Positions 1 through 64,000 of a DNA stretch of 64,000 bases are shown in pieces. Positions within the stretch are counted from its first letter, which is position 1. Every line of letters starts with the position of its first letter. This DNA is from Medakamo hakoo (taxonomy: Eukaryota; Chlorophyta; Trebouxiophyceae; Coccomyxaceae). A program made the translations under genes and the position numbers. Location of the stretch: the NCBI GenBank assembly GCA_026636295.1, contig CP089455.1:124001-188000 (forward strand). The letters run 5' to 3'. The notes under the pieces are model-generated. The model made no database searches, was not told the origin of the DNA, and saw only the letters and a list, made by a program, of their open reading frames with translations.

Positions 1-1
1 C

Positions 2-178
2 GGGCCTGCCGCGCTGTTTGCCGGTGTAGGGCCGCGGTCCGCGCGCGCCGCGCCCGCCTGCGCCATCGTCGTCGCGGCGTACGAGCTGCTGAAGATGGCC
101 GCGACGGACGGCTGCGGCGGAAGCGGCGGAACGGACGGGCGGGCGGCCGCCATCGCGCTGGCGGCGGTGGAGGAGTGA
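2..178 (+). CDS. Mitochondrial carrier family (SLC25) protein, C-terminal end
   Basis: Partial gene whose 5' part lies outside the window; the frame that opens at base 2 runs 58 codons to TGA at 176-178. The segment [19 protein letters not shown] followed by AAYELLK is the typical last repeat of an SLC25 inner-membrane carrier: the G-x-x-PR turn, then the sixth transmembrane helix with PACAI and a tyrosine-glutamate pair. The wording is closest to the SLC25A39/40 (yeast Mtm1) branch, which is linked to mitochondrial glutathione and iron-sulfur or manganese homeostasis, but too little is visible to assign a substrate. A Gly/Ala-rich tail of about 30 residues follows the last helix. Confidence 0.75.
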
Positions 179-522
179 GAGAGCACACAAACACACACAC
201 AGATTGTAGTAGAGAGGGAAATCGCAGCGTGTAGAAAGGCAAGGCAACGACAAAGTCTCCGCAGAGGCAGGGAGCAGGCGAAGCAAATGACAAAAATGTG
301 TCGTGGGTGGGGGGTGGAAAACAGGACGGGCGCCACACCAGTCGCGTTTTTTTTTCGTTGCACACCCCTTCTCCCATCCCATCCTGGCCGCCCTCTCTCC
401 CGCAGGGCCTCAACAGCTTCTCCGCGCCGCGCGCCGCCACACAGGCCCAGCCTTGCGGGTGTCGCCAACCCGGCAGACTGGATGGATTGGCGCGCCCACG
501 CCCGCCTCCTCCCCCCGTCATT
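179..522. other. Convergent 3' intergenic region
   Basis: Lies between the stop of the carrier gene and the stop of the minus-strand YCII gene, so it must hold both 3' ends. It contains a short CA-rich stretch (184-201), a T-run near 348 and C/T-rich sequence. I see no gene here; open frames across it have no recognisable similarity. Confidence 0.5.
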
Positions 523-840
523 TCATTTCTGGGCCACCACCATGTACGGGTCCACGGACCAAGCCGTCACCAGCCCGGCCTGGACGTAGGGATCCCCCGC
601 GGCAAAGGCCTCGATCTCCGCACGCGGGACGGCCGGCGCCCAGATGAAGAGCGCGCCGGCGACCGGGTCGCCCGTCGCGCCCGCCATCACCATTTTGCCC
701 GCGGCGACGGCGGCTTTGGCGGCGTCGATGTGGGCGGCGCGGTACGGGCCGCGGCGCTCCAGGATGTCGGGGACGTAGGCATAGGTCAGGGTGTGGAAGG
801 GCGCCGGCGGCGGCGGCGGCGCGTCGGCGCTCGTGGCCAT
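523..840 (-). CDS. YCII-related domain protein
   Basis: Single-exon 105-residue protein. Its core is a YCII fold: YVPDILERRGPYRAAHI near the N terminus, a central GALFIWAP strand, and DPYVQAGLVTAWSVDPYMV at the C terminus. The family has a dimeric alpha-beta barrel fold with a conserved His-Asp pair (here the H of AAHI and the D of GDPY); most members have no defined substrate. The ATG at 840 is chosen because the conserved fold starts about 18 residues after it, and upstream in-frame sequence is Arg/Pro-rich and unlike protein. It is head-to-head with the RNA-binding protein gene. The exact function is unknown. Confidence 0.8.
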   Translation of the reverse strand: MATSADAPPPPPAPFHTLTYAYVPDILERRGPYRAAHIDAAKAAVAAGKMVMAGATGDPVAGALFIWAPAVPRAEIEAFAAGDPYVQAGLVTAWSVDPYMVVAQK

Positions 841-1213
841 GGCGCGGCCGGTGGGTGGTCTGGTCGAGGTCGGGCGGCCGCACACAGACGGCGCGGGTCG
901 ACGGAGGAGGAGAGGGGCGCGCGCACCACAGCTCGCGTCACGCATGCACGGACGCACCACGCACGCACGGACAGCTACACGCGAGGCGTGGAGGGGCAGG
1001 CGGAGCATTCGTTTCCCGCGGGGCCCACCAGTCGACCTTGTGTGTGGAATTGGCTGCTGTGGGGAGGGCGGGCGCGAGGGCTGAACGAACGCATGCCCGC
1101 CCCCCCTCACTTTCATTTTTCGCGCGCGCCGCGTCCCCGCGCGCCCGGACACGCGCGGACGTGGCGTCGCGCGGAATCTGTTCACGCGGATCTCGTAGAC
1201 TGCCGATCACCCC
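841..1213. promoter_or_regulatory. Divergent upstream region of the YCII and RRM genes
   Basis: These 373 bp separate two start codons on opposite strands and should contain both promoters and 5' UTRs. The region is GC-rich with several copies of ACGCACG-like sequence around 940-985. No TATA box or recognised operator was seen. Confidence 0.45.
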
Positions 1214-3057
1214 ATGATCGTGTCATCGCCGCTGTCGCACGGGCTGGGCGGGCCAAACCAAATCAGCGAGCGCGGCGCGCCGCCCGCCGTGCATTCTTCT
1301 GAAGGCACGGCCGTCCCCGGCCCGCCGTCCGCCTCCAGCGCGCCGCCCTCCTCTTCGTCTGAACAAGACCGGTCGGGATCTGGCCGCGGCACTGGCTCGA
1401 CTGGCGAGGCGGCGTCCGCTGGTCCGCTGCCGCCGCAAGACGCTCCCGCCGGCGCGCCGGCGCATGCCTCGACCCAGGGCCGCAAGCTCGCCGTCCTGGG
1501 CCTGCCCTGGGAGACGGAGGCGGAGGCGCTGGTATCACACTTTAGTGCCTTTGGTGTTGTACAGGTGGGAATGGGAGTGGGAGGGGTGCGTGTGCGCCGG
1601 CGGGCCCGGCGCCTTGGCGCGCAGCGGACACTGGGCTCGGGGCCGGGGCGCAACCCACCCCCCTCCCAACCCGCACCTCCCACCAAAAAACAAAAACAAA
1701 CAAAAAACATCCCCATCTCATCCAGGACGCCGTCATCATGCGGTGCCGGGCCACCGGCCGGTCCCGCGGCTTCGGCTTCGTCGTCTTTGAGGACCCGGCG
1801 GCAGCGTCGACCGCCGCGGCGGCAGCACACACCATCGACGGCCGGCGGGCGGACGTGCGGCCGGCCGTGCCGCGGTCGGCCGCGGCCGCGGGCGGGCCGT
1901 CGCCCCACCACCACCCGCTCCTCGCACACACCCACGCCCGGCCGCCGCCCGGCCGCCTGTTTGTGGCCCGCATCCCGCCGTCCGTCACGGAAGCCGAGTT
2001 CCGGGCGTACTGGGAAGGGTACGGGTCCGTCGTCGACGCGTACCTGCCGCGCGACCCGGCGGGCGGCGGCGGCGGCGGCGGCGGGAGTGGGAGCGGCGGC
2101 GGCGGCGGCGGCGGCGACGCCGGCCCGGCCAGCGACGGCGGGGCAGCCGAACACGCGCCGACCGCCTCCACCCCTCACCGCGGCATTGGTTTCGTCACAT
2201 TTGCTGAACCGGCGTCGGCGGCGGCTGCCCTGGCGGCGGGCCCGCACCGCCTGGGCGGCGCGGACGTGGCGGTGGACGTGGCGACGCCCAAGGACGTCGG
2301 CGGCGGGGGTGGTGGCTGGCGCGGGGAGCGGGGCGGGAGCGAGGGCCTCCACCCCCACGCCCACCACGCCCACCACGCCGCGTCCGCCTTCCACCCGTCC
2401 GGGCCCGTCCCTGGCGCCTCGCGTGACCGGGCGGGCGGCCTCGCCGGCCTGGCGGCCGCGGCGGCGGCGGCGGAAGTGGCGGCGGGCTGGGGCGGCGGCG
2501 GGCCGCCGCCGCTGCCCGGCGCCCCCTCCGGCGCCGACGCCCGCCCGGCCGCCTCCGGGTCGACGGCCGCCATGAGCGGCGGGTGCGTCCCGTCCGCCTC
2601 CGGCGGCGGCGGCGGCGGCCACCCGCCCGGCCCCCGCGTCTTCGTCGGCCGCGTCCCCCCCGCCGCCACGGAGGCGGACCTGCGCGCCCACTTTGGGCGG
2701 TTCGGCTTCATCCTGGACTTGTACCTCGTCCCCGCCCGGGCCGCCGAGGGCCGGGGCGGCGGGAGCGGCGGCGGCGGCGGCCACCGCGGCTTTGGCTTCA
2801 TCACGTACGAGACGCCCGGCGCCCTGGCCCGCCTGGCGGCGGCCGGGCCGCACGTCGTCAAGGGCGTCGCCCTAGCCATTGACGCGGCCGTGCCGCGTGG
2901 GGGTGGGGGGGGGCCGACTCGGGCCCGCCCGGCGGCGGCGGCGGCGGCGGCCTGGGCCACGCCGGCGTCCAACGCGATGACGGCGCCACGTCATCCCGCC
3001 GCCTGGCCAGCCTGGGCGACGCCCGGCCGCGGGCGGCGTACCGGCCGTACTGAATGA
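1214..3057 (+). CDS. Three-RRM RNA-binding protein, plant TDP-43-like type
   Basis: Two exons, 1214-1564 and 1726-3057 (560 residues as read). RRM1 opens with LAVLGLPWETEAEALVSHF, and its RNP1 RSRGFGFVVF lies just after the intron. RRM2 opens with LFVARIPPSVTEAEF and has RGIGFVTF; RRM3 opens with VFVGRVPPAATEADL and has RGFGFITY. The LGLPW signature and the RRM order match TDP-43 and the related three-RRM family of plants, so a nuclear role in pre-mRNA or mRNA handling is likely. Gly-rich linkers separate the domains. The last ~50 residues are doubtful: after a G-run at about 2905-2914 the used frame turns low-complexity, whereas another frame ends at 3053 with RAAYRPY, close to what I recall as the C terminus of plant relatives. 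An indel in the G-run, or a real alternative end, is possible. Confidence 0.85.
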
Positions 3058-3328
3058 CACGGCAAAAAAAAAAATCTGGGCGTGTGTGTGTTGAGAGAGG
3101 AGGGTGGGGGTGGGTGGGGGGAGAGCGCCGTCGCCTTACAATCCCAACAAACGAAAGACAAGGAAAACAGCGCGCATCGCTGCAAGGGTGTGTGGGCGTG
3201 CGTGTGCGTGCCTTTCGGCGCTAGGTGGCCGACAGGAACCGTGGGGAGGAGGCAGGTCGAGAGCTTTGGCAGGTTTTCTTTTTTTCATCTCTTCATTTAT
3301 CGATAGGTTTAAACAAAAGGCATGAAAG

Positions 3329-3402
3329 CGTGTGTGTGTGCGTGTGTGTGCGTGTGTGTGCGTGTGTGTGCGTGTGTGTGCGTGTGTGTGTGTGTGTGTG
3401 TG
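3329..3402 (+). repeat. CGTGTGTGTG decamer microsatellite
   Basis: About seven tandem copies of a 10-base unit CGTGTGTGTG that decay into plain TG repeats. They lie in the 540-bp stretch between the RRM gene stop and the ankyrin gene start. That stretch otherwise holds a G-rich block (3097-3122), a T-rich block near 3280 and no supportable gene. Confidence 0.9.
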
Positions 3403-3598
3403 GCTTGAGTGAGACAGCTAATGCATGTGTGTGCGTGTGCGTTGTGTTTGTAAGAAAAGCGAATGAAGAAAGAGTCGTTTTGCGATCGACCGAACGGATG
3501 GATGGAGGGGTGGAGGGGTGGAGCGGCGCGACCCTGGCCCGCCACTCTCCATTTCAAATCCCGCACGCGCCCCCCTTCCTTCCGCACCGCCGAACGCC

Positions 3599-4655
3599 AT
3601 GCCCTTCGACCTCATCGTGCGTCTGGTGCATGGCCTCCCCGCGCGCCACAAGTCCCATCTCGCGCCGCGTTGCCTCTCAAACCCCCGCCGTTCCCTCTCT
3701 GCCCCCCCCCCCCCCCCCACACGCACACACACGCACACAAAAACTCCGCAGACCGGCGTCTTCGTGCCCGAGAAATCCAACATCTGGCGCGACTGCGTGG
3801 ACGGATACTACGACTGGGTGAAGGAGCACATCGCCGAGGTGGGCGCGGGCTGTGCAGAGGGAGGCAGGGACGGGCGGGCGGGCGGAGAGAGAAAGAGAGA
3901 GAGAGGCGGCGGCGGTGGAGTTACAGGGGTCGCGCGCCTCTGACCCCCCCCCTCCAACCCACACCCAGGGCGCCCCGCTGAACGAGGCAGACCACTGCGG
4001 CGACCCACCCCTGGTGCTGGCGGCGGGGAATGGTGAGAGGGGTGAGAGGGAGAGGGGCGGCGCGGGTCGGAAAGGGGGGGCAGCGGGCGCGCGAACGGGC
4101 ACCCCCCGCACCGCCCCTCGCCCTTTCCCTCCCCAAACTCCCCACGCCCACGCCAACAGGCCACCTGTCCGTCGTCCAGCTGCTGCTGGAGGAGGGCGCG
4201 GACATCGAGCAGCGCAACGTGGTACGGGGGTGGGAGGAGGGGGGGGGCGCGGCCTTGGGCGCGGCCGGGGGGGAGGGGGCCACCCCCCACGCCTCCTCCC
4301 ACGCCTCTCCCACCCCACGCCACGCACACGCGCGCAGATGAAGGAGACCCCGCTCATCCGGGCCGCCCACAACGGCCAGACCGCCACCGTCCGCGCCCTG
4401 CTGTCCGCTGGGGCCGACCCCGCGGCCCTGGACGCCGGCGACAACACGGCGCTGCACTGGGCCGCGATGCGCGGCCACGTCGAGTGCGTGTCCGCGCTCG
4501 TGGCCGACGGGCGCGCGCCCGTCAACGCCCTGAACGCCGCGGGCGAGGCGCCGGCCGACCTGTGCAAGGCGGGGTGGAGCCCGGCCTTTCGGTACGCGCG
4601 CGCGGCGCTGGGTGGGGCGGCCGTGGAGGCCAAGGTCGGCGGGGCGTCGTCGTGA
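3599..4655 (+). CDS. Small ankyrin-repeat protein
   Basis: Five exons: 3599-3616, 3752-3838, 3969-4032, 4160-4221 and 4338-4655, giving 182 residues with matching phases at every junction. The N terminus is unique, with WRDCVDGYYDWVKEHIAE. At least three ankyrin repeats follow, with the hallmarks GHLSVVQLLLEEGADIE, TPLIRAAHNGQTATVRALLSAGADP and TALHWAAMRGHVECVSAL. Such proteins act as binding scaffolds, and no catalytic domain is attached. The first exon encodes only six residues; it is chosen because the ATG is followed by a GTGCGT donor and the joined frame stays open. All four introns show G-rich 5' and C-rich 3' halves (see findings). The partner is unknown. Confidence 0.8.
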
Positions 4656-4852
4656 GGAGGGGCGCAGGGGGTTGCAAAAACACACACGCGCGCGCGCCCC
4701 TCCCTCTCCACGGCCCTCCCCGCCGCAAAAACAAAACACACGACGACTGACACCCCCGCCGTCCCACTCCCTCACGGCACACCTCGCCACGTGTGTCTCT
4801 CTTAAATGTCAATCCCGCCCTCCTCTGACCTCACCTCTCACCCCTCGGCGCC

Positions 4853-5446
4853 TCACACGCGGGGCGCGTACGCGGCCTTGGCCGACGGCGTCATGGACCG
4901 CCACTGGGCGCCCAGCTGCTTGCCGACCGCGCCGACCGACGACCCGGGCGGCAGCTTGGCCGCGGCGGTCTTGAAGTTGGCGGCCACGAACCGGGCGTAC
5001 GGCGACGGCGGGGCCTTGGGCTTGGGCGGGCCGCGCGCCGCCGCGGCCGCGGCCTTGGCGGCCGACGCGGCGGCTTCGTAGCGCGCGCGCACGGCCGGGG
5101 GGGCCGCCTTCCACGCGGCGGCGCGCGCCCGCGCGGCGACCTGGAACGCCGCGCGCGCGGCGGTCGGCGACCCCCGGGCCGGCGGCGGGGACGACCGGGC
5201 GACGGCCGCGGCCGCTTCCGGGCCCTTGACGAACAGGTTGTACGCCGACGGCGCGCGGACTGCCGTCTTTTTCGGCGCTTTCTTGGACGGCGAGGCCGCG
5301 GCCTTGCGGGCGGGCGAGGCCGACCGAGGCTTCGGGGCGGCGGCCGGCGCCGCGGGCCGGCCCGCGGCCGCGATGCGCGCCGCGAAGACGGCGGCCGTGT
5401 TGGACGAGGACGGGGCGGCGGCGGGCGTGGCGGTGGCCACCACAGC

Positions 5447-5477
<31 letters not shown>

Positions 5478-5968
5478 AGGGACGAAGGAGCGGCGGCGCC
5501 AGTCGCCGCGCTGCTGCCAAACAGCGAGTCGGTCGAGAAGATCTGAGGGGGTGTGGGGGTGTGGGTGGGGTGCGAGGGGTGGAGGGGGTGGTGGTCGAGG
5601 GCGGGGGTGGGTTGAGGAGTGGACTCCTCGGGTGCCGCATCGCGCGCCGAGTTGAAAACTGCCCGCCGTTGGTTTCTCGTTCCGGGACGCCCGTTCCAGG
5701 GGGTTCACCGCCGCCAACGCCCCACGTCTGCGTGGAGGCAGCCTCCTCCTTCCCGGAACATGCCGCAAAACGGGACTTGAGATCCCTTCACACGGCTGCG
5801 CGCACCCCGACTGCCTTCTGTCGGCCCGCGCGCCCGGCCCCGTCTCTCAGTTCACACCTTGCTCCACGACGACTGGGCCCGGGACGCGCCACCCCCACCC
5901 TGCTGGGCGCGGGACACAGCCGGGGCCAGGGCCGCCCACACGCGGGCCAGGGCGCCGTGGCGAGACAT
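4853..5968 (-). CDS. Two-HMG-box protein with organelle-type presequence (TFAM/ABF2-like)
   Basis: Two exons read on the minus strand, 5968-5858 and 5542-4853, for 266 residues. Exon 1 encodes MSRHGALARVWAALAPAVSR and more: a basic, Ala/Ser-rich stretch without acidic residues, typical of a mitochondrial (or plastid) presequence. After a Thr/Ala-rich linker and a Lys-rich patch (KKAPKKTAV) come two HMG-like boxes, the first from RAPSAYNLFVKGPE and the second from PPSPYARFVAANF through GAQWRSMTPSAKAAY. Two HMG boxes behind a presequence is the layout of mitochondrial nucleoid packaging proteins TFAM and Abf2. Assignment to the nucleoid is inferred. A nuclear HMGB is the alternative if exon 1 is wrong. 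Its 3' end faces the ankyrin gene across 197 bp. Confidence 0.7.
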
Positions 5969-6058
5969 GAGGTGGGGTGTGGAGACTGGGGAGTGTTTCT
6001 CTTTTTTTCGTCGCTCGAGTTTCCGTTGAGCGTCTGTCTGCCTGCACCACCCGCCCCC

Positions 6059-6085
6059 ACCCACCCACCCACCCACCCACCCACC
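6059..6085 (+). repeat. (ACCC)n microsatellite
   Basis: About seven ACCC units followed by a CT-rich run (6085-6109) in the 137 bp between the 5' end of the HMG-box gene and the 3' end of the TFIIF beta gene. The CT-rich run reaches the TFIIF stop codon. Confidence 0.85.
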
Positions 6086-6105
6086 CTCACCCTCTCTCTC
6101 TCTCT

Positions 6106-7179
6106 CTACGTCCGGTACTCCCGCTTCAGCTCCCACGTCTCCTTGTGCGGCCCCCGCTGGTTGTACACCGCAATGTCCTTGAGCACCTCCTTCACCCAGG
6201 GCGCCGGCTGCCCCGCGGCCCGGTGCAGGGCCGCGAAAGACCAGTGCGCCTGGCGCTCGAAACACTTGAAGAGCGCCGCCTCCAAGCCCGCCCGGTCGCC
6301 GCGCACGCGCCGGCCTTCCGCCGCGGCCGTGCGCTGGGCGCGGCGGTCGCGGGCGGCGGCCCGGGCGGCGGCTGCCGCGGCGGCGGCGGCGCCACGGCCC
6401 ATGACGGCGCCGCCCGCGGCCGGGCCGCCGGCCGCGGCGAGACCCGCGGCCGCGCGGACAGCTCCCGGCGCGGCCGCGCCCACCGCCCCGCCGTCCAGGA
6501 GCACGGCCGCCCGGCGTGGGGCGGCCGACGCGGCAACGGTGCGGGCGCGGGCCAGGGCCGCGTACTCGGCGTCGACGCCGGCTGCCGTGGCGGCGGCGGC
6601 GTTCGCGGCCGTGGACGCGGCGGCTGCCCCGCCACCGGGCACCCGCCGCGGCGCGGCGTCCACCCTCCCCGCCACCCGCCCCTCCGCCGCCGCCACCGCG
6701 GTCGCATCCCCATGCACCGCGCTGAACACGCGCAAGGGAACGCCCGTGTCGGGCGGGGTGCGCAGGTCGAGCAGGGACGGGCCGGCGGGCGCGCCGCCGG
6801 CGGCGCCGCCCGCGGTCGCGAGGCGGAGCGCTGCTGCGGCGGTGGGTGCGGGCGCGCCGCCGCCGCCGTCTTCGCTCGCTCTGACCGCGCTCGCTGGAAA
6901 GGACAGGCTGCCCAACATGGCTGGCGCCGGCCCGCCCGCCGCGATGGCTGCCCGCCATTGCGCCGCGACAAAGGGAGGGACCTGGAGGATGGGTGTGTGT
7001 GGGTGAGCGAGGCGCAATGCCCGTGCGTCGTTTTTTTTTTCCGTGCGCGCGACAGGGATCCCTCACGCCCAACTCACCTTGAGCAGCCAGACGCCGCGAT
7101 CACAGTTACCCGTGTCCAGGGTGGTGGAGGGTGGGGGTGGGGCGGCGGGCGCGGCGGCGCCTTCACCCGGCGCGGCCAT
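6106..7179 (-). CDS. TFG2: Transcription initiation factor TFIIF beta subunit (RAP30/Tfg2)
   Basis: Two exons on the minus strand, 7179-7078 and 6981-6106, joined in phase 0 for 325 residues. The N-terminal dimerisation strand reads LDTGNCDRGVWLLK, then VPPFVAAQW across the splice, as in RAP30. The C-terminal winged helix is clear: LFKCFERQAHWSFAALHR, QPAPWVKEVLKDIAVYN and a final ELKREYR. In between is a long Ala-rich, probably flexible region. TFIIF beta binds RNA polymerase II and TFIIF alpha and stabilises the preinitiation complex in the nucleus. The start is fixed by the short distance to the conserved GVWLLK. It is divergent from the secreted-protein gene at 7511. Confidence 0.9.
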
Positions 7180-7510
7180 TGTCACGGCCGGCGTTTCTCT
7201 TGATGCGGCGGCGCGCGCTGGAGAGGACCAGATAGACGGGGGCGGCGGGATGGGAGAGGAGGGCGGATGACTGCGCTCCCAGGCACGGAGGGAATGGGGC
7301 GATGGAGCGTGTGCGGGTGAGCAGGGCAGCTGCCGGCCGCAGCTTCTTCGCTGTGTTTCGTTCCAGAGCAGTGAAGCGCCGGGGTGGGCGGAGTGCAGGC
7401 GCCCACTCCCACTAAAGCCCCGCCCCTCTGGCCAAGCAGAGAGAGAGCTCAACACAGCTCTCCCTTCACCTCCAATCCACCCGGGCGCGCGCACGCCTCT
7501 CCCCTCCTCA
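7180..7510. promoter_or_regulatory. Divergent upstream region, TFIIF beta / secreted protein
   Basis: 331 bp between opposed start codons. Compared with coding DNA it is AG-rich near 7245-7300. No specific motif was recognised, and open frames crossing it show no family similarity. Confidence 0.4.
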
Positions 7511-9517
7511 ATGCTGCGCGCCCGGGACTTTCTGGTCTTGGTGGGCGTCGTGCTGTGCGCGGCCGCAGGAGGTGCGTGCTGTGTGGGGGGACAGCGCGAA
7601 TTCGGCGCTGCGACCAGAGGGGAAAGGTCGCAAGGCGGCCGGAGTTGGCGGGCAAGGCGGTGCCGGATGCCGGCGAATCGCTCACTACAGTGGACTGACA
7701 TCCTCTGCGCTTGTCTGGCGTGGACGCCTGTCCCAGCCTATGCGTGCTCGCCCGCCTGTGACGCTCGGAAGAAAAACCCGCCGCCCGCTGCCGCTGCGTC
7801 GCCGCCCAGGCCCGCTTTCCCATCGCCCCCCCTCGTCTCTCACCCGCTTCCTTCCCCGTCCCTTCGCAGCCTCCGCCCAAACCACAGCAGCCGCGGGCGA
7901 CGCGGCGCCTCACCGCCGTGCTGCGACAGCCGCGACGGCGTCGAACGCGGCGCCCGACGGAGAGAAGGTCGACCTGCTGTGGGTCGCGCACGCGGCCCGC
8001 ATCACCTTTGAGCGCCCGTCCAAGGCCGACCCGGCCCAGCCGACGACGATGACCATGCACGGCGTCGCGCCCATGTGAGTGTAGGCGGGGGGAGGGGAGG
8101 GGAGGGCAGAGAACAGACGCGCCGTCCACAGGCTTTTGCGCTGCTAGCCAAGAGCGTCTCTCCGCATGCCGTCCGCACCCCCGACCCGTCCCTCGCTCTC
8201 TCACCCATCCACACCCCACTCGGGGACCAAAAAAAACGCCACACAGCGTCACCTGGTTTTCCAACCGCCCGGCCCGCCACACGGGCGTCCTGGACACGCA
8301 GCTGTGGTCCGCGACAAAGGCCAGCGTCGCCAAAGCGGAGGCGGAGGCGGCGGCGGCGGTGGCGGCGGCGGTGAAGGACGGGCGGCCCACGCCGCCGCCC
8401 ACGCCCGACCCGGCGGCAAACCTGACGGCGGCCGGCCTGAAAGCCATGAAGGCCGCGCCCTTTTCGGAGGTGTGGGCGACCCAGCCGCCCAACGCGGCGG
8501 CCGTCGGCCAGTGGGGCCCGGACGCCAAGCCCCGCGTCGTCGTCGTCGTGTTGAGGGAGCCGGTGTACAGCCGCGCGGCCGGCACGCTGACCTTTTCGAT
8601 CGAGCTCCTGGCCAACCACACGGCCTGGCCCGCCGATGAAGCGCCGTCCGTGAAGGGGCCGGACAACACGGCGGACGCAGACGCGCTGGCCGTCGCGGAA
8701 GCGAGCGCTGCCAAGGGGCCGTCGTCCAAGGGGCTGGCGGCGGACGCGGCCATCGCGGAGGAACGGCGGCGGGCCGCCGGCGGCGTCGCGCGGGTCGTGG
8801 AGCTGGGCCCGGACGGCGAAGTCCGGACGAAAGAGGAGGCTGTGGCGCGGGACGCGGACGGCCGGCAGATTCCGGTGGCGTCGTTGCGGGAGGCGGCCGC
8901 GGCGGCGGCGGTGGCCAAGGCGCCCGAGGCCGTGCCGCCGCCCAAACGGGCGCCGGTCGACCTGGCAGAGTGCGTTTTTTCCCCCTCCTTCTTTTCTACG
9001 CAACGGGTCCGCTGCACACTCTGGGCACGCACACACACACACGCACACACGAGAGAGGCGCTCACACCGCTCCCTTCCCTCTCCGCCAAAATACAACAAC
9101 ACACAAAACAAATGAAAAAAAATCAAATCACAGGTACACGCCGGGCGAGCTGGCCGAGCGCAAGGCGCGCGCCGCGGCGCCGCCGCCGATGCTGGAGCTC
9201 GGCGGGCCGGCCACGCTGTTCATTGATAATTGGGGCATGTTCGGACCAGGTGAATGCATTTGAGCGCGTGGAGCGGGGCGGGGCGGGGGCGGGGGCCGTG
9301 CATGGGGGTTGCGGGAGGGGTGGACAGTGCGCGCGCGGCGCGCGGCGCGCGCGCACACAACCCTCTCCCCACCTTTTTTTTTCACTCCGCCCGTCTGTCA
9401 CCACCCACAGGCTGGGGCCCTGGCTCCTCCAACAACGGCTGCTTCTTACCGCCCGGATGTTTGAGCATCACGCTGTGCGGCATTTGCGGCGGGTGGGGTG
9501 GTGGCCTCATCGGTTGA
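7511..9517 (+). CDS. Secreted protein of unidentified family with Cys/Gly-rich tail
   Basis: Five exons: 7511-7571, 7870-8074, 8247-8969, 9134-9249 and 9411-9517 (403 residues, phases agree). It begins with a clear signal peptide, MLRARDFLVLVGVVLCAAAG, with a likely cleavage after A-S-A encoded at the first splice junction. The body has three conserved-looking blocks: VTWFSNRPARHTGVLDT, then a WATQPPNAA block and a VVVVVLREPVYSR strand. These resemble a bacterial family of secreted proteins that I cannot name. An Ala/Glu-rich acidic segment follows, and the protein ends with NNGCFLPPGCLSITLCGICGG, rich in Cys and Gly. It is probably extracellular or in the secretory pathway; function unknown. 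Confidence 0.65.
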
Positions 9518-9814
9518 GGGGGGGGGGGGGGAAGGGGGGGTGAGCCTCTCCCCATCCTTGAACTTTTCCCCATCTCGCGCCTTGAGCACGCGGGTCCGCC
9601 CCAGCCGCCCCGGTGCGATCCGCGCACTGCGAGGGCGCCGGTGCCGGCGCCGCCTGCTTATTTTGTTTGGCGCGAGAGTCGTGTCCCATGCATTGCCGTG
9701 TTCGTGTTTTCCCATTGTTATTGTGTCTATACTCTCCCCACAGGTCGAGCGTGTTTTTTTCTGCATGTGCACACCAGTCCTCCCCCTGTCTCTCTCCTCC
9801 CGCGGCAGCAGGAA

Positions 9815-12601
9815 ATGCCGTCCCGCCGCCCGCGGTCCCGCAGGCGACAGGCTGCCGTTGCCCTGGCCGTCGCGGCCTGGGCGGCCGCCCTGTCTCGGTT
9901 CGGCGGGGGCCGGGAGGCGGGCGCGGTCCTCAGTGCGTTGCGCGCCGATGCCGACGGCGCCGACGCCGACGACCGCCCTCTCCTTCCACCACCACCCGCG
10001 GCGTACGCACATGTGGGGCGACGACCCCAAATGGAAGACCACGTGGCAGTCCAGACAGAGCACGCCGCATTCTTGGCCGCTGTCATCGACGGCCATGAAG
10101 GGAATGGCGTGGCGGCGACCGTCGCGGCGGCCCTCCTGCCCGCGACGGCCGCCGCGCTCCGGGCGCGGGCGACGTCCTGGCCGTGGCGGGCCGCGGCCGC
10201 CCTCATTCCCGGCGCCGCCCGCGTGGCCGTCGACCGCTCCCTCCGCGACGCAGCAGCCGCTGTAGATGCCGCCACGCGCGGCGAAACCTCCGGCGCGACG
10301 GCGGCGTGGGCGGTGGTGGTGGGCGGGCGCGCGGCCGTCGTCGCGTGGGTCGGCGACGCGGCCGCCATCCTCTGCGACGCGTCCTCCCCCACCGCCGCCC
10401 GCCTGCTCACGCGCGACCACTCTCTGGCCGACCCGGAAGAAGTGCAGAGGACGGGCGGCACACCCGGCGGTCGCCTGGCGGGCGAGCTGGCCGTGACGCG
10501 CGCGTTTGGCGACGCGGCCTACCGTCGCGCTGGCCTCACCGCCACGCCCGGCGTCGCGTGGGTGGAGGAGCGCCCGCACGCCGCGTCCGCCTTGCTCCTG
10601 GTGACGGACGGCGCGCTGGAGGCCGCCCAGCCGGCTGCCCTGTGCCGGGCGGTGCTGGGCGGGCGGGCGGGCGACCCGGCCGCCGCGCTCGCGTCGGCGG
10701 GGCGGCGGGCGATCGCTGTCGGCGGCGAGGTCGTCGGGCCCCCCGCGCCGCGTCGCCGCCCGCCGCCCGCCGCGTCGGTGGAGGAGGAGGCCGGCGCGGG
10801 CGGCGACGCCACCACCCCAGCCGGCGCTGCAGCTCGCGCCGCTGTCTGCGCTGCCCTGGCGTCCGGCAGCGGCGACAACGTGGCCGCCGCCGTGCTGCCG
10901 CTGGCCGGGTGGGAGGCCGGCGTGCGGGCGGCTGGGCGGGCCGACCAGCTGCTCGCCACGAGCGGCGCCGTGCGCGGCTACGCCCTGACCGCCCGCCTGC
11001 CGCGCGCGCCGCGACCAGCCGGACGCTCGCGGCAACGGACTGGATGGTGGCGGCGGTGGCGGGCGGCGGGGACGGAGCCGTCCACGTCCCTCGCCCTCAC
11101 CCGCTCGTCCGCGCTCCAGGCCGCAGCGGTGGGCGGGGGCGCAGGCGGCGTGTGCTCGCCGCTGCTGTCGCCGTCTGCCGCTGCAGCCGCCGCCGCCGCT
11201 GCCGCCGCCATCCCGCTGGACAGCGCACCACCTGCGCTGCCCGCGTCGGCCGCGGACGCGACGTCGCGGGCGTTGGCGGCCGTCGTCCAGGCCGCCGCGG
11301 CCGCGCGCGGATTTTTCTTCGGTGGCAGCGGAGGTGGCGGGAAGGCAGGCGGCACAGCCGCCCCTTCCGACACACCTTTTGCGTTGGGCGGGTCCGCCGA
11401 AGTCTTCCGTGCGACGCGCGCCGGCCGGCCCTACGTCCTGAAACACATGCACGGCCCGGGCGCGGCGGCCGCGGCCGCGCGCGAGGCCGCGTTTGGGCGG
11501 CTGTTCCAGGGCCTGCGCCACCCGGGCGCCGCCCACCTCGCCCGCCTGGTCGAGTCCTTCGAAGACGCGTCGTCCAGCTCGCACTGGCTGGTGTTCGAGG
11601 ATGAGGGCGCGTCCCTGGCGTCGTTGATGTACGTGCCGCTGGGCGGCGGCGGCAACGGGACGGACGACGACGGCCCGCCGCCCCACACCACGGCCGGCGC
11701 GCCTGTCGGCCTCTCCCCCTGGTGGAGGGCGGCCACCTCGCCTGGGGCGACCGCCGGCGCACCCCCACCGGCGCGTGACCTGCTGCGCCAGCTGTTTACA
11801 GCGCTCGACGCACTGGCGGACGCGGGCGTCGCGCACAGAGACGTGAAACCCGCCAACCTGCTGGTGTCGTCGACGAGTGACGGCGGAGACGGACGGACGC
11901 TGACGCTGCGCCTGGCCGACTTTGGGTCCGCGATTGGAGGCGGCATCGGCGGCGGCGGGGAGCCTGCCGCCGACGCAGGCGCGGCCATGACGCGGGAGTA
12001 CGCGCCGCCCGAAGCCCGGCTGGGCGCGGGCGCGGCGGCGGGGCTGGGCGGCGGTGGGGCTGCGCGTGGTGGGCCGGGGCCGCCGCCCGCCCACCCGCTC
12101 ACCGCTGGCGACGCCTGGGCCGCCGGCGTGACCATGCTGGAGCTGCTGGCTGGCTTGCCCGACCCGACGGCGCCCTCCCCACGCGGCGCGGCCGCGCTGC
12201 GCGCCCGGTTCTCTTCCAGCGGCGGCGGGCGCGCCAGCAGGGAGGCCGCCGCCCAGCTCGACGCCGCGCTCGCGCTTCGCGGTCTCATGGAGCTGTGCGC
12301 TTATCCGCCCAGGGGAGGTGGTGGCGGGGACGATGCGGCCGGCGGCCCTGCCCTGCCCTGGGCGTGCACGGATGGTGCGGTCGCGGCGCACCTGGCGGGC
12401 CGGGCGGGCGCGGAGGTGGGCGGGCGCGGGCGCTCGCCCCACCCGCCCATCCCGCTGCCGGCTTTGAGGCTGGCCCGCTCTTTGTTGAGCTGGGATCCAA
12501 GGGCGCGGCCGACGCCGGCGCAGGCCCTGCGCCACGCCTACTTCACGCGGACGGACGGGGCGTGCAGCGGGGTGGACAGGGAGGTGGACGGGTGGTGTTG
12601 A
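9815..12601 (+). CDS. PP2C phosphatase - protein kinase fusion
   Basis: Single exon, 928 residues. A hydrophobic segment follows an Arg-rich N terminus (RRQAAVALAVAAWAAAL), so the protein is probably anchored in or sent across a membrane. The PP2C domain (roughly 60-370) keeps its metal-binding motifs: RRPQMEDHV, DGHEG near 92, TDGALEA and GSGDNVAAAVL. The kinase domain (roughly 525-910) has a degenerate glycine loop, YVLKHM, HRDVKPANLL near 674, ADFGSA and an APPEA segment, so it looks catalytically competent. Plants encode proteins joining these two domains, and the layout here (phosphatase first) is like Arabidopsis At3g63340. The ATG at 9815 is the first one followed by a plausible N terminus; an untranslated first exon ending in CAG just before it cannot be excluded. 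The substrate is unknown. Confidence 0.85.
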   Translation: MPSRRPRSRRRQAAVALAVAAWAAALSRFGGGREAGAVLSALRADADGADADDRPLLPPPPAAYAHVGRRPQMEDHVAVQTEHAAFLAAVIDGHEGNGVAATVAAALLPATAAALRARATSWPWRAAAALIPGAARVAVDRSLRDAAAAVDAATRGETSGATAAWAVVVGGRAAVVAWVGDAAAILCDASSPTAARLLTRDHSLADPEEVQRTGGTPGGRLAGELAVTRAFGDAAYRRAGLTATPGVAWVEERPHAASALLLVTDGALEAAQPAALCRAVLGGRAGDPAAALASAGRRAIAVGGEVVGPPAPRRRPPPAASVEEEAGAGGDATTPAGAAARAAVCAALASGSGDNVAAAVLPLAGWEAGVRAAGRADQLLATSGAVRGYALTARLPRAPRPAGRSRQRTGWWRRWRAAGTEPSTSLALTRSSALQAAAVGGGAGGVCSPLLSPSAAAAAAAAAAAIPLDSAPPALPASAADATSRALAAVVQAAAAARGFFFGGSGGGGKAGGTAAPSDTPFALGGSAEVFRATRAGRPYVLKHMHGPGAAAAAAREAAFGRLFQGLRHPGAAHLARLVESFEDASSSSHWLVFEDEGASLASLMYVPLGGGGNGTDDDGPPPHTTAGAPVGLSPWWRAATSPGATAGAPPPARDLLRQLFTALDALADAGVAHRDVKPANLLVSSTSDGGDGRTLTLRLADFGSAIGGGIGGGGEPAADAGAAMTREYAPPEARLGAGAAAGLGGGGAARGGPGPPPAHPLTAGDAWAAGVTMLELLAGLPDPTAPSPRGAAALRARFSSSGGGRASREAAAQLDAALALRGLMELCAYPPRGGGGGDDAAGGPALPWACTDGAVAAHLAGRAGAEVGGRGRSPHPPIPLPALRLARSLLSWDPRARPTPAQALRHAYFTRTDGACSGVDREVDGWC

Positions 12602-12605
12602 TGAA

Positions 12606-12671
12606 GGTTGTGGGTGTGGAGCAGACTGGTTGTGGGTGTGGAGCAGACTGGTTGTGGGTGTGGAGCAGACC
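12606..12671 (+). repeat. 22-bp unit repeated three times
   Basis: Starts five bases after the stop of the PP2C-kinase gene. Three head-to-tail copies of a 22-base unit beginning GGTTGTGGGTGTGGAGCAG are identical except for the last base. They lie in the presumed 3' UTR. The remaining ~240 bp up to the histidine kinase start hold nothing else that I recognise. Confidence 0.95.
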
Positions 12672-12912
12672 AGACGGGCGTCCAGACCCTCGCTGCTTTC
12701 TCTCTGTGCGGGCGTGTGTCGTGTGTTGCACGCGCGCGTTCTGGGGGCGCTGCCCCGCCTGACCCGCCAGGCCGGTGCTTGTGCGTGTCTGCCAGTCACG
12801 CACCGAGTCAGATTAGAGCGCGCCCCCCCGCCAGCGTCCTCACGGCGCGTCGTCTCTCTTCCACTAGCACAAGGCGCGACGCTGGCCAAGCGCGCGGCTA
12901 ATTCGACCAAAG

Positions 12913-14717
12913 ATGGGCAGCGCCGCGCCGCCGGACGGCGTCCCGCCCAAGGCGGACGGCCAGCATGGTGCGTGTGAGTGCGTGTGAGGACGTGCGCGGT
13001 AATCTCAAGGCCGTGCACCCCGCCCTCGCTCACGAAAAGAAAAAAAATACATTCCGCCGCTCCCTCACCTCCACCCCCCCCCCCCCCCCCCCGCCAGTCC
13101 TCCGGCCAATCATCACGAGCGCCGCGCGCCAGGCCGCTTCCAGCGGACCCACGCTGACGCCGCACCCGTCCACACCCATTGCCCTGGCCTCTGAAACCCG
13201 GGACTCGCACATGGCGCGCGTGGCGGCGTGCCTGACCCCGCGACCCGGCTCCCTGACGTTTGGCTGCGCCGCCGCGGAAGCGGCCTACCTGGCGTCGTCC
13301 GCGGCCGGCCGGGCCCGCCTGCTCGCCTGCGGCGCGACGGGCCACGCAGCGTGGGCGGGGGCACGCGGCGCGCTGGCCGCCTCCATCGACGGGCGGGGCG
13401 TCCTGGCGGCGGCGGCGGCGGCGGCGGCCGGCCCGGCGGCCGGGTGGGCGGCCGGCCTGCTACTGCTCTGGGCGCTCGCCCCGCCGCCGCGCCCCCTGCC
13501 CCCCGCCCGCCGGGTGGGCTTTGCCGACACGCCGCGCGCGCCGCACGGCGCTTGTTCCATTGGCGGACTGGGCTGCAGGCCGGGCGAAGGCGCGCTGGGC
13601 GGCGGCGGCGCGGCGCACGAGGCGGGGCTGGCCGCCCTCGCCGCGGCCGGGTGCGGCGCCCTCCTCCTCGGCCGGTGCGGCGGCGGCGGCGGCGCGGGCG
13701 CCGGCGCGGGGCCGGGCCCGCTCCTGCTCGCCTGCCTGCCGGGCCTGCTGCGCCTGCGGTGGAGGACCGTGGGCGCGGCCCTCGCGCTGCCCGCGGCCGT
13801 CGCCGTCCTCCGCGCCCTGGCCGGCGCGCCCGGCCTGTGGTGGCCGCCCGGCCGCGCGCGCGGCTGCCTCCTCGCCCTGCCCGGCCCGACTGCGGCAGGC
13901 GCGCTGGAAGCCACGGCCGCGGCCGCCCACGTCGCCGCCGCCTGGTGCGCGGGCCTGGCCATTGCCTTCCTCCTGGACGCCCTGCGCCGGGAGTCTTTCG
14001 CTTCCCGCCGCCTGGCCGCCGCCGCCGCGGCGCGCGAGGCGGAGGAGGTGGCCGGCCGCTCGGCCGCGCAGGCCGCCCTCGCCGCCGCCCAAGCGTCCGC
14101 GGCCAAGCGCAACCTGGCCGCCGCCAAGGAGCGGGCCGCCCACGAGGCCCGCGCCCACTTCATGTCCCTGATGATGCACGAGGTCCGCACCCCGCTCAAC
14201 GGCTGCCTGGCCAGCGCGGAGATGCTGCTGGACGCGCCCGACCTGACGCCCGACGCGCGCGACCTGGCGTCGACCATCCGCGTGTCCGGGTCCATGCTGC
14301 TGTCCACCGTCTCGTCCTGCCTGGACTGGTTCAAGACGGAGGCGGGCAAACCCCTGGACTGCGTGCGGGCGGAGGTGGACGCGGGCGAGGTGCTGAACGA
14401 TGTGGCGGCCATCGTGGCCGCGGCCCTGGAGGGCGTGCCCGCGCGCGGGAGCGGTGGCGGCGGCGCGTGCCCCGCCCCCGTCCGCGTCGCCCGCCCCATG
14501 CTCGGCCCGGGCGTGCCGCGCCTGTTCCTGGGCGACGGCGACCGCGTGCGCGGCGTCCTCCTCAACTTCGCAACCAACGCCGCAAAGTTCACGCGGCGGG
14601 GGGCCGTCGCGCTGCGGGTGAGCGTGTCGCGGGACGGGCCCCACCACCGCCCGCGCCCGCACGGGCCGGGGACGTTTGCGGGGTTGGAAGGCGTCGGTGT
14701 CGTGGTGCCGCCCGCCA

Positions 14718-14749
<32 letters not shown>

Positions 14750-16453
14750 CACCACCACTCGGCCGCGCAGCTCGCCGCGTCGTCGTCGCTCTTTGCGCCT
14801 GGGCGGCGCGCCGTCGCGCCCGGCGACGCCGGCGGCCGGCCCGTGCTGCCCGCCGCCGCCCCCGACCCGCCGTCCGAGCGGTCGTCCACGGGCATCGAAG
14901 CCGAGCCGGAGTTGGGGGACGGCTGGTATGCTGTCGCGTCGCGGTGGGACGCCCCCGCGCGCCCCGGGACGCCCGGCACCCCGCCCTCGGCCGAGTTCCT
15001 GGTGTTTGAAGTGTGCGACACGGGCGTCGGCATCGACCGGCCGTGCCTGGGCGCGCTCTTCCGCAAGTTCGTGCAGGGCGTGGAGGACGGCGGCGGGAGC
15101 GGCGGCGCCACGGCGGCGCGGCCGCCCCGCCGGGCGGGCGGCACGGGGCTGGGCCTGGCCATTTGCTGCACCCAAGTCCGGGCGATGGGCGGCCAGATCG
15201 GCGCCGCCTCCCGCCTGGGCGTGGGGTCGACCTTTTGGTTCAGCGTGCCGCTCGTCCGCGCGGGGCGGGGCGGCAGCGGCGACGGGTGCGCCGAGGCGGC
15301 CGCCGCGCCGCCGCCGCCGCCGCCCGCGGCAACGGCCGCGGCGCCCGCCGCCGAGCCGTCCGGCGTGGCCCTCCTGCGCCGCACGGCGTCCTGGTCGTCC
15401 CGCGCCGCGTTCAGCGACGGCCACTTACAGGGCGGCGCGGGCGTGCGCCGAGGCTCAGGCGACGGCGGCGGTGGCGGCGCCCCAGGCGGCGGCGCTTCGG
15501 CGCCGCCGCCGCTGTCTGACAGCGGCAGCGCCACCTCCCTGTCCGGGGCGGGGAAGAAGCGGCCGTCCGGCGGCCTGCGGCGCACCTCGTCGGCCGACGC
15601 GCTCGCTGGAAGGGGCGGCGGCGGCGGCGGCGGAGCGAGCGGCGGCGGCGGCCGGCCCGTCCTGGCCGTGGCGGAGGCGCTGCTCCGCGACGGGTTGCCC
15701 CCCGCCGCGACCGCTGCCGTCGCTGCCGCTGGCGACGCGGCGGGTGGTGGCAGTCCGCCGCCCATCCCGTCGTCGTCCCCGCCCATGTCCTCCGATTCCG
15801 TCCACACCTTGGTGGAGGCGCCGGCCGCGGACAAAGCCGGCGCGGCGGACGGCTGGCGGCCGGTGCCGCTGCCCGGCACCGGGTCGGGCCCGCCCGTGCG
15901 CCAGAGCCTGGAAATCCGGCGCAAGGCCCTGGACACGACCATCCTGTCTTCCAAGCGCGTCCTGCTGGTGGAGGACAACCTCATCAACATCAAGGTCGCC
16001 CAGCGCATGTTGCAGGGCCTGGGCCTGAGTGTCGAACTGGCCGCGGACGGGGAGGAGGCGGTCGCGGCCGTCCTGTCGGCGCACCGCGCGGACGGGCGCA
16101 CGCCCCCGCCCTCTCCCCCGTCTCCCTCTCCTACGTCCAGTGCGCCTCCTCCTCCCCCTCCTCCTCCGCCGCGCCGCATGCCGGACGTCGTCCTGATGGA
16201 CATGTCCATGCCCCGCCTGGGCGGCGTCGGCGCGGCGACCGCCATCCGGGCGGCCGGGTGCCGCGTGCCAATTGTCGCGATGACAGCCAACGCGTCCGAC
16301 GCGGACAGGGACGAATGCCTGGCCGCCGGCATGGACGGCTTCCTGTCCAAGCCCGTGCTGCCGGGGAGGTTGGCGGACGCCCTGGTCCTGGCGTTGAGCG
16401 GGCGGGGCGCGTTCCAAGACAAGACGGTCTCGTTGGGGCCGCCCGGGTTTTGA
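12913..16453 (+). CDS. Membrane hybrid histidine kinase
   Basis: Two exons, 12913-12967 and 13098-16453 (1136 residues). The N-terminal third holds several Ala/Leu-rich membrane segments, for example around GWAAGLLLLWALA, LLACLPGLLRL and AAAWCAGLAIAFLLDAL. An Ala/Glu coiled coil leads into the HisKA domain, with phosphate-accepting H379 in MMHEVRTPLN. The ATPase domain shows the N box LNFATNAAKFT, FEVCDTGVGI and GTGLGLAICC. A long low-complexity linker leads to a receiver domain starting RVLLVEDNLINIK, with phospho-acceptor D1053 in VLMDMSMP and K in FLSKPV. It should sense a signal at a membrane and pass phosphate internally to the receiver, then to an HPt protein. No known sensor domain was recognised. 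The first exon (18 codons plus one base) is the least certain part. Confidence 0.85.
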
Positions 16454-16743
16454 TGGGGGCGAGGTTTCAGTGAGCCAGGCGGGGCGCCCGTGCCCCCCGC
16501 TTGTTGTTCCCGTGCGTGGACGCCGCCATGCATAGACAGTTCTGGGTAGGCAGTGTGCGTGCAAGTGGTCTGAGAAGCAGTGGCGCGGGGAAGTGTGAAA
16601 AAAAGACACAGTTGGTCGGCGTTTTTTGTTTTGGTTTTTTCCATGTCCGTCTCTCCCGTCCCACCCCCCACATGCCTCGTGTCACAGGGGGGAAAAGCAA
16701 ACCACGCCCAGGGGGCCTCTCTCCTCCTCCTCTCAACTCATGC

Positions 16744-18288
16744 TCAAGCGTGCGCACGGACGGCCCCGCCCTCCACCGCCCCACCCCGGCTGGTCTCCCC
16801 GCCCGCGCCGTACGGCAGGAACGCCGGCCGGCTCTTCAGCCCCAGCGCCCCAAACAGCGCCGCGTCGTCGTCGCGGTCGGCGTTGGCCGTCGTCAGCAGC
16901 TTGTCGCCGTCGAAGACGGAGTTGGCGCCGGCCAGGAAGGCGAGCGCCTGGTCGCCCGGCGACAGCTCTTTGCGCCCCGCGGACAGGCGGACGACGGAGG
17001 CGGGCATGACGATGCGGGCGGTGGCCACGCACCGCACGATGTCCAGCCCGCTCGGCGGCGGGGCGCCCTCCAGCGGCGTCCCCGGCACGGCGACGAGCGC
17101 GTTGATGGGCACGGACTCCGGGTGGGCCGGCAGCGTGGCCAGCGTGTGCAGCATGCCCACCCGGTCGGCCGGGCCCTCGCCCAGGCCGATGATGCCGCCC
17201 GCGCACACCGACACGCCCGCGCCCTGGACAGCCGCGAGCGTGGCCAGGCGGTCGGCGTACGTGCGCGTCGTCGACACCTTGCCGTAGTACTCCGGGCTCG
17301 TGTCCACGTTGTGGTTGTAGGCCGTCAGCCCCGCCTCCCGCAGCTGGGCCGCCTGCTCGGGCGTCAGCATGCCGAGCGTCGTGCAGACCTCCATGCCCAG
17401 GCCCCGCACTTTCTTGACCATGGCCAGCACGCGCTCCCACTGGCGGGGCCCCACCTGGGACGGGCCCCGCCAGGCGGCGCCCATGCAGAAGCGGGTGGAG
17501 CCCGCCGCCTTAGCGCGCACCGCGGCGTCGTACACGGCGTCCAGGTCGACCAGCCGCTCGGCGCGGAGGTCGACGCCCTTGTGGTGGGACGACTGGGAGC
17601 AGTACCCGCAGTCTTCCGGGCAGCCGCCGGTCTTGATGGACAGCAGCGTGCACCGCTGCACCATGGCCGGGTCGTGGTGGGCGCGGTGGACGCGGGCGGC
17701 GGCGAAGGCCAGGTCCAGGAGCGGGGTGTCGTAGACTTCGGAGATTTCGGCGCGGCTGGGGGTGCGCGTTTGTTGGTGGAGGGGAGGGGAGGGGAGGGGT
17801 GAGGGGTGAGGGGGGGGGGGGGGGGGGGGGGAGTGGGTGGTGGCTGCGGCGAGGCAGGGGGCCCAAAGCGGGGCGTGGCGCGATGAGAGGGCGGCCTTTT
17901 TTGCGCGTTCCCGTCTTCGGCGTGGGGCGTGGACATGCCAGAGCACGCAGGCGTGTCGTGCATTGGGCCAAAGGGGGCCTGCGCGGCGCAGGGCGGCCGG
18001 CCGAAGCAGGGGGCTTGCCCGGCATCGCCGCCCGCCGACCCTAGCCGCACAACTCTCAACGCACGTCCAGTCGTTGCGGATGACGCCCAGCTCCCGGAGC
18101 CAGCGCGGTTTTTGGGTGGAAGCTTCCGCGTGCACTTCCTCGATCGGCTCCGGAACGGCGGGCGGGGCGGATGGCGGGGCCGAGCCGGCCGTGAAGGCGC
18201 GGGTGGTGGTCGTCGCGGCGGCCGCGGGCGGGCCGTCCGCCGCCCGCAGCCAGCGGGCGCCCAGCGTTGCCAGGGAGCGGCGGTGCAT
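16744..18288 (-). CDS. BIO2: Biotin synthase
   Basis: Two exons on the minus strand, 18288-18065 and 17755-16744, 411 residues. It is the radical SAM enzyme that inserts sulfur into dethiobiotin, the last step of biotin synthesis. The cluster ligands are C120, C124 and C127 in GGCPEDCGYC. Other conserved blocks are RNDWTRAEISEVYDTPLLDL (across the intron), RFCMGAAWRGP, YNHNVDTSPEYY, SVCAGGIIGLGE and PINALVAVPGTPL. The first ~50 residues (MHRRSLATLGARWLRAA onward) are basic and Ala/Ser/Thr-rich, fitting mitochondrial import, where plant and fungal homologues work. The 309-bp intron contains a 22-base C-run in the transcript. It is divergent from the unknown gene at 18761 and belongs to the biotin locus. 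Confidence 0.95.
   Translation of the reverse strand: MHRRSLATLGARWLRAADGPPAAAATTTTRAFTAGSAPPSAPPAVPEPIEEVHAEASTQKPRWLRELGVIRNDWTCVESCAARVGGRRCRASPLLRPAALRRAGPLWPNARHACVLWHVHAPRRRRERAKKAALSSRHAPLWAPCLAAATTHSPPPPPPPHPSPLPSPPLHQQTRTPSRAEISEVYDTPLLDLAFAAARVHRAHHDPAMVQRCTLLSIKTGGCPEDCGYCSQSSHHKGVDLRAERLVDLDAVYDAAVRAKAAGSTRFCMGAAWRGPSQVGPRQWERVLAMVKKVRGLGMEVCTTLGMLTPEQAAQLREAGLTAYNHNVDTSPEYYGKVSTTRTYADRLATLAAVQGAGVSVCAGGIIGLGEGPADRVGMLHTLATLPAHPESVPINALVAVPGTPLEGAPPPSGLDIVRCVATARIVMPASVVRLSAGRKELSPGDQALAFLAGANSVFDGDKLLTTANADRDDDAALFGALGLKSRPAFLPYGAGGETSRGGAVEGGAVRAHA
17810..17831 (+). repeat. 22-base G homopolymer in the biotin synthase intron
   Basis: An unbroken run of 22 G on the plus strand, preceded by GGGGA and GGGGTGA tandem units from 17780. 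In the transcript this is a C-run with CCCCT units shortly before the 3' splice site, acting as the pyrimidine tract. Its length may be inexact because of sequencing slippage. Confidence 0.9.
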
Positions 18289-18760
18289 TGGTGAGATTGA
18301 AGGAGGGGGACGGCGTGCTCCCGGGCGGACAGGAATGTGGGGCTGGGAGCGCGCGGCACGGCGCCGGGAAGAGAGAGAAAACACAAGGCCGGAGTGAGAG
18401 CACACATGCGAGAGGTCGGGCGGCCCCGGCCGGCCCTGGGGCCACACCGGTGCGCGCGTGCACAGAAGCCAACCACTGTCGCGCCAGGGGGCCCAGCTCA
18501 CGGCCGAGCCGGCCCGCCTCCTCGCCTGCAACTCCCGCAGACTCACCAGGGTGGCTGTTGCATTAGCTGGTGAGGAAATTGGGCGCGGGGGCGGCCCTGA
18601 CGCTCGCTGGTGTCGGCGCGCCCGGCGTGCGAGGGAGGCCATTGCCTCGCACGCGCGCCCCGTGCACCACGGCATGTGGCCTCCCTCCCTCTCATTTCCG
18701 CCATCCCCACCACCACCCCACCCCCTCCCGTTACGTCATCCCCAGGCGCCCACGCCACAC
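18289..18760. promoter_or_regulatory. Divergent upstream region in the biotin locus
   Basis: 472 bp between the starts of biotin synthase (minus) and the unknown gene at 18761 (plus). It should hold both promoters. I compared it by eye with the region between the two other biotin genes (25888-26339) and found no convincing shared motif longer than a few bases. No TATA box was seen. Confidence 0.45.
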
Positions 18761-19747
18761 ATGCCCTTCAAAGCCTTGCGCCGCAGCGCACTGTTTGTCT
18801 GGCGCGTCCTGGCCGCCGTCCTCTTGGCGCCCCTCAACGACCGTGGCGGCGGCGGGCGCGGCGGCGCGCCCACCGACGCTGCGGCCTGGTCCCTCGCCGC
18901 GCTCGCCCGCCTGGCGCCGCCGCCGCCGGCCGTCGAGGCGCCGCCGCCGCCACCGTCGCCGCCGCCGCCGAAAGAAGCCGACGCGGCCGTGACGGTGACG
19001 GCGACGACGGCGCGCCCCCCTCCCCCCAAAACGCCGCCACCGCCGCCCGCCCGCAGGCCGGGCGGCCGCCCGGACTGGAGTGCGACCATCGCCGCGTCCG
19101 ACTTCGAGGCCTTCCTGGCCGCCTTCAACGACGGCGCGCGCCTGGCGGCCGCCCAGTCCACCGCGCCGGAGCTGTCCAACCTGGCCGTCTCGCCCTGGGT
19201 GGAGTGGCGCGGCGGCGGCGGCGGGGGCGGGGGCGGCCCGCCGCCGCCGCCGCCCACGCCTATCCCAGGCGGCCCGGCCCCAGGCACGCCCGGCTGCGCG
19301 CCCCCCCCTCCGTCCACGCCGGCCTTCCGACTCATGACCTTCACCCCACGCGGCGTGCGCTGGCTGCCCATCGCCGTGCGTGCGGTCGGCACCAACCACC
19401 TGTCGCCGCGGGCGCTGGGGCAGCCCGCTGTGATGGTTGGGAGCGCGGCCGTGGCCTGGGGGCGCGGCGGACGCCTCACCAAACTCGTGACGTCCACCAT
19501 GGTCGCGTCGCCTGACGCGCCAGCCTCGGCAGTCACCCTGGAGCTGTGGTGCGCGCCGTCGCTGCCGGCGTGGCTGGGGCGCCTCGCCCGTGGCGCGGTC
19601 GTCAACATGAGTGGGGCCTTTGCCCGGCGGAGCGCGGAGGCAGCGGCGGGCGCGGTGGGTGGGAGGCTGGTGAGCTGTGGGAAAGGGGGGACCGGGTTGG
19701 TGGCGGGCGGTGGGGAGGGTGCGGCGGCGGCCGCGGCGGCGGCGTGA
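18761..19747 (+). CDS. Unknown protein within the biotin locus
   Basis: Single open frame of 328 residues from the ATG at 18761. The N terminus is basic then hydrophobic (MPFKALRRSALFVWRVLAAVLLAPL), suggesting a membrane anchor or an organelle signal. A Pro-rich linker of about 80 residues follows. The C-terminal ~200 residues look folded: DWSATIAASDFEAFLAAF, FRLMTFTPRGVRWLPIAVRAVG, TKLVTSTMVASP and a final helix near RGAVVNMSGAFARRSAEA. The strand-rich body followed by a long C-terminal helix recalls START/SRPBCC lipid-binding folds, but I cannot place it in a family. Its position between biotin synthase and a lipid-type hydroxylase is the only functional hint. The tail is Gly/Ala low complexity. 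Confidence 0.6.
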   Translation: MPFKALRRSALFVWRVLAAVLLAPLNDRGGGGRGGAPTDAAAWSLAALARLAPPPPAVEAPPPPPSPPPPKEADAAVTVTATTARPPPPKTPPPPPARRPGGRPDWSATIAASDFEAFLAAFNDGARLAAAQSTAPELSNLAVSPWVEWRGGGGGGGGGPPPPPPTPIPGGPAPGTPGCAPPPPSTPAFRLMTFTPRGVRWLPIAVRAVGTNHLSPRALGQPAVMVGSAAVAWGRGGRLTKLVTSTMVASPDAPASAVTLELWCAPSLPAWLGRLARGAVVNMSGAFARRSAEAAAGAVGGRLVSCGKGGTGLVAGGGEGAAAAAAAA

Positions 19748-20102
19748 AGGGGGAGGGGCCTAGGGGGTGGGCGGGAGGGGGGTGGGCGCAGGGTGCAAAA
19801 CAGACGCGGGCCGGGGCGACAGGGAGAGAGCGCGAGCGACGCCACTCACTCGCACATTCTGTTTCGCGGCCGCCGGCCACGCGCGCACGCCCAGGCACGC
19901 ACCCGCGCCCCTTTAGCTGTAGGCTAGGACCCTGTAGGCAGTCAGCGCGCCGCGAGACGTGGCCGGAGGACGAGCCCGTCCGGTGGTGCCGCCCGTCGTT
20001 TGTGCGTGCGCCGCTAGCCGACACAGGAGCCGCCGCGGCCCGCGACACGGACGCGCGCGCTCCGCGTCCGCCACTTTTTTGCTCGGGTCCCCACAACAAC
20101 AG
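19748..20102. other. Tandem intergenic region
   Basis: 355 bp between the stop of the unknown gene and the start of the hydroxylase gene on the same strand: a 3' UTR, then a promoter. A short imperfect inverted motif lies at 19918-19937 (GCTGTAGGCTAGGACC). No gene seen. Confidence 0.4.
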
Positions 20103-21360
20103 ATGGAGCTCTACGGCGGCGGCTTCCTCGCCGCCGTGACGCAGGTCGCATTGGTCTACTATGGCATCAGTGCGATTCTGCACTACGGCGTGCCCGCGGT
20201 GGTGGACGTCACCTCGATCCAGGCGAGTGTTTTTTCTCACAGGGTTTGGGCCCGTTCTTCTTTTTTCGCGGCGGACGAGGAAAGGCCAGTCGTGAGTCCC
20301 CGCCCCGCCCCCTCACACCCCACTGTCCCCATCCCCCACTCCGCCTCACAGGTCCAGGAGCGCCACGCCGGCCAGGTGACGCGCGAGTGCTTGTGGGCGG
20401 TCGGTGAGTTGTGTGAGCGGGGCCGCAGGCCGGAGGAGCGCCTTGCGACGACGCGCGCCATTCCCTTCTTGCCCACCCGGCCGACGTGGTGGTGGAGCCA
20501 CCCCCCCCCCCCTCACCACAACCAACCAAAAAAAAAACGCCTCCCGCACCGCAGGCCCCATCGCCGTCAAAGCCGCCGTCCTGACCATCGTCGAGAAACT
20601 GGCCGCCGCCGGCGCGGGCAAGCTGTACGCCGGGCCCATCAACACAGCCGGAGGGTGGGCGTACGCGGTGCTCACCATCGCCGCGCTCGACCTGCTGCAC
20701 GACGCCTGGTTTTACTGGACGCACCGCGCGCTCCACTCCCGCCTGCTGTACAAACCGATCCACGCCATGCACCACAAGTCCGTCGCGCCCACCGCGTTCA
20801 CGGGCTACTCTTTCCACGTGGCGGAAGCGGCGATCGTCTTTGCGAACGAGATCCTCGTCTGCTTCCTCTTCCCCATTCACGCGGGCCTGCACCGGGCGTA
20901 CCACCTGTTCACGACCATCATCCACAACGGCGGCCACGCCGGCTACGAGATCGCGCCCTTCATCCCGTCCGTCCAGCAGCTGGCCTGGGTCCTGGCGGGC
21001 CGGGGCGGCCACCCGGCCGCGCTGACGACCGTCGCGCACCACGACCTGCACCACCGCTTCCCGACCCGCCACTTTGCCCTCTACTTCACGCACTGGGACC
21101 GGTGGCTGGGGACGGAGCACCCGGCGTACAGTGCCGGGGTCGAGGCGCGGGCGGCGGCGGGGCGGGGCGACGGGCGCAAGCCGGAGGCGGGCGGGCGTGC
21201 CTTGCCTTGTGGCAAGGCGGACGCGGCGGCGCGCCGCCTGGGCTCGTCGTCGCCCCAGGACGGCGACAAGATTGGGGCGTGGCGTGGGGACGCGGCGGAC
21301 GCGGGGCCGGCCAGCCCGCGCGGCGTGGCGCGGCGGGCGGCGGCGGTGGGCGGGGCGTGA
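20103..21360 (+). CDS. Fatty acid hydroxylase / sterol desaturase family membrane enzyme
   Basis: Three exons: 20103-20222, 20352-20403 and 20555-21360 (325 residues). It is a di-iron membrane oxygenase with the histidine boxes HRALH, HAMHH and HHDLHH, which bind the two irons, plus an upstream HDAWFYWTHR segment. Hydrophobic helices precede and separate the boxes. The first intron starts with GC instead of GT (CAG|GCGAGT), which is accepted because the joined reading TSIQ-VQERHAG keeps frame and the next splice also agrees in phase. The substrate could be a sterol precursor or an acyl chain; the boxes do not decide. Sitting among biotin genes, a role in supplying or trimming an acyl precursor is conceivable but is inference. 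The C-terminal ~80 residues are Ala/Gly-rich and divergent. Confidence 0.85.
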
Positions 21361-21521
21361 AGGAGGGAGGCGTGGCTGTGAAGAAACGAACCGAATTTTT
21401 TTTTCCTGTTTCCCCAGGGCTGGGTTGTGTCCATCCCTGCCCAGCGCCCTCACACCTCCAACCCGCGACCCTCTGTCTCACGGGCCCCCCCCTCCCTGAA
21501 AGCCAACCCACCCGAAATCCC

Positions 21522-22880
21522 ATGCGCCGCACGCTCGCCCGGGCGTCCGCGTCCTCTTCGAGCGCGGCGGCGGCGCGCGGTGGGTCGCGCCCCCCTCGGC
21601 GGCCGTCTGCGGCCACTGGGAGCGGCAGCAGCACGACTGGCCCTGCCGCTCCTGGCCCGTCGTCTTCGTCCGCCGCCCTCCCCTCTGCCGAGGCCTCCGC
21701 CCCCGCCTCCTGCCGCCGGGTCGTCCCTCTGCGCGAATACAGACGCAACGTTGGCGTGTGCCTCGTCAACGACGCCGGTCTGGTCTTCGCGGCACGGTGA
21801 GAGAGTGTTTGCTCGCATTGTCGAGCGCGCCCCAGGCGCTCCCGTGCGTGCGTGCCGAGAGCGGCAAAAAAATGCCACGCCCGGTTTGGAGGCCTGGGCG
21901 TGGGGTCGGACGGCTTGGCGGGTCCAGGCCGCGTAGCCCGGGTCCCGCACCACCTCCCAGAAGCGTTGGTTTGCGGCCTGTGCCCCTCCACCCCGTCCCT
22001 TTGCGGCGGGCGAGGCACCAGGGCATTGCCGCGCGCGCAGCCAAAAACAAACGCGAAGAAAGGTTCCCGTCCGCGCGCCCGGCCTCTCACCAGCGACCGC
22101 CCCACCCCCAAACTCCACCAGGCGGACGGATTGTACCCAGGGCAGCTGGCAGATGCCGCAGGTGAGCAGCGTGTGGGTGGGAGAAGGCTGACGGAGAGAG
22201 AGAGGGGGCGAACGAGAGGAGCGCCGAGAGGCAGCAGCGTGAGACGACGCGCGGGCCCTCCCACCGCCCACCCACCCCACCCCGTCGCCCATCCCATCCC
22301 CCCCTCCCCACCCCCTCCCTCGAAAAAAAAACAGGGCGGCATCGACCACCTCGAAAACCCGCTCGCCGCCGCCGCCCGCGAGCTGCGCGAGGAGACGGGC
22401 ATTGTCTCTGCGCGGACGGTGGCCATCGGCGCGGCGTGGACGGCGTACGACCACCCGACGGTCGTCCCCGTGTCCGAGGCGCGCGCGGCTCCGTGCGAGC
22501 CGCCCCCGCCGTCGCCCGACGCGTCGGAGCCGGAGGGCATGCTCCTGACGCGCGCCGGCATCTGGTCCCCTTCCGGCGGCGCGTCGCCGTCGTCCTCCCA
22601 CGCCGCCAACAACATTGTGCCGACGCACGTGCAGTACCGCGGCCAGACGCAGAAGTGGGTGCTCATGCGCTTTTACGGCCCGGAGTCCGAGATTTGCTTG
22701 GGCGACCCGTCCCACCCGGACACGGCCTTCTCCGCGTACGCCTGGATGCGCCTGGACGAGCTCGTGCGCGGCGCCGTGCCGTTCAAGCGGGACACGTACG
22801 CGGCGGTGGCGGCGGAGTTTGGTCCCCTCATCGACGCGTGGGCGGGGCGGGCGGACGCAGACTGGTGGGCGCGGCGGTGA
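21522..22880 (+). CDS. Nudix hydrolase, organelle-targeted
   Basis: Three exons: 21522-21796, 22122-22161 and 22335-22880 (286 residues). The short middle exon encodes RTDCTQGSWQMPQ and joins VFAAR to GGIDHLENP, rebuilding the classic start of the (di)nucleoside polyphosphate/RNA pyrophosphohydrolase group. The Nudix box follows: GG at the start, then RELREETGI. The first ~70 residues are Ser/Ala/Arg-rich and look like a plastid or mitochondrial transit peptide. A 30-residue Ser/Pro-rich insertion interrupts the fold after YDHPTVVPV. Relatives cleave Ap4A, ppGpp or 5' triphosphates; plant Nudix 26/27-type enzymes are the nearest match in layout. It lies tail-to-tail with BIO3-BIO1. Confidence 0.85.
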
Positions 22881-23109
22881 TGGGTTTGTGTGGACGGCGC
22901 GGCGTAACAACGAGCGGCGCGGCGTGGGGGGGGGACCCACCTCCGCTCGCGGGAGCGGCTCCGTGGGGACTGAGCCAGGGATTCTTGTGGGCGTCCGGGA
23001 GAGGGAGGGCAGGGCGGGGCCGGGGCCACACACCGAGAAGAACCAAGCCGTTTTGTCGCTTGCAAAAACCAAACCCAGGCACCCCTTTTTTGTTTTTCCA
23101 TGGGGCGCA

Positions 23110-25887
23110 TCACGCAAGGCACTCCAGCAACGCCGCCTGCAGGCGGGGGCCGTCCCGCCCTGGGACGCTCGTGGGCGTGAGCATGAGGTACAGGACGTCG
23201 CCCAGCGGCCGGGCGTAGACGCCCCAGGCGGGCGCGGGCGCGGGTCCGCCACTCCCACTCCCTCCACCACCACCGCCACCACCACTGCTGCTGCTGCTGC
23301 CCTCCCTCAACCGCGCGGCCACGCCCGCCGCGGCCGTCGACCCGTACCCGGACGTCTCCGCCCGTAGTTGGACGGCGAGCACGGTGCCGATGGCGGCGAC
23401 GCGGGCGACGGACGGGTGGTCGGCCAGGGACGCCGTCAGGCGGGCGTCCCACAGCGGCGCGAGGCGGCCGCACCCGCGCCCGCCCGGGGCGGTGCACGCC
23501 GCGGACGGGGCCTCGCAACACCCGGCCCGCCCCGGCGCGCACACCGCCGGATTCGCGGCCGGGTCGGTCACGACCGCCGCCGTTGCCGCAGCAGCCGCGC
23601 ACCCGGCCGCGTGCGCGGAATATGAGTGGCCGTGGAGCAGGGCGCCCGCCAGGCCGCTGGCGGTGAAGGCGTCGAACACCGCGGCCGTCGCGAGCGTGGC
23701 CGCCAGCGGCACCGCCCCGCCCGTCAGCAGTTTCGCGTAACAGCCGATGTCCGGGGTGAGGCCCAGCAGGGCGCAGCCGGAGACGGCGCCCAGCCTCCAC
23801 AGCCCGGTGAACACCTCGTCCGCGACGACGGGGATGGAGCGGGACCGGGCGGCGCGCACGAACGCGGCGTGCCAGGCCGGGTCGACACACACCATGCCGC
23901 CCGCGCCCATCAGCACCGGCTCGAACAGCGCCGCCGAGAGGGTGGGGCGGGTGTCCCCGCCGCGTCCGCGCTCGTGCTCGTCGATGGCAGAGCCGATGGC
24001 CGCCTCGTACGCCGCGGACTCCGGTCCGGACAGCCGGTCGGGCGAGAACAGGCCGGCCAGGCCGCCTGGGATGGGCGTCGGCGCGCCGCGCCCATCCCGG
24101 ACCACCCACCCCGCCCCGCGCCCCTCCATCCCGGCCGTCGGCGGGTCCAGGAACAGCCCCCGCCCCGCGTACCAGGGCGTCTGGGCGTCGCCGTTGAACA
24201 GGGAGGGCGCGGTCGCGCACATGGCGCCGAGCGTGTCGCCGTGGTAGCCGCCGGCCACGGCCAGGACGGTCGCTTCGACGGGCCTTCCTCCTCCGCCGCC
24301 GCGCCCGCCCTCGGCCGCGGCGGCGGCTGCCCGCCGCCCCGCCGACGCCCGGAACGCCATCTTCAGGCCGACCTCCACTGCCGTCGAGCCGTCGTCGGAG
24401 AAGAACACACGCCCGGCCCAGCCCGCCCCGGGGCCGGACAGCAGGGACTCGGCTGCCGCGAGCACGGGCGCGGCCGCGGTCCGCGGGTGGATCACGTGAC
24501 CGTACCGCCCGATGGCCGCCCCCACCGCCAGCGGCAGGAGGGGGGAGCCGGCCGGCCCCGCCACGCCCTGCGTCCACCAGGCGGCGCAGCCGTCGTACAG
24601 CGGGGTGAGGGACGGCGGCGGGGGGTGCTGCGGGTGCGCGGCGCCGCCCCCCCCGCGCACACTGCCGCCGTCGCCGCCGCCGCGCCCGCCGCCCTCACTC
24701 CACGTCAGCAAGTGTTCGCCCGCCCGGGCGTCGATGGTCGTCACGGTCGCCGGATCCAGCCCCGACCCGTGCTGGGTGAAGGGGAACCAGAGCTTGGAGG
24801 ACGTCGCCGGCGCCAGCGCCGCCAGGCCGGTCAGGCGGCGGGCGTGGCGGCCCAGCAGGTCGTCCACCATCGCACCGAGCTCTGGCCGCGCCGCCGCCAG
24901 CCAGGCGGCCAGGGCGGGGTCCGGCGCGCCGGGCGCCGCGTCGTCGTCGTCGACCCGGCGGCCGCACGGCGGCAGGACAAACAGGCGGGGCGGGGACGAC
25001 CCGAGCGGGTCGGCCGCGCCGCCCGCGGCGCGCGCCAGGATTGCCAGGTGCCGCTCCAGCGCCGCCACATGGCCGGGCGGCAGCCCGGCCTCCGGCTGGA
25101 CGAGGGCGACGGCGCCGGGCGGGCCGTGGCCGCGCAGGGCGAGGGCTTCGGCGGCAGCCAGCGTGGACGACACGCCGCCCAGGCGGGGTGAGGCGACCAG
25201 GACCGGCGGCAGGCGCAGGGGCCGCCACGCGTCGGCTTGCAGGCTGCCGGACGGCCCGGGCGACGCCGGCCCGCCCGCGGTCTCGACCAAGCAGAGCGTG
25301 CGGGGGTGGCTTGGCAGCGCCGCCAGCGCGGCCGCCGTGGCGGACGCCACCTGGTCGTCACTCACGCCCCTGCCCTCGGCCTCCACCGCCGCGCACGGCG
25401 CGGCGGCCAGGCGCCAGCCGAAGAGGGTGGTCGCGGTGCCGGGTGCGTGCGGCAGGGGCTGGCCCGCCACCCCGGCGCCGCCGCCCTCTGGCACCAGTTC
25501 CGCCGCGTGCGGGCCTGTGCAGAGCCTCAGCCCCGCCGCGGCCGCGACGGTGCCCGCGTCGGAGTCGGCCGGCCACCCCGTCTGCACTGGTTTTATGTAC
25601 GCCACGCCCAGGCCACGCGCGTGTACAGCCGCGGACGCGAGGCCGGCCGACACAAGCGTCTTGCCGACGTCCGTGTCGGCGCCCCAGACGGCAAACGTGG
25701 GGTGCGACAGAGGGATGGAGGGTGGGGGTGCGGTCGTGACAGGCGCCGCGCATGCGCCTGTGAAGTCGGCCGTGCCGGGCGGTGGGAGCGGGGTTTTACT
25801 GGCGTCGACGGTTGATGTGAATGCCCGTCGCCAGGTCAGGGCGTGTGCGTGCCAGTGCCGGAGCAGTGAGCGGGCGCGGGCGACCAT
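23110..25887 (-). CDS. BIO3-BIO1: Bifunctional dethiobiotin synthetase / DAPA aminotransferase
   Basis: Intronless, 925 residues. The N-terminal half is dethiobiotin synthetase (BioD): P-loop GADTDVGKT at 69-77, YIKPVQTG and ETAGGPASPGPSG. The C-terminal half is 7,8-diaminopelargonic acid aminotransferase (BioA): PFTQHGSG, DGCAAWWTQG, FFSDDGSTAVEVGLKMAF, GGYHGDTLGAM, VVADEVFTGLWR, and the PLP lysine K719 in YAKLLTGG. It converts KAPA to DAPA and DAPA to dethiobiotin. The fusion order D-then-A matches the mitochondrial enzyme of plants and fungi, and the Arg/Ser-rich N terminus (MVARARSLLRHWHAHALTWR) fits a mitochondrial presequence. It is divergent from KAPA synthase across 452 bp. Confidence 0.95.
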   Translation of the reverse strand: MVARARSLLRHWHAHALTWRRAFTSTVDASKTPLPPPGTADFTGACAAPVTTAPPPSIPLSHPTFAVWGADTDVGKTLVSAGLASAAVHARGLGVAYIKPVQTGWPADSDAGTVAAAAGLRLCTGPHAAELVPEGGGAGVAGQPLPHAPGTATTLFGWRLAAAPCAAVEAEGRGVSDDQVASATAAALAALPSHPRTLCLVETAGGPASPGPSGSLQADAWRPLRLPPVLVASPRLGGVSSTLAAAEALALRGHGPPGAVALVQPEAGLPPGHVAALERHLAILARAAGGAADPLGSSPPRLFVLPPCGRRVDDDDAAPGAPDPALAAWLAAARPELGAMVDDLLGRHARRLTGLAALAPATSSKLWFPFTQHGSGLDPATVTTIDARAGEHLLTWSEGGGRGGGDGGSVRGGGGAAHPQHPPPPSLTPLYDGCAAWWTQGVAGPAGSPLLPLAVGAAIGRYGHVIHPRTAAAPVLAAAESLLSGPGAGWAGRVFFSDDGSTAVEVGLKMAFRASAGRRAAAAAAEGGRGGGGGRPVEATVLAVAGGYHGDTLGAMCATAPSLFNGDAQTPWYAGRGLFLDPPTAGMEGRGAGWVVRDGRGAPTPIPGGLAGLFSPDRLSGPESAAYEAAIGSAIDEHERGRGGDTRPTLSAALFEPVLMGAGGMVCVDPAWHAAFVRAARSRSIPVVADEVFTGLWRLGAVSGCALLGLTPDIGCYAKLLTGGAVPLAATLATAAVFDAFTASGLAGALLHGHSYSAHAAGCAAAAATAAVVTDPAANPAVCAPGRAGCCEAPSAACTAPGGRGCGRLAPLWDARLTASLADHPSVARVAAIGTVLAVQLRAETSGYGSTAAAGVAARLREGSSSSSGGGGGGGGSGSGGPAPAPAWGVYARPLGDVLYLMLTPTSVPGRDGPRLQAALLECLA

Positions 25888-26339
25888 TTTGTTTGCGTCG
25901 ACGGCCGCGGCCCCAACGAATGCCTAGTAAAAAACACGGACGGCTGCGGCACGCACGCCCGCGTACGATGCTGTCCAGCTGGCTGATCAGAACCAGACTT
26001 TAGCAAGTGAGTTACGGGATGGGAGACGGCATGGGACTCAACGAGCGCAATTCTCGCCTTGCGGAGCGGAAACAAGACGAAAGTGGGGAGTGAGTCGTGG
26101 TCGGCCAAACAAGCCATCGACGCAGCGGCGGCCGGGCGCGCTTTCTTCGCCGCCACGCCACCACGCCCACAGCCTTTTCCCGTGACGTTCCTGGCTCCCT
26201 GGCGGGCGCGAGTGATACCTCGACTAGCCCAACGCGCAGTGCATTCCGATAAAACTGCGAGCAGCCCACCGCACGCAGCCGTTTTTTGTTTGCCGACCGC
26301 ACAAAAACGCTGCGGCGGGGGCCACAAGCCGCACAGAGG
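25888..26339. promoter_or_regulatory. Shared upstream region of BIO3-BIO1 and KAPA synthase genes
   Basis: 452 bp between the two start codons, which point away from each other. It is visibly less GC-rich than the flanking coding DNA, with AT-containing stretches at 25925-26010 and 26270-26310. This arrangement would allow joint regulation of consecutive pathway steps. No known biotin-responsive element was identified. Confidence 0.5.
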
Positions 26340-27866
26340 ATGGAGCCCCGCCCGCCGCCCTGGGCCTCCCGGTCGGGCGAGCCCAGCTCGTCAGGCGGCA
26401 CACACGCCACCCCTCCACACGGCGGCGGGGCCGGCCTTCCCGGGCCCTGGGCCCCCTGGCTGGACGGCGCGCTCCACTCGCTCTCGGCCGCCCACCTGCT
26501 CCGCGAGCTCCGCCCCGTCGACCCCGTCTCCTCGTCCGCGACGACGGTGACCGTGCCGCCGGCCGTCCTGGCGGACTGGGTGGCAGCCTCGACGGGCGGG
26601 TTGGGCGTCAGGGCGGTGGAAGGGAGGGGCGAACGCGCCGGCGTCGCGCCCAACCCGACCTCGGTCGGCCTGGGTGCGGGCACCGCGGCGCACCACCCGC
26701 CGCCGCCGCCCGCTCCCACGCCGTCGCTCGTCCGCCTGTTCTCCACCAACGACTACCTGGGCCTGTCCGCGCACCCAGACGTGCGCGCAGCAGCGGCAGC
26801 GGCGGCGGCGGCCGTGGGGTGCGGCCCCCGGGCGTCCGCCCTCGTCCCTGGGGGCTACACCCGCGCCGCGGCAGAGCTCGAGGCCGGCCTGGCCGCCCTG
26901 AAAGGCACGCCGTCCTGCCTGCTTTTTTCGTCGGGCTACGCCGCCAATGCCGCCGTCCTGGCCGCGCTCGCCTCGGGGCCGGGCGCCGCCATCTTCTCCG
27001 ACGCCCTCAACCACGCGTCGATCGTGGACGGCGCGCGCCTGGCCGCCCGCACGGGCGCGGCGCTCACCGTCTTCCCGCACCGGGACTTGGGCGCGCTGGA
27101 CGCGGCGCTGGGCGCCTGCCCGCCCGGCAGCCGCAAGCTCATCATCACTGACTCGCTCTTCTCCATGGACGGCAGCTTCGCCGACCTGGCGGGCCTGGCC
27201 CGCCTGAAAAGGAAGCACGGCGCCCTGCTGGTGGTGGACGAGGCGCACGCGACGCTGGTGTGCGGCCCGACCGGCGGGGGCGTCGCCGAAGCGGCCGGCG
27301 TGTCGGCCGACGTCGACGTGCATGTGGGCACGCTCTCCAAGGCCTTTGGCGCGCACGGCGGCTTTGCCTGCTGCTCGGCCGGGCTGCGGGCGCTGCTGTT
27401 GAATGCTGGGCGGGCGTTTGCGTTCTCGACCGCGCTGCCCGCGCCCGCGGTCGCGGCCGCCACCGCCGCCCTGCGCGTCGCGACGGTGACGGAGCCGTGG
27501 AGGCGGGACCGCGTGTGGGCGCACGTGGCGCGGTTGGGCGCGGCGCTGGGCGACGCGCCGGCCGATTTCAAGGCGGCCGGGTACGGGCGGCTGGACGACG
27601 ACGACGAGGGGGGTGGCCGTCGTGCGGCGCGTTCGCCCATCGTGCCCATCATCCTGGGATCCGAAGCCCGGGCCCTGGCTGCGAGCGGGACCCTGCTGGC
27701 CCGGCACGGCCTGCACGTCCCCGCCATCCGCCCTCCCACCGTGCCGCAGGGGACGGCCCGGCTGCGTGTGTCGCTGTCCGCTGCGCACACGGCGCAAGAG
27801 GTGGAAGGCCTGATCAGCGCGCTGGTGGCGGAAGGTCTGGCGCCCGGCGGGCGCGGGAGGCTGTAA
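26340..27866 (+). CDS. BIO4: 8-amino-7-oxononanoate (KAPA) synthase
   Basis: Intronless, 508 residues. It is a PLP enzyme of the alpha-oxoamine synthase family that condenses a pimeloyl thioester with alanine to give KAPA, the first committed step of biotin ring assembly. Motifs are FSTNDYLGLSAHP, GYTRAAAELEAGLAALKG, FSSGYAANAAVL, SDALNHASIVDG, ITDSLFSMDGSFADL, VVDEAHATLV and the PLP lysine K334 in VGTLSKAFG. This excludes the 2-amino-3-ketobutyrate and serine palmitoyl branches only by context. The first ~110 residues are Pro/Gly-rich and longer than bacterial BioF. The ATG at 26340 is the first in frame. The C terminus is GRL, a non-canonical PTS1-like tripeptide; plant and fungal homologues are peroxisomal. 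Confidence 0.92.
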   Translation: MEPRPPPWASRSGEPSSSGGTHATPPHGGGAGLPGPWAPWLDGALHSLSAAHLLRELRPVDPVSSSATTVTVPPAVLADWVAASTGGLGVRAVEGRGERAGVAPNPTSVGLGAGTAAHHPPPPPAPTPSLVRLFSTNDYLGLSAHPDVRAAAAAAAAAVGCGPRASALVPGGYTRAAAELEAGLAALKGTPSCLLFSSGYAANAAVLAALASGPGAAIFSDALNHASIVDGARLAARTGAALTVFPHRDLGALDAALGACPPGSRKLIITDSLFSMDGSFADLAGLARLKRKHGALLVVDEAHATLVCGPTGGGVAEAAGVSADVDVHVGTLSKAFGAHGGFACCSAGLRALLLNAGRAFAFSTALPAPAVAAATAALRVATVTEPWRRDRVWAHVARLGAALGDAPADFKAAGYGRLDDDDEGGGRRAARSPIVPIILGSEARALAASGTLLARHGLHVPAIRPPTVPQGTARLRVSLSAAHTAQEVEGLISALVAEGLAPGGRGRL

Positions 27867-28150
27867 GGAAGACTGTCGTAGGGCGTGCATGGATGGAAAA
27901 AAAAGCAGGGGAGCCCACGGACGGGGCGTCGTGTGTCTTACAGGCGAAAAAAAAAGCCAGCTGCAGGCAAAAACGCCTCACTCTCCATCCCACCCTCTCC
28001 TCCACCGCCATTCCCCTCATACGTTTGTTTTTCTTTGTTTTTCTTTTTTCTCTCAGTGATTTTGTTTCACAGTACAGGCATCAAACACAAAAAGACAAAA
28101 GGGGCTGTGCGCGGGCTTTTTTTGTTCATTTTTTTCGTCGTTATTTTAAA

Positions 28151-29038
28151 TCACTCGTCGTCGACCGCCTCGAGCACGGCGCCCGACACGGGAGCGCCCT
28201 TTTTAGACTTGCGGCGGGCGGCTTTGCCGCCGTCCTTGTCTTCGTCGTCATCGGAAGACGCTTCCACCCAGCTGCCGTCCTCGTCGTCGTCCGACGCGGG
28301 CGCGGACGCGGGGACAGCCGCGTCGGGTTTGGGCGGGGTGGTCGTGGCCGGCTCGGCCCGCCGCTCCCCCTCGCCATCCTCTTCGCTGCTCATGACCGGC
28401 ACCCGCCACGTCTGCGGGGGAGGCGGGGGCGGCAGCTTGGGGATGCGGACGACCAGTTCGCCCGCGGCCATGCGGGCGGCCGTGGCGGCAAAGTCCAGGC
28501 GGTCGGTCTCGGGCAGGGCGACGCGGGCGTGCACGGCGGGGCGGGCGCGCCGGCCGCCCGCCGCGGGCACGGCCGGCGTTTTGAGTTCGAGGAAGCGGCC
28601 GCCGTCGATTATGGCGATGTCCACGTCCTTCTTCTCGCGGCCGGGCAAGTCCAGGGCGAGTGTGATGGCGTCGGCGCTTTCCGTGAACGCGACAGCAGCG
28701 TGGCCAGGCGCGGAAGCAACAGCAGCGTGGCCAGGCGCGGAAGCAGAAGGCGCGGAAGAAGAAGATTTCACCGCCGGCGCCGGGCGCACGTTCTCGCGGG
28801 GCGTCGGGGCGGCTTTCTTCACGACCGTGCCTTTGGACATCTGTTCCCCGGCGCAGGTGCGGGCCGCGGGCTTGGAGGGCGCGGCCGCGGCGGCGGCGCA
28901 TGCGTTCCCAGCGGAAGCGCGCATGCCCGCGCCACAAGACCCGCCGCCCGCGGCCGCCGCCGCCATCGCGGATTCAAAGGCGCGCATGATTTCTTGAGGA
29001 GGCACGGTCGAACCGATGCCAAACGGTCCGAAGAACAT
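28151..29038 (-). CDS. Small heat-shock protein (HSP20/alpha-crystallin domain)
   Basis: Intronless, 295 residues, long for the family. The alpha-crystallin domain begins near AVAFTESADAITLALDLPG, continues REKKDVDIAIIDGGRFLELK and ends with MAAGELVVRIPK, but the usual A-x-x-x-n-G-v-L core is modified to AARMAAGELVV. It is preceded by an Ala/Ser-rich region with a directly repeated SAPGHAAVA motif and followed by a ~90-residue acidic tail rich in Asp, Glu and Ser. The tail ends after KKAARRKSKKG-like basic residues. ATP-independent holdase activity is expected; the acidic tail could tune solubility or localisation. It faces KAPA synthase tail-to-tail across 284 bp that contain T-rich and A-rich runs. 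Confidence 0.8.
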   Translation of the reverse strand: MFFGPFGIGSTVPPQEIMRAFESAMAAAAAGGGSCGAGMRASAGNACAAAAAAPSKPAARTCAGEQMSKGTVVKKAAPTPRENVRPAPAVKSSSSAPSASAPGHAAVASAPGHAAVAFTESADAITLALDLPGREKKDVDIAIIDGGRFLELKTPAVPAAGGRRARPAVHARVALPETDRLDFAATAARMAAGELVVRIPKLPPPPPPQTWRVPVMSSEEDGEGERRAEPATTTPPKPDAAVPASAPASDDDEDGSWVEASSDDDEDKDGGKAARRKSKKGAPVSGAVLEAVDDE

Positions 29039-29283
29039 GGTGTGTGTGTGTGTTTGGGAGGGAAGGCGGGGGAAGGGAAGGACGGAAAATGGAGGTGTGA
29101 GAGCGTAGTGGGTGCCTGTCTCTCTGCTCGTTCGTAAACAGAAGGGTCCAGCACTTTCTAGAGAGGCCCCACCCCGCATGCATCTAGACCCCCCGCCGCC
29201 CATGCAAGGCCGGGGCCCGGCCTGCCTATGCCCATCGAACACACAAAAAAAGCAGGAATCTAACAAGCACGCCCCCTGACCCT

Positions 29284-32200
29284 CTACTCTACGATCCCAC
29301 CGTCCTCCACTGGCGGCGGCCCGCCCCCGCCCACCTCCCAAAACGCCCGCCGCAGCTCCCACTGCTTCCCGCCACCCGGCGCGGGCCTCAGCCGCGCGAC
29401 CGCCCGCAACACCTGCCGGAACAGCGGGGCGTCGTCGGGGGGCAAGCCCGCCGCACACGCCGCCAGGACGTCGTCGGATGGCGCAGCCCGGGACGGGCGG
29501 GACGCCAGGAAAGACACGAGGCGGGAGGCCAACGCGTCGGCGGCCTGGGGCGGAGGCGCGGCGGCCGGTGGGGGCGGCGGGCGGTGGTGCGCCTGCTGCG
29601 GTTGAGGCGCGCCTTGCCGGGCCCGCAGGCGGGCCAGCAGGTCGGCCGAGCGCACAGCCCCACCACCTGCCGCCGGGTTGAGGACGGCGCCGAAGCGGGG
29701 CAGGGCGGGCGCGGCGGCGGCGGTGGGTGGCGGACCGGGAGGCGGGCCACAGCCGCCGCCACCAGCCCCGGCCGCGCCGCGCCGCCCCGTCCAGGTGGGA
29801 ACGTGCACGCCGGCCTCCCCACACGCCGCCGCGGACGCAGCCAGAGCCGCAGCAGCACGTGCAGCGGCCCGGGCGGCGGTGACCTCGACGCGCGTGGCGC
29901 TCGGCGCGGCGGCGGCTTCGACAGCCGCGTGGTCGAGCGCGCCAGCGAGCGGGCGGGCGGCGCACGGACCGCCGCCGCCGTCCTCCCCCTCCTCCCCCAC
30001 GCCGAACAGCGACGCCAAGAACCGGGCTTCGGCCGCGTTGGTCGTGGACGCCGTGGCCAGTGGAGCTTCGCTATCCTCCCCGTCGCCAGCGCTGGCCCGG
30101 GACGACGGCGCGCCACTCCCGCCGCCGCCGCCTTCTTCGATCGGGAGGCCCCAGGCGTCCAGGGCCGGGCCGCTGCCCGGCCCGCCGCCCGGCCGGCGCC
30201 GGTCCGGCGAGCCGGACCGCCCGCCCGCCTCGGCGGCCAGGGTGCCAGCATCCACGCCCGCGGCTGCGCCCGCAAACAGGCGGGCCGTCTCGGTCTCGGC
30301 GCCGGCCTCGCGCCCGCCGCCGCCGCGGCCGCCGGCGCCGTCATCCTCGGGCGCGAGCGTGAACAAGTCGGCCAGGTCGCGCCGCTTGAAAAACCGGCGC
30401 TGGCGGGGGTCGGCGCCCAGCACGCGGTCCGCGACAAACTGTTTGAAGACTTGGCGGTGGTAGACCTGGGATGGAGGGAGGGGCGGTGTGTGCCGTCAGG
30501 GAAAGCGCGCTGTGGACGGAAAGAAAGAAAAAGCGGCGAGGGGGGGGGGGGGGGCGCCACCACCCACCTCCCACCCGCCTCCACCCACCTCCGCCCCCTC
30601 ACACCTTTTCTTCAATCGTCCCCGCCGCGATCAGCCGGTAAATCACCACGTCCCGCGTCTGGCCCAGGCGCCACGCCCGCTCCCGGGCCTGGGCGTCCGT
30701 GGACGGGTTCCAGTCCGCGTCGAAGAGCAGGACGCGGTCCGCGCCCGTCAGGTTGACGCCCAGGCCGCCGACGCGCGTGGTCAGCAGGAAGACGGGCCAG
30801 CGCGGCGGCGGCGGGGGCGGGTGGCCGCCGCCCCCTCCGGCGGCCGCGGCTTGCATGGCCGGCAGCGCGTCGGCGTTGAAGGCGTCGACCAGCCGGGCGC
30901 GCGCGCCCACGGGCGTGCCGCCGTCCATGCGCAGGCACGCCAGGCCGGCCGCCCGCAGCCCCGACTCCAGGATGTCCAGCACCTGGCGCGTCTGGGCAAA
31001 GACCAGGGCTTTGTGCCCGCGCTCCGCCCACCCCGCCACAATGCGCAGGGCCAGCGACACCTTGCCGGACCGGGCCGGGTCGCCGTACCCGGGACTCGCC
31101 CCCCACTCCCCCCGCTGCAGCAGGTCCGGGTGGTTGCACAGCTTGCGCAGGGTGTCGATGCCGGCCAGGGCGTTGCGCCGGTCGGCCAGGATGTCGGACA
31201 CCTGCAGTCGGGTGTGTGTGCGTGGAGGGCGGGTGGGCGTGTGAAGGTGGGCGGGGTGGTGCGCGGACAGGGAAGGACACACCAAGGACAAGGAAAGCCA
31301 GGCAGGGCAGTGCTGTGCTGTGCTGTGCTCCCCACCACCGTCCCCCACCCCACCACACACCCGCCACCCCACACTCACCTCCTGGCTGGCCAGGTACGCC
31401 CGGTACAGCTCCCGCTGGCGCGGGACGAGGCGGCAGAACAGGACGCGCTCCGTGCGGGACGGCAGCGCCGCCGCAACGTCGGCCTTGCGCCGGCGCAGGA
31501 GGTAGGGACCAACCAGGTCGCGGAGCGTGACGGCGCACCGCACGGCCGTCGCGGCCTGGACGGCCGACGCCCCCGCGTAGCCGCCCGCCTGGATGGGCAG
31601 GGCAAACTCCGCGGTGAAGACGGGGAGCGTGCCCAGGCGGCCGGGGATGACAAAGTCCATCAGCGACCAGAGCTCGGACAGCGAGTTCTGGACGGGCGCG
31701 CCGGACAGGAGGAGGCGGTGGGCGGTCGCGAGGCCCTTGGCGGCGAGCGTGACGTCGGCGTCCGGGTTGCGAATGGCGTGGCCCTCGTCCAGGACGGCCA
31801 GGCCCCAGCGCACGGGCAGGAGGTCGGCCCGGCCGCGGCGCAGGCCTTCGTACGACGTGATGAGGACGGTGGGCGGGGACGTCGGGAAGGGCGCGCCGGA
31901 CGGGGAGGGCGGGACGGGGGTGGGGAGGGTGGACGGGCGCGGCCCGCGCGCGGCGGCCGCCCGCACCAGCGCCGCCCGCGCGGCCGCGCCGCGCGGCCCG
32001 CCGCCGCCGCCGTCGGGACCCTCGCTCCGAGACCGGGCGGACCCGTGCAGCAGGATGACGCGCAGGGACGGCGCCCACGCCCGCAGCTCGCGGACCCACT
32101 GGTTGAGCAGGGTGGCGGGCGCGACGATCAGGGACGGGCGGGCGGCCAGCCCCGACGCGGCCAGCCCCGCCAGCAGCGCGGCGACCTGGACCGTCTTGCC

Positions 32201-33857
32201 CAGGCCCATCTCGTCGGCCAGGATGCCGCCGGCGCGGGCGGCGTGCAGCTCCCACAGCCAGCGCACGCCCGTCCGCTGGTACGGCAGCAGGCGGGCCCAG
32301 GCGGACGCCGGACACACAAAGCCGCCGTCGAAGCGGGCGTCGCCCTCGGTCGGCGGCGGCGGCGCCGGCACGGCCAGCGCAACCCCGTCGCCGTCCCCGT
32401 CGCCGCACCAGGGCATGAGGTCGATGCCTGATGCCGCTAGGCGGGACCGGTAGGCGGCCGGGTCGGCGTCGTCGAACAGGGCGCCGGCGTCGTCGTCGGC
32501 GGGCGGGCGGGCGGCGGGCGGCGGCGAACCCTCGCTGGCCGAAGACGCGTCCCCTTCTTCGCTGTCGCTGCCGCGCTTCTTGCGCCGCGCCCGCTTGGGC
32601 GTGGCACGCGCATTGCCGCGCCGGCCCACAATCTCGGCCGGCATGGGCGCGCGCGCGCCTGGAGGCATGGCGGGCGCCGGGCCCGCGGGCGCGCCCGGCG
32701 CCGCGCCGCTCCGCTGCCCGCCGGGCGGGCGGCGCGACCCGCTGGCCGCCCGCCGCCAAAACGCCTCGTCCACCCGCGGCGCGTCCCGCTCGCGGCGTGG
32801 CGCGGCCGCCGGGTCCAGCATGACGGTGCGCGGGCGGGTCGCGGCGCGGTCCGCGTACGCGGCGGCCAGGCGGGCGGTGGAGGCGGCCGCCGCGGCCGCC
32901 GCGTCGGCGGCCGTCGCACCACCGCCGGGGCCGCCGCCGCCACTCCCGCCGCCCGCCGCCCGGCGCTCCAGGCCGCCCACCGCGTCAAAGGGAGTCAGCA
33001 CGCCCAGGCGGATGAGCCGGTCACGCTCCGTCTCGACCAGGCCGCCGCCCGGGCCGGCCGCGGCCAGCGCGGCGGTGAGGGCGGTGTTGTCCTCCCCTGG
33101 TGTCGGCCCGGCGGGTCGGGCGGGCGCCGTCGACGCGGCGTCCGCATCCGGCCGGCTGCCCGCCAGCGCGGCCTCCAACTGGTCGCGCCGACTCGCCAAC
33201 CCCGCCAGGCGCTGGGTGAGCAGGGCGCGCTGCAGGGAGACGGACCGGGCAGGCGGGGCGGGTGGGCGGGCGGCAGTGGTGGTCGTGGCGGGCGCCTCTC
33301 CGTCGTCGTCGTCGCCGTCATCCGACCACGCGTCCTCGTCGGCTTGTGGCCCGGGCAGGGCCAGTCCGTCACCGTCGCCGTCCGCGTCGGCGTCTTCCAG
33401 CGCGTCCAGCGCGGCCTGCACCGCGTCCGCCTCACCCGCCAGGGCTGCCAGGCGCGCGGCCGCGCGCGTGCGCTGCTGGTCGGTGTCAGTGGCTTCAGCG
33501 GCTTCGCCGCCGCCGTCGCCGCCTTCCACGGTCGCCGGCTCGGCCGCCAGCTCGCGCTCGACCTGGAGTGGGGCGTGGGTTGTGAGGGCGCGTGCGGTCG
33601 GCGTCGCTTCTCATGAGGGGGGGGGGACCCCCCGTCGCCACGCCTGGCATTGGGTTGTGGGAACACGCGCGCCGCGCCCGCCGCCCGCTGGCAGCCCTCA
33701 CCTGCTCCGCGACCTGGCGTTCCAGCGCTGCCGCGTCCACAGCCGTCGCGCCCAGGTCGGCCAGTAAGCCGTCGTCTTCCGTGAAGGCGGGCAGGGGGGG
33801 AGGCCTGGGCGGCGGCGCCGCCGCGCCATTTCCATGGCCAGGCGAGGCGGCCGCCAT
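29284..33857 (-). CDS. ERCC6: SNF2-family repair translocase CSB/ERCC6 (Rad26)
   Basis: Four exons on the minus strand: 33857-33702, 33562-31379, 31201-30605 and 30465-29284, giving 1372 residues. The N-terminal leucine-latch-like segment reads [22 protein letters not shown] across the first splice, as in CSB. The motor shows [25 protein letters not shown] (Walker A), the CSB-specific box [43 protein letters not shown]-like [13 protein letters not shown] and, in lobe 2, [28 protein letters not shown] and [10 protein letters not shown]. The C-terminal exon starts [16 protein letters not shown] and ends in Ala-rich sequence and a small helical domain. CSB loads on RNA polymerase II stalled at DNA lesions and starts transcription-coupled repair. 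It is head-to-head with eIF3g (272 bp). Confidence 0.93.
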
Positions 33858-34129
33858 GGCCGGGGCGTGCGCGCGCGGGTCAGGGAGGGGAAGGAGACCC
33901 GTGCGCGCGCAGCGCCACCTGAATCAGAGAGGGTGCCCGCTCGGGTTTCGGGCGGAGGCGCGCGTCGATTTGAAGAATGGTGGGGGTGGGCCCGGGCGCG
34001 CTCCCGGGAGCGCGGTCACACTCGCTACGAAGCAGCAAGAAAAGAAAGAACAAGACACCAGGCGGCGCCGAGCGCCCTCATACGCAGAGGCCCAGCACCC
34101 TCGCCTGCGACACACACTTCCACCCAGTC

Positions 34130-35351
34130 ATGGCGACGGCCGTCTCCGCCCCGCCCCCCCGCGTCCGGTGGGGCGATGTGGACGACGAAGAGGACGCGCT
34201 GCCGCCGCCGTCGACGACGGGCCCGGACGCGCGCGGCATCAAGACCGCGACGGAATACCGGCGCAACGAGCGCGGGGAGACGGTCAAGGTGACGACCCGG
34301 ACCCGGGTGTCCAAAGTGGAGCGGAAAGTGTACAAGGTCAGTTGGGAGGGGGCGGGGAATGCGGCAACGAGGCAAACGCGGCCGCCCGGCGGGCGGCGCG
34401 ACGCAAAAGGCCCGCCCTCGCACGCCCTCCATCCATTCCAGCGCTCCCGGACTCACGCTGGCGACACGCGCCTCATCCACACTCCAGGCCGCGGAAGAAC
34501 GGCGCACCTGGGCCCGGTTTGGCGATGCCGCCAACGAGGCGCCGACCGACTCGATCACCGTGCAAGCGAACGAGGACATTCCGTTTGAGCGTGTGCGCGC
34601 CGCCAAGCAGACGACGGACGAGCGCAAGCAGGCCGCGGACATGAAGAGTGTGCTGGCCGGGTCGGACAAGTCGGCGATTGGTGAGTCGGTCTTTTTGGAG
34701 GGTGGCGGGCGGAGCTCTGTTTCGTCGGCGGCGCGCTCGCTCGTGCGCGCCCGCCTCCCCGACCTGCTGCTGCGCTGCGCACGCCTCACCATGCACCCGC
34801 CGCCGCCCCCCATCCCCCCACCCCTCACACTCGCCCAAACCCACGCAGTCGGCTCGCTCAAGGACCTGCTGTACAAGCGGCGCATGGAGCGCCAGCTCGC
34901 CGCGGCGCGCGGCCTCATCGCCGGCCCCGAACTGCCGCCGGACGAGGACGGCCTGGGCGGGCCGGGCGGGCCGGGCCTGCTGCCGACCGCGGGCGCCAAG
35001 GGCGGCTACGTCCCGCCCTCCGTCCGCGCCCGGGCGGCGGGCGCGACGAGCGGCGGCGCCATGATGGGCGACCTGCCCCGCCGGGACGACAACTCGGTCC
35101 GCGTCACCAACCTGTCCGAGGACACGCGCGAGGACGACCTGCGCGACCTGTTCGCGCCCTTTGGCCCGATCACCCGCACGTACATCGCCGTCGACCGGGA
35201 GACGGGCGAGTCCCGGGGCTTCGGCTTCGTCAACTTTGCGTACCGGGCGGACGCCCAGCGCGCCATCGACAAGCTGGACGGGTTTGGGTACGACAACCTC
35301 ATCCTGCGCGTCGAGTTTGCGGCGCCGCGGCCCGAGCGGCCGATGGGGTGA
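34130..35351 (+). CDS. EIF3G: Translation initiation factor eIF3 subunit g
   Basis: Three exons: 34130-34336, 34488-34680 and 34849-35351 (300 residues). The N-terminal eIF3g domain starts with RVRWGDVDDEED and contains TATEYRRNERGETVKVTTR and WARFGDAANE. The C-terminal RRM spans about 215-292, with VRVTNLSEDTREDDLRDLF, RTYIAVDRETGESRGFGFV and GYDNLILRVEFAAP. eIF3g binds eIF3i and the 40S ribosome and takes part in scanning and reinitiation. The expected CCHC zinc knuckle between the two parts is not evident: residues 130-210 are Ala/Gly-rich (GGYVPPSVRARA) without a Cys cluster. Confidence 0.92.
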
Positions 35352-35471
35352 GGATGGAGTGGGTGTGGGAGGGCGAGAGTGGGGAGACAGTGGGGGGAGG
35401 GCGCGTGTGTGTGTGTGTGTGGCTTTTGTTTTTTCCTTTGTGTTTTGTCTTTGCACGGCCGGCCACACCAA

Positions 35472-36071
35472 TCAGCTCTTGTTGCCGCCCGGGCCCGGTT
35501 TCGGCGCGGGCGCACCGGCCGCGGCGGCTTTGGCGGGGCCCGGCGCGGGCGCGGGTTTGGGCGCGGACGACTGCGGCGGGAGGAACGGGCCCGCGCCGCC
35601 ACTGCCGCCGGCTTTGCCAGCAGACGACACGTAGTCCGCGGCGGCGGCACGCATGCGGGCGGCCAGGGCGGCGGGCGACCCGATGGCGGGCTGCGCTCCA
35701 GGCGCGGCGGTGGTCGAGTTGAGGCGTGGCAAGGCCGACGCGGGCGACGCGGTGCGACGGCCGTCGGCCGCGGTGCCGTTGGCGCCCCCGTCACTCGTCA
35801 GCAGGCCGGCCAGCGCCAGCAAAGCGTCCGGTGCTGCCTTGTCCCCACCATCCACGCTCGTCCCGTTCTTCATGGCGGCCAGGGCGGAGGGTTGGGAGGC
35901 GGCCAGCGCGGCCGCGCGCACGCGCGCGGCCAGCGCGGCCGGGTCGGCGGGCAGGGCGGCCAAGGCGTCGGCCAGGCCGGGCGGCAGGGTGGGCGGATCC
36001 GGGATGGGCGTGGCGGTCGTGAACGTGTAGGACGCCAGGAAGGCGGCGGCGAGTAGGGCGAGGCGCGGCAT
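35472..36071 (-). CDS. Secreted Ala/Pro-rich protein
   Basis: Intronless, 199 residues. The N terminus MPRLALLAAAFLASYTFTTA is a signal peptide. The mature part is Ala-rich with no Cys, carries N-glycosylation sequons (NGTS, NGTA, NSTT) and a degenerate repeat of the type S/P-A-ALAARxRAAA (seen near residues 45 and 130), and ends in a Pro/Ala/Lys-rich tail (PKPAPAPGPAKAAAAG). It is probably extracellular or a cell-wall component. No family is recognised. It is divergent from the CAP protein gene at 36481, another secreted product. Confidence 0.6.
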   Translation of the reverse strand: MPRLALLAAAFLASYTFTTATPIPDPPTLPPGLADALAALPADPAALAARVRAAALAASQPSALAAMKNGTSVDGGDKAAPDALLALAGLLTSDGGANGTAADGRRTASPASALPRLNSTTAAPGAQPAIGSPAALAARMRAAAADYVSSAGKAGGSGGAGPFLPPQSSAPKPAPAPGPAKAAAAGAPAPKPGPGGNKS

Positions 36072-36480
36072 GGGCTTTGCTGTCGGGGGGAGGGATGGAC
36101 GGAGAGAGAGAGTTGGGGAAGGTGGAGGGTCACCCCGAGCGGTTTTTTTTTTTGCTCGCGCGGGTGCCCGCTTGACCATCTCGCTTTCGCGGGGCTCCCC
36201 TCCCTCGCGCACGCTCTCTCTCTCTCTCGCGCGCGCGAGGGTTGACAGCGGGTGCGTGCATGGCGAGGTGAGAGGAAGGAGCGCGGATGCGAGAGGCTTA
36301 CCGTGAGGGCGTGGAAAGCGACGAGAGACCGGATGGAAAAAGAGAGAGAGTGGGGTGTGGTTGGCGCGGCGCGCGGCGCTCGTGCGCGCGCTCTCGAGCG
36401 CTCTGCACTCCTCCCAACTCTTCTCCGTCCATTTCTCTCGGACACAAGCATTCCACGCCCTCGTACAACACACACTCACC
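36072..36480. promoter_or_regulatory. Divergent upstream region of two secreted-protein genes
   Basis: 409 bp separating the Ala-rich secreted protein (minus) from the CAP protein (plus). It contains a (CT)n run at about 36212-36228 followed by CGCGCGCG, and a T-run near 36142. CT-rich blocks like this often lie near plant and algal promoters, but no defined element is claimed. Confidence 0.4.
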
Positions 36481-37761
36481 ATGCGTGGCCGCACCCTAGC
36501 TGCCCTCGCCGCCTTGGCTGCTGTAGCGGCCGTCACGGCCGCTGTGCCGGACAGCGTCGTCCTCCAGCCAGACCCGGGGGGCGGCGAGCGCGGTGCAGGC
36601 TGGGAACACGGCGCCCACCCGTGGAAGCCGCACCGCGTCCTGTCCCAGCCGTTCATCGACGTGCCCGGCGGTGGTGTGTCCTTCCTCGTCCAGCCCGTCG
36701 AAGGCGCGGCGCGTGAGCCGCGTGCCGAGGTCGTCGGCTCGGCGGCCGACAGCGACACTGCACACGGTGTGGCTGCCTCGGCCTCCCACCCGCAAGAAGC
36801 CCCGCCGCCCGCCTCGGCCCGCCCCAAACCGGCCGTGGGCGAACCCGTCAAAGTGGACGCTCCTGGGACCACGGAATTTGACGTGGTCGGCACGGTCCGC
36901 CTGACGCCGCACGGCGGGTCGTTCGGCGGGCGGCGCGCGCGCGGCGGCCCGTCGCCCGCACCCGGCTCGGCTGCTGGCGGCGACGGCGCGTGGGCGTTCT
37001 TGCCGGACTGGCTGATCGACTGGCTGGTGTGGCTGGGCTACCTGCCGCCTCCGCCGGCGCCAGGGCCGCCCGGGCCGTCTCCGTCTCCGCCACCTCCTGG
37101 CCCGTCGCCCTCGCCCTCGCCCAAGCCGACTGTCGCGCCGCCGCCGCCATCGACAACCGGCCCGCCCAAGCCCACGGTGACGGTGCCGCCTGCGACAACG
37201 ACGGCCGTGCCCACTCAGCCGCCGCCGCCGCGAACGACGGCTCCGGGGCCCTCTCCATCCCCACCACCACCTCCGCCGCCGACAACGACGACAGCGGCTG
37301 CGCCTCCGCCTCCGCCGCCTCCGCCGCCGACCACCGTCCCGCCGCCCCCGCCCCCACCCGCCGGCGTGAACGCCACAATCATCCAATTTCATAATGCCTT
37401 GCGCGCGACGCACCACGCACCGCCCCTGACGTGGGACGCGGCCATCGCTGCGACCGCGCAGGCGTGGGCGGACAAGTGCGTCTTCCAGCACTCGCACAAC
37501 GGCTACGGCGAAAACTTGTGCCAGGGCCACGCGACGTGGACGGACTGCATGCAGGCGTGGGCGGACGAAGAGGCGTCGTACGACTACGCCAACCCCGGCT
37601 TCTCTTCCGCGACCGGGCACTTTACGCAGATGGTCTGGGTGGCGAGTCGGACCCTGGGCTGCGGCGTGGCCGCCTGTGCCGGGTCGCCGCTCTATGTGTG
37701 CAACTACTCGCCGCCTGGCAACGTCATCGGCGAGTTTGACACCAATGTGCTGAAGCCTTGA
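36481..37761 (+). CDS. Secreted CAP/PR-1 domain protein with proline-rich stalk
   Basis: Intronless, 426 residues. The signal peptide is MRGRTLAALAALAAVAAVTAA. A ~150-residue N-terminal region without known domains is followed by a Pro/Ser/Thr stalk (about residues 188-298) of the SPSPPPP and PPPTTT type, as in algal hydroxyproline-rich wall glycoproteins. The C-terminal CAP (SCP/TAPS) domain has FHNALRATHHAPPLTWD, CVFQHSHNGYGENL, GHFTQMVW and CNYSPPGNVIGEF. The CAP tetrad residues (two His, two Glu) appear present: H of FHNAL or HHAP, E of YGENL, E of WADEE, H of GHFTQ. A wall-attached or secreted role, perhaps in lipid binding or defence, is inferred from the family. Confidence 0.88.
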   Translation: MRGRTLAALAALAAVAAVTAAVPDSVVLQPDPGGGERGAGWEHGAHPWKPHRVLSQPFIDVPGGGVSFLVQPVEGAAREPRAEVVGSAADSDTAHGVAASASHPQEAPPPASARPKPAVGEPVKVDAPGTTEFDVVGTVRLTPHGGSFGGRRARGGPSPAPGSAAGGDGAWAFLPDWLIDWLVWLGYLPPPPAPGPPGPSPSPPPPGPSPSPSPKPTVAPPPPSTTGPPKPTVTVPPATTTAVPTQPPPPRTTAPGPSPSPPPPPPPTTTTAAAPPPPPPPPPTTVPPPPPPPAGVNATIIQFHNALRATHHAPPLTWDAAIAATAQAWADKCVFQHSHNGYGENLCQGHATWTDCMQAWADEEASYDYANPGFSSATGHFTQMVWVASRTLGCGVAACAGSPLYVCNYSPPGNVIGEFDTNVLKP

Positions 37762-37823
37762 CGCCGCGACAATGAAAAAAAAAAACAGTGGGAGGCGAGG
37801 TGGGGCGGGGGTGCGCACCCCCC

Positions 37824-37829
37824 AATAAA
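37824..37829 (+). terminator. Candidate AATAAA polyadenylation signal
   Basis: An AATAAA hexamer 63 bases after the stop of the CAP gene, in an otherwise GC-rich 3' region. Green algae often use TGTAA instead, so this may be fortuitous. Confidence 0.35.
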
Positions 37830-37991
37830 GAACATGGGGCGTCCGCGTCTCACGCCCACGGGCCCGCCCTCTTTTCCGCGCGCCCCGCTCTGACCTCTCA
37901 CAGCCCTCGTGCCTTGTGTAAACGTGAACTGAAACCAAACCAAAACTCTCTACAACGCACGCACACACACACACACCACAGCCCCCTGTGT

Positions 37992-39763
37992 TCACAGCCG
38001 CGCCGGCACGGGCAGGTTGACCATGCGGGACCGCACGAAGGCTTCCAGCGGGCTGAGTCCGGGCGGCAGGGGCCCCGCGGTCGCGTAGCGGACGCCCTCT
38101 GGCAGGCTGCCCGCCCCGTCCGCCACCAGCGCCGCCGCCACAGCCGCCGCCACGGCCGCGGACGCGTCGGCGATGCGGGAGAAGCGGGGGAAGAGCAGGC
38201 CGGCACCCTGCTCCGCCGCGGTGGCCTGCACCGCCAGCGCTTCGGCCGCGGCCAGGAAGGCGGGCGGGCCCAGCCGGGTCGCCCGCGTCAGGAGGGCGGC
38301 CAGGCCCACCGCCGGGAACACGTACGCGTTGTTGGCCTGGGACGTCTCCCGCCCGCTGGCCGGGTGGGGGGGGAAGGGCGACCCCGTCGCGACGAGCGCG
38401 CGGCCGCCCGTCCCGTCAATCGCGTCGGCCGCCGTGCACTCGGCCAGGGACGTCGGGTTGGACAGGGGCAGGATGAGCGGTCGGGCGGTGTGGGCGGCCA
38501 TCTCGGCCAAGACTGCCGGCGTGAAGGCGCCCGGGACGGCGGCGACGCCGACCAGGACGGTCGGGCGCACAGCGCGCACAGCGTCGAGCAGCGACGAGAC
38601 GTGGGGCAAGTCGTGGGCGAACGGCCGCTTGTGGGCGGCCAGGCTGCCGGGCCGGCGCGAAGTGACCAGGCCAGCCGAGTCCACAAAGACGCACCGCCTG
38701 CGGGCGTCGGACAGGGACAGGCCCGACCGGGCGGCCATGGCGGCCGCGACGAGCTGCCCGATGCCCGTCCCCGCTTCACCCGCCCCGAAAAACAGCAGCC
38801 GCTGGTCCGCCAGGCGGCCGCCGCCCCCAGCCCGCAGCCCGGCCAGAATCGCGGCCAGCGCCACGGCCGCCGTGCCCTCGATGTCATCGTTGAAGGCCGC
38901 CAGCGGGGACGGCGAGCGGCCCGGCCCCCCCGCGTACGCGTGCAGCAGGCGGAAGGCCGAGCCCGACCCGAAATCCTCAAAGTGAATGACGGACCCGGGG
39001 CGCCAGGCGCGCACGGCGTCGAACAGGGCCGCGACGAGGGCGTCCAGGACGGCCGGCGGCGCTCGCCGCGACCGCACGCCGCCGTAGCCCGGGTCGGCCA
39101 GCAGGGACGCGTTGTTCGTGCCGACGTCCAGGCACACGGGGACGAGGGCCGACGGCGGCAGGCCTCCCGCCGCGACGTACAGCAGGGCCTTCCCCTCCGC
39201 GATGCCCAGGCCGCCGGCGCCCAGGTCGCCCAGCCCCAGGACGCGCTCCCCGTCCGTGACGATGACGATGGACGGCGTCGTCGGGGGCGGCGGCGGGTGC
39301 GGTCCGCGGCCGTGGCCCCCGCGCCCCCCGGCCCAGGCGCGGAGCTTGGCCAGCACCGCCTCCGGGCTCGCGTCTTCGGCCCGCAAGTACAGGCCGACCG
39401 GCTTCAGCGGCAGCTCGTGGTACCGCTGGCAGGCTTCACCGACGGTGGGCGTGTAGACGAAGGGCAGCACGGCCTCAGTGTGGCGGAGGAGGAGGGAGGT
39501 GAAGGTCGGCGGGTCGGTCCTGTGGTGCGGGGATGGAGGGGTGTTTGGGGGCGTGTGAGGCGCGCACGCACGGTCTCTTTCGTGCGCCTTGTCGTCCGCG
39601 ACAAGACCCACTGCCTCGCGCGACGTGTGGAGAGGGGGCGGGGACGCGGGCGCCACGCACGCACGCACCGCTGGAGGTCGCGGAGCAGAAGGTACTTGTC
39701 AATATTTGGCATGCCAGGTTCCGCCAGGGCGGCCAGCGCGGCGGTCAACGGCGAGGCGGCCAT
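37992..39763 (-). CDS. Malic enzyme (malate dehydrogenase, decarboxylating)
   Basis: Two exons on the minus strand, 39763-39669 and 39519-37992 (540 residues). It oxidatively decarboxylates malate to pyruvate using NAD or NADP. Motifs are DKYLLLRDLQRTDPPTF (across the splice), LPFVYTPTVGEACQRY, GERVLGLGDLGAGGLGI, PVCLDVGTNN, IHFEDFGSGSAFRLL and FNDDIEGTAAVALA, which carry metal ligands, the Rossmann motif FFGAGEAGTGIGQL, and LPLSNPTSLAECTAADA. Before YLLLRDL only ~25 residues are present, so the usual N-terminal segment with a conserved LLPP-type motif is missing or lies on an unrecognised upstream exon. Cofactor preference cannot be read safely. No clear organelle presequence. It is divergent from the ARM-BTB gene. 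Confidence 0.9.
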
Positions 39764-40222
39764 GCCCTTTTTTGGGTGGAAGGGCGTGCGCGCGCGTGCT
39801 GGAAGGTCTCGGATGCACGCAGGCCACGCGTGCGGATGCAGGGGTGGAGTGGGGCGGGGGAGGGGACGACGCACACACACCTCTCCCCCCACGCCGCGCC
39901 CCCGCGGCCCACACACACACACGCGAGAGTGAGGCGAGGCAGCGTCGCCGCGGCACGGCGTCCCCCTCACTGTTTCGTTTGCACTCGAAACACACAGCGA
40001 TTCTCTGCGTGCGACTCGTGCGCACGCGGCCGCGACCCCGCATCGCACGCGCACCCCCTCGTGCGAGCCACGCCCCGGCCCACCAAGCTCGGGCGGTGAC
40101 TGCAGGCCCGCCCGCCGGCGCGCTGCATTCCTGCGCGCGTTTGCTGTGCGCCGCGACAGCGCGTCGCGCCCGCTCCCCCGCGGAAAAAAGCAGCAGCAAC
40201 CCCTCCCTCCCCCCACGGAACC
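39764..40222. promoter_or_regulatory. Divergent upstream region, malic enzyme / ARM-BTB
   Basis: 459 bp between opposed start codons. It contains two CA-repeat tracts (39872-39881 and 39911-39922) and an ACGCGTGCG-like cluster. It may also hide an upstream exon of malic enzyme, which looks short at its N terminus; I could not identify one. Confidence 0.4.
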
Positions 40223-43200
40223 ATGTCTGGCGACAGCGGCGACCGCAAGGGCACCAAGCGCAAGCTTGAGGAGTCCCTGGCGGAGGTGGCCAACGACGCG
40301 GCGTCGTCGACGTCTGCGCAGGTGGGGCCCGAAAAATGCAGCGGCGCCGCTCCGTCGAGACGAAAAAAATGCGCGCTCCCACTCGCTCACGCCGCCCACG
40401 CTCCCGCCCTCGCGCACCCTAGGTCGCCCGCCTCGTGTCCGTCATCGCGGACCTGACCAAGAACGGGCCGTCCTCGACGGACCGGAGCGCCTTGCGCCGC
40501 GCGACGCACGCTGTTGCGGACCTCGCCAAGACTGGTGCGTGGACACAGGGACGCGGCGTTGGTGGGGGGGGCTCGGGGTCCGGCCGCGCCCGCTTTGACC
40601 CTGCGGGCGGGTTGTGCACATGCTGCCACACCCAGCTGGGTGTGCGGCGTGGGGTGAGGGCGCGTCCGCACACCCTCCCCGCTGGTGTTCCCATCGGGGA
40701 GCGCGCGCAGGCCCCGCCCCGCCAGCAAGACTTTTTGAGTTGCGCCGGGCTTTTCAACGCGGCCGCGCCCTGCTACGCACGCGGCCCCTGTCCGCGAGCG
40801 GCACGGCGGCGGGTTGCGCGCTGGCTGGGCTAGCCCTGGACGTGGTGTCGGGCGCTGAAGCCCTCCCCCACCCATCCCTCGGCCGCGTTCTGTGTCCGCT
40901 GGTCGAACGCCTCCCGCCGCTCTCAACCCCCCCCCTCCCCCCGCCCCCCTCCCTTTGAAAAAACGCAACAGAGGACAACGTCGACGCCGTCGTCGACGGC
41001 GGCGCCATCCCGGCCATCATCCCGCTGCTGACCTTCTTCCCCATCGACCCGGCCCGCGGCGTGTCCATGTGCGTTTTTTTGTGGGGGACGGGACGGGACA
41101 GAGCGTGGCGGCTTGCCTTGCGCGCAGGGTTTTTTTGTTTTGGTTTCGTGTCCACCCCCATCCCCTCACACGGATGATCCCCACCCCACCCCACCCACCC
41201 CACACCCCTCACCCCATGCACACACAGCGGCGAGGACGTCGAAAAGGAGGCCTGCTTCATCCTGGGCCTGCTGGCCATCAAGTCGGAGCACCAGCACGCG
41301 ATCGCGGACGCGGGCGCGCTGCCCGGCCTGGTCTCCCTGCTCGCGCGGCACGCGCCGGGCGGCGTCGGCGCGGCCGCGGTCGGGCCGCCGCCCCTGGACG
41401 CCGCCCCGCCGCCCGGCGGCCGCGGTGGCGGCGGCGCCGGCACGTCCGGCCGCGGCGGCCCGACCGGCCCGGACGGCCTGCCGCCGCCGCCGGGCGCGTC
41501 GGTCGTGCGCCGCGCGGCCGACGCGATCACAAACCTGGCCCACGAAAACGTGGTCATCAAATCCCGGGTGCGGGCGGACGGGGGCATCCCGCCCCTGGTG
41601 TCCCTGCTGGAGTGCGCCGACCCCAAGGTCCAGCGCGCGTGCGCGGGCGCCCTGCGCACGCTGGCCTTCAAGAATGAGGACAACAAAAACCAGATCGTCG
41701 AGGGCGGCGCGCTGCCCACGCTCATCCACATGCTCCGCGCCGAGGACGCGGGCATCCACTACGAGGCGGTGGGCGTCATCGGCAACCTGGTCCACTCGTC
41801 CCAGCACATCAAGCGCCGCGTCCTGGAGGAGGGCGCCCTCCAGCCCGTCATCGGCCTGCTGTCGTCGCGGTGCCCGGAGTCGCAGCGCGAGGCCGCGCTC
41901 CTGCTCGGCCAGTTTGCGACGACGGAGCCGGACTTCAAGGCCCGCATCGTCCAGCGGGGCGCCGTGCCGCCCCTGGTGGCCATGCTGGGCGCGGCGGACG
42001 TGCAGCTGCAGGAGATGGCGGCGTTCGCGCTGGGGCGCCTGGCCCAGAACCCGGACAACCAGGCGGGCATCGTGCAGGCGGGCGGCCTGGGCGCGCTGCT
42101 CGCGCTCATGCACTCGCGCAACGGCAACCTGCAGCACAACGCCGCCTTCGCCCTGTACGGCCTGGCCGACAACGACGACAACGTGGCCGCCCTGGTGCGG
42201 GAGGGCGGCGTCCAGGCCCTGCTGGACTGCGAGCTCCTGGTCCAGCCGTCCAAGGACTGCGTGCAAAAGACGCTCAAGCGCCTGGAGGACAAGTGCGCGT
42301 CCCCGCGCGTCCTGGCCCAGGTGTTGTACGCCCTGCGCGGCGGCGCGCCGGGCGGGCCCCTCGGCCGCCAGCGCGCCGCGACCGCCCTGGCCCGCCTGGC
42401 CCGCCCCGCCGACCTGCGGGCCGTCTTCGTCGACTGCCGGGGCCTGGACGTGCTGCTGGGCCTGCTGACGGACCCGCCGGTCGAGGGCCGGGGCGAGGGC
42501 CGGGGGCCCGGCGGCGGCGGCGGCGCGCCCACGCCCGCCGCTGCGGCGGCGGCCGGCACGCGCGGCCGCGGCGGCGGCTCGGCCGCGACCGCGCCCGAAG
42601 CCGCGGCGGCCGCGCCGCCGCCGCCGCCCCCGCCCGAGCCGTCGCCCCAGCGCGAGGCGGCCGCCGCCCTGTTCGAGCTGGCGCGCAAGGCCAACGCGAC
42701 GGGCCCCATCGACGCGTGCGCGCCCGCGCCGCCGACGCCCGCCGTCTACCTGGGCGCGCAGTACGTCAACAACCCGACGCTGTCCGACGTCACCTTCGTC
42801 GTCGACGGCGCGACCTTCCACGCCCACCGCATCGCGCTCCTGGCCTCGTCCGACACCTTCCGCGCCATGTTCGACGGGCACTACCGCGAGAAGGAGGCCG
42901 CGCGCATCCCCATCCCCAACATCCGCTGGCCCGTCTTCGAGGCGATGATGACGTGCGTGTACACGGGGGCCGTGGAGGTGGCCCCCGCCATCGCGGAAGA
43001 CCTGCTGCGCGCCGCGGACCAGTACATGCTGGAGGGCCTGAAGCGCCTGTGCGAGGCGGCGCTGGCGTCCGCGCTGACAGTCGACAACCTGACGGCGACG
43101 TACGCGCTGGCCGAGAACTTTTCGGCGCCCCAGCTGGCCCGGCGGTGCGTGCTGTTTGCGCTGGAGCGGTACGACGCCGTGTCGGCCGCCCTGGAGCCGG

Positions 43201-43457
43201 CCGGCTTCGCGGCCCTGATGCGGCGCATGGTGCCCGCCCTGCGCGAGTCGCTGACGGAGCAGCTGGTCAAGACGACGGAAGCGGCGGCGGCCGGCCCGCC
43301 GCCCCCCGCCGCGGCCGCGCCCGGCAACAATGGCGGCGGCGGCGCGGCGGGCGGCGGCGGCGCCGCCGCCGCCGCCGCCGCCGCCGCTGGTGGTGGCGGT
43401 GGTGGTGGCGCGGCGGGAGGCCGCGGTGCCGCCGCCGCGGCGGCGGGTGGGCAGTGA
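40223..43457 (+). CDS. Armadillo-repeat BTB protein (ARIA/ABAP1 type)
   Basis: Four exons: 40223-40321, 40423-40534, 40972-41068 and 41228-43457 (845 residues). After a basic N terminus (RKGTKRKLEE) come about eight armadillo repeats, for example GGAIPAIIPLLTF, GGIPPLVSLLECADPKVQRAC, GALPTLIHMLRAEDAGIHYEA and GGLGALLALMHSRNGNLQ. A Gly/Ala/Pro linker leads to a BTB domain at about 617-760: LSDVTFVVDGATFHAHRIAL, SSDTFRAMFDG and RIPIPNIRWPVFEAMM. The ARM-then-BTB order matches Arabidopsis ARIA and ABAP1, linked to ABA signalling and control of DNA replication; BTB proteins often recruit CUL3 ubiquitin ligase. The C-terminal 60 residues are Gly/Ala low complexity. Confidence 0.92.
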
Positions 43458-43840
43458 GAGAGGCGGCCGGCTAACGCAAACGAAAAAGCCAGGCGGAAAA
43501 AAAATGGGGGGGGCGGGGGGGGGAGCGTGGGACTGGAGACCAGGGCGCCGGGTTGGTGGGGGCGGGGGCGGGGTGGTGGTCGGTGCGGGCGGGCGGGGGG
43601 GAGGGAGCGCCTCCCCCCGCCTCCCTCTTTGTTTCGCGCCGCCGCGGCCCCCCAGTCGGCCTGCGCGCGCGCCGTCCCGCCACCCCCTCTCCCCCCTCCT
43701 CCCTCCCCGCCAAACAAAAAGAATGTGTGTGTTAAATCTTTCAGCTTGCGTTTTTTTTTGCTTTGTGCAGACCTTGCCTCCACTCTCGCGTCCTTCCGCC
43801 TTCCTCCGCCCGCGCCTCGCACCCGCCCACACCCGCCCAC
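43458..43840. other. G-rich tandem intergenic region
   Basis: 383 bp between the ARM-BTB stop and the second CAP gene start, same strand. The first ~150 bp are strongly G-rich on the plus strand (43503-43611, many GGGG runs, capable of quadruplex formation), the next ~150 bp are C/T-rich. No gene seen. Confidence 0.55.
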
Positions 43841-45097
43841 ATGCCCGCCCGCGCCGCACTCATCGCGGCGCTCCTGGCCGTCTCGGCCGCCGCCTCCGCC
43901 GCGGCCTGGACGGAGGAGGGCGCGTCCGCGTCCGACCTGTTTGGTGGGGGGGCCGGCTCCACCGCCAATGACACGTCCCCAACAACCTTCCCGGCCGCGT
44001 CCCGCCTGGCGCGCGTGCGGTCGTCCGAGCCGGCGGCCGACTCGGCCGTCGGCCTGGACAGCCTGCTGGCCGGGGTGGGTGGTGGGGAGGGCGGGGACGG
44101 CGGCCCCAGCGCCGCCGCGAATGATGGAGGGGTGCCCCTTGGCGCTCCCGACGCGACCGCGCCGGGCGACGCCGCGTTGACCGGCGACGGACCGCCCGCC
44201 GAAGGCGGCGCCCTGCCGCCCGTGGGCGACCTGCCGCCGCCGGCTGATGAGGAAGAAGGGCCGGCGGCCACCGCCCCGCCGGAAACGCCGGAAGCAGAAG
44301 CGGCGGTGGGGGAGGAGGAGGAGGGGGCCACGCCTGCTGACGGACCGCCCGCCGACGCGCCCGACGCGGCGGTCCTCGCGGACGAGGCCGCGTCCCGCCT
44401 GGAGCGCGTCGGCGCCGTCTCGCCCGACCTGCTGGCCCGCTTCAAAGCCGCGTTCGTGGGCGGTGGGCGTGAAGGCGGCGGCTCCACCGGCGCCGCCTCC
44501 CGCTTTGCCGGCTTGTTTGGTCGCGGCAGCGACGGGGGGGAAGGCGGCGACGACCGTGCAACCTCGCTGCTCGGCTCCCTGCTGGGCGGCGGCCTGGGCG
44601 GCGGCGGCGGCGGGCCCGACGACGCGTCGGCCGCCGCGCCCGCCCCGCCCGCCGCCGACGACGACGCCATCAACGCCACGGCGGCGCCCAGCCCGCCGAC
44701 GGGCGGGGAGGCGGCCCTGGCGCTGCACAACGCGCTGCGCGCGCGCCACGTCGACACTCCGCCCCTGGCCTGGTCGCCGTCCATCGCGGCGGGCGCCGCC
44801 AAGCACGCGGCCCGCTGCGTGTTCAGCCACTCGTCCACGTCGCTGGGCGAGAACATTGCGATGGGCCAGAAGTCGTGGGAGGAGGCCGTGCGCGCGTGGT
44901 ACGACGAAGCGCCGGGCGGGCTCAACCACCGGTCGCAGGTCGTGTGGGCGGGCTCGCTGGAGCTGGGCTGCGGCGCGAGCGCGTGCGGCCGCGGCCTGGG
45001 CGGCGGCGGCACGCTGTACGTGTGCCGGTACTCGCCGGCGGGGAACGTGATCGGCCAGACGCGGGCCAACGTGAAACCGCTGAAAGCGGGCGCGTGA
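43841..45097 (+). CDS. Second secreted CAP/PR-1 domain protein
   Basis: Intronless, 418 residues. The signal peptide is MPARAALIAALLAVSAAASA. A long Ala/Gly/Glu-rich, probably disordered region of ~260 residues replaces the proline stalk of the other CAP protein. The C-terminal CAP domain has LALHNALRARHVDTPPLAW, CVFSHSSTSLGENIA, LNHRSQVVW and CRYSPAGNVIGQ. The CAP motif that normally reads G-H-(F/Y)-T-Q-x-V-W is NHRSQVVW here, keeping the His. The two CAP domains in this window are only moderately alike, so the pair is either an old local duplication or independent. Secreted; ligand unknown. Confidence 0.87.
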   Translation: MPARAALIAALLAVSAAASAAAWTEEGASASDLFGGGAGSTANDTSPTTFPAASRLARVRSSEPAADSAVGLDSLLAGVGGGEGGDGGPSAAANDGGVPLGAPDATAPGDAALTGDGPPAEGGALPPVGDLPPPADEEEGPAATAPPETPEAEAAVGEEEEGATPADGPPADAPDAAVLADEAASRLERVGAVSPDLLARFKAAFVGGGREGGGSTGAASRFAGLFGRGSDGGEGGDDRATSLLGSLLGGGLGGGGGGPDDASAAAPAPPAADDDAINATAAPSPPTGGEAALALHNALRARHVDTPPLAWSPSIAAGAAKHAARCVFSHSSTSLGENIAMGQKSWEEAVRAWYDEAPGGLNHRSQVVWAGSLELGCGASACGRGLGGGGTLYVCRYSPAGNVIGQTRANVKPLKAGA

Positions 45098-45370
45098 GGG
45101 TGGGTTTTTTTGGGGGGGAGGGGCGAGCGAGGTGTTTCATTGCGTCCATTGATGGATGGACAGAGAATAAGGCGTTGGAAGGCGCGGGAGCGGCCGCGTG
45201 TAAAACGCACGCACCCGCCCACACCAAACGCATGTACCCACCCACACCCGCCAAAGCTGAATGCAAAAGCTCTATCCCTGCCCCGTGTTCACGAGGTGTC
45301 TAACAAAAGTGAGAAAAGGCTGCCTCTCTCCCTCGCCCGCGTGAAGGGCGGCCCCCTACCCTCCCTCACC

Positions 45371-47683
45371 TCACGTCTCCCACAACCGCCCCGCCCGCGC
45401 CGCGGCCGCCGCCTTCTCCCGCCGCCACTCCTCACCCAGCAAGCGCATGATCGCGGCGGGCGGGGTGCCGGGCGGGGCGGCGGCGCGGGCGGCGCCGAAG
45501 CGGGCCGCGACGAAGCCCGCGAAACCTGTCGGCGGGCGCTTGGCCGCCTGGGCTGCGGGCGGTGCGGCGGCCGCGGCCGCACCGCCGCCGCCCGCACCGC
45601 CACCGCCGCCGCCCGGCCCAAATTTACCCAGGTACACCAGCCGACCCCGGCACACGCCGCACGCGTGCCGGGCCGGGTCGATGGACACGGAGTGGCGCCG
45701 GTACTCGCGCCCACACCCGGGCTCGCTCCCGCCGGCGCCGCCCGCGCCGGCGCCGCCCCGGCCCACGCACTTCCAGGCGTGCGGCGCGTGCACGCGGTAG
45801 CTGTGGCACGTCGTGACGGGCGGCACGCCCGGCAGCGCGGCCGACGCCCGGGCGGCGTGCGCCTTGAACGCGGGCCCGTGCGGCGGGCGGGCGGTCCCGT
45901 CCAGCAGCCACGCCGCGACGTGGCACATTTCGTGCAGCAGCGTCGCGGCCAGCCGGCCGTCCCCGTCCACGACCTTGGACGAGAGCTCGATGCGGGCAGT
46001 GCGGCCGCCAAACGGCGGGGGCGGCGAGGAGAGCAGCATGGCGGAACGGGGCAGGCGACCAAAGTGCGTCAGGCCGGCGGTCGTGCGCAGGCGGGCGGCC
46101 CAGCTGATGGGCAGGTCGGCCGGGAGCCGCCCTCCCCAGGCGGCCGCGTTGAAGGCCGCGTACAGTTCGGCGGCGCGGGCCGCGCGGGATCGGCGGAAGG
46201 CGGCGGCGGCGGCGGGTGGGGCAGGAGCCGTCAAAGCCGCGGCGGCGATGGCGGGCACGGTGCGCGCGCCGCCGCCCGCCGTCGGAGGCGCGTTTTCGCC
46301 GCGGCCGCCGCGGCCGCCGCGCCCGCCACGGGCCGTGGGCGTCCACCCTTCCGAGGCGTCACTGTCCTCCCCGCCCTCCTCTTCCACCTCGCTCAGCGTC
46401 CATTCCGACGGCACAGGGCTGTCGCCCGCGCCTTCCTCGCCGTCCGAGACGAGCACGACGACCGGCGCGTCGTGCGCGTCTCGCGTGTCGTGCCCAGCAG
46501 CCGGGCCGCCGCCGTCATCCGCGATCGCCACAGCCGCCAGGCGCTTAGCCAGGGAGGACCCGCCGGCACCAACCCGCGACCGCGGAGGCGCGGACCGGGG
46601 CTGGGCGGGCGACAGCGGGCCGCCGGGCGAGAGCGCGCCGACCGCGCCGCCTGCGGGCAGCAGGCGGCGCCGGCCGGGCGTCGTGGTCGGCACGGCCGGT
46701 GGTGGTGGTGGTGGCACGGCGGCCACTTCCACCCGTGCCGGGCGTGGGCGCGCAGACCTGCCGCCTGGTGGTGACGCCCAGTCCATCGTCGGCGGCGGTG
46801 GGGCGGCGCCGACCAGGCGGGCGGGCGTGCCGCGCGGGAACAGGGCGCCGTCGGCGTCGGCGTTGGCGCCGCCGCCCTCGCTCTCACCGCCCCACCAGGC
46901 GGGGCGGGACGCGTCGTCGTCGTCGTCGTCGTCAACCGCTGGCTGGTCGGTGCCGCCTCCAACACCGCCAGCCGGGCTGGACGCGGCGGTGAAGGCAAAC
47001 GGGTCGTCGACGGGCGCGGGCCGGGGTGGTGGAGGCGCGGGCGAGGCAGGCCGTGGAGAGGGCGACGGCCGCGGCGGCCCGCCCTCGCCCGGGCTGGCGG
47101 CCTCGTCCTCCTCTGCCGCCGCAGCAGCAGCGGCCGGCGGCGAGGGCGGGCGGGCCGCCCGGCGGCGGCGGGCGGGGCTGGCCGTTGGAGCCGGTGCGCC
47201 GCTGGTCGTCACCGCCGTCGCACTCGCCGAGGCGCGCAGCGCCCGCGCGCGGCCGCCCGTCGCCCTCGTCGTCGCGCCGCCGCCCGCCGCCGTGTCGGCT
47301 GCAGCTTCAGCGGCTTCAACAGCCGCCCGCCGCATGGACCGGGTGACCGTGCCGGTCGAGTCGGCGGGACGTGGACCCCTCGGCTCGGGCGTCGACGACG
47401 GCGGCGCGGCCATGCGCCGCGGCCGGCGCGCGACCGCTTTTTTCGCGGGCGAGGGAGAGTCGCCCGCCGTGTGGAAGCTGTCGCCTGAGGAGGACGCGTC
47501 CGATCCCCCAGCCGACGAGGGACGTGGGGACGGGTCCTGGGCCGGCGGCCAGAAGCGCTGCTGTTGAGGCCGCGGCGTCGCGCACGGCGCGGCGCCCAGC
47601 TCCCGGCCGTTGGCCGTGGCCGACGCCAGGGCTGCGCCCACGGCGGCCCGGGCCCAGGCCAGGGCGGACGCCAGGCCGGACAT
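45371..47683 (-). CDS. GCNA: SprT-like metalloprotease with HMG box (GCNA type)
   Basis: Intronless, 770 residues. The first ~500 residues are disordered and acidic/Ser/Pro-rich, with runs of Asp near VDDDDDDDASRP and EEEGGEDSD. The SprT-like domain follows, with ELYAAFNAAAWGGRLP, ARIELSSKVVDGDG and the zinc-protease helix LLHEMCHVAAW near 584, then a downstream His. A zinc ribbon has CGREYRR and CGVCRGRLVY. The last ~55 residues (TGFAGFVAARFGAAR to IMRLLGEEW) form an HMG-box-like helix pair. This disordered-SprT-zinc ribbon-HMG order is that of GCNA, which removes DNA-protein crosslinks, rather than SPRTN/Wss1. Nuclear function is expected. It is divergent from Sec8 across 161 bp. Confidence 0.88.
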   Translation of the reverse strand: MSGLASALAWARAAVGAALASATANGRELGAAPCATPRPQQQRFWPPAQDPSPRPSSAGGSDASSSGDSFHTAGDSPSPAKKAVARRPRRMAAPPSSTPEPRGPRPADSTGTVTRSMRRAAVEAAEAAADTAAGGGATTRATGGRARALRASASATAVTTSGAPAPTASPARRRRAARPPSPPAAAAAAAEEDEAASPGEGGPPRPSPSPRPASPAPPPPRPAPVDDPFAFTAASSPAGGVGGGTDQPAVDDDDDDDASRPAWWGGESEGGGANADADGALFPRGTPARLVGAAPPPPTMDWASPPGGRSARPRPARVEVAAVPPPPPPAVPTTTPGRRRLLPAGGAVGALSPGGPLSPAQPRSAPPRSRVGAGGSSLAKRLAAVAIADDGGGPAAGHDTRDAHDAPVVVLVSDGEEGAGDSPVPSEWTLSEVEEEGGEDSDASEGWTPTARGGRGGRGGRGENAPPTAGGGARTVPAIAAAALTAPAPPAAAAAFRRSRAARAAELYAAFNAAAWGGRLPADLPISWAARLRTTAGLTHFGRLPRSAMLLSSPPPPFGGRTARIELSSKVVDGDGRLAATLLHEMCHVAAWLLDGTARPPHGPAFKAHAARASAALPGVPPVTTCHSYRVHAPHAWKCVGRGGAGAGGAGGSEPGCGREYRRHSVSIDPARHACGVCRGRLVYLGKFGPGGGGGGAGGGGAAAAAAPPAAQAAKRPPTGFAGFVAARFGAARAAAPPGTPPAAIMRLLGEEWRREKAAAAARAGRLWET

Positions 47684-47844
47684 TTGGGGGTCGGCCGAGT
47701 TTGCTCGCGCCCCGGTGGCGACGAAGAAAAAAAAAAAGAGTGAGGCGCGCCACCCCGCGACCGCGCCCAAACAAGTGAACAAAGATGCGTCGAGCCTGAC
47801 GCCTGGGCGTGCCACCCCTGCGGCCTCCCACCAACCCGCGGGTG

Positions 47845-50800
47845 ATGACCCAGGCAGACGCGCCTCCCAGCCCGGCCAGCCCGCGGCGCGCTGGCGGGGC
47901 GGCGTCTTCACCGGAAGGCATCGACTGGGCCGCCTTAGAAACCGCGCTCGCCCGCCTCCCGCCAGAACTGCGGGACCCGGCTTTCGACCCGCTGCGGTAC
48001 GCGCTGCGTGTCCTGGGCCGTCCAGACGCTGGTGCAGCGCTGGCAGAGGTACGGCGCGGAGGGAGGGGGGGGGGACTCTCCGTTTTTTTTTGCTCTCCCA
48101 TCACTCACCCCCCCCCCCCCCCCCGGCCTCCCCACCACCACCACCACCCCTCACAGCTCTCCGCCCAGCGCGCGCACTTGGACGCCCTGGTCGACGCGGT
48201 CGTCGCCTCCCACCACTCCGGCTTTGCGACGGCGCTGCAGGAATACGCCCGCCTGCTGCGCCTGTTCACGGAAGCCCGGGCGTGCGTGGATGGCGCGGGC
48301 GCCGCGCTTGCGGAAGCGGGGCGGCGCCTGGGCGCGCACCCGGCGGGGCTGGCCCGCCTGTGGCGGGCGGGCACGCGCCTGGACGCGGCGGCGGGACTGC
48401 TGAGCGATGTGGCGACGGCGGCGGCCCGGCCGGTCGAAGCCCGGGCCGCGGGGCGGGACGGGCGGTGGGGCGAAGCCGCCGCGGCCGTCCTGGACGGCGC
48501 GGCCCGCCTCGCCCGCCCGGAGCTGGCCCGCGTCGGCGCGTTGCGCGACGCCCGGGCAGAGGTCGGGACTGTGGGGGCTGGGTTGAGGACGGCGGTATGT
48601 GCGGCCCTGGCCGAAGCCGCGACGGCGGGCGGGGCGGCGCGGGCGGACGGCACCGCCGCGTCCTCCGACAGCGAGGGCGAGGGCGGGGCGGGCAGTGGCC
48701 CACCAGAACACGCGCCCGCCCCCTCCTCGCCCGCCGCCCTCGCGTCCGCGGCCGCCAAGCTGGGCGTCCTGCACGCTGCACTGGCGGCCATGCGGGCCGC
48801 CCTCCCGAGCGCGGCCCGGGAGGCGGTGCGGTCGGCGTATAGTGCCGCCGCCGTCGCCGCCGAGCCGCCCTCCCCCTTGTCGACGCCCCGCCACGCGGCC
48901 GGCCGCGCCGCCTTCACGGCCGCCTTTGGCGCGGGCCTGGCTGTGCTGAGGTCGTACACAGCTGCGCTGGACGCCCTGGCCGCCGCCGACCCGGGCCCGG
49001 CACGCGGCGCGGGCGGCCTGGACGCGCTGGAGGGGTTTGTCGCGGCCGCGGCCGCGGCGGCCAGTGGCGGCGCCGGGGAGGCCGCCGCCGGTCGCCCGCC
49101 GCCCACCCCCGCCTGGAAAGGCCCGCACCCGCTGGCATCCTCTGCTGACGTCTTCCGGGAAGCGTGTGCCGCCTGGGCAACCGTCCAGACCGCGTGCGTG
49201 GAGGTGTTGGGCTCGACGGGCGTCGCGCCGCCGGCCGGCGCCGGCGCGGCGCCGCCCACCGCCACGGACGCCCAGGCCGCGGGACCCTCCTCCCAGCTGT
49301 CATTTTCATTCGAGGCTGAGTTAGAGGCAGGCGCGGACGCCCGGGCCGGGCGGGTGGCGGCGGCCGCGGCGCGGGCGGCCGCGACGGCGGCCGCGGCCGC
49401 GGCGACGACGGCCGCGGGCCTGGCCGCGGCCGCGCCGTCTCGCGGGAGTGCCGCCCAGCCGGGCACGCCTCGCGGGCGTGGTGGGCCCGCTGCGTCTGCG
49501 GCTTTGTCCCTTGCCCCCGGCGCCCTGGACGCGGCGGCGGCGGCGACGGCGGCGGCGGAGCGGTGGCTGCTGGCCGTGAGAGCGGCCAGTGGCGGAGGTG
49601 GGTCGGCCGCCTCCACCGCGCCCGCCACGCCGCGCGCGGGTGGCGGTGGCAGCAGTGGCCGGTGGCGGGATCCCGTGGCTGTGGCGGGCGCCCTGGCCTC
49701 ATCAGCTGCCGCAGCGTTGGGTGGCGCCTTTGGCGGCGGCGGCAGCGGCGGCGCCGCCGGCCCCCCGCCCCTGCCCGGTGCGCCCGCCGACCTGCCCCCC
49801 CGCACGCTGCTCGCCGCCGCGGAAGCCGCGGTCACGGACGCGTTCCTGCCCGCGCTGTTGTCGGAAGCTCGCGCACGCTTGCGTGACATTTTAGGCGATC
49901 CGGCGGCCTTCAGAGCCCGGACGGGCGGCGCGGCGGCGGCGGGCCACCACGGCGACCACCACCCACCCCACCACCACCCGCCGCTCCCGGCCGCGGCGGG
50001 CGCGGTCGCCCTCGCCGGCGAGCTCGCGGCCTGGGCGTCCGTCCTCCCGCCCGCCTGTGGCGCTCCCTTGGCCCAAGCCGCGGCCGACGCCCTGGACGCG
50101 ACGACGGACGCGCTGGGCTCCGCGCTCGAAGGCGCGGCGGGGCGGTGCCTGGCGGGGCGGCTGGCGGGCGAGGCGCCGGTCACCGCGGCCATGGCCCGGG
50201 AACCGTCCGCGTCGGCGGGGGGTGGGGGCCCGCCGCCCGCGTACGGTGGGGCGGCCGTGCTGCCACCGCCGCGACCTGAGGCGGAAGCGGACGTCCTGGG
50301 CGCGGTGGCCGACGCCGTGGCGGCCGCGGCGGGCGAGGGCGGCGGGCGCCGGCGCGGGCGCGACCCGCGCGCGTCGCCGCCGCCGCACCACCACCACCAC
50401 TCCCTCCCGCCGCCCCTGATCTTGGCCACCCGCCCGGACGGCGGGCGTGCCTGGGCGACGGTGGCGGCCGTGGCTGTGAGCGCGGAAGCCCTGGCGGCCG
50501 TGGCGGGCGAAGCGGTCGGCGCGGCCGGGCGGGCCCTGGGCGAAGCCATGCTCGGAGGAGGGGGCGATGGGGTGCCTGGCGGGGGTGGAGGCGCCGCCGC
50601 GTCGTCGTCCGCCGCGTCGTCCGCCGCCGCGCCCGGGCCGGCGGCCTCCCGGCCCAGTAGGAGCTGGCGGCCGTTCAGCGGTGGGCACGCGCCCGCTTCC
50701 AGTCCTGGCACCCCCGCGTCGTCCGGCCTGCCCGCCGCGGCGGCGGCCTTGGCGGCGGCGTCCGCCCGCGCGTCCGCCCTCGCCGGGACTGCGCTGCGCA

Positions 50801-51534
50801 CGCTGCGCCTGGACGCGGCGGCGGCGGCGGTCGCGGCGGCGGCCACCCTGCCCTCCATCGCAGCCGCGGACGCGCCTGGCCCCCTCACCTCCGGCTCTGA
50901 CGGCGGCGCCGCCTGGGCGGCGGCCCTGGGCCGGGCGCTCGGCCGCGCCGACGCCGCGGCCAGCCGCGCCCTCCCGCCCGCCCGCCGCGCCTACGCCCTG
51001 GGCTTGGCCGCACCCGCCGCCGCGGCCGGCTGTGTGCGCGCCATGATCGGTGCGCCCGACGCAGCCCTGGACGCCGCCACCGCGGCGCGGGCGTGCCGGG
51101 CGCTGGCGGCGCTCCAACCCGCGCTGGACGGGCTGGGCGGGTTGAGCGACGGCAGCGGCGGCGGCGGTGCCCACCCGTCGTCGTCCGACCCGCCGCCGCC
51201 GCGCCTGGCTCCGCTGGAACGCGCGCGCGCCCTGCTGTCCCTGGCATCCTTGCCGCCCGCCGAACTGGCCGCGTCCGCGGCTGCGGGGCGGCCTGGCGGG
51301 TGGGGAGGCCGCGAGTATTACGCGGTGCTGCGCGCGTCGTGTCGTGGGCGTGGTGGCAGCCCGCGCGGAGGGCGGGCGCGCAGCCCGAGCCCGCCTGGCG
51401 GTGGGAGCAGTCGGTCACCCAGCCCTGGGCGGCACGGTGGGCGGGATGGGCAGCCGCCCGCGAGCGCGCTGGCGGTGTTGGAGGCCGCGTTTGGGAGGGA
51501 GGAGGCGCTGGCGGGTGGTGGTGCAGGGGTTTGA
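47845..51534 (+). CDS. SEC8: Exocyst complex subunit Sec8
   Basis: Two exons, 47845-48048 and 48157-51534 (1193 residues). The N-terminal region is diagnostic: PAFDPLRYALRVLG, then after the intron LSAQRAHLDALVDAVVASHHSGFATALQEYARLLRLF and RRLGAHPAGLARLW, aligning with plant Sec8. The remainder is helical and extremely Ala-rich, with low-complexity insertions, so conservation fades after about residue 250. Sec8 is a rod-like subunit of the eight-part exocyst that tethers secretory vesicles to the plasma membrane before fusion. The ATG at 47845 is the first in frame after stops in the upstream region; MTQADAPPSPASP is a divergent leader. Confidence 0.85.
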   Translation: MTQADAPPSPASPRRAGGAASSPEGIDWAALETALARLPPELRDPAFDPLRYALRVLGRPDAGAALAEVRRGGRGGGLSVFFCSPITHPPPPPRPPHHHHHPSQLSAQRAHLDALVDAVVASHHSGFATALQEYARLLRLFTEARACVDGAGAALAEAGRRLGAHPAGLARLWRAGTRLDAAAGLLSDVATAAARPVEARAAGRDGRWGEAAAAVLDGAARLARPELARVGALRDARAEVGTVGAGLRTAVCAALAEAATAGGAARADGTAASSDSEGEGGAGSGPPEHAPAPSSPAALASAAAKLGVLHAALAAMRAALPSAAREAVRSAYSAAAVAAEPPSPLSTPRHAAGRAAFTAAFGAGLAVLRSYTAALDALAAADPGPARGAGGLDALEGFVAAAAAAASGGAGEAAAGRPPPTPAWKGPHPLASSADVFREACAAWATVQTACVEVLGSTGVAPPAGAGAAPPTATDAQAAGPSSQLSFSFEAELEAGADARAGRVAAAAARAAATAAAAAATTAAGLAAAAPSRGSAAQPGTPRGRGGPAASAALSLAPGALDAAAAATAAAERWLLAVRAASGGGGSAASTAPATPRAGGGGSSGRWRDPVAVAGALASSAAAALGGAFGGGGSGGAAGPPPLPGAPADLPPRTLLAAAEAAVTDAFLPALLSEARARLRDILGDPAAFRARTGGAAAAGHHGDHHPPHHHPPLPAAAGAVALAGELAAWASVLPPACGAPLAQAAADALDATTDALGSALEGAAGRCLAGRLAGEAPVTAAMAREPSASAGGGGPPPAYGGAAVLPPPRPEAEADVLGAVADAVAAAAGEGGGRRRGRDPRASPPPHHHHHSLPPPLILATRPDGGRAWATVAAVAVSAEALAAVAGEAVGAAGRALGEAMLGGGGDGVPGGGGGAAASSSAASSAAAPGPAASRPSRSWRPFSGGHAPASSPGTPASSGLPAAAAALAAASARASALAGTALRTLRLDAAAAAVAAAATLPSIAAADAPGPLTSGSDGGAAWAAALGRALGRADAAASRALPPARRAYALGLAAPAAAAGCVRAMIGAPDAALDAATAARACRALAALQPALDGLGGLSDGSGGGGAHPSSSDPPPPRLAPLERARALLSLASLPPAELAASAAAGRPGGWGGREYYAVLRASCRGRGGSPRGGRARSPSPPGGGSSRSPSPGRHGGRDGQPPASALAVLEAAFGREEALAGGGAGV

Positions 51535-51606
51535 AAAAAAAAACAGGCACCACGCTTCTACAGACACAATGCTCTCTCTCTCCCCTCCCCCCCCCCCTCT
51601 CTCTCT

Positions 51607-52336
51607 CTATCCGCCGTGCAGGGTGGAGATGAAGACGACCGTGTCGCCGGCTTTCACTTCGGCGTCCATCGTGCCGCTGATCGAGTGGGGAGGGAGTGGA
51701 GGAACGGAGGTGAGAGCACGCAGGTGAGGGGGGTGGGCTGGAGGGATGTTGAGAGCAGCCCAGGACGCCACTCCCACACACTCCCCCCACACCCACACAC
51801 ACACACACTCACCACAGCTCCCAGTCCGTGTCGTTGACCAGGACCAGAATGCCCGGGCGCACGGTGCCGGAGCCGTCCGGTGCGAGGAAGAGGTCTGGGC
51901 GACCTGTCAGCAAGTGGGCCTTGGCCGCGGCGACGACAGCGGCCACCGTCGTGGATGGTGTCTCGCTTCCTTCCTTGGCCGGTACGTCCAGACACGCGGA
52001 CGTCGCCCCGCCAAAGACGCTGGACAGGCCGCCGCTGTTGGTTTGGGGAGGGGTGTGGGGAGCGTGGGTGTGAGAGAGCAACAGCAGGGCAGCGGGCGCG
52101 CACTTTGACTCGCGTTTTGCACGGGTGTGCGCCCACGCAACGGCCTGTCCATGCACACTGAAAGTGGCATGCCATTCTCAAGCTTCCGCCTGGATGCGCG
52201 GAATGGCCGGCAAGGGAGAGGTCCAGCGTGGCTGTGCGCGTTTTTGTGGCTAGGCATCGGTGCGGCGGCGGCACGACAAAAAGAGAAAAACGCACGCAAA
52301 CTCCAGCTTGACGGGGACGGACGCCATTGCTTCCAT
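51607..52336 (-). CDS. URM1: Ubiquitin-related modifier URM1
   Basis: Three exons on the minus strand: 52336-52296, 52034-51813 and 51676-51607, 110 residues (107 if the second ATG at 52327 is used, which is closer to family length). Conserved features are PVKLEFAGGLSSVF at the start, [15 protein letters not shown] in the middle and the terminal [10 protein letters not shown], whose Gly-Gly end is thiocarboxylated by the Uba4/MOCS3 enzyme. Urm1 carries sulfur for 2-thiolation of wobble uridine in cytosolic tRNAs and can also be conjugated to proteins. A 20-residue Lys/Glu/Ser/Thr region (KEGSETPS) is slightly longer than usual. The second intron leaves only 23 codons (with the stop) on the last exon. 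Tail-to-tail with Sec8, 72 bp apart. Confidence 0.93.
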
Positions 52337-53023
52337 GCAGTGGCAGGATTTTCTCGGCAGAGGGTGAGTGGGGTGGGAGAACAGGGAGGGAGGCGCGTTG
52401 CTGTGGGAGGAGCGCGTGCGGAGAGAGGAAAAACAAACTTGCGTCTGCGCGGAGCACTCGCGACCGACCTGGCCAGCCAGTCCCAACTTTCTCTTGCTCG
52501 ACTTTTTTTTCTTGCTCGACGAGGGCAGACTAACACAAACGAAATTCCCCCACCCACACAAAACACACACGCGGAGACGGCTAGCACGCCCGCCCCCACG
52601 TCAACTCACACACGTCCCTCCCTGGTTCACAAAATGAAATTTCAAACGCAAAAAAGGTACAAAGAGTTCCCAACGTGCCGTACAAAAACGAAAAACCCTC
52701 AAAAACGAAACGGAAAGGTGGCGGGCTAAACGAAGCGCCCCGGGGCCGACGGGAGGGCAGAGCCTCTCCGCCCCGGGGCAAGCCCAAAAAAAAACATACA
52801 CACACACAAGCCAGCAGGCGCCCGCCGTTCCTTAGCACGGCGCGCCGAAAGAGGGGGGCGCTACACAACACAGCAGCAGCAGCAACAGCAGCAAAGCAAC
52901 ACCTACGAGAGATGGGAGGGCGGCGGCGTGGACCCCTCGCGGCCCGACCCGTCCCGGCACAGCGGGAGGTGGGCGGCCACACAGGGGGGAGGGGAGGGGG
53001 ACCGCCCCCCGTCCTTGCGCGTC
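52337..53023. other. Long intergenic region with CAG repeat
   Basis: 687 bp between the URM1 start and the stop of the unknown coiled-coil gene, both on the minus strand: a promoter plus a 3' UTR. It is the least GC-rich stretch of this size in the window, with A-runs at 52640-52730 and 52788-52796 and a CAG/CAA repeat at 52870-52892. No coding similarity was found in any frame. Confidence 0.5.
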
Positions 53024-54622
53024 TCAAAACGCGACGGCGTGGACGGGGCTGCCCAGGCCGCCCAGGCCGGCCGACCCACCCAGCTCTGCGCCGACCGAGC
53101 CCAGGGGGCCCGCCGCCGCCGCCGCCCCCTTGAGCGGCCCGCGCCGCGGCGTGGGCGCGCCCGACGACTCGTCTTCCTCGTCGTCGTCACTCGCGGGCGG
53201 ACGCGGGGGCGGCCCGCCGCCGCCGGCCGATGCGACGTCCTCGTCAAAGAAAAAGCCACCGTCGCCGCACCGGGCCGCGGCCGCGCGCAGCGCCGCGCAG
53301 TCGGACCGGAGGACGGCCCGGTCGGCTTCGGCGGCGACGAGCTGGTCCAGCAGGCGGGCGGCGGCTTGGCCCTGTGTGGTGGTGGGGTGTGGGTGGGTGG
53401 GTGGGGAGGGAACGGGGCGCGCCGTGAGCGAGTGTGAAAAGGGGGGGCCAGGGGCGACAAACGACAGCCTGGCTCGAAGGGAGCGGCGGGCACCCGCGCG
53501 CGCCTGCCCGTCGCGCGCCCGTGCATGCGTGGCCCCACCTGCCAGCCACGGCGGGGCCGCACCGAGGCGGGGGGGCGTCCCCTGCTCCCACTGCACCCGA
53601 CCCCATCGCCACTCCACGCACCTCGATGGCGGCCTTCATGGCCCGGAGCGAGCCGACGGCGGGCGAAGCGGGCGGCGCCGCAAACGCAGCAGGCGTGACG
53701 GGCGGCGCAGGGCCACCGCACCGGTGGGATTCCACGGACGCGTCCGCCAGTTCGTCCAGCATGGCGGCTTCGGCGAGAGCGATGTCAGAGGGCGGGCGCC
53801 TGGGGGAGAGGGTGGGCGGGGACCGGGAGTCAGCGCGGGCGGAGGGGAGGGAATGGGGGGGGGGGGGGGAGGGGGGCGGGCGCGGTGGGCCGCTCCGCAA
53901 GGCCCTCTTGCGGAGCGAGACGCTATCTTCCGCCCCAGAAATCGCGCTCGCGTGCCGGGTTGCCGGCCGCATTCGCGCCATTCGTCGCCATGTCCGAGCC
54001 GCTGAGCCCTCTGGCATAGCAGTCTGCGGGGCGCGGGGGCGGCGGCGGCCCGCGCACGCGCCCCGCGGGGCGGGGATCAAAGGCGGGAGGGACTCAGGGT
54101 CCGCACGTGCTGTGGTCCCCGCTGCGCGACCGGGGCCGGCCCCTTCCGCCGGCAATTGGCGCCCGACGCACGCCCGCACCCAGGTCCCAACCCCCACCAA
54201 TCTCATGCTCACCATCTGGCCGTCATCGGAATGGAGATGGGGTCCGAGGACCGGGACAGGAGCGCTTCCGCGGCGGCCGAGGACAGGTCGACCGCAGACA
54301 CAGACCGATATGCTGCAAACCTGCGCTGGGGCGTCGCGTTCGGGCTGGTGCCGCCGCCGGCCGCCGACCGGGCCGAGGCCGGCGTACGCAAGCCAACGCT
54401 GGGCGCCCGGCAGCCCTTGGTCGAAACGGTCAGCGAGGGCAGCGACGGGAGGGACGACTCCCGGGCAAGCAGGCGGCCGAGCGCAGACGGAGAGTCGGGC
54501 ACGCTCGACCGCCGCGCCCGCCGGTGCGCGGGCGGGTCCGCACCGCCAGATGGACCGGCGTCATCCCCGAAGCCCACAACCCGGAGAGGCGTCGGGCAGG
54601 GAGTGCGAGGCGACTCCGCCAT
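53024..54622 (-). CDS. Unknown coiled-coil protein with acidic tail
   Basis: Proposed three exons on the minus strand: 54622-54213, 53799-53622 and 53371-53024 (311 residues). Phases agree at both junctions and both introns have GT-AG ends. The N-terminal ~130 residues are Ser/Arg/Pro-rich and look disordered (MAESPRTPCPTPLRVV onward, several SP and SS sites). A helical stretch follows, DIALAEAAMLDELADAS then AMKAAIEGQAAARLLDQLVAAEADRAV, read across the second splice and likely a coiled coil. The C terminus is acidic (SDDDEEDESS) then Gly/Ala-rich. No family is recognised; a regulatory or scaffold role is only a guess. The first exon is less certain than the other two. Confidence 0.55.
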
Positions 54623-54800
54623 CGCTCGATGTTTTCCCCCAGCACGAAAGCACAGATTGCGTGTGTGTCTTGCGCGTGTCCGCGGGGGGAGGGTGCGGCT
54701 TGTTCTGTGTCCCTCTCTCAGTCACTCCCACACCTTCCCCTTGGCAATCACAACCTCCCAGGCCCCGTCCCCCCCCATGGGCAGCAGCTCACCCGCCGCA

Positions 54801-56336
54801 TCACACAACCAACCCGACCACGACCGTGATGTCGTCCTGCTTCCCGCCCACGCCGCTCGGCTTCGCCTGTGCCCGCTCCTCCCCACTGCCCTGCCCGCCG
54901 CCGCGCAGCCAGCCGGCCACCAGCCCCGCAAGGCCGCCGCCGCCGCCCTCTCCCGCCTCCTCCCCGCCCCTCTCCTCCGCCGCCGCCAGCGCTTCGGCCG
55001 CGTACGGCGACGGGTACCCGCTGTCTCCCGCATTGGACGACGCCAGTGACGCCAGCCGGCCCGCCGCCGTCGCGGCCCACTCGTCGGCCGACTCGGACGT
55101 CGACGGCTCGGGCGGCGGCGGGGGCAGCAGCGCGGCCGCCTCCTCCAGCCACAGATTGTCCCACAGGCCGTCGCTACCCGCGACGATGGCGTCGCCGCGC
55201 TGGACGGCCACGGCGAAGCCATCCGCGTCGGACGCGGCATCGGTGTCGGGCCCGCCCGCGAGCTGGAAAGGGCAATCGAAAAAGTGTTGTTGGGGGGTCG
55301 TGCGGAAGACGGGCGCCCACTCGCCGTCGGGGAAGGCGGCCGCGGCCGCTTCGGCCTCCGCGGCGGACGCCGGGTCGGAGCGCAGGGCGAACGGCGGGCC
55401 GTCCAGCGCCGAGCCGTCCTCGTCGGTGGAGGCGGTGGTCGGCGCAAGGCCGCCGCCGCCGCGGCCGGCCCGCAGCACGGCCAGGCCGGAGTCGCCCAGG
55501 TTGACGCCGTGCAGCGTGGACGCCCGCCCGTCCAGCAGGGCGACGAGCGCTGTGGCCGAGCCGGGCAGTTTGACGCGGGCGTGGGCGGCGGCCAGGGCGG
55601 CGCGTGGGGCGGCGTCGGGCGGGAGGGGCGAGGGCAGCGGCGGGGGCGGCGGCGCGCCGGCCAGGGCCGCCGCGCCGACGGCCGGCCCGCCACCAAAGCC
55701 TGTTTCGCTCAGCGGTGGAGCGCCACCCCCCGCTGGGGAGGCGTTGGGCGGGCACCCCGCCACCAGCGCGGGCGTCACGGCGGCCGGCAGGTCGGACGCC
55801 GCGCCCTCCAGCACCGCGCGCGTAAGAGTCATGAGCGCCCTCGCGTACGACGACGGGTCGACGCCGCTCTCGGCCCAGCCGCCGACGCCGTCGGCCACGC
55901 CCAGGGCCCCACCAAAGGGCGAGGAGGCGTCGCCTTCCAGGGCGAAGAAGGCGTCCTCGCCGCCGGTCGCGGCTTTGGCCGGGTGCGCGCGCGCGGCGGC
56001 CGCGAGGCGGAGCGCGACGGGGCGGGCGGCGGGCGCGGCGGGGGTTGGCGGCCCTGGAGACGCGACGTCTTCGACCAGGATGCCGGCTGCGGCCAGGGCT
56101 TCGGCCCGGGCGGCGTCGGCGGGCTCGGCGCGTGGCGGGGCGGCGGCGACTGTGGGATGGGTGGCGGGGTGGGTGGGACGGTGGCCGGCGACGTCGCGCC
56201 GAGAAGGGTCATACAGAGGCAATTGCCCGCCGCTCGCCGGCCGCCAGCCCTCTCTGCTCCACCCACCTTCACGCCGTTGGAGGCGCACGGCCGCGTGGCC
56301 TCGGGCTAGGGCGCGGTGAGGCGCTGCCGCGCGCAT
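54801..56336 (-). CDS. PTC7-like PP2C protein phosphatase
   Basis: Read on the minus strand as exons 56336-56267 and 56149-54801 (472 residues), with a 117-bp GT-AG intron that is a multiple of three and free of stops; the unspliced reading gives 511 residues. Motifs follow the PTC7/PPTC7 subgroup rather than classic PP2C: GEDAFFAL, GVADGVGGWAESGVD, VNLGDSGLAVLR, QQHFFDCPFQLAG, AGSDGLWDNLW and the terminal KQDDITVVVG, with metal-binding Asp in ADGVGG, SDGLWD and QDD. Relatives act in mitochondria (coenzyme Q regulation in yeast and animals) or plastids. The N terminus MRAAAPHRALARGHAAVRL is basic and suits organelle import. COQ8 lies ~1 kb upstream, a suggestive neighbour. Confidence 0.85.
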   Translation of the reverse strand: MRAAAPHRALARGHAAVRLQRREGGWSREGWRPASGGQLPLYDPSRRDVAGHRPTHPATHPTVAAAPPRAEPADAARAEALAAAGILVEDVASPGPPTPAAPAARPVALRLAAAARAHPAKAATGGEDAFFALEGDASSPFGGALGVADGVGGWAESGVDPSSYARALMTLTRAVLEGAASDLPAAVTPALVAGCPPNASPAGGGAPPLSETGFGGGPAVGAAALAGAPPPPPLPSPLPPDAAPRAALAAAHARVKLPGSATALVALLDGRASTLHGVNLGDSGLAVLRAGRGGGGLAPTTASTDEDGSALDGPPFALRSDPASAAEAEAAAAAFPDGEWAPVFRTTPQQHFFDCPFQLAGGPDTDAASDADGFAVAVQRGDAIVAGSDGLWDNLWLEEAAALLPPPPPEPSTSESADEWAATAAGRLASLASSNAGDSGYPSPYAAEALAAAEERGGEEAGEGGGGGLAGLVAGWLRGGGQGSGEERAQAKPSGVGGKQDDITVVVGLVV

Positions 56337-56698
56337 GGTGGGTCGTTGTTTCTCCTCTCCTCCAGGGCTTGTGCGTTGCGCACACTGCGGAAACAGACTG
56401 CACAGTGGCGACCCGCGGCCCCCAGTGACCCCCCCTCGTTTCAGTTGTCCCGCTCTCTCTTGCCTCCTTCCCGCGCCCGCCATCCAGGCCGCAGAAACGC
56501 AGGGCGTGCGTCGCTCTGTCGACGACAGACGCCACTGAGAAGGGCCCGCTCTGCCTGCTCGGCAAGGACCTCGCCTACAGCACACACACACCCTCTTGCT
56601 CTCGCCGCACCTATGCCGTTCGACCACCCCCGTCCGGGCCCGGAGAGACGGCCGCCGTCAAAGACAAAAAAACGGAAACACTCAACCTGGCATCGCTT
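56337..56698. promoter_or_regulatory. Upstream region of the PTC7-like gene
   Basis: 362 bp between the PTC7-like start and the stop of the DUF3253 gene, both on the minus strand. It contains C/T-rich sequence and a CACACACAC run at 56579-56590. No gene seen. Confidence 0.4.
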
Positions 56699-57100
56699 CT
56701 ACATGGCTTCCTGCACACTCTCGCCTTCATTCCTGACCAGCGCCAGCCGGATCGGCCCCCGCACGCTCCCCACATCGCGCACCACCACCCCGCGCTGCGT
56801 CACGACCACCGCCCCCGCCTCCGCCAACTCCCTCGCGACGCTCCGCACGCCCTCCATCCACCCACGCCAGGCTTGGCTGCCACGGGCGTCGAGCGCCCTG
56901 GCGACCTCGGAGGGGCATGCCGTCTTCCCTGGAGCGCGGGCCGCGAGCAGCGCCAGCATTTTTGACCGGATGGTGGCCACATCGGGGTTGCCGGTCCGGC
57001 GCTGTTTCACGGGTGCTGGGTCGTCATCGGACCCGCATGGCCGCTTGCGGGAGGGAGAGGGCGGACTGGGCTGGCCGTCGGCTGGCCGCGGCCGAGGCAT
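56699..57100 (-). CDS. DUF3253 winged-helix-like protein
   Basis: Intronless, 133 residues. A basic, Pro/Ser-rich leader of ~40 residues is followed by a DUF3253 domain: MLALLAARAPGKTACPSEVAR, WRGWMEGVRSVARELAEAG and GVVVRDVGSVRGPIRLAL. The family is common in bacteria and in some algae and has a predicted winged-helix fold with unknown function. The KTACPSEVAR and RGPIRL blocks are the conserved signatures. Nothing in the sequence shows a transit peptide. It is divergent from COQ8 across 229 bp. Confidence 0.85.
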   Translation of the reverse strand: MPRPRPADGQPSPPSPSRKRPCGSDDDPAPVKQRRTGNPDVATIRSKMLALLAARAPGKTACPSEVARALDARGSQAWRGWMEGVRSVARELAEAGAVVVTQRGVVVRDVGSVRGPIRLALVRNEGESVQEAM

Positions 57101-57329
57101 TCGCCTGCGTGGGACGGAATGATCGAGTGAGGGCTTGTTTTTTTTTTTTGCTCGTCTTCACACACGCGGCCGGCCGCGTCCGGCCCCTCCACCGCGCTGG
57201 CAACGGGGCCGCGCACTCAACCCACCCTCTCTATCTACTCGTTCCAGAGGCTGGGCGCGTTCACTCACCACCCAGCACGCTCGTTAGTTTGGCGTGCGCG
57301 CCCTTTTTCACGGTCGCACGCGCGGACGA

Positions 57330-59739
57330 ATGGCCTCTGCATCGGGCACAGCAGCGCAGGCCGGCGCGTCCCGCGTCCTGCGCGGGCTGGGCCTGGTCGC
57401 CCGGGCCAGTGGAGCGGCTGATGCGTACGTTGAGGAGATTGCGAGAGGATGGGGATGATGGGTGGCGAGGGCCGGCCGGACGGGCGACGGAAAAGTCGCG
57501 CGGGCCCGCGAGGGGCCCCGACACGGCGCGCGAGGTGGCCAGCCTGACGACCATCCCACCCCCCCCCCCTTTCCCCCACGCACACCCCCAGCCGCCTGGC
57601 CGCCTCCGGCACGGCCGCCAGCATGGCCGACGCCCTGGACGCGGCGGCTGATGCGGCTGAGCAATCGGTGGCCGCGCCGTCGTCGTCGTCGCCTTCGTCG
57701 AGGTGGCCGTGGGCCGCGGCCGGCCGCGGCCTCGCGTTTGTCGCTGCCGCCGGCCGCGGGTCCGCCCTGTCGTCCTCGCCCGCCGCGCCGGGAGTGCCGC
57801 GCCTGGCGCACGCGCGCGCGCCTCCACCACCGAGGAAAGCGGGCGGCGGTGGGGATGGGTCGAGGAAGAAACGTGCGGCGGCGGCGGCGGCGGCGGCGGC
57901 GGCCCCAACCCGTCCAGGCGCGCGGCCCGTGGCTGGGCCCGCCCGGCCCGTGGCCGCCGCGGCAGCGGCGTCCCTGGCCCAAGAGAAACCGTCACCGCCA
58001 CGCCCTCGCCGCCCTCGTGGCACGCCGCGGACCGTCTCGTCGCGCCCGGCGCCCATGCCCTCCCCACGCGAGCGCGCCGTGCCGTCCAGCCCGCTCGGCC
58101 GGGCGTGGGGCTTTGCCCAGCTCGGCATCGGCCTGGTGGCGGGCGCGGCGGCCGACCGGGTGGCAGCCGCGTTTGGCGGGGGTGGGCAGGGCGGTGCAGA
58201 CGCACGCCAGGCGTCCACGCCCGCCTCGTCGCGCTCCACAGCGGCGGCCCGCCGTCCCCCCGCTCCGGCCCGCGTCTCGGAAGCCAACGCCGAGCGGCTG
58301 GCTGCCGCCCTGTGCCGCATGCGGGGCGCGGCGCTGAAGCTGGGCCAAATGCTGAGCATGCAGGACGAGTCCATGCTGCCACCACAGGTGAGGAGGAGGC
58401 GGGAGGGGGAGGGGAGGGGTGGGCCGGCCGTCGTTTTTTTCCTTGTTCTGCTCAACCGGCATGCTCCCACCTCCCCACCCACCCCCACCCCCACCCACCC
58501 CCCCACCCCCACCCCCACCCCCACCCCCACCCCACCCCCAAGCTCGCCGCCGCGCTCGGCCGCGTCCGTGCAGGAGCCGACATCATGCCGTCCGCCCAAC
58601 TCCACGCCGTGCTGGAAGGCGAGCTCGGCGCCGGCTGGCGGTCCAAGCTGTCGGCCTTTGACGAGACGCCCGTCGCGGCCGCGTCCATCGGCCAGGTCCA
58701 CGCCGCCACACTGAAGAAAGACGGGAGCGTCGTCGCAATGAAGGTCCAGTACCCGGGCGTCGCCGACTCCATCGTCTCCGACGTCGACAACCTGCTGCGG
58801 CTGGTGGCCCTGACGGGCGCGCTGCCGCGCGGCGCCTTTGTCGAGTCTGCGGCCGCCGTCGCCAAAAAGGAGCTGGCGGCCGAGTGCGACTACCTGCACG
58901 AAGCGGCCGCGGCCGAGCGTTTTGGGTCCCTGCTGGCGGCCGACGACGGCGGCCTGGGCGAGTGCGTGGCCGCGCCGACCGTCGTGCGCGACCTCACGTC
59001 CCGCCGTGTGCTCACCACCACCTGGGCGGCGGGCGTGCCGATCGACGCGCTGGCGGGCGACCCCGGGGCGGGCGTGCCGCCCGCGCCGCAGGCCGTGCGC
59101 GACGCGGCGGGCGCGGCCCTCCTGCGCCTGACGCTGCGCGAGCTGTTCGAGTGGCGGTTCATGCAGACGGACCCGAACTGGGGCAACTTCCTGTACGACG
59201 TGGGCGACGACCCGGCCGGCGGCGGCCCGGGCGTCCTCACCGCCATCGATTTTGGCGCGTGCCGCGACTTCCCGCCCGCCTTTGTCGAGCCGTACCGAGC
59301 CATGGTCGTCGCGTGCGCGCTGGGCGACGGCGCCGCCGTCCTGGCCCGGTCCACGGAACTGGGCTTTCTGACGGGCGACGAAGCGCCCGTCATGCTGGAC
59401 GCCCACGTGGCGGCGGCCATGGCCGTCGGCCGGCCCTTTGGCGCGGCGGGCGGGCCGGGCCCGGACGGCCTGTACGACTTTGGGAGCGCCGGCCCGGGCG
59501 GGGGGGCCGGCCTGACGGCCGACGTCCGGTCGGCCGGCGGCACGATGCTCGCCCACCGCCTCGTCCCGCCCCCCGAGGAAGCCTACTCCCTGCACCGGCG
59601 CCTGTCGGGCGCCTTCCTCGCGTGCATCAAGCTCGGCGCGCGCGTCCCCGCGCGCGAGCTCCTGGCGCAGCAGCTGGACCGGTGCGGCGACGGCGCGTCG
59701 GCGGCGGCGGTGCGCGCGACGGGGGAACGGGGGAGGTGA
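57330..59739 (+). CDS. COQ8: COQ8/ADCK (ABC1-family) atypical kinase
   Basis: Three exons: 57330-57424, 57592-58387 and 58543-59739 (695 residues). The KxGQ motif that defines the family is LKLGQMLSMQDE near residue 281. The alanine-rich loop VAAASIGQVHAA replaces the glycine loop, and EWRFMQTDPNWGNFLY and AIDFGACRDF carry catalytic and metal-binding residues. The QTDPNW wording is that of the COQ8/ADCK3 subgroup, which supports coenzyme Q synthesis in the inner mitochondrial membrane through an ATPase-like activity. An N-terminal presequence-like region, a Ser/Ala-rich stretch and a hydrophobic WGFAQLGIGLVAGAA helix precede the core. The second intron is a long CCCCA repeat. Confidence 0.93.
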
Positions 59740-59882
59740 GGGCGGGCGGGCGGGGGGCAACTCCCCAGTGTAGGTCTCCTTGATCCCTGCTCTTTCCCTC
59801 CAGACAAAAACACAAAAAACGATGCGCTTCTACGGACACAGGGCGCCTAGGGACATGCCTGCTCTCTCGCCCACCCCCTCAC

Positions 59883-62174
59883 TCAATCCAGCGGCCGGAA
59901 CCGCCACCCGGCCGCGCCCAGGCGGGCCAGGGGCGCGCCCACCCGCGTCCTGAACCCCGCAAACCAGGCCGGGTGCCCGGCCGGGCCACACGCCGGGTCC
60001 CCCGCCCCGTCCCACGTCCGGTGGACGGTCCGCCCCTCGTCGTCGACCCGCGGCCGCGACCAGAGCGCCTCCGCGCACGCGGCCAGGCGGGGGAAAAGCA
60101 TGTACTCCGCCGTGGCCGTGTCGGGCACGTACTCCGTCCACAGGTTGGCCTGGCCGCCCAGGACGCGGGCCGCGGCCGGGCCGGTGAGGAGGCGGGCCGG
60201 CGGCGGCGGCGGCGGCGGCGGGCGCGGCGAGCGCGGCGGCGGGGCGGCGCCGGGCGGGGCCGCCCGCTGCGGCGACGTCGCCTCGTCTCCACCGCCGCGC
60301 CCCGCCTCGCCACCCCCCACGCTCGCGTCCGACCAGCCGGGCGCCGGCTCCGAGCCCAGCATGGAGACGCTGGCCCCCCGCACGACGGCGGGTGGTGGCG
60401 GGAGGGGTGACGGAGGGCGGGCCTGGCCGTCGGACGGCGGGGGTGGCGGACGCGGCGACCCCGCCGGCGCGCCGCCGCCGCCGCCGCCGCTTTGGGTGGA
60501 CATGGGCCGGCGCCGGCTGGCGACAGGGGCATCGTCGGCGTCGGCGTCGACGGCGTCGGCGGCGTCGGCGGCGGCGCCGCCCTCGGCGCGCGCCTCCCCG
60601 CCGCCCGCCCCTTGCCCTCCCCCCCCGTGCCCTCCCTCCCCCTCCTCCTCCTCGTCCGCCAGCGGCTCAAAGCCCCACGCGTCCGCCAGGCTCAGCGTCG
60701 CGTACCAGGCGCCCGGCTCGCCCGGCACGTCGGCCTGGCGGTAGTCCAGGTAGGTGGACGCCGTCGGGCAGGCGACGACGGCCAGGCCGGCGCGCGCGGC
60801 GCGCGCGGCCGCGCCCCGCCCGCGCCAGGCGGTCACGACCAGGCCCGGCGGCAGGGCGGCCACCGCATCCGTGTCGCGCCCGCCGCCGCTGCGCATCAGG
60901 TCCTCGCACAGCTCGTCCCACCCCACGGGGACGCGGCCGGCCGCGGCCAGGGCGTCGCCCGCCCGGCGGGCCAGGAAGGCCTGGAGCCCCGCCCCGCCCG
61001 CGGGCGTGGACGGGTGGGGGAGGCCCAGCGCCGCCGCGCGCGCCGCGCACGCGGCGCACGTCGCCCACGGCCCGCCCGCCGGCCGTTCATCCCCGCCGAT
61101 GTGGATGTAGCGGGAGGGGAACAGGGCGGCGGCAGCGCCCACCACGGCGTCGATGAAGGCCAGGACGGCGTCGGAGCCCGCGCACAGGACCGCCGAGTGG
61201 ACGCCCCAGGCCGTGGGGACGGCGCCCGGGCGCACCGACCCCGGGTCGCACGCCAGCTCCGGGTAGGCGGCCAGGGCGGCGGACACGTGGCCGGGCAAGT
61301 CGATTTCGGGGACGACGGTCACGCCGCGCGCGGCCGCGTGCGACACGACCGCCCGGACGTCGGCGGCCGAGTAGTACCCGCCGACCAGGCCCGGGCGGGG
61401 CGGTGGGGGCAGGGAGGACGAGGGCGGCGCGCCCGCGCCGCCGGCCTGGGGTGGGCCGGGCGAGCCGCGCCGGCTGCCGTCGCCGCCGGCGCCACCGCCG
61501 GCGCCGGGTCCCGGCCGCCACGCCCCCACGTCCGTCAGGCGCGGGTGCGTCTCCACGGCCAGGCGCCAGCCCTGGTCGTCCGTCAGGTGCCAGTGGAAGA
61601 CATTCAGCTTCAGGGCCGCGGCCGCGTCGATGGCGCCGCAGATCCAGGCCGGCGGGAAGGGGTGGCGGGCCGAGTCCAGGAGCCAGCCGCGCCAGGCAAA
61701 GCGCGGCGCGTCGGCGACCGCCAGCGGCCGCACGGGCGACGGCTGCGTCGTGTGCTGGCCGGCGGCCGGCGGCAGCAGCAGCTGGAGGAGGGTCTGCGAC
61801 CCGTAGAAGAGCCCGGCGGGCGTGCGGGCGGCCAGGGCCGCGCCGGCGTCCGTCACCGTCAGGGTGTAGCCTTCCTCCGCCACGCCGCCGATGCGGTCGA
61901 GTTCGGGCGCGGCGGCCGGGTCGAGCGTCAGGGTGATGGATGGAGGGCGGGCGGAGGGGGGTGGGGAGGCTGCGGGCGTGGTGGTGGGCGCGAAGCCGAC
62001 CGCGCGCAGCGCGTCGGCGAGCAGGCCCGCCACGCGTTGCGCGCCATCCCCGCCGTCTGTTCGAATGTCCAGGGCCTGGCTGGGTATCCAGGGTGGCCCG
62101 GGCAGGGACCGGGCGTGGGCGGGTTGAGGGACCAGGGCGGGCGCGGGCGGCGCGGCGTCCGCACTCATCCTCAT
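59883..62174 (-). CDS. Beta-N-acetylhexosaminidase, glycoside hydrolase family 20
   Basis: Intronless, 763 residues. The GH20b-type N-terminal domain ends in AGLFYGSQTLLQLLLP; the barrel begins PRFAWRGWLLDSARHPFP and contains LNVFHWHLTDDQGWRL, VTVVPEIDLPGHVSAAL and the catalytic pair in YIHIGGDE (about 361-362). Substrate residues include GWDEL, YLDYRQ and GGQANLWTEYV near the end. The enzyme releases terminal GlcNAc or GalNAc from chitooligosaccharides or glycans. The N terminus (MRMSADAAPPAPALVP) is not a signal peptide, so the location is unclear. A ~150-residue Pro/Gly/Glu-rich insertion lies between GFEPLADEEEEG and LLTGPAAARVLGG, unusual for the family. It is divergent from RPC8 across 203 bp. 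Confidence 0.92.
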   Translation of the reverse strand: MRMSADAAPPAPALVPQPAHARSLPGPPWIPSQALDIRTDGGDGAQRVAGLLADALRAVGFAPTTTPAASPPPSARPPSITLTLDPAAAPELDRIGGVAEEGYTLTVTDAGAALAARTPAGLFYGSQTLLQLLLPPAAGQHTTQPSPVRPLAVADAPRFAWRGWLLDSARHPFPPAWICGAIDAAAALKLNVFHWHLTDDQGWRLAVETHPRLTDVGAWRPGPGAGGGAGGDGSRRGSPGPPQAGGAGAPPSSSLPPPPRPGLVGGYYSAADVRAVVSHAAARGVTVVPEIDLPGHVSAALAAYPELACDPGSVRPGAVPTAWGVHSAVLCAGSDAVLAFIDAVVGAAAALFPSRYIHIGGDERPAGGPWATCAACAARAAALGLPHPSTPAGGAGLQAFLARRAGDALAAAGRVPVGWDELCEDLMRSGGGRDTDAVAALPPGLVVTAWRGRGAAARAARAGLAVVACPTASTYLDYRQADVPGEPGAWYATLSLADAWGFEPLADEEEEGEGGHGGGGQGAGGGEARAEGGAAADAADAVDADADDAPVASRRRPMSTQSGGGGGGAPAGSPRPPPPPSDGQARPPSPLPPPPAVVRGASVSMLGSEPAPGWSDASVGGGEAGRGGGDEATSPQRAAPPGAAPPPRSPRPPPPPPPPARLLTGPAAARVLGGQANLWTEYVPDTATAEYMLFPRLAACAEALWSRPRVDDEGRTVHRTWDGAGDPACGPAGHPAWFAGFRTRVGAPLARLGAAGWRFRPLD

Positions 62175-62377
62175 TCGGGCTGTGATGAGCGATGCCCTCT
62201 CGCCGATGCTCTTTCACACTCGCAACCCAAAAAATAGCCCTGGCTCCCGCGGCGGGGCCATCCCCACACCAGGCCGGTGCTTGCGCGTGCCGGCCAGACC
62301 GCCCGACCATCGGCCAGTGCAGGGCCGTCGTGTCGACGGCGTCGCGGACCGAAAACGCCGCCCCCGACTCCCGCGTC

Positions 62378-63311
62378 ATGCCGTTCCGCCTCGTCGAATT
62401 CGAGGAGGACGTCCGCCTGGCGCCCGACCAGCTGGGGCGCCCGCCCGAGGAAGCGCTGGCGTCTGCCCTGGAGGCTGCATTCGTGGACCGGGTCGTGCCC
62501 GGAGTGGGGCTGGTCGTCTCTGTCATCGCGCCCCTGTCGGCGAGCGGCGGCGAAATCCACCCGTCCGGTGGCGGCGCCGCCCGGTGGACGGTCCGCTTCT
62601 CTGCCGCCGTCTTTCGGCCAGAGCCCCGGGATGTCATGGTGGGCACGATCTGTGCGGCGGACAGGTAAGGGATGGGGTGGCGGCGGGGATGTTGAGCGGA
62701 GGAGAGCAAGTGTTGCGACGACGGCCCGGTGGGACGGCGGTGGCCAAACCTGGCCACCCAGGCCTGCAGCACCAAAAAAAAAAAAAAACCCACGTCCGCC
62801 ACCCCACGCACACCCACCCACACCACCCATCGACAACAGCACGGGCTTGCGCATCTCGCTCGGCTTTTTCGACGACGTCCTCATCCCGCCCGAAGGCCTG
62901 CCCCGCCCCTCGGCGTTCGACGCGTCCCGCGGCGCGTGGGTGTACAGGCCCGGCGCCGACGAGGACGAGGACGGGGGGGGCGGCGGCCACCCGTCGGGCG
63001 GCGGCGGCGGCGGCGGCAGCGACGACGATGAAGAGGCGGACGACCTGGAGATGGCGCCGGGCGCCCTCGTCCGGTTCCGGGTGCGGGAGGTCCGGTTCCC
63101 GAAACGGCCGCCGCCGGGCGAGGGCGGGGGCGGGGCCCCCGGGACGGACGGAGCAGGCGGCGGCGGTGGCGCGGCCGCGCAACCCGCGCCTCCACCGGCC
63201 GACGCCCCGCCCTTTGCGCCGCTGGAAGTCATCGCCGATTTCACTGACGTCGGCCTGGGCCCCGTCGCCTGGTGGAATGAGTGTGAGGACGCGGCGGCGG
63301 ATGGTGGGTGA
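62378..63311 (+). CDS. RPC8: RNA polymerase III subunit RPC8 (Rpc25)
   Basis: Two exons, 62378-62664 and 62840-63311 (252 residues). The N-terminal SHS2/tip domain starts MPFRLVEFEEDVRLAP and contains VVPGVGLVVSVI and FSAAVFRPEPRDVMVG. The S1-like OB domain follows the intron: STGLRISLGFFDDVLIPPEGLP, then WVYRPGADEDEDG, LVRFRVREVRF and a final GLGPVAWWNE. The SLGFFDDVLIPP wording separates RPC8 from RPB7 of polymerase II. It forms the stalk with RPC9 and is needed for initiation on tRNA and 5S genes. Two Gly/Ser-Asp/Glu-rich insertions lengthen the OB domain. Unlike the RPB7 ending, the C terminus is acidic. Confidence 0.92.
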
Positions 63312-63774
63312 GTAGCAGAGAGAGTGTCGTGTTTGCCAAAAAAAGAAACTTTCGCACTGTTTTACACACACAACCCCGCACGAAATTTTCAGAGCAAGGG
63401 TGGGGGACGTCACTCTCTCTCTCTCTCTCTCTCAATACACACACATACACACTGAACGAATGCTCGGCATGGCACTCAAAAATAGTAAAAAAGGGGGGCG
63501 GCGTGGAGGGCGGGCGACGGTCAAAGCGGGGCACAGCGCACAAACACACACTCAAGGGGATGGGAGGGGATGACGGACACACGCCCAAAGGGAGGAGGGG
63601 ATTTCCGGAGGAAGGGGGGGTCAAATGACGGGGAAGCCGCACTTGCAGGCAAAGGGCCTGAAAAATGGCGGTCTAAGCGGGTCTGAGCGGAGCGGAGCGG
63701 AGAAAAAACTTTGGTGGCAGGCAGGGCGGGGTGGGGACGAGAGAAGGAGGGTTTTTGTGGGCGAGTTTTCTCGC
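63312..63774. other. Convergent 3' region with simple repeats
   Basis: 463 bp between the RPC8 stop and the stop of the last, partial gene. It holds a (CT)n run at 63411-63434, A-runs near 63338 and 63485, a CACACA stretch and, at 63684-63702, three tandem GAGCG units. No gene is supported. Confidence 0.55.
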
Positions 63775-64000
63775 TCACTCGGCGTCGACGACGGCGGAGC
63801 GAGGCGAGGCGACCAGGTCGATGACGCCCGAGCCCGCCCGCTTGGCGGGGCTGGGCAGCACGGCATCCACGTGCGGCGTCTCCGTGGCTTCCACAAACTC
63901 GTCCGTCGCGGCGTCAGACGCCGGCGCGGGCGGGTCGGGGGTGGGCGCAGCCACCTCGCCCCCCTCCGACACGGACGCGGCCAGGGCGGCGGCCGCGGCT
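63775..64000 (-). CDS. C-terminal end of an unknown protein
   Basis: Partial gene running off the right edge; about 74 C-terminal residues are visible up to TGA at 63777-63775. The segment is Ala/Pro/Glu/Asp-rich (EGGEVAAPTPDPPAPAS, DEFVEATETPHVDAV) and ends AKRAGSGVIDLVASPRSAVVDAE. It looks disordered and contains an SPAKR-type basic site that could be a CDK phosphorylation or nuclear signal. No family can be assigned from this part. Confidence 0.5.
   Translation of the reverse strand, partial: AAAAALAASVSEGGEVAAPTPDPPAPASDAATDEFVEATETPHVDAVLPSPAKRAGSGVIDLVASPRSAVVDAE

Follow-up and report, generated by a model that had tools for sequence, protein, structure and literature searches.

Are the biotin genes of Medakamo hakoo kept together in the nuclear genome as a metabolic gene cluster? 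We analyzed a 64,000-nucleotide stretch of contig CP089455.1 (positions 124,001 to 188,000; hereafter the window), in which BIO2, BIO3-BIO1 and BIO4 span positions 16744-27866. The original prediction had read the three identities from the sequence, had placed the genes within 11.1 kb and had stated that they cover every step from the pimeloyl thioester to biotin. PDB and NCBIfam matches and motifs confirmed the identities, the measured span is 11,123 bp, and the three identities account for all of the steps. The order of the genes was as predicted, and all three frames are intact. KAPA synthase, the fused dethiobiotin synthetase/DAPA aminotransferase and biotin synthase are found in one locus, which is the gene content of a eukaryotic biotin gene cluster. 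Some proteins encoded in the window look plant-like. In scans of the window for tRNAs and for Rfam families (at Rfam gathering thresholds), none were found.

BIO2, the biotin synthase gene, is on the minus strand (16744..18288). The coding sequence runs from 18288 to 16744 with one GT-AG intron (17756-18064, 309 bp), and the spliced product is 411 aa. It scored 347 bits against TIGR00433 bioB, above the cut-off of 225, and the CxxxCxxC motif is in place (GGCPEDCGYC). Judged by eye, its N-terminus reads like a mitochondrial presequence.

BIO3-BIO1 is a single open frame of 925 aa on the minus strand (23110..25887), in which the BioD part is followed in the same frame by the BioA part, as expected for a bifunctional enzyme. 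The BioD P-loop GADTDVGKT and the YAKLLTGG motif are present. The top PDB matches, 4a0g and 4a0f (463 and 462 bits), represent the same fused protein in two forms; the next, a stand-alone DAPA aminotransferase, reached 95.6 bits. We take 4a0g to be the BIO3-BIO1 protein of Arabidopsis. Both parts scored below the NCBIfam cut-offs (58.9 against 83.3 for TIGR00347 bioD, and 176 against 405 for TIGR00508 bioA). The N-terminus, inspected by eye as a possible mitochondrial presequence, is rich in Arg.

BIO4, the KAPA synthase gene, is on the plus strand (26340..27866) and encodes 508 aa. Its top PDB matches were 8-amino-7-oxononanoate synthases (213 bits). The best NCBIfam model was TIGR00858 bioF, with 342.9 bits against a cut-off of 426.45, and it exceeded the next model (247 bits) by 96 bits. 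This cut-off was also missed in the eight bacterial genomes with fused BioDA described below, and it was passed in five of 14 control genomes. The catalytic lysine motif SKAFGAHGG is present; the residue of 5vnx aligned to this lysine is printed as X, and we read it as a PLP-bound lysine. About 130 N-terminal residues do not align with bacterial BioF. The C-terminus is GRL, which is not a canonical PTS1, the C-terminal signal of the plant and fungal enzymes.

BIO3-BIO1 and BIO4 are arranged head-to-head, as originally proposed, and their start codons are separated by 452 bp (25888..26339, no strand assigned). We presume that this intergenic stretch is a shared promoter region. At 0.62, its GC content is below that of the two flanking genes (0.77-0.78). 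Divergent gene pairs can use a bidirectional promoter, which is common in yeast, and tandem or convergent related pairs are rarer, according to the available text of PMC7653285. However, since the window is gene-dense, short divergent gaps are ordinary here. A scan for bacterial elements gave no promoter-like site and three terminator-like sites (0.5 expected) in the gap, a result of little meaning for a nuclear gene.

Three other genes, absent from the original prediction, lie between BIO2 and BIO3-BIO1 (about 18761-22880), all on the plus strand. The first, ORF A (18761..19747, 328 aa), is also head-to-head with BIO2 across a short divergent gap; it had no match in Pfam, none in the PDB with E below 0.29 and no relative in our searches. 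The second is a gene of the fatty-acid-hydroxylase/sterol-desaturase type (20103..21360), in which the frame at 20380-21357 matches PF04116; its start and introns were placed by eye, and a PDB search to E 1 gave no match. The third (21522..22880) encodes a Nudix hydrolase of the diadenosine tetraphosphate hydrolase/RppH type in more than one exon, with the start again placed by eye. These three genes are most likely bystanders.

On balance, we favor the interpretation that the locus is a eukaryotic biotin gene cluster, that is, three native nuclear genes kept close together. Such a grouping is seldom expected under random gene order: the probability that three given genes fall inside six consecutive genes is 1.7e-6 to 2.7e-7 for 6,000 to 15,000 genes, which is not a p-value because the gene number was assumed and the pathway was chosen post hoc. 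Against the interpretation, three genes without a known biotin role separate BIO2 from the BIO3-BIO1/BIO4 pair. In such a cluster, BIO4 and BIO3-BIO1 would be transcribed from one divergent promoter region, and BIO2 may be near enough to the pair for common chromatin and for joint inheritance or loss. KAPA would be formed by BIO4 in the peroxisome or cytosol, and BIO3-BIO1 and BIO2 would finish the synthesis in the mitochondrion, as described for plants and fungi in the available part of PMC3713238.

A narrower explanation, which we regard as possible but rather doubtful, is that only the BIO3-BIO1/BIO4 pair is functional as a unit and that BIO2 is close by chance in a compact genome. When strict adjacency without foreign genes is applied as our own criterion, only this pair is adjacent and BIO2 is set apart by the three genes, with ORF A as its head-to-head partner. 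In agreement with this explanation, promoter words common to the 452-bp gap and the BIO2 upstream region showed no excess beyond chance. One 11-base word and its reverse complement were shared (count 2; expected 0.61; reached in 42 of 200 shuffles), and no 12-mer was shared. However, a third pathway gene would lie at most four gene steps away in only about 1 in 1,000 cases under random order (factor 8/(N-2)).

It is very improbable that the locus is instead a remnant of a bioB-bioF-bioDA operon of Silvanigrellales-type bacteria, gained by an early eukaryote and then altered by inversions and insertions. The case for such an origin begins with the fused gene. Of 58 genomes from one phylum, eight carried the eukaryote-type fused BioDA, namely a Silvanigrellales MAG and seven others (BioDA query, threshold 1e-50; all eight with E < 1e-140). 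In seven of the eight it is the third gene of a bioB-bioF-bioDA row, with bioB and bioF directly upstream on the same strand. This row has the same activities and the same fused BioDA type as the window. At 1e-80 the same query found none in 249, 198 and 116 sampled genomes from the phyla to which Limnobacter, Solitalea and a Parachlamydiales MAG belong, respectively; these were samples in which often only four or five candidates were scored per genome, and such an empty result has meaning only beside a known positive, here the count of eight in 58. In a search of genome contigs for relatives (best 80 of 568), one of the eight fused forms was among the matches listed, so this search gives no proof of absence elsewhere. 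Viral contigs scanned with BIO3-BIO1 alone, with BIO4 alone and with a BIO1 alignment gave no relative. The scan with a BIO4 alignment gave six loci with BioF-like matches of 36-56% identity, some over short stretches; no algal contig was among the matches of these four scans.

Gene trees had been suggested for each enzyme in the original prediction. The compared rows numbered 34 for BIO2, 91 for BioA and 43 for BIO4; proteins shorter than 250, 300 (BioA part) and 280 aa, respectively, were dropped. The first BioA tree contained 46 of the 91 rows, with 36 others taken as the first by name, and the second contained 23 rows, with 13 others picked by hand; the eukaryotes in the trees were the window and Arabidopsis only. 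In the second BioA-domain tree, these two and the eight bacteria form one clade (100/100). BIO3-BIO1 is strongly joined to the fused-BioDA bacteria by the trees. Because the loci were drawn mostly by their BioA, the sampling of BIO2 and BIO4 rows is accidental. The free trees placed BIO2 beside a mostly Bacteroidota group (support 90, unstarred) and put BIO4 within other bacterial sequences (support 87, unstarred). Among the compared rows, BIO2 is nearer to Bacteroidota BioB (58%, 393 bits) than to the BioB of the fused-BioDA bacteria (49-53%, 279-309 bits), and BIO4 is nearer to Holophagaceae BioF (45-48%, 230-248 bits) than to the BioF of those bacteria (25-35%, 75-146 bits). Nevertheless, in the AU test, holding BIO4 with the seven bacterial rows was not rejected (p 0.53; likelihood 0.69 higher than the free tree), and holding BIO2 with them was just not rejected (p 0.053; likelihood 9.16 lower).

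Since a common origin of BIO2 and BIO4 with these bacteria is neither shown nor excluded, the operon relic is a long shot. The bacterial row is adjacent and on one strand, as in a bacterial bio operon; in the alga, BIO4 is on the plus strand and the other two genes are on the minus strand, with three genes interrupting the set. Moreover, transfer from a eukaryote to bacteria would explain the fused gene as well. It is very improbable that the fused BIO3-BIO1 goes back to a bioB-bioF-bioDA operon held in common with ancestors of the Silvanigrellales-type bacteria and that the algal locus, like the fungal clusters, keeps a trace of that operon instead of having been gathered later by selection.

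Still less probable is a larger cluster in which the pimeloyl precursor would be provided by the enzyme of the fatty-acid-hydroxylase type, with ORF A possibly taking part. The gene does lie inside the locus, but the proposal depends on position, and the PF04116 family is large and acts mostly on sterols and lipids. A loose parallel is the bacterial diiron oxygenase BioE, which cleaves long acyl chains to a pimeloyl thioester (PMC12915131, in the portion available). A recent transfer of a bacterial operon is ruled out by the interruption, by the spliceosomal-type intron of BIO2 and by GC3 (0.91-0.95 in the biotin genes and 0.86-0.96 in seven other measured frames of the window), the last two of which indicate that the genes are not fresh bacterial arrivals.

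The biotin cluster that we favor can be compared with known systems, of which the fungal ones speak in its favor as parallels. In Arabidopsis, BIO4 and BIO2 are located elsewhere than BIO3-BIO1. The Arabidopsis BIO3-BIO1 is also a BioD-BioA fusion and shows 42-45% identity to the window gene over the aminotransferase part; its function is named in the accessible text of PMC3713238, where the fungal biotin genes are given as bioF, fused bioDA and bioB. The mention of partial bio clusters in fungi in the original prediction was correct in that fungal clusters exist, but it understated them: Aspergillus nidulans has a three-gene nuclear biotin cluster (PMC7653285, as far as its available text describes it). 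This cluster resembles the window locus in gene content, but it belongs to another kingdom, and the window locus has three unrelated-looking genes between BIO2 and the pair. A cluster of BioF and BioD/A is described for Fusarium langsethiae (PMC9302093, in part). In Candida and Saccharomyces the BIO genes are likewise clustered, and they were lost together in some species, according to the part of PMC2880306 available. However, these yeasts have separate BIO3 and BIO4, of reported bacterial origin, and BIO5, whereas the window has a fused plant-like gene.

Our literature search for an algal biotin gene cluster found none, and fungal ones are described. The locus would be an algal example of a kind of cluster known from fungi. 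The green alga Prasinoderma coloniale is without all four biotin genes and was apparently the sole biotin auxotroph then known among Archaeplastida, according to the available text of PMC7455551. Clustering of biotin genes eases their loss in one step. Should the clustering have an early origin in some algae, losses of this type might amount to simple deletions, and it would become possible to test where the fused BIO3-BIO1, a gene shared with a few bacteria, came from.

The window has a GC content of about 75% and contains eukaryotic genes, among them TFIIF beta, eIF3g, SNF2, RRM, HMG and malic enzyme. In the PDB search, the BIO3-BIO1 fusion (dethiobiotin synthetase/DAPA aminotransferase) matched the fused protein of Arabidopsis with 463 bits, against 95.6 bits for the next match. 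The top matches of the malic enzyme were four chains at 358-362 bits (next, 318), which we take to be mostly plant enzymes, and the Nudix protein best matched 1f3y (65 bits; next, 30), a lupin enzyme. These three matches are indirect signs that the organism may belong to the green lineage. Two CAP-domain (cysteine-rich secretory) genes, at 36307-37758 and 43736-45094, lie about 6 kb apart and are perhaps a local duplication. PP2C phosphatase and protein kinase domains share a single open frame at 9518-12598, which could be one gene or two.

BIO2 (biotin synthase) is encoded on the minus strand (18288->16744) with one 309-bp GT-AG intron, the removal of which joins WT in frame to RAEISEVYD. BIO2 aligned with the biotin synthase 1r30 over 311 residues (353 bits). 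BIO3-BIO1 occupies a single frame on the minus strand (25887->23110) that carries the P-loop of BioD and the lysine motif of BioA; neither half reached the bacterial bioD and bioA cut-offs. BIO4 (26340-27866, plus strand) did not reach the TIGR00858 cut-off, and its lysine aligned with a residue shown as X in 5vnx, which we read as the PLP-bound lysine. Nothing in bacterial BioF corresponds to the N-terminal approximately 130 residues of BIO4; plant KAPA synthases may have a similar N-terminus. BIO2 exceeded the bioB equivalog cut-off, and the top matches of BIO4 were KAPA synthases. The enzymes are as named in the original prediction.

Three plus-strand genes separate BIO2 from BIO3-BIO1. ORF A (18761-19747; 328 aa), which is head-to-head with BIO2 and has proline-rich stretches, gave no Pfam match and no notable PDB match. 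A fatty-acid-hydroxylase type gene (PF04116; 20103-21360) lies inside the biotin locus, and its first intron, judged by eye, is apparently GC-AG. The third gene encodes a Nudix hydrolase. GC3 was 0.91-0.95 in the biotin genes and 0.86-0.96 in seven other frames of the window, some of which were stop-to-stop frames rather than gene models. Since the biotin genes fall inside this range, they are at home in the genome.

Under random order with an assumed 6,000-15,000 genes, three given genes fall within six consecutive ones with a probability of 1.7e-6 to 2.7e-7, and BIO3-BIO1 adjoins BIO4 with one of 3.3e-4 to 1.3e-4. Because the gene number was assumed and the pathway was picked post hoc, the adjacent pair alone is unremarkable, whereas the close grouping of all three genes is notable. 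The grouping is real, as had been claimed.

Published reports describe a biotin cluster of three genes in A. nidulans (PMC7653285), BIO clusters in Candida that were jointly lost in some species (PMC2880306) and bioDA across fungi (PMC5639578). They also list Phytophthora sojae as having a bifunctional enzyme (PMC2705460) and report the absence of all four biotin genes from Prasinoderma coloniale (PMC7455551). The grouping in the window, from a probable alga, belongs to a kind already known in fungi. No algal biotin cluster appeared among the open-licence literature matches listed, which only weakly indicates that none has been described.

By analogy with plants and fungi, KAPA synthase would likely act in the peroxisome or cytosol, and the final biotin steps would likely take place in mitochondria, the compartments described in PMC3713238. 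The 452-bp gap between the start codons of BIO3-BIO1 and BIO4 would drive both genes jointly. No words beyond chance were common to this gap and the BIO2 upstream region.

A BIO1 alignment was compared with one genome per species (84,980 species), and the best 80 of 568 relatives were kept. Among these, a Silvanigrellales MAG (L001) stood out at 39% identity, the remaining 79 reaching 24-34%; with the fused BIO3-BIO1 protein it gave 352 bits, the next genome among the relatives listed giving 164. Its bioB, bioF and fused bioDA are consecutive (L001:1798-6345). A full fused BioD-BioA of the eukaryote type was detected in eight of 58 genomes covered from this phylum (L001 and L097-L103), and not in samples of three other phyla. 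In seven of the eight, bioDA is the third gene, with bioB and bioF immediately upstream of it in the same orientation. The remaining genome has bioDA on an 11.3-kb contig that shows neither bioB nor bioF, both of which lie on a different contig. Four contigs filed as viral (L082, L083, L084 and L085) carry a BIO4 relative with a BIO2 and/or BIO1 relative, perhaps bacterial flanks.

In trees of the BioA part, the window and Arabidopsis grouped with the eight bacteria (100/100 in the careful tree; 100 in the quick tree). The careful tree supported the two eukaryotes as one side at 95/86 and, weakly (76/77), the eight bacteria as one side, whereas in the quick tree the eukaryotes joined L001 and L099 (support 80). 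Transfer may therefore have run in either direction. Among the rows compared, the nearest by identity were Bacteroidota for BIO2 and Holophagaceae for BIO4, and the free trees were consistent with these groups, with no starred support. Grouping each gene with the seven bacteria that have the bioB-bioF-bioDA row was not rejected by the AU test: p was 0.053 for BIO2 and 0.53 for BIO4, whose constrained tree was slightly likelier than the free one. BIO2 and BIO4 do not clearly share the bacterial affinity of BIO3-BIO1. Identity and the free trees point elsewhere, the AU test permits the grouping, and an operon relic remains an improbable reading. The bacterial fused BioDA bears on the origin of the plant and fungal BIO3-BIO1.
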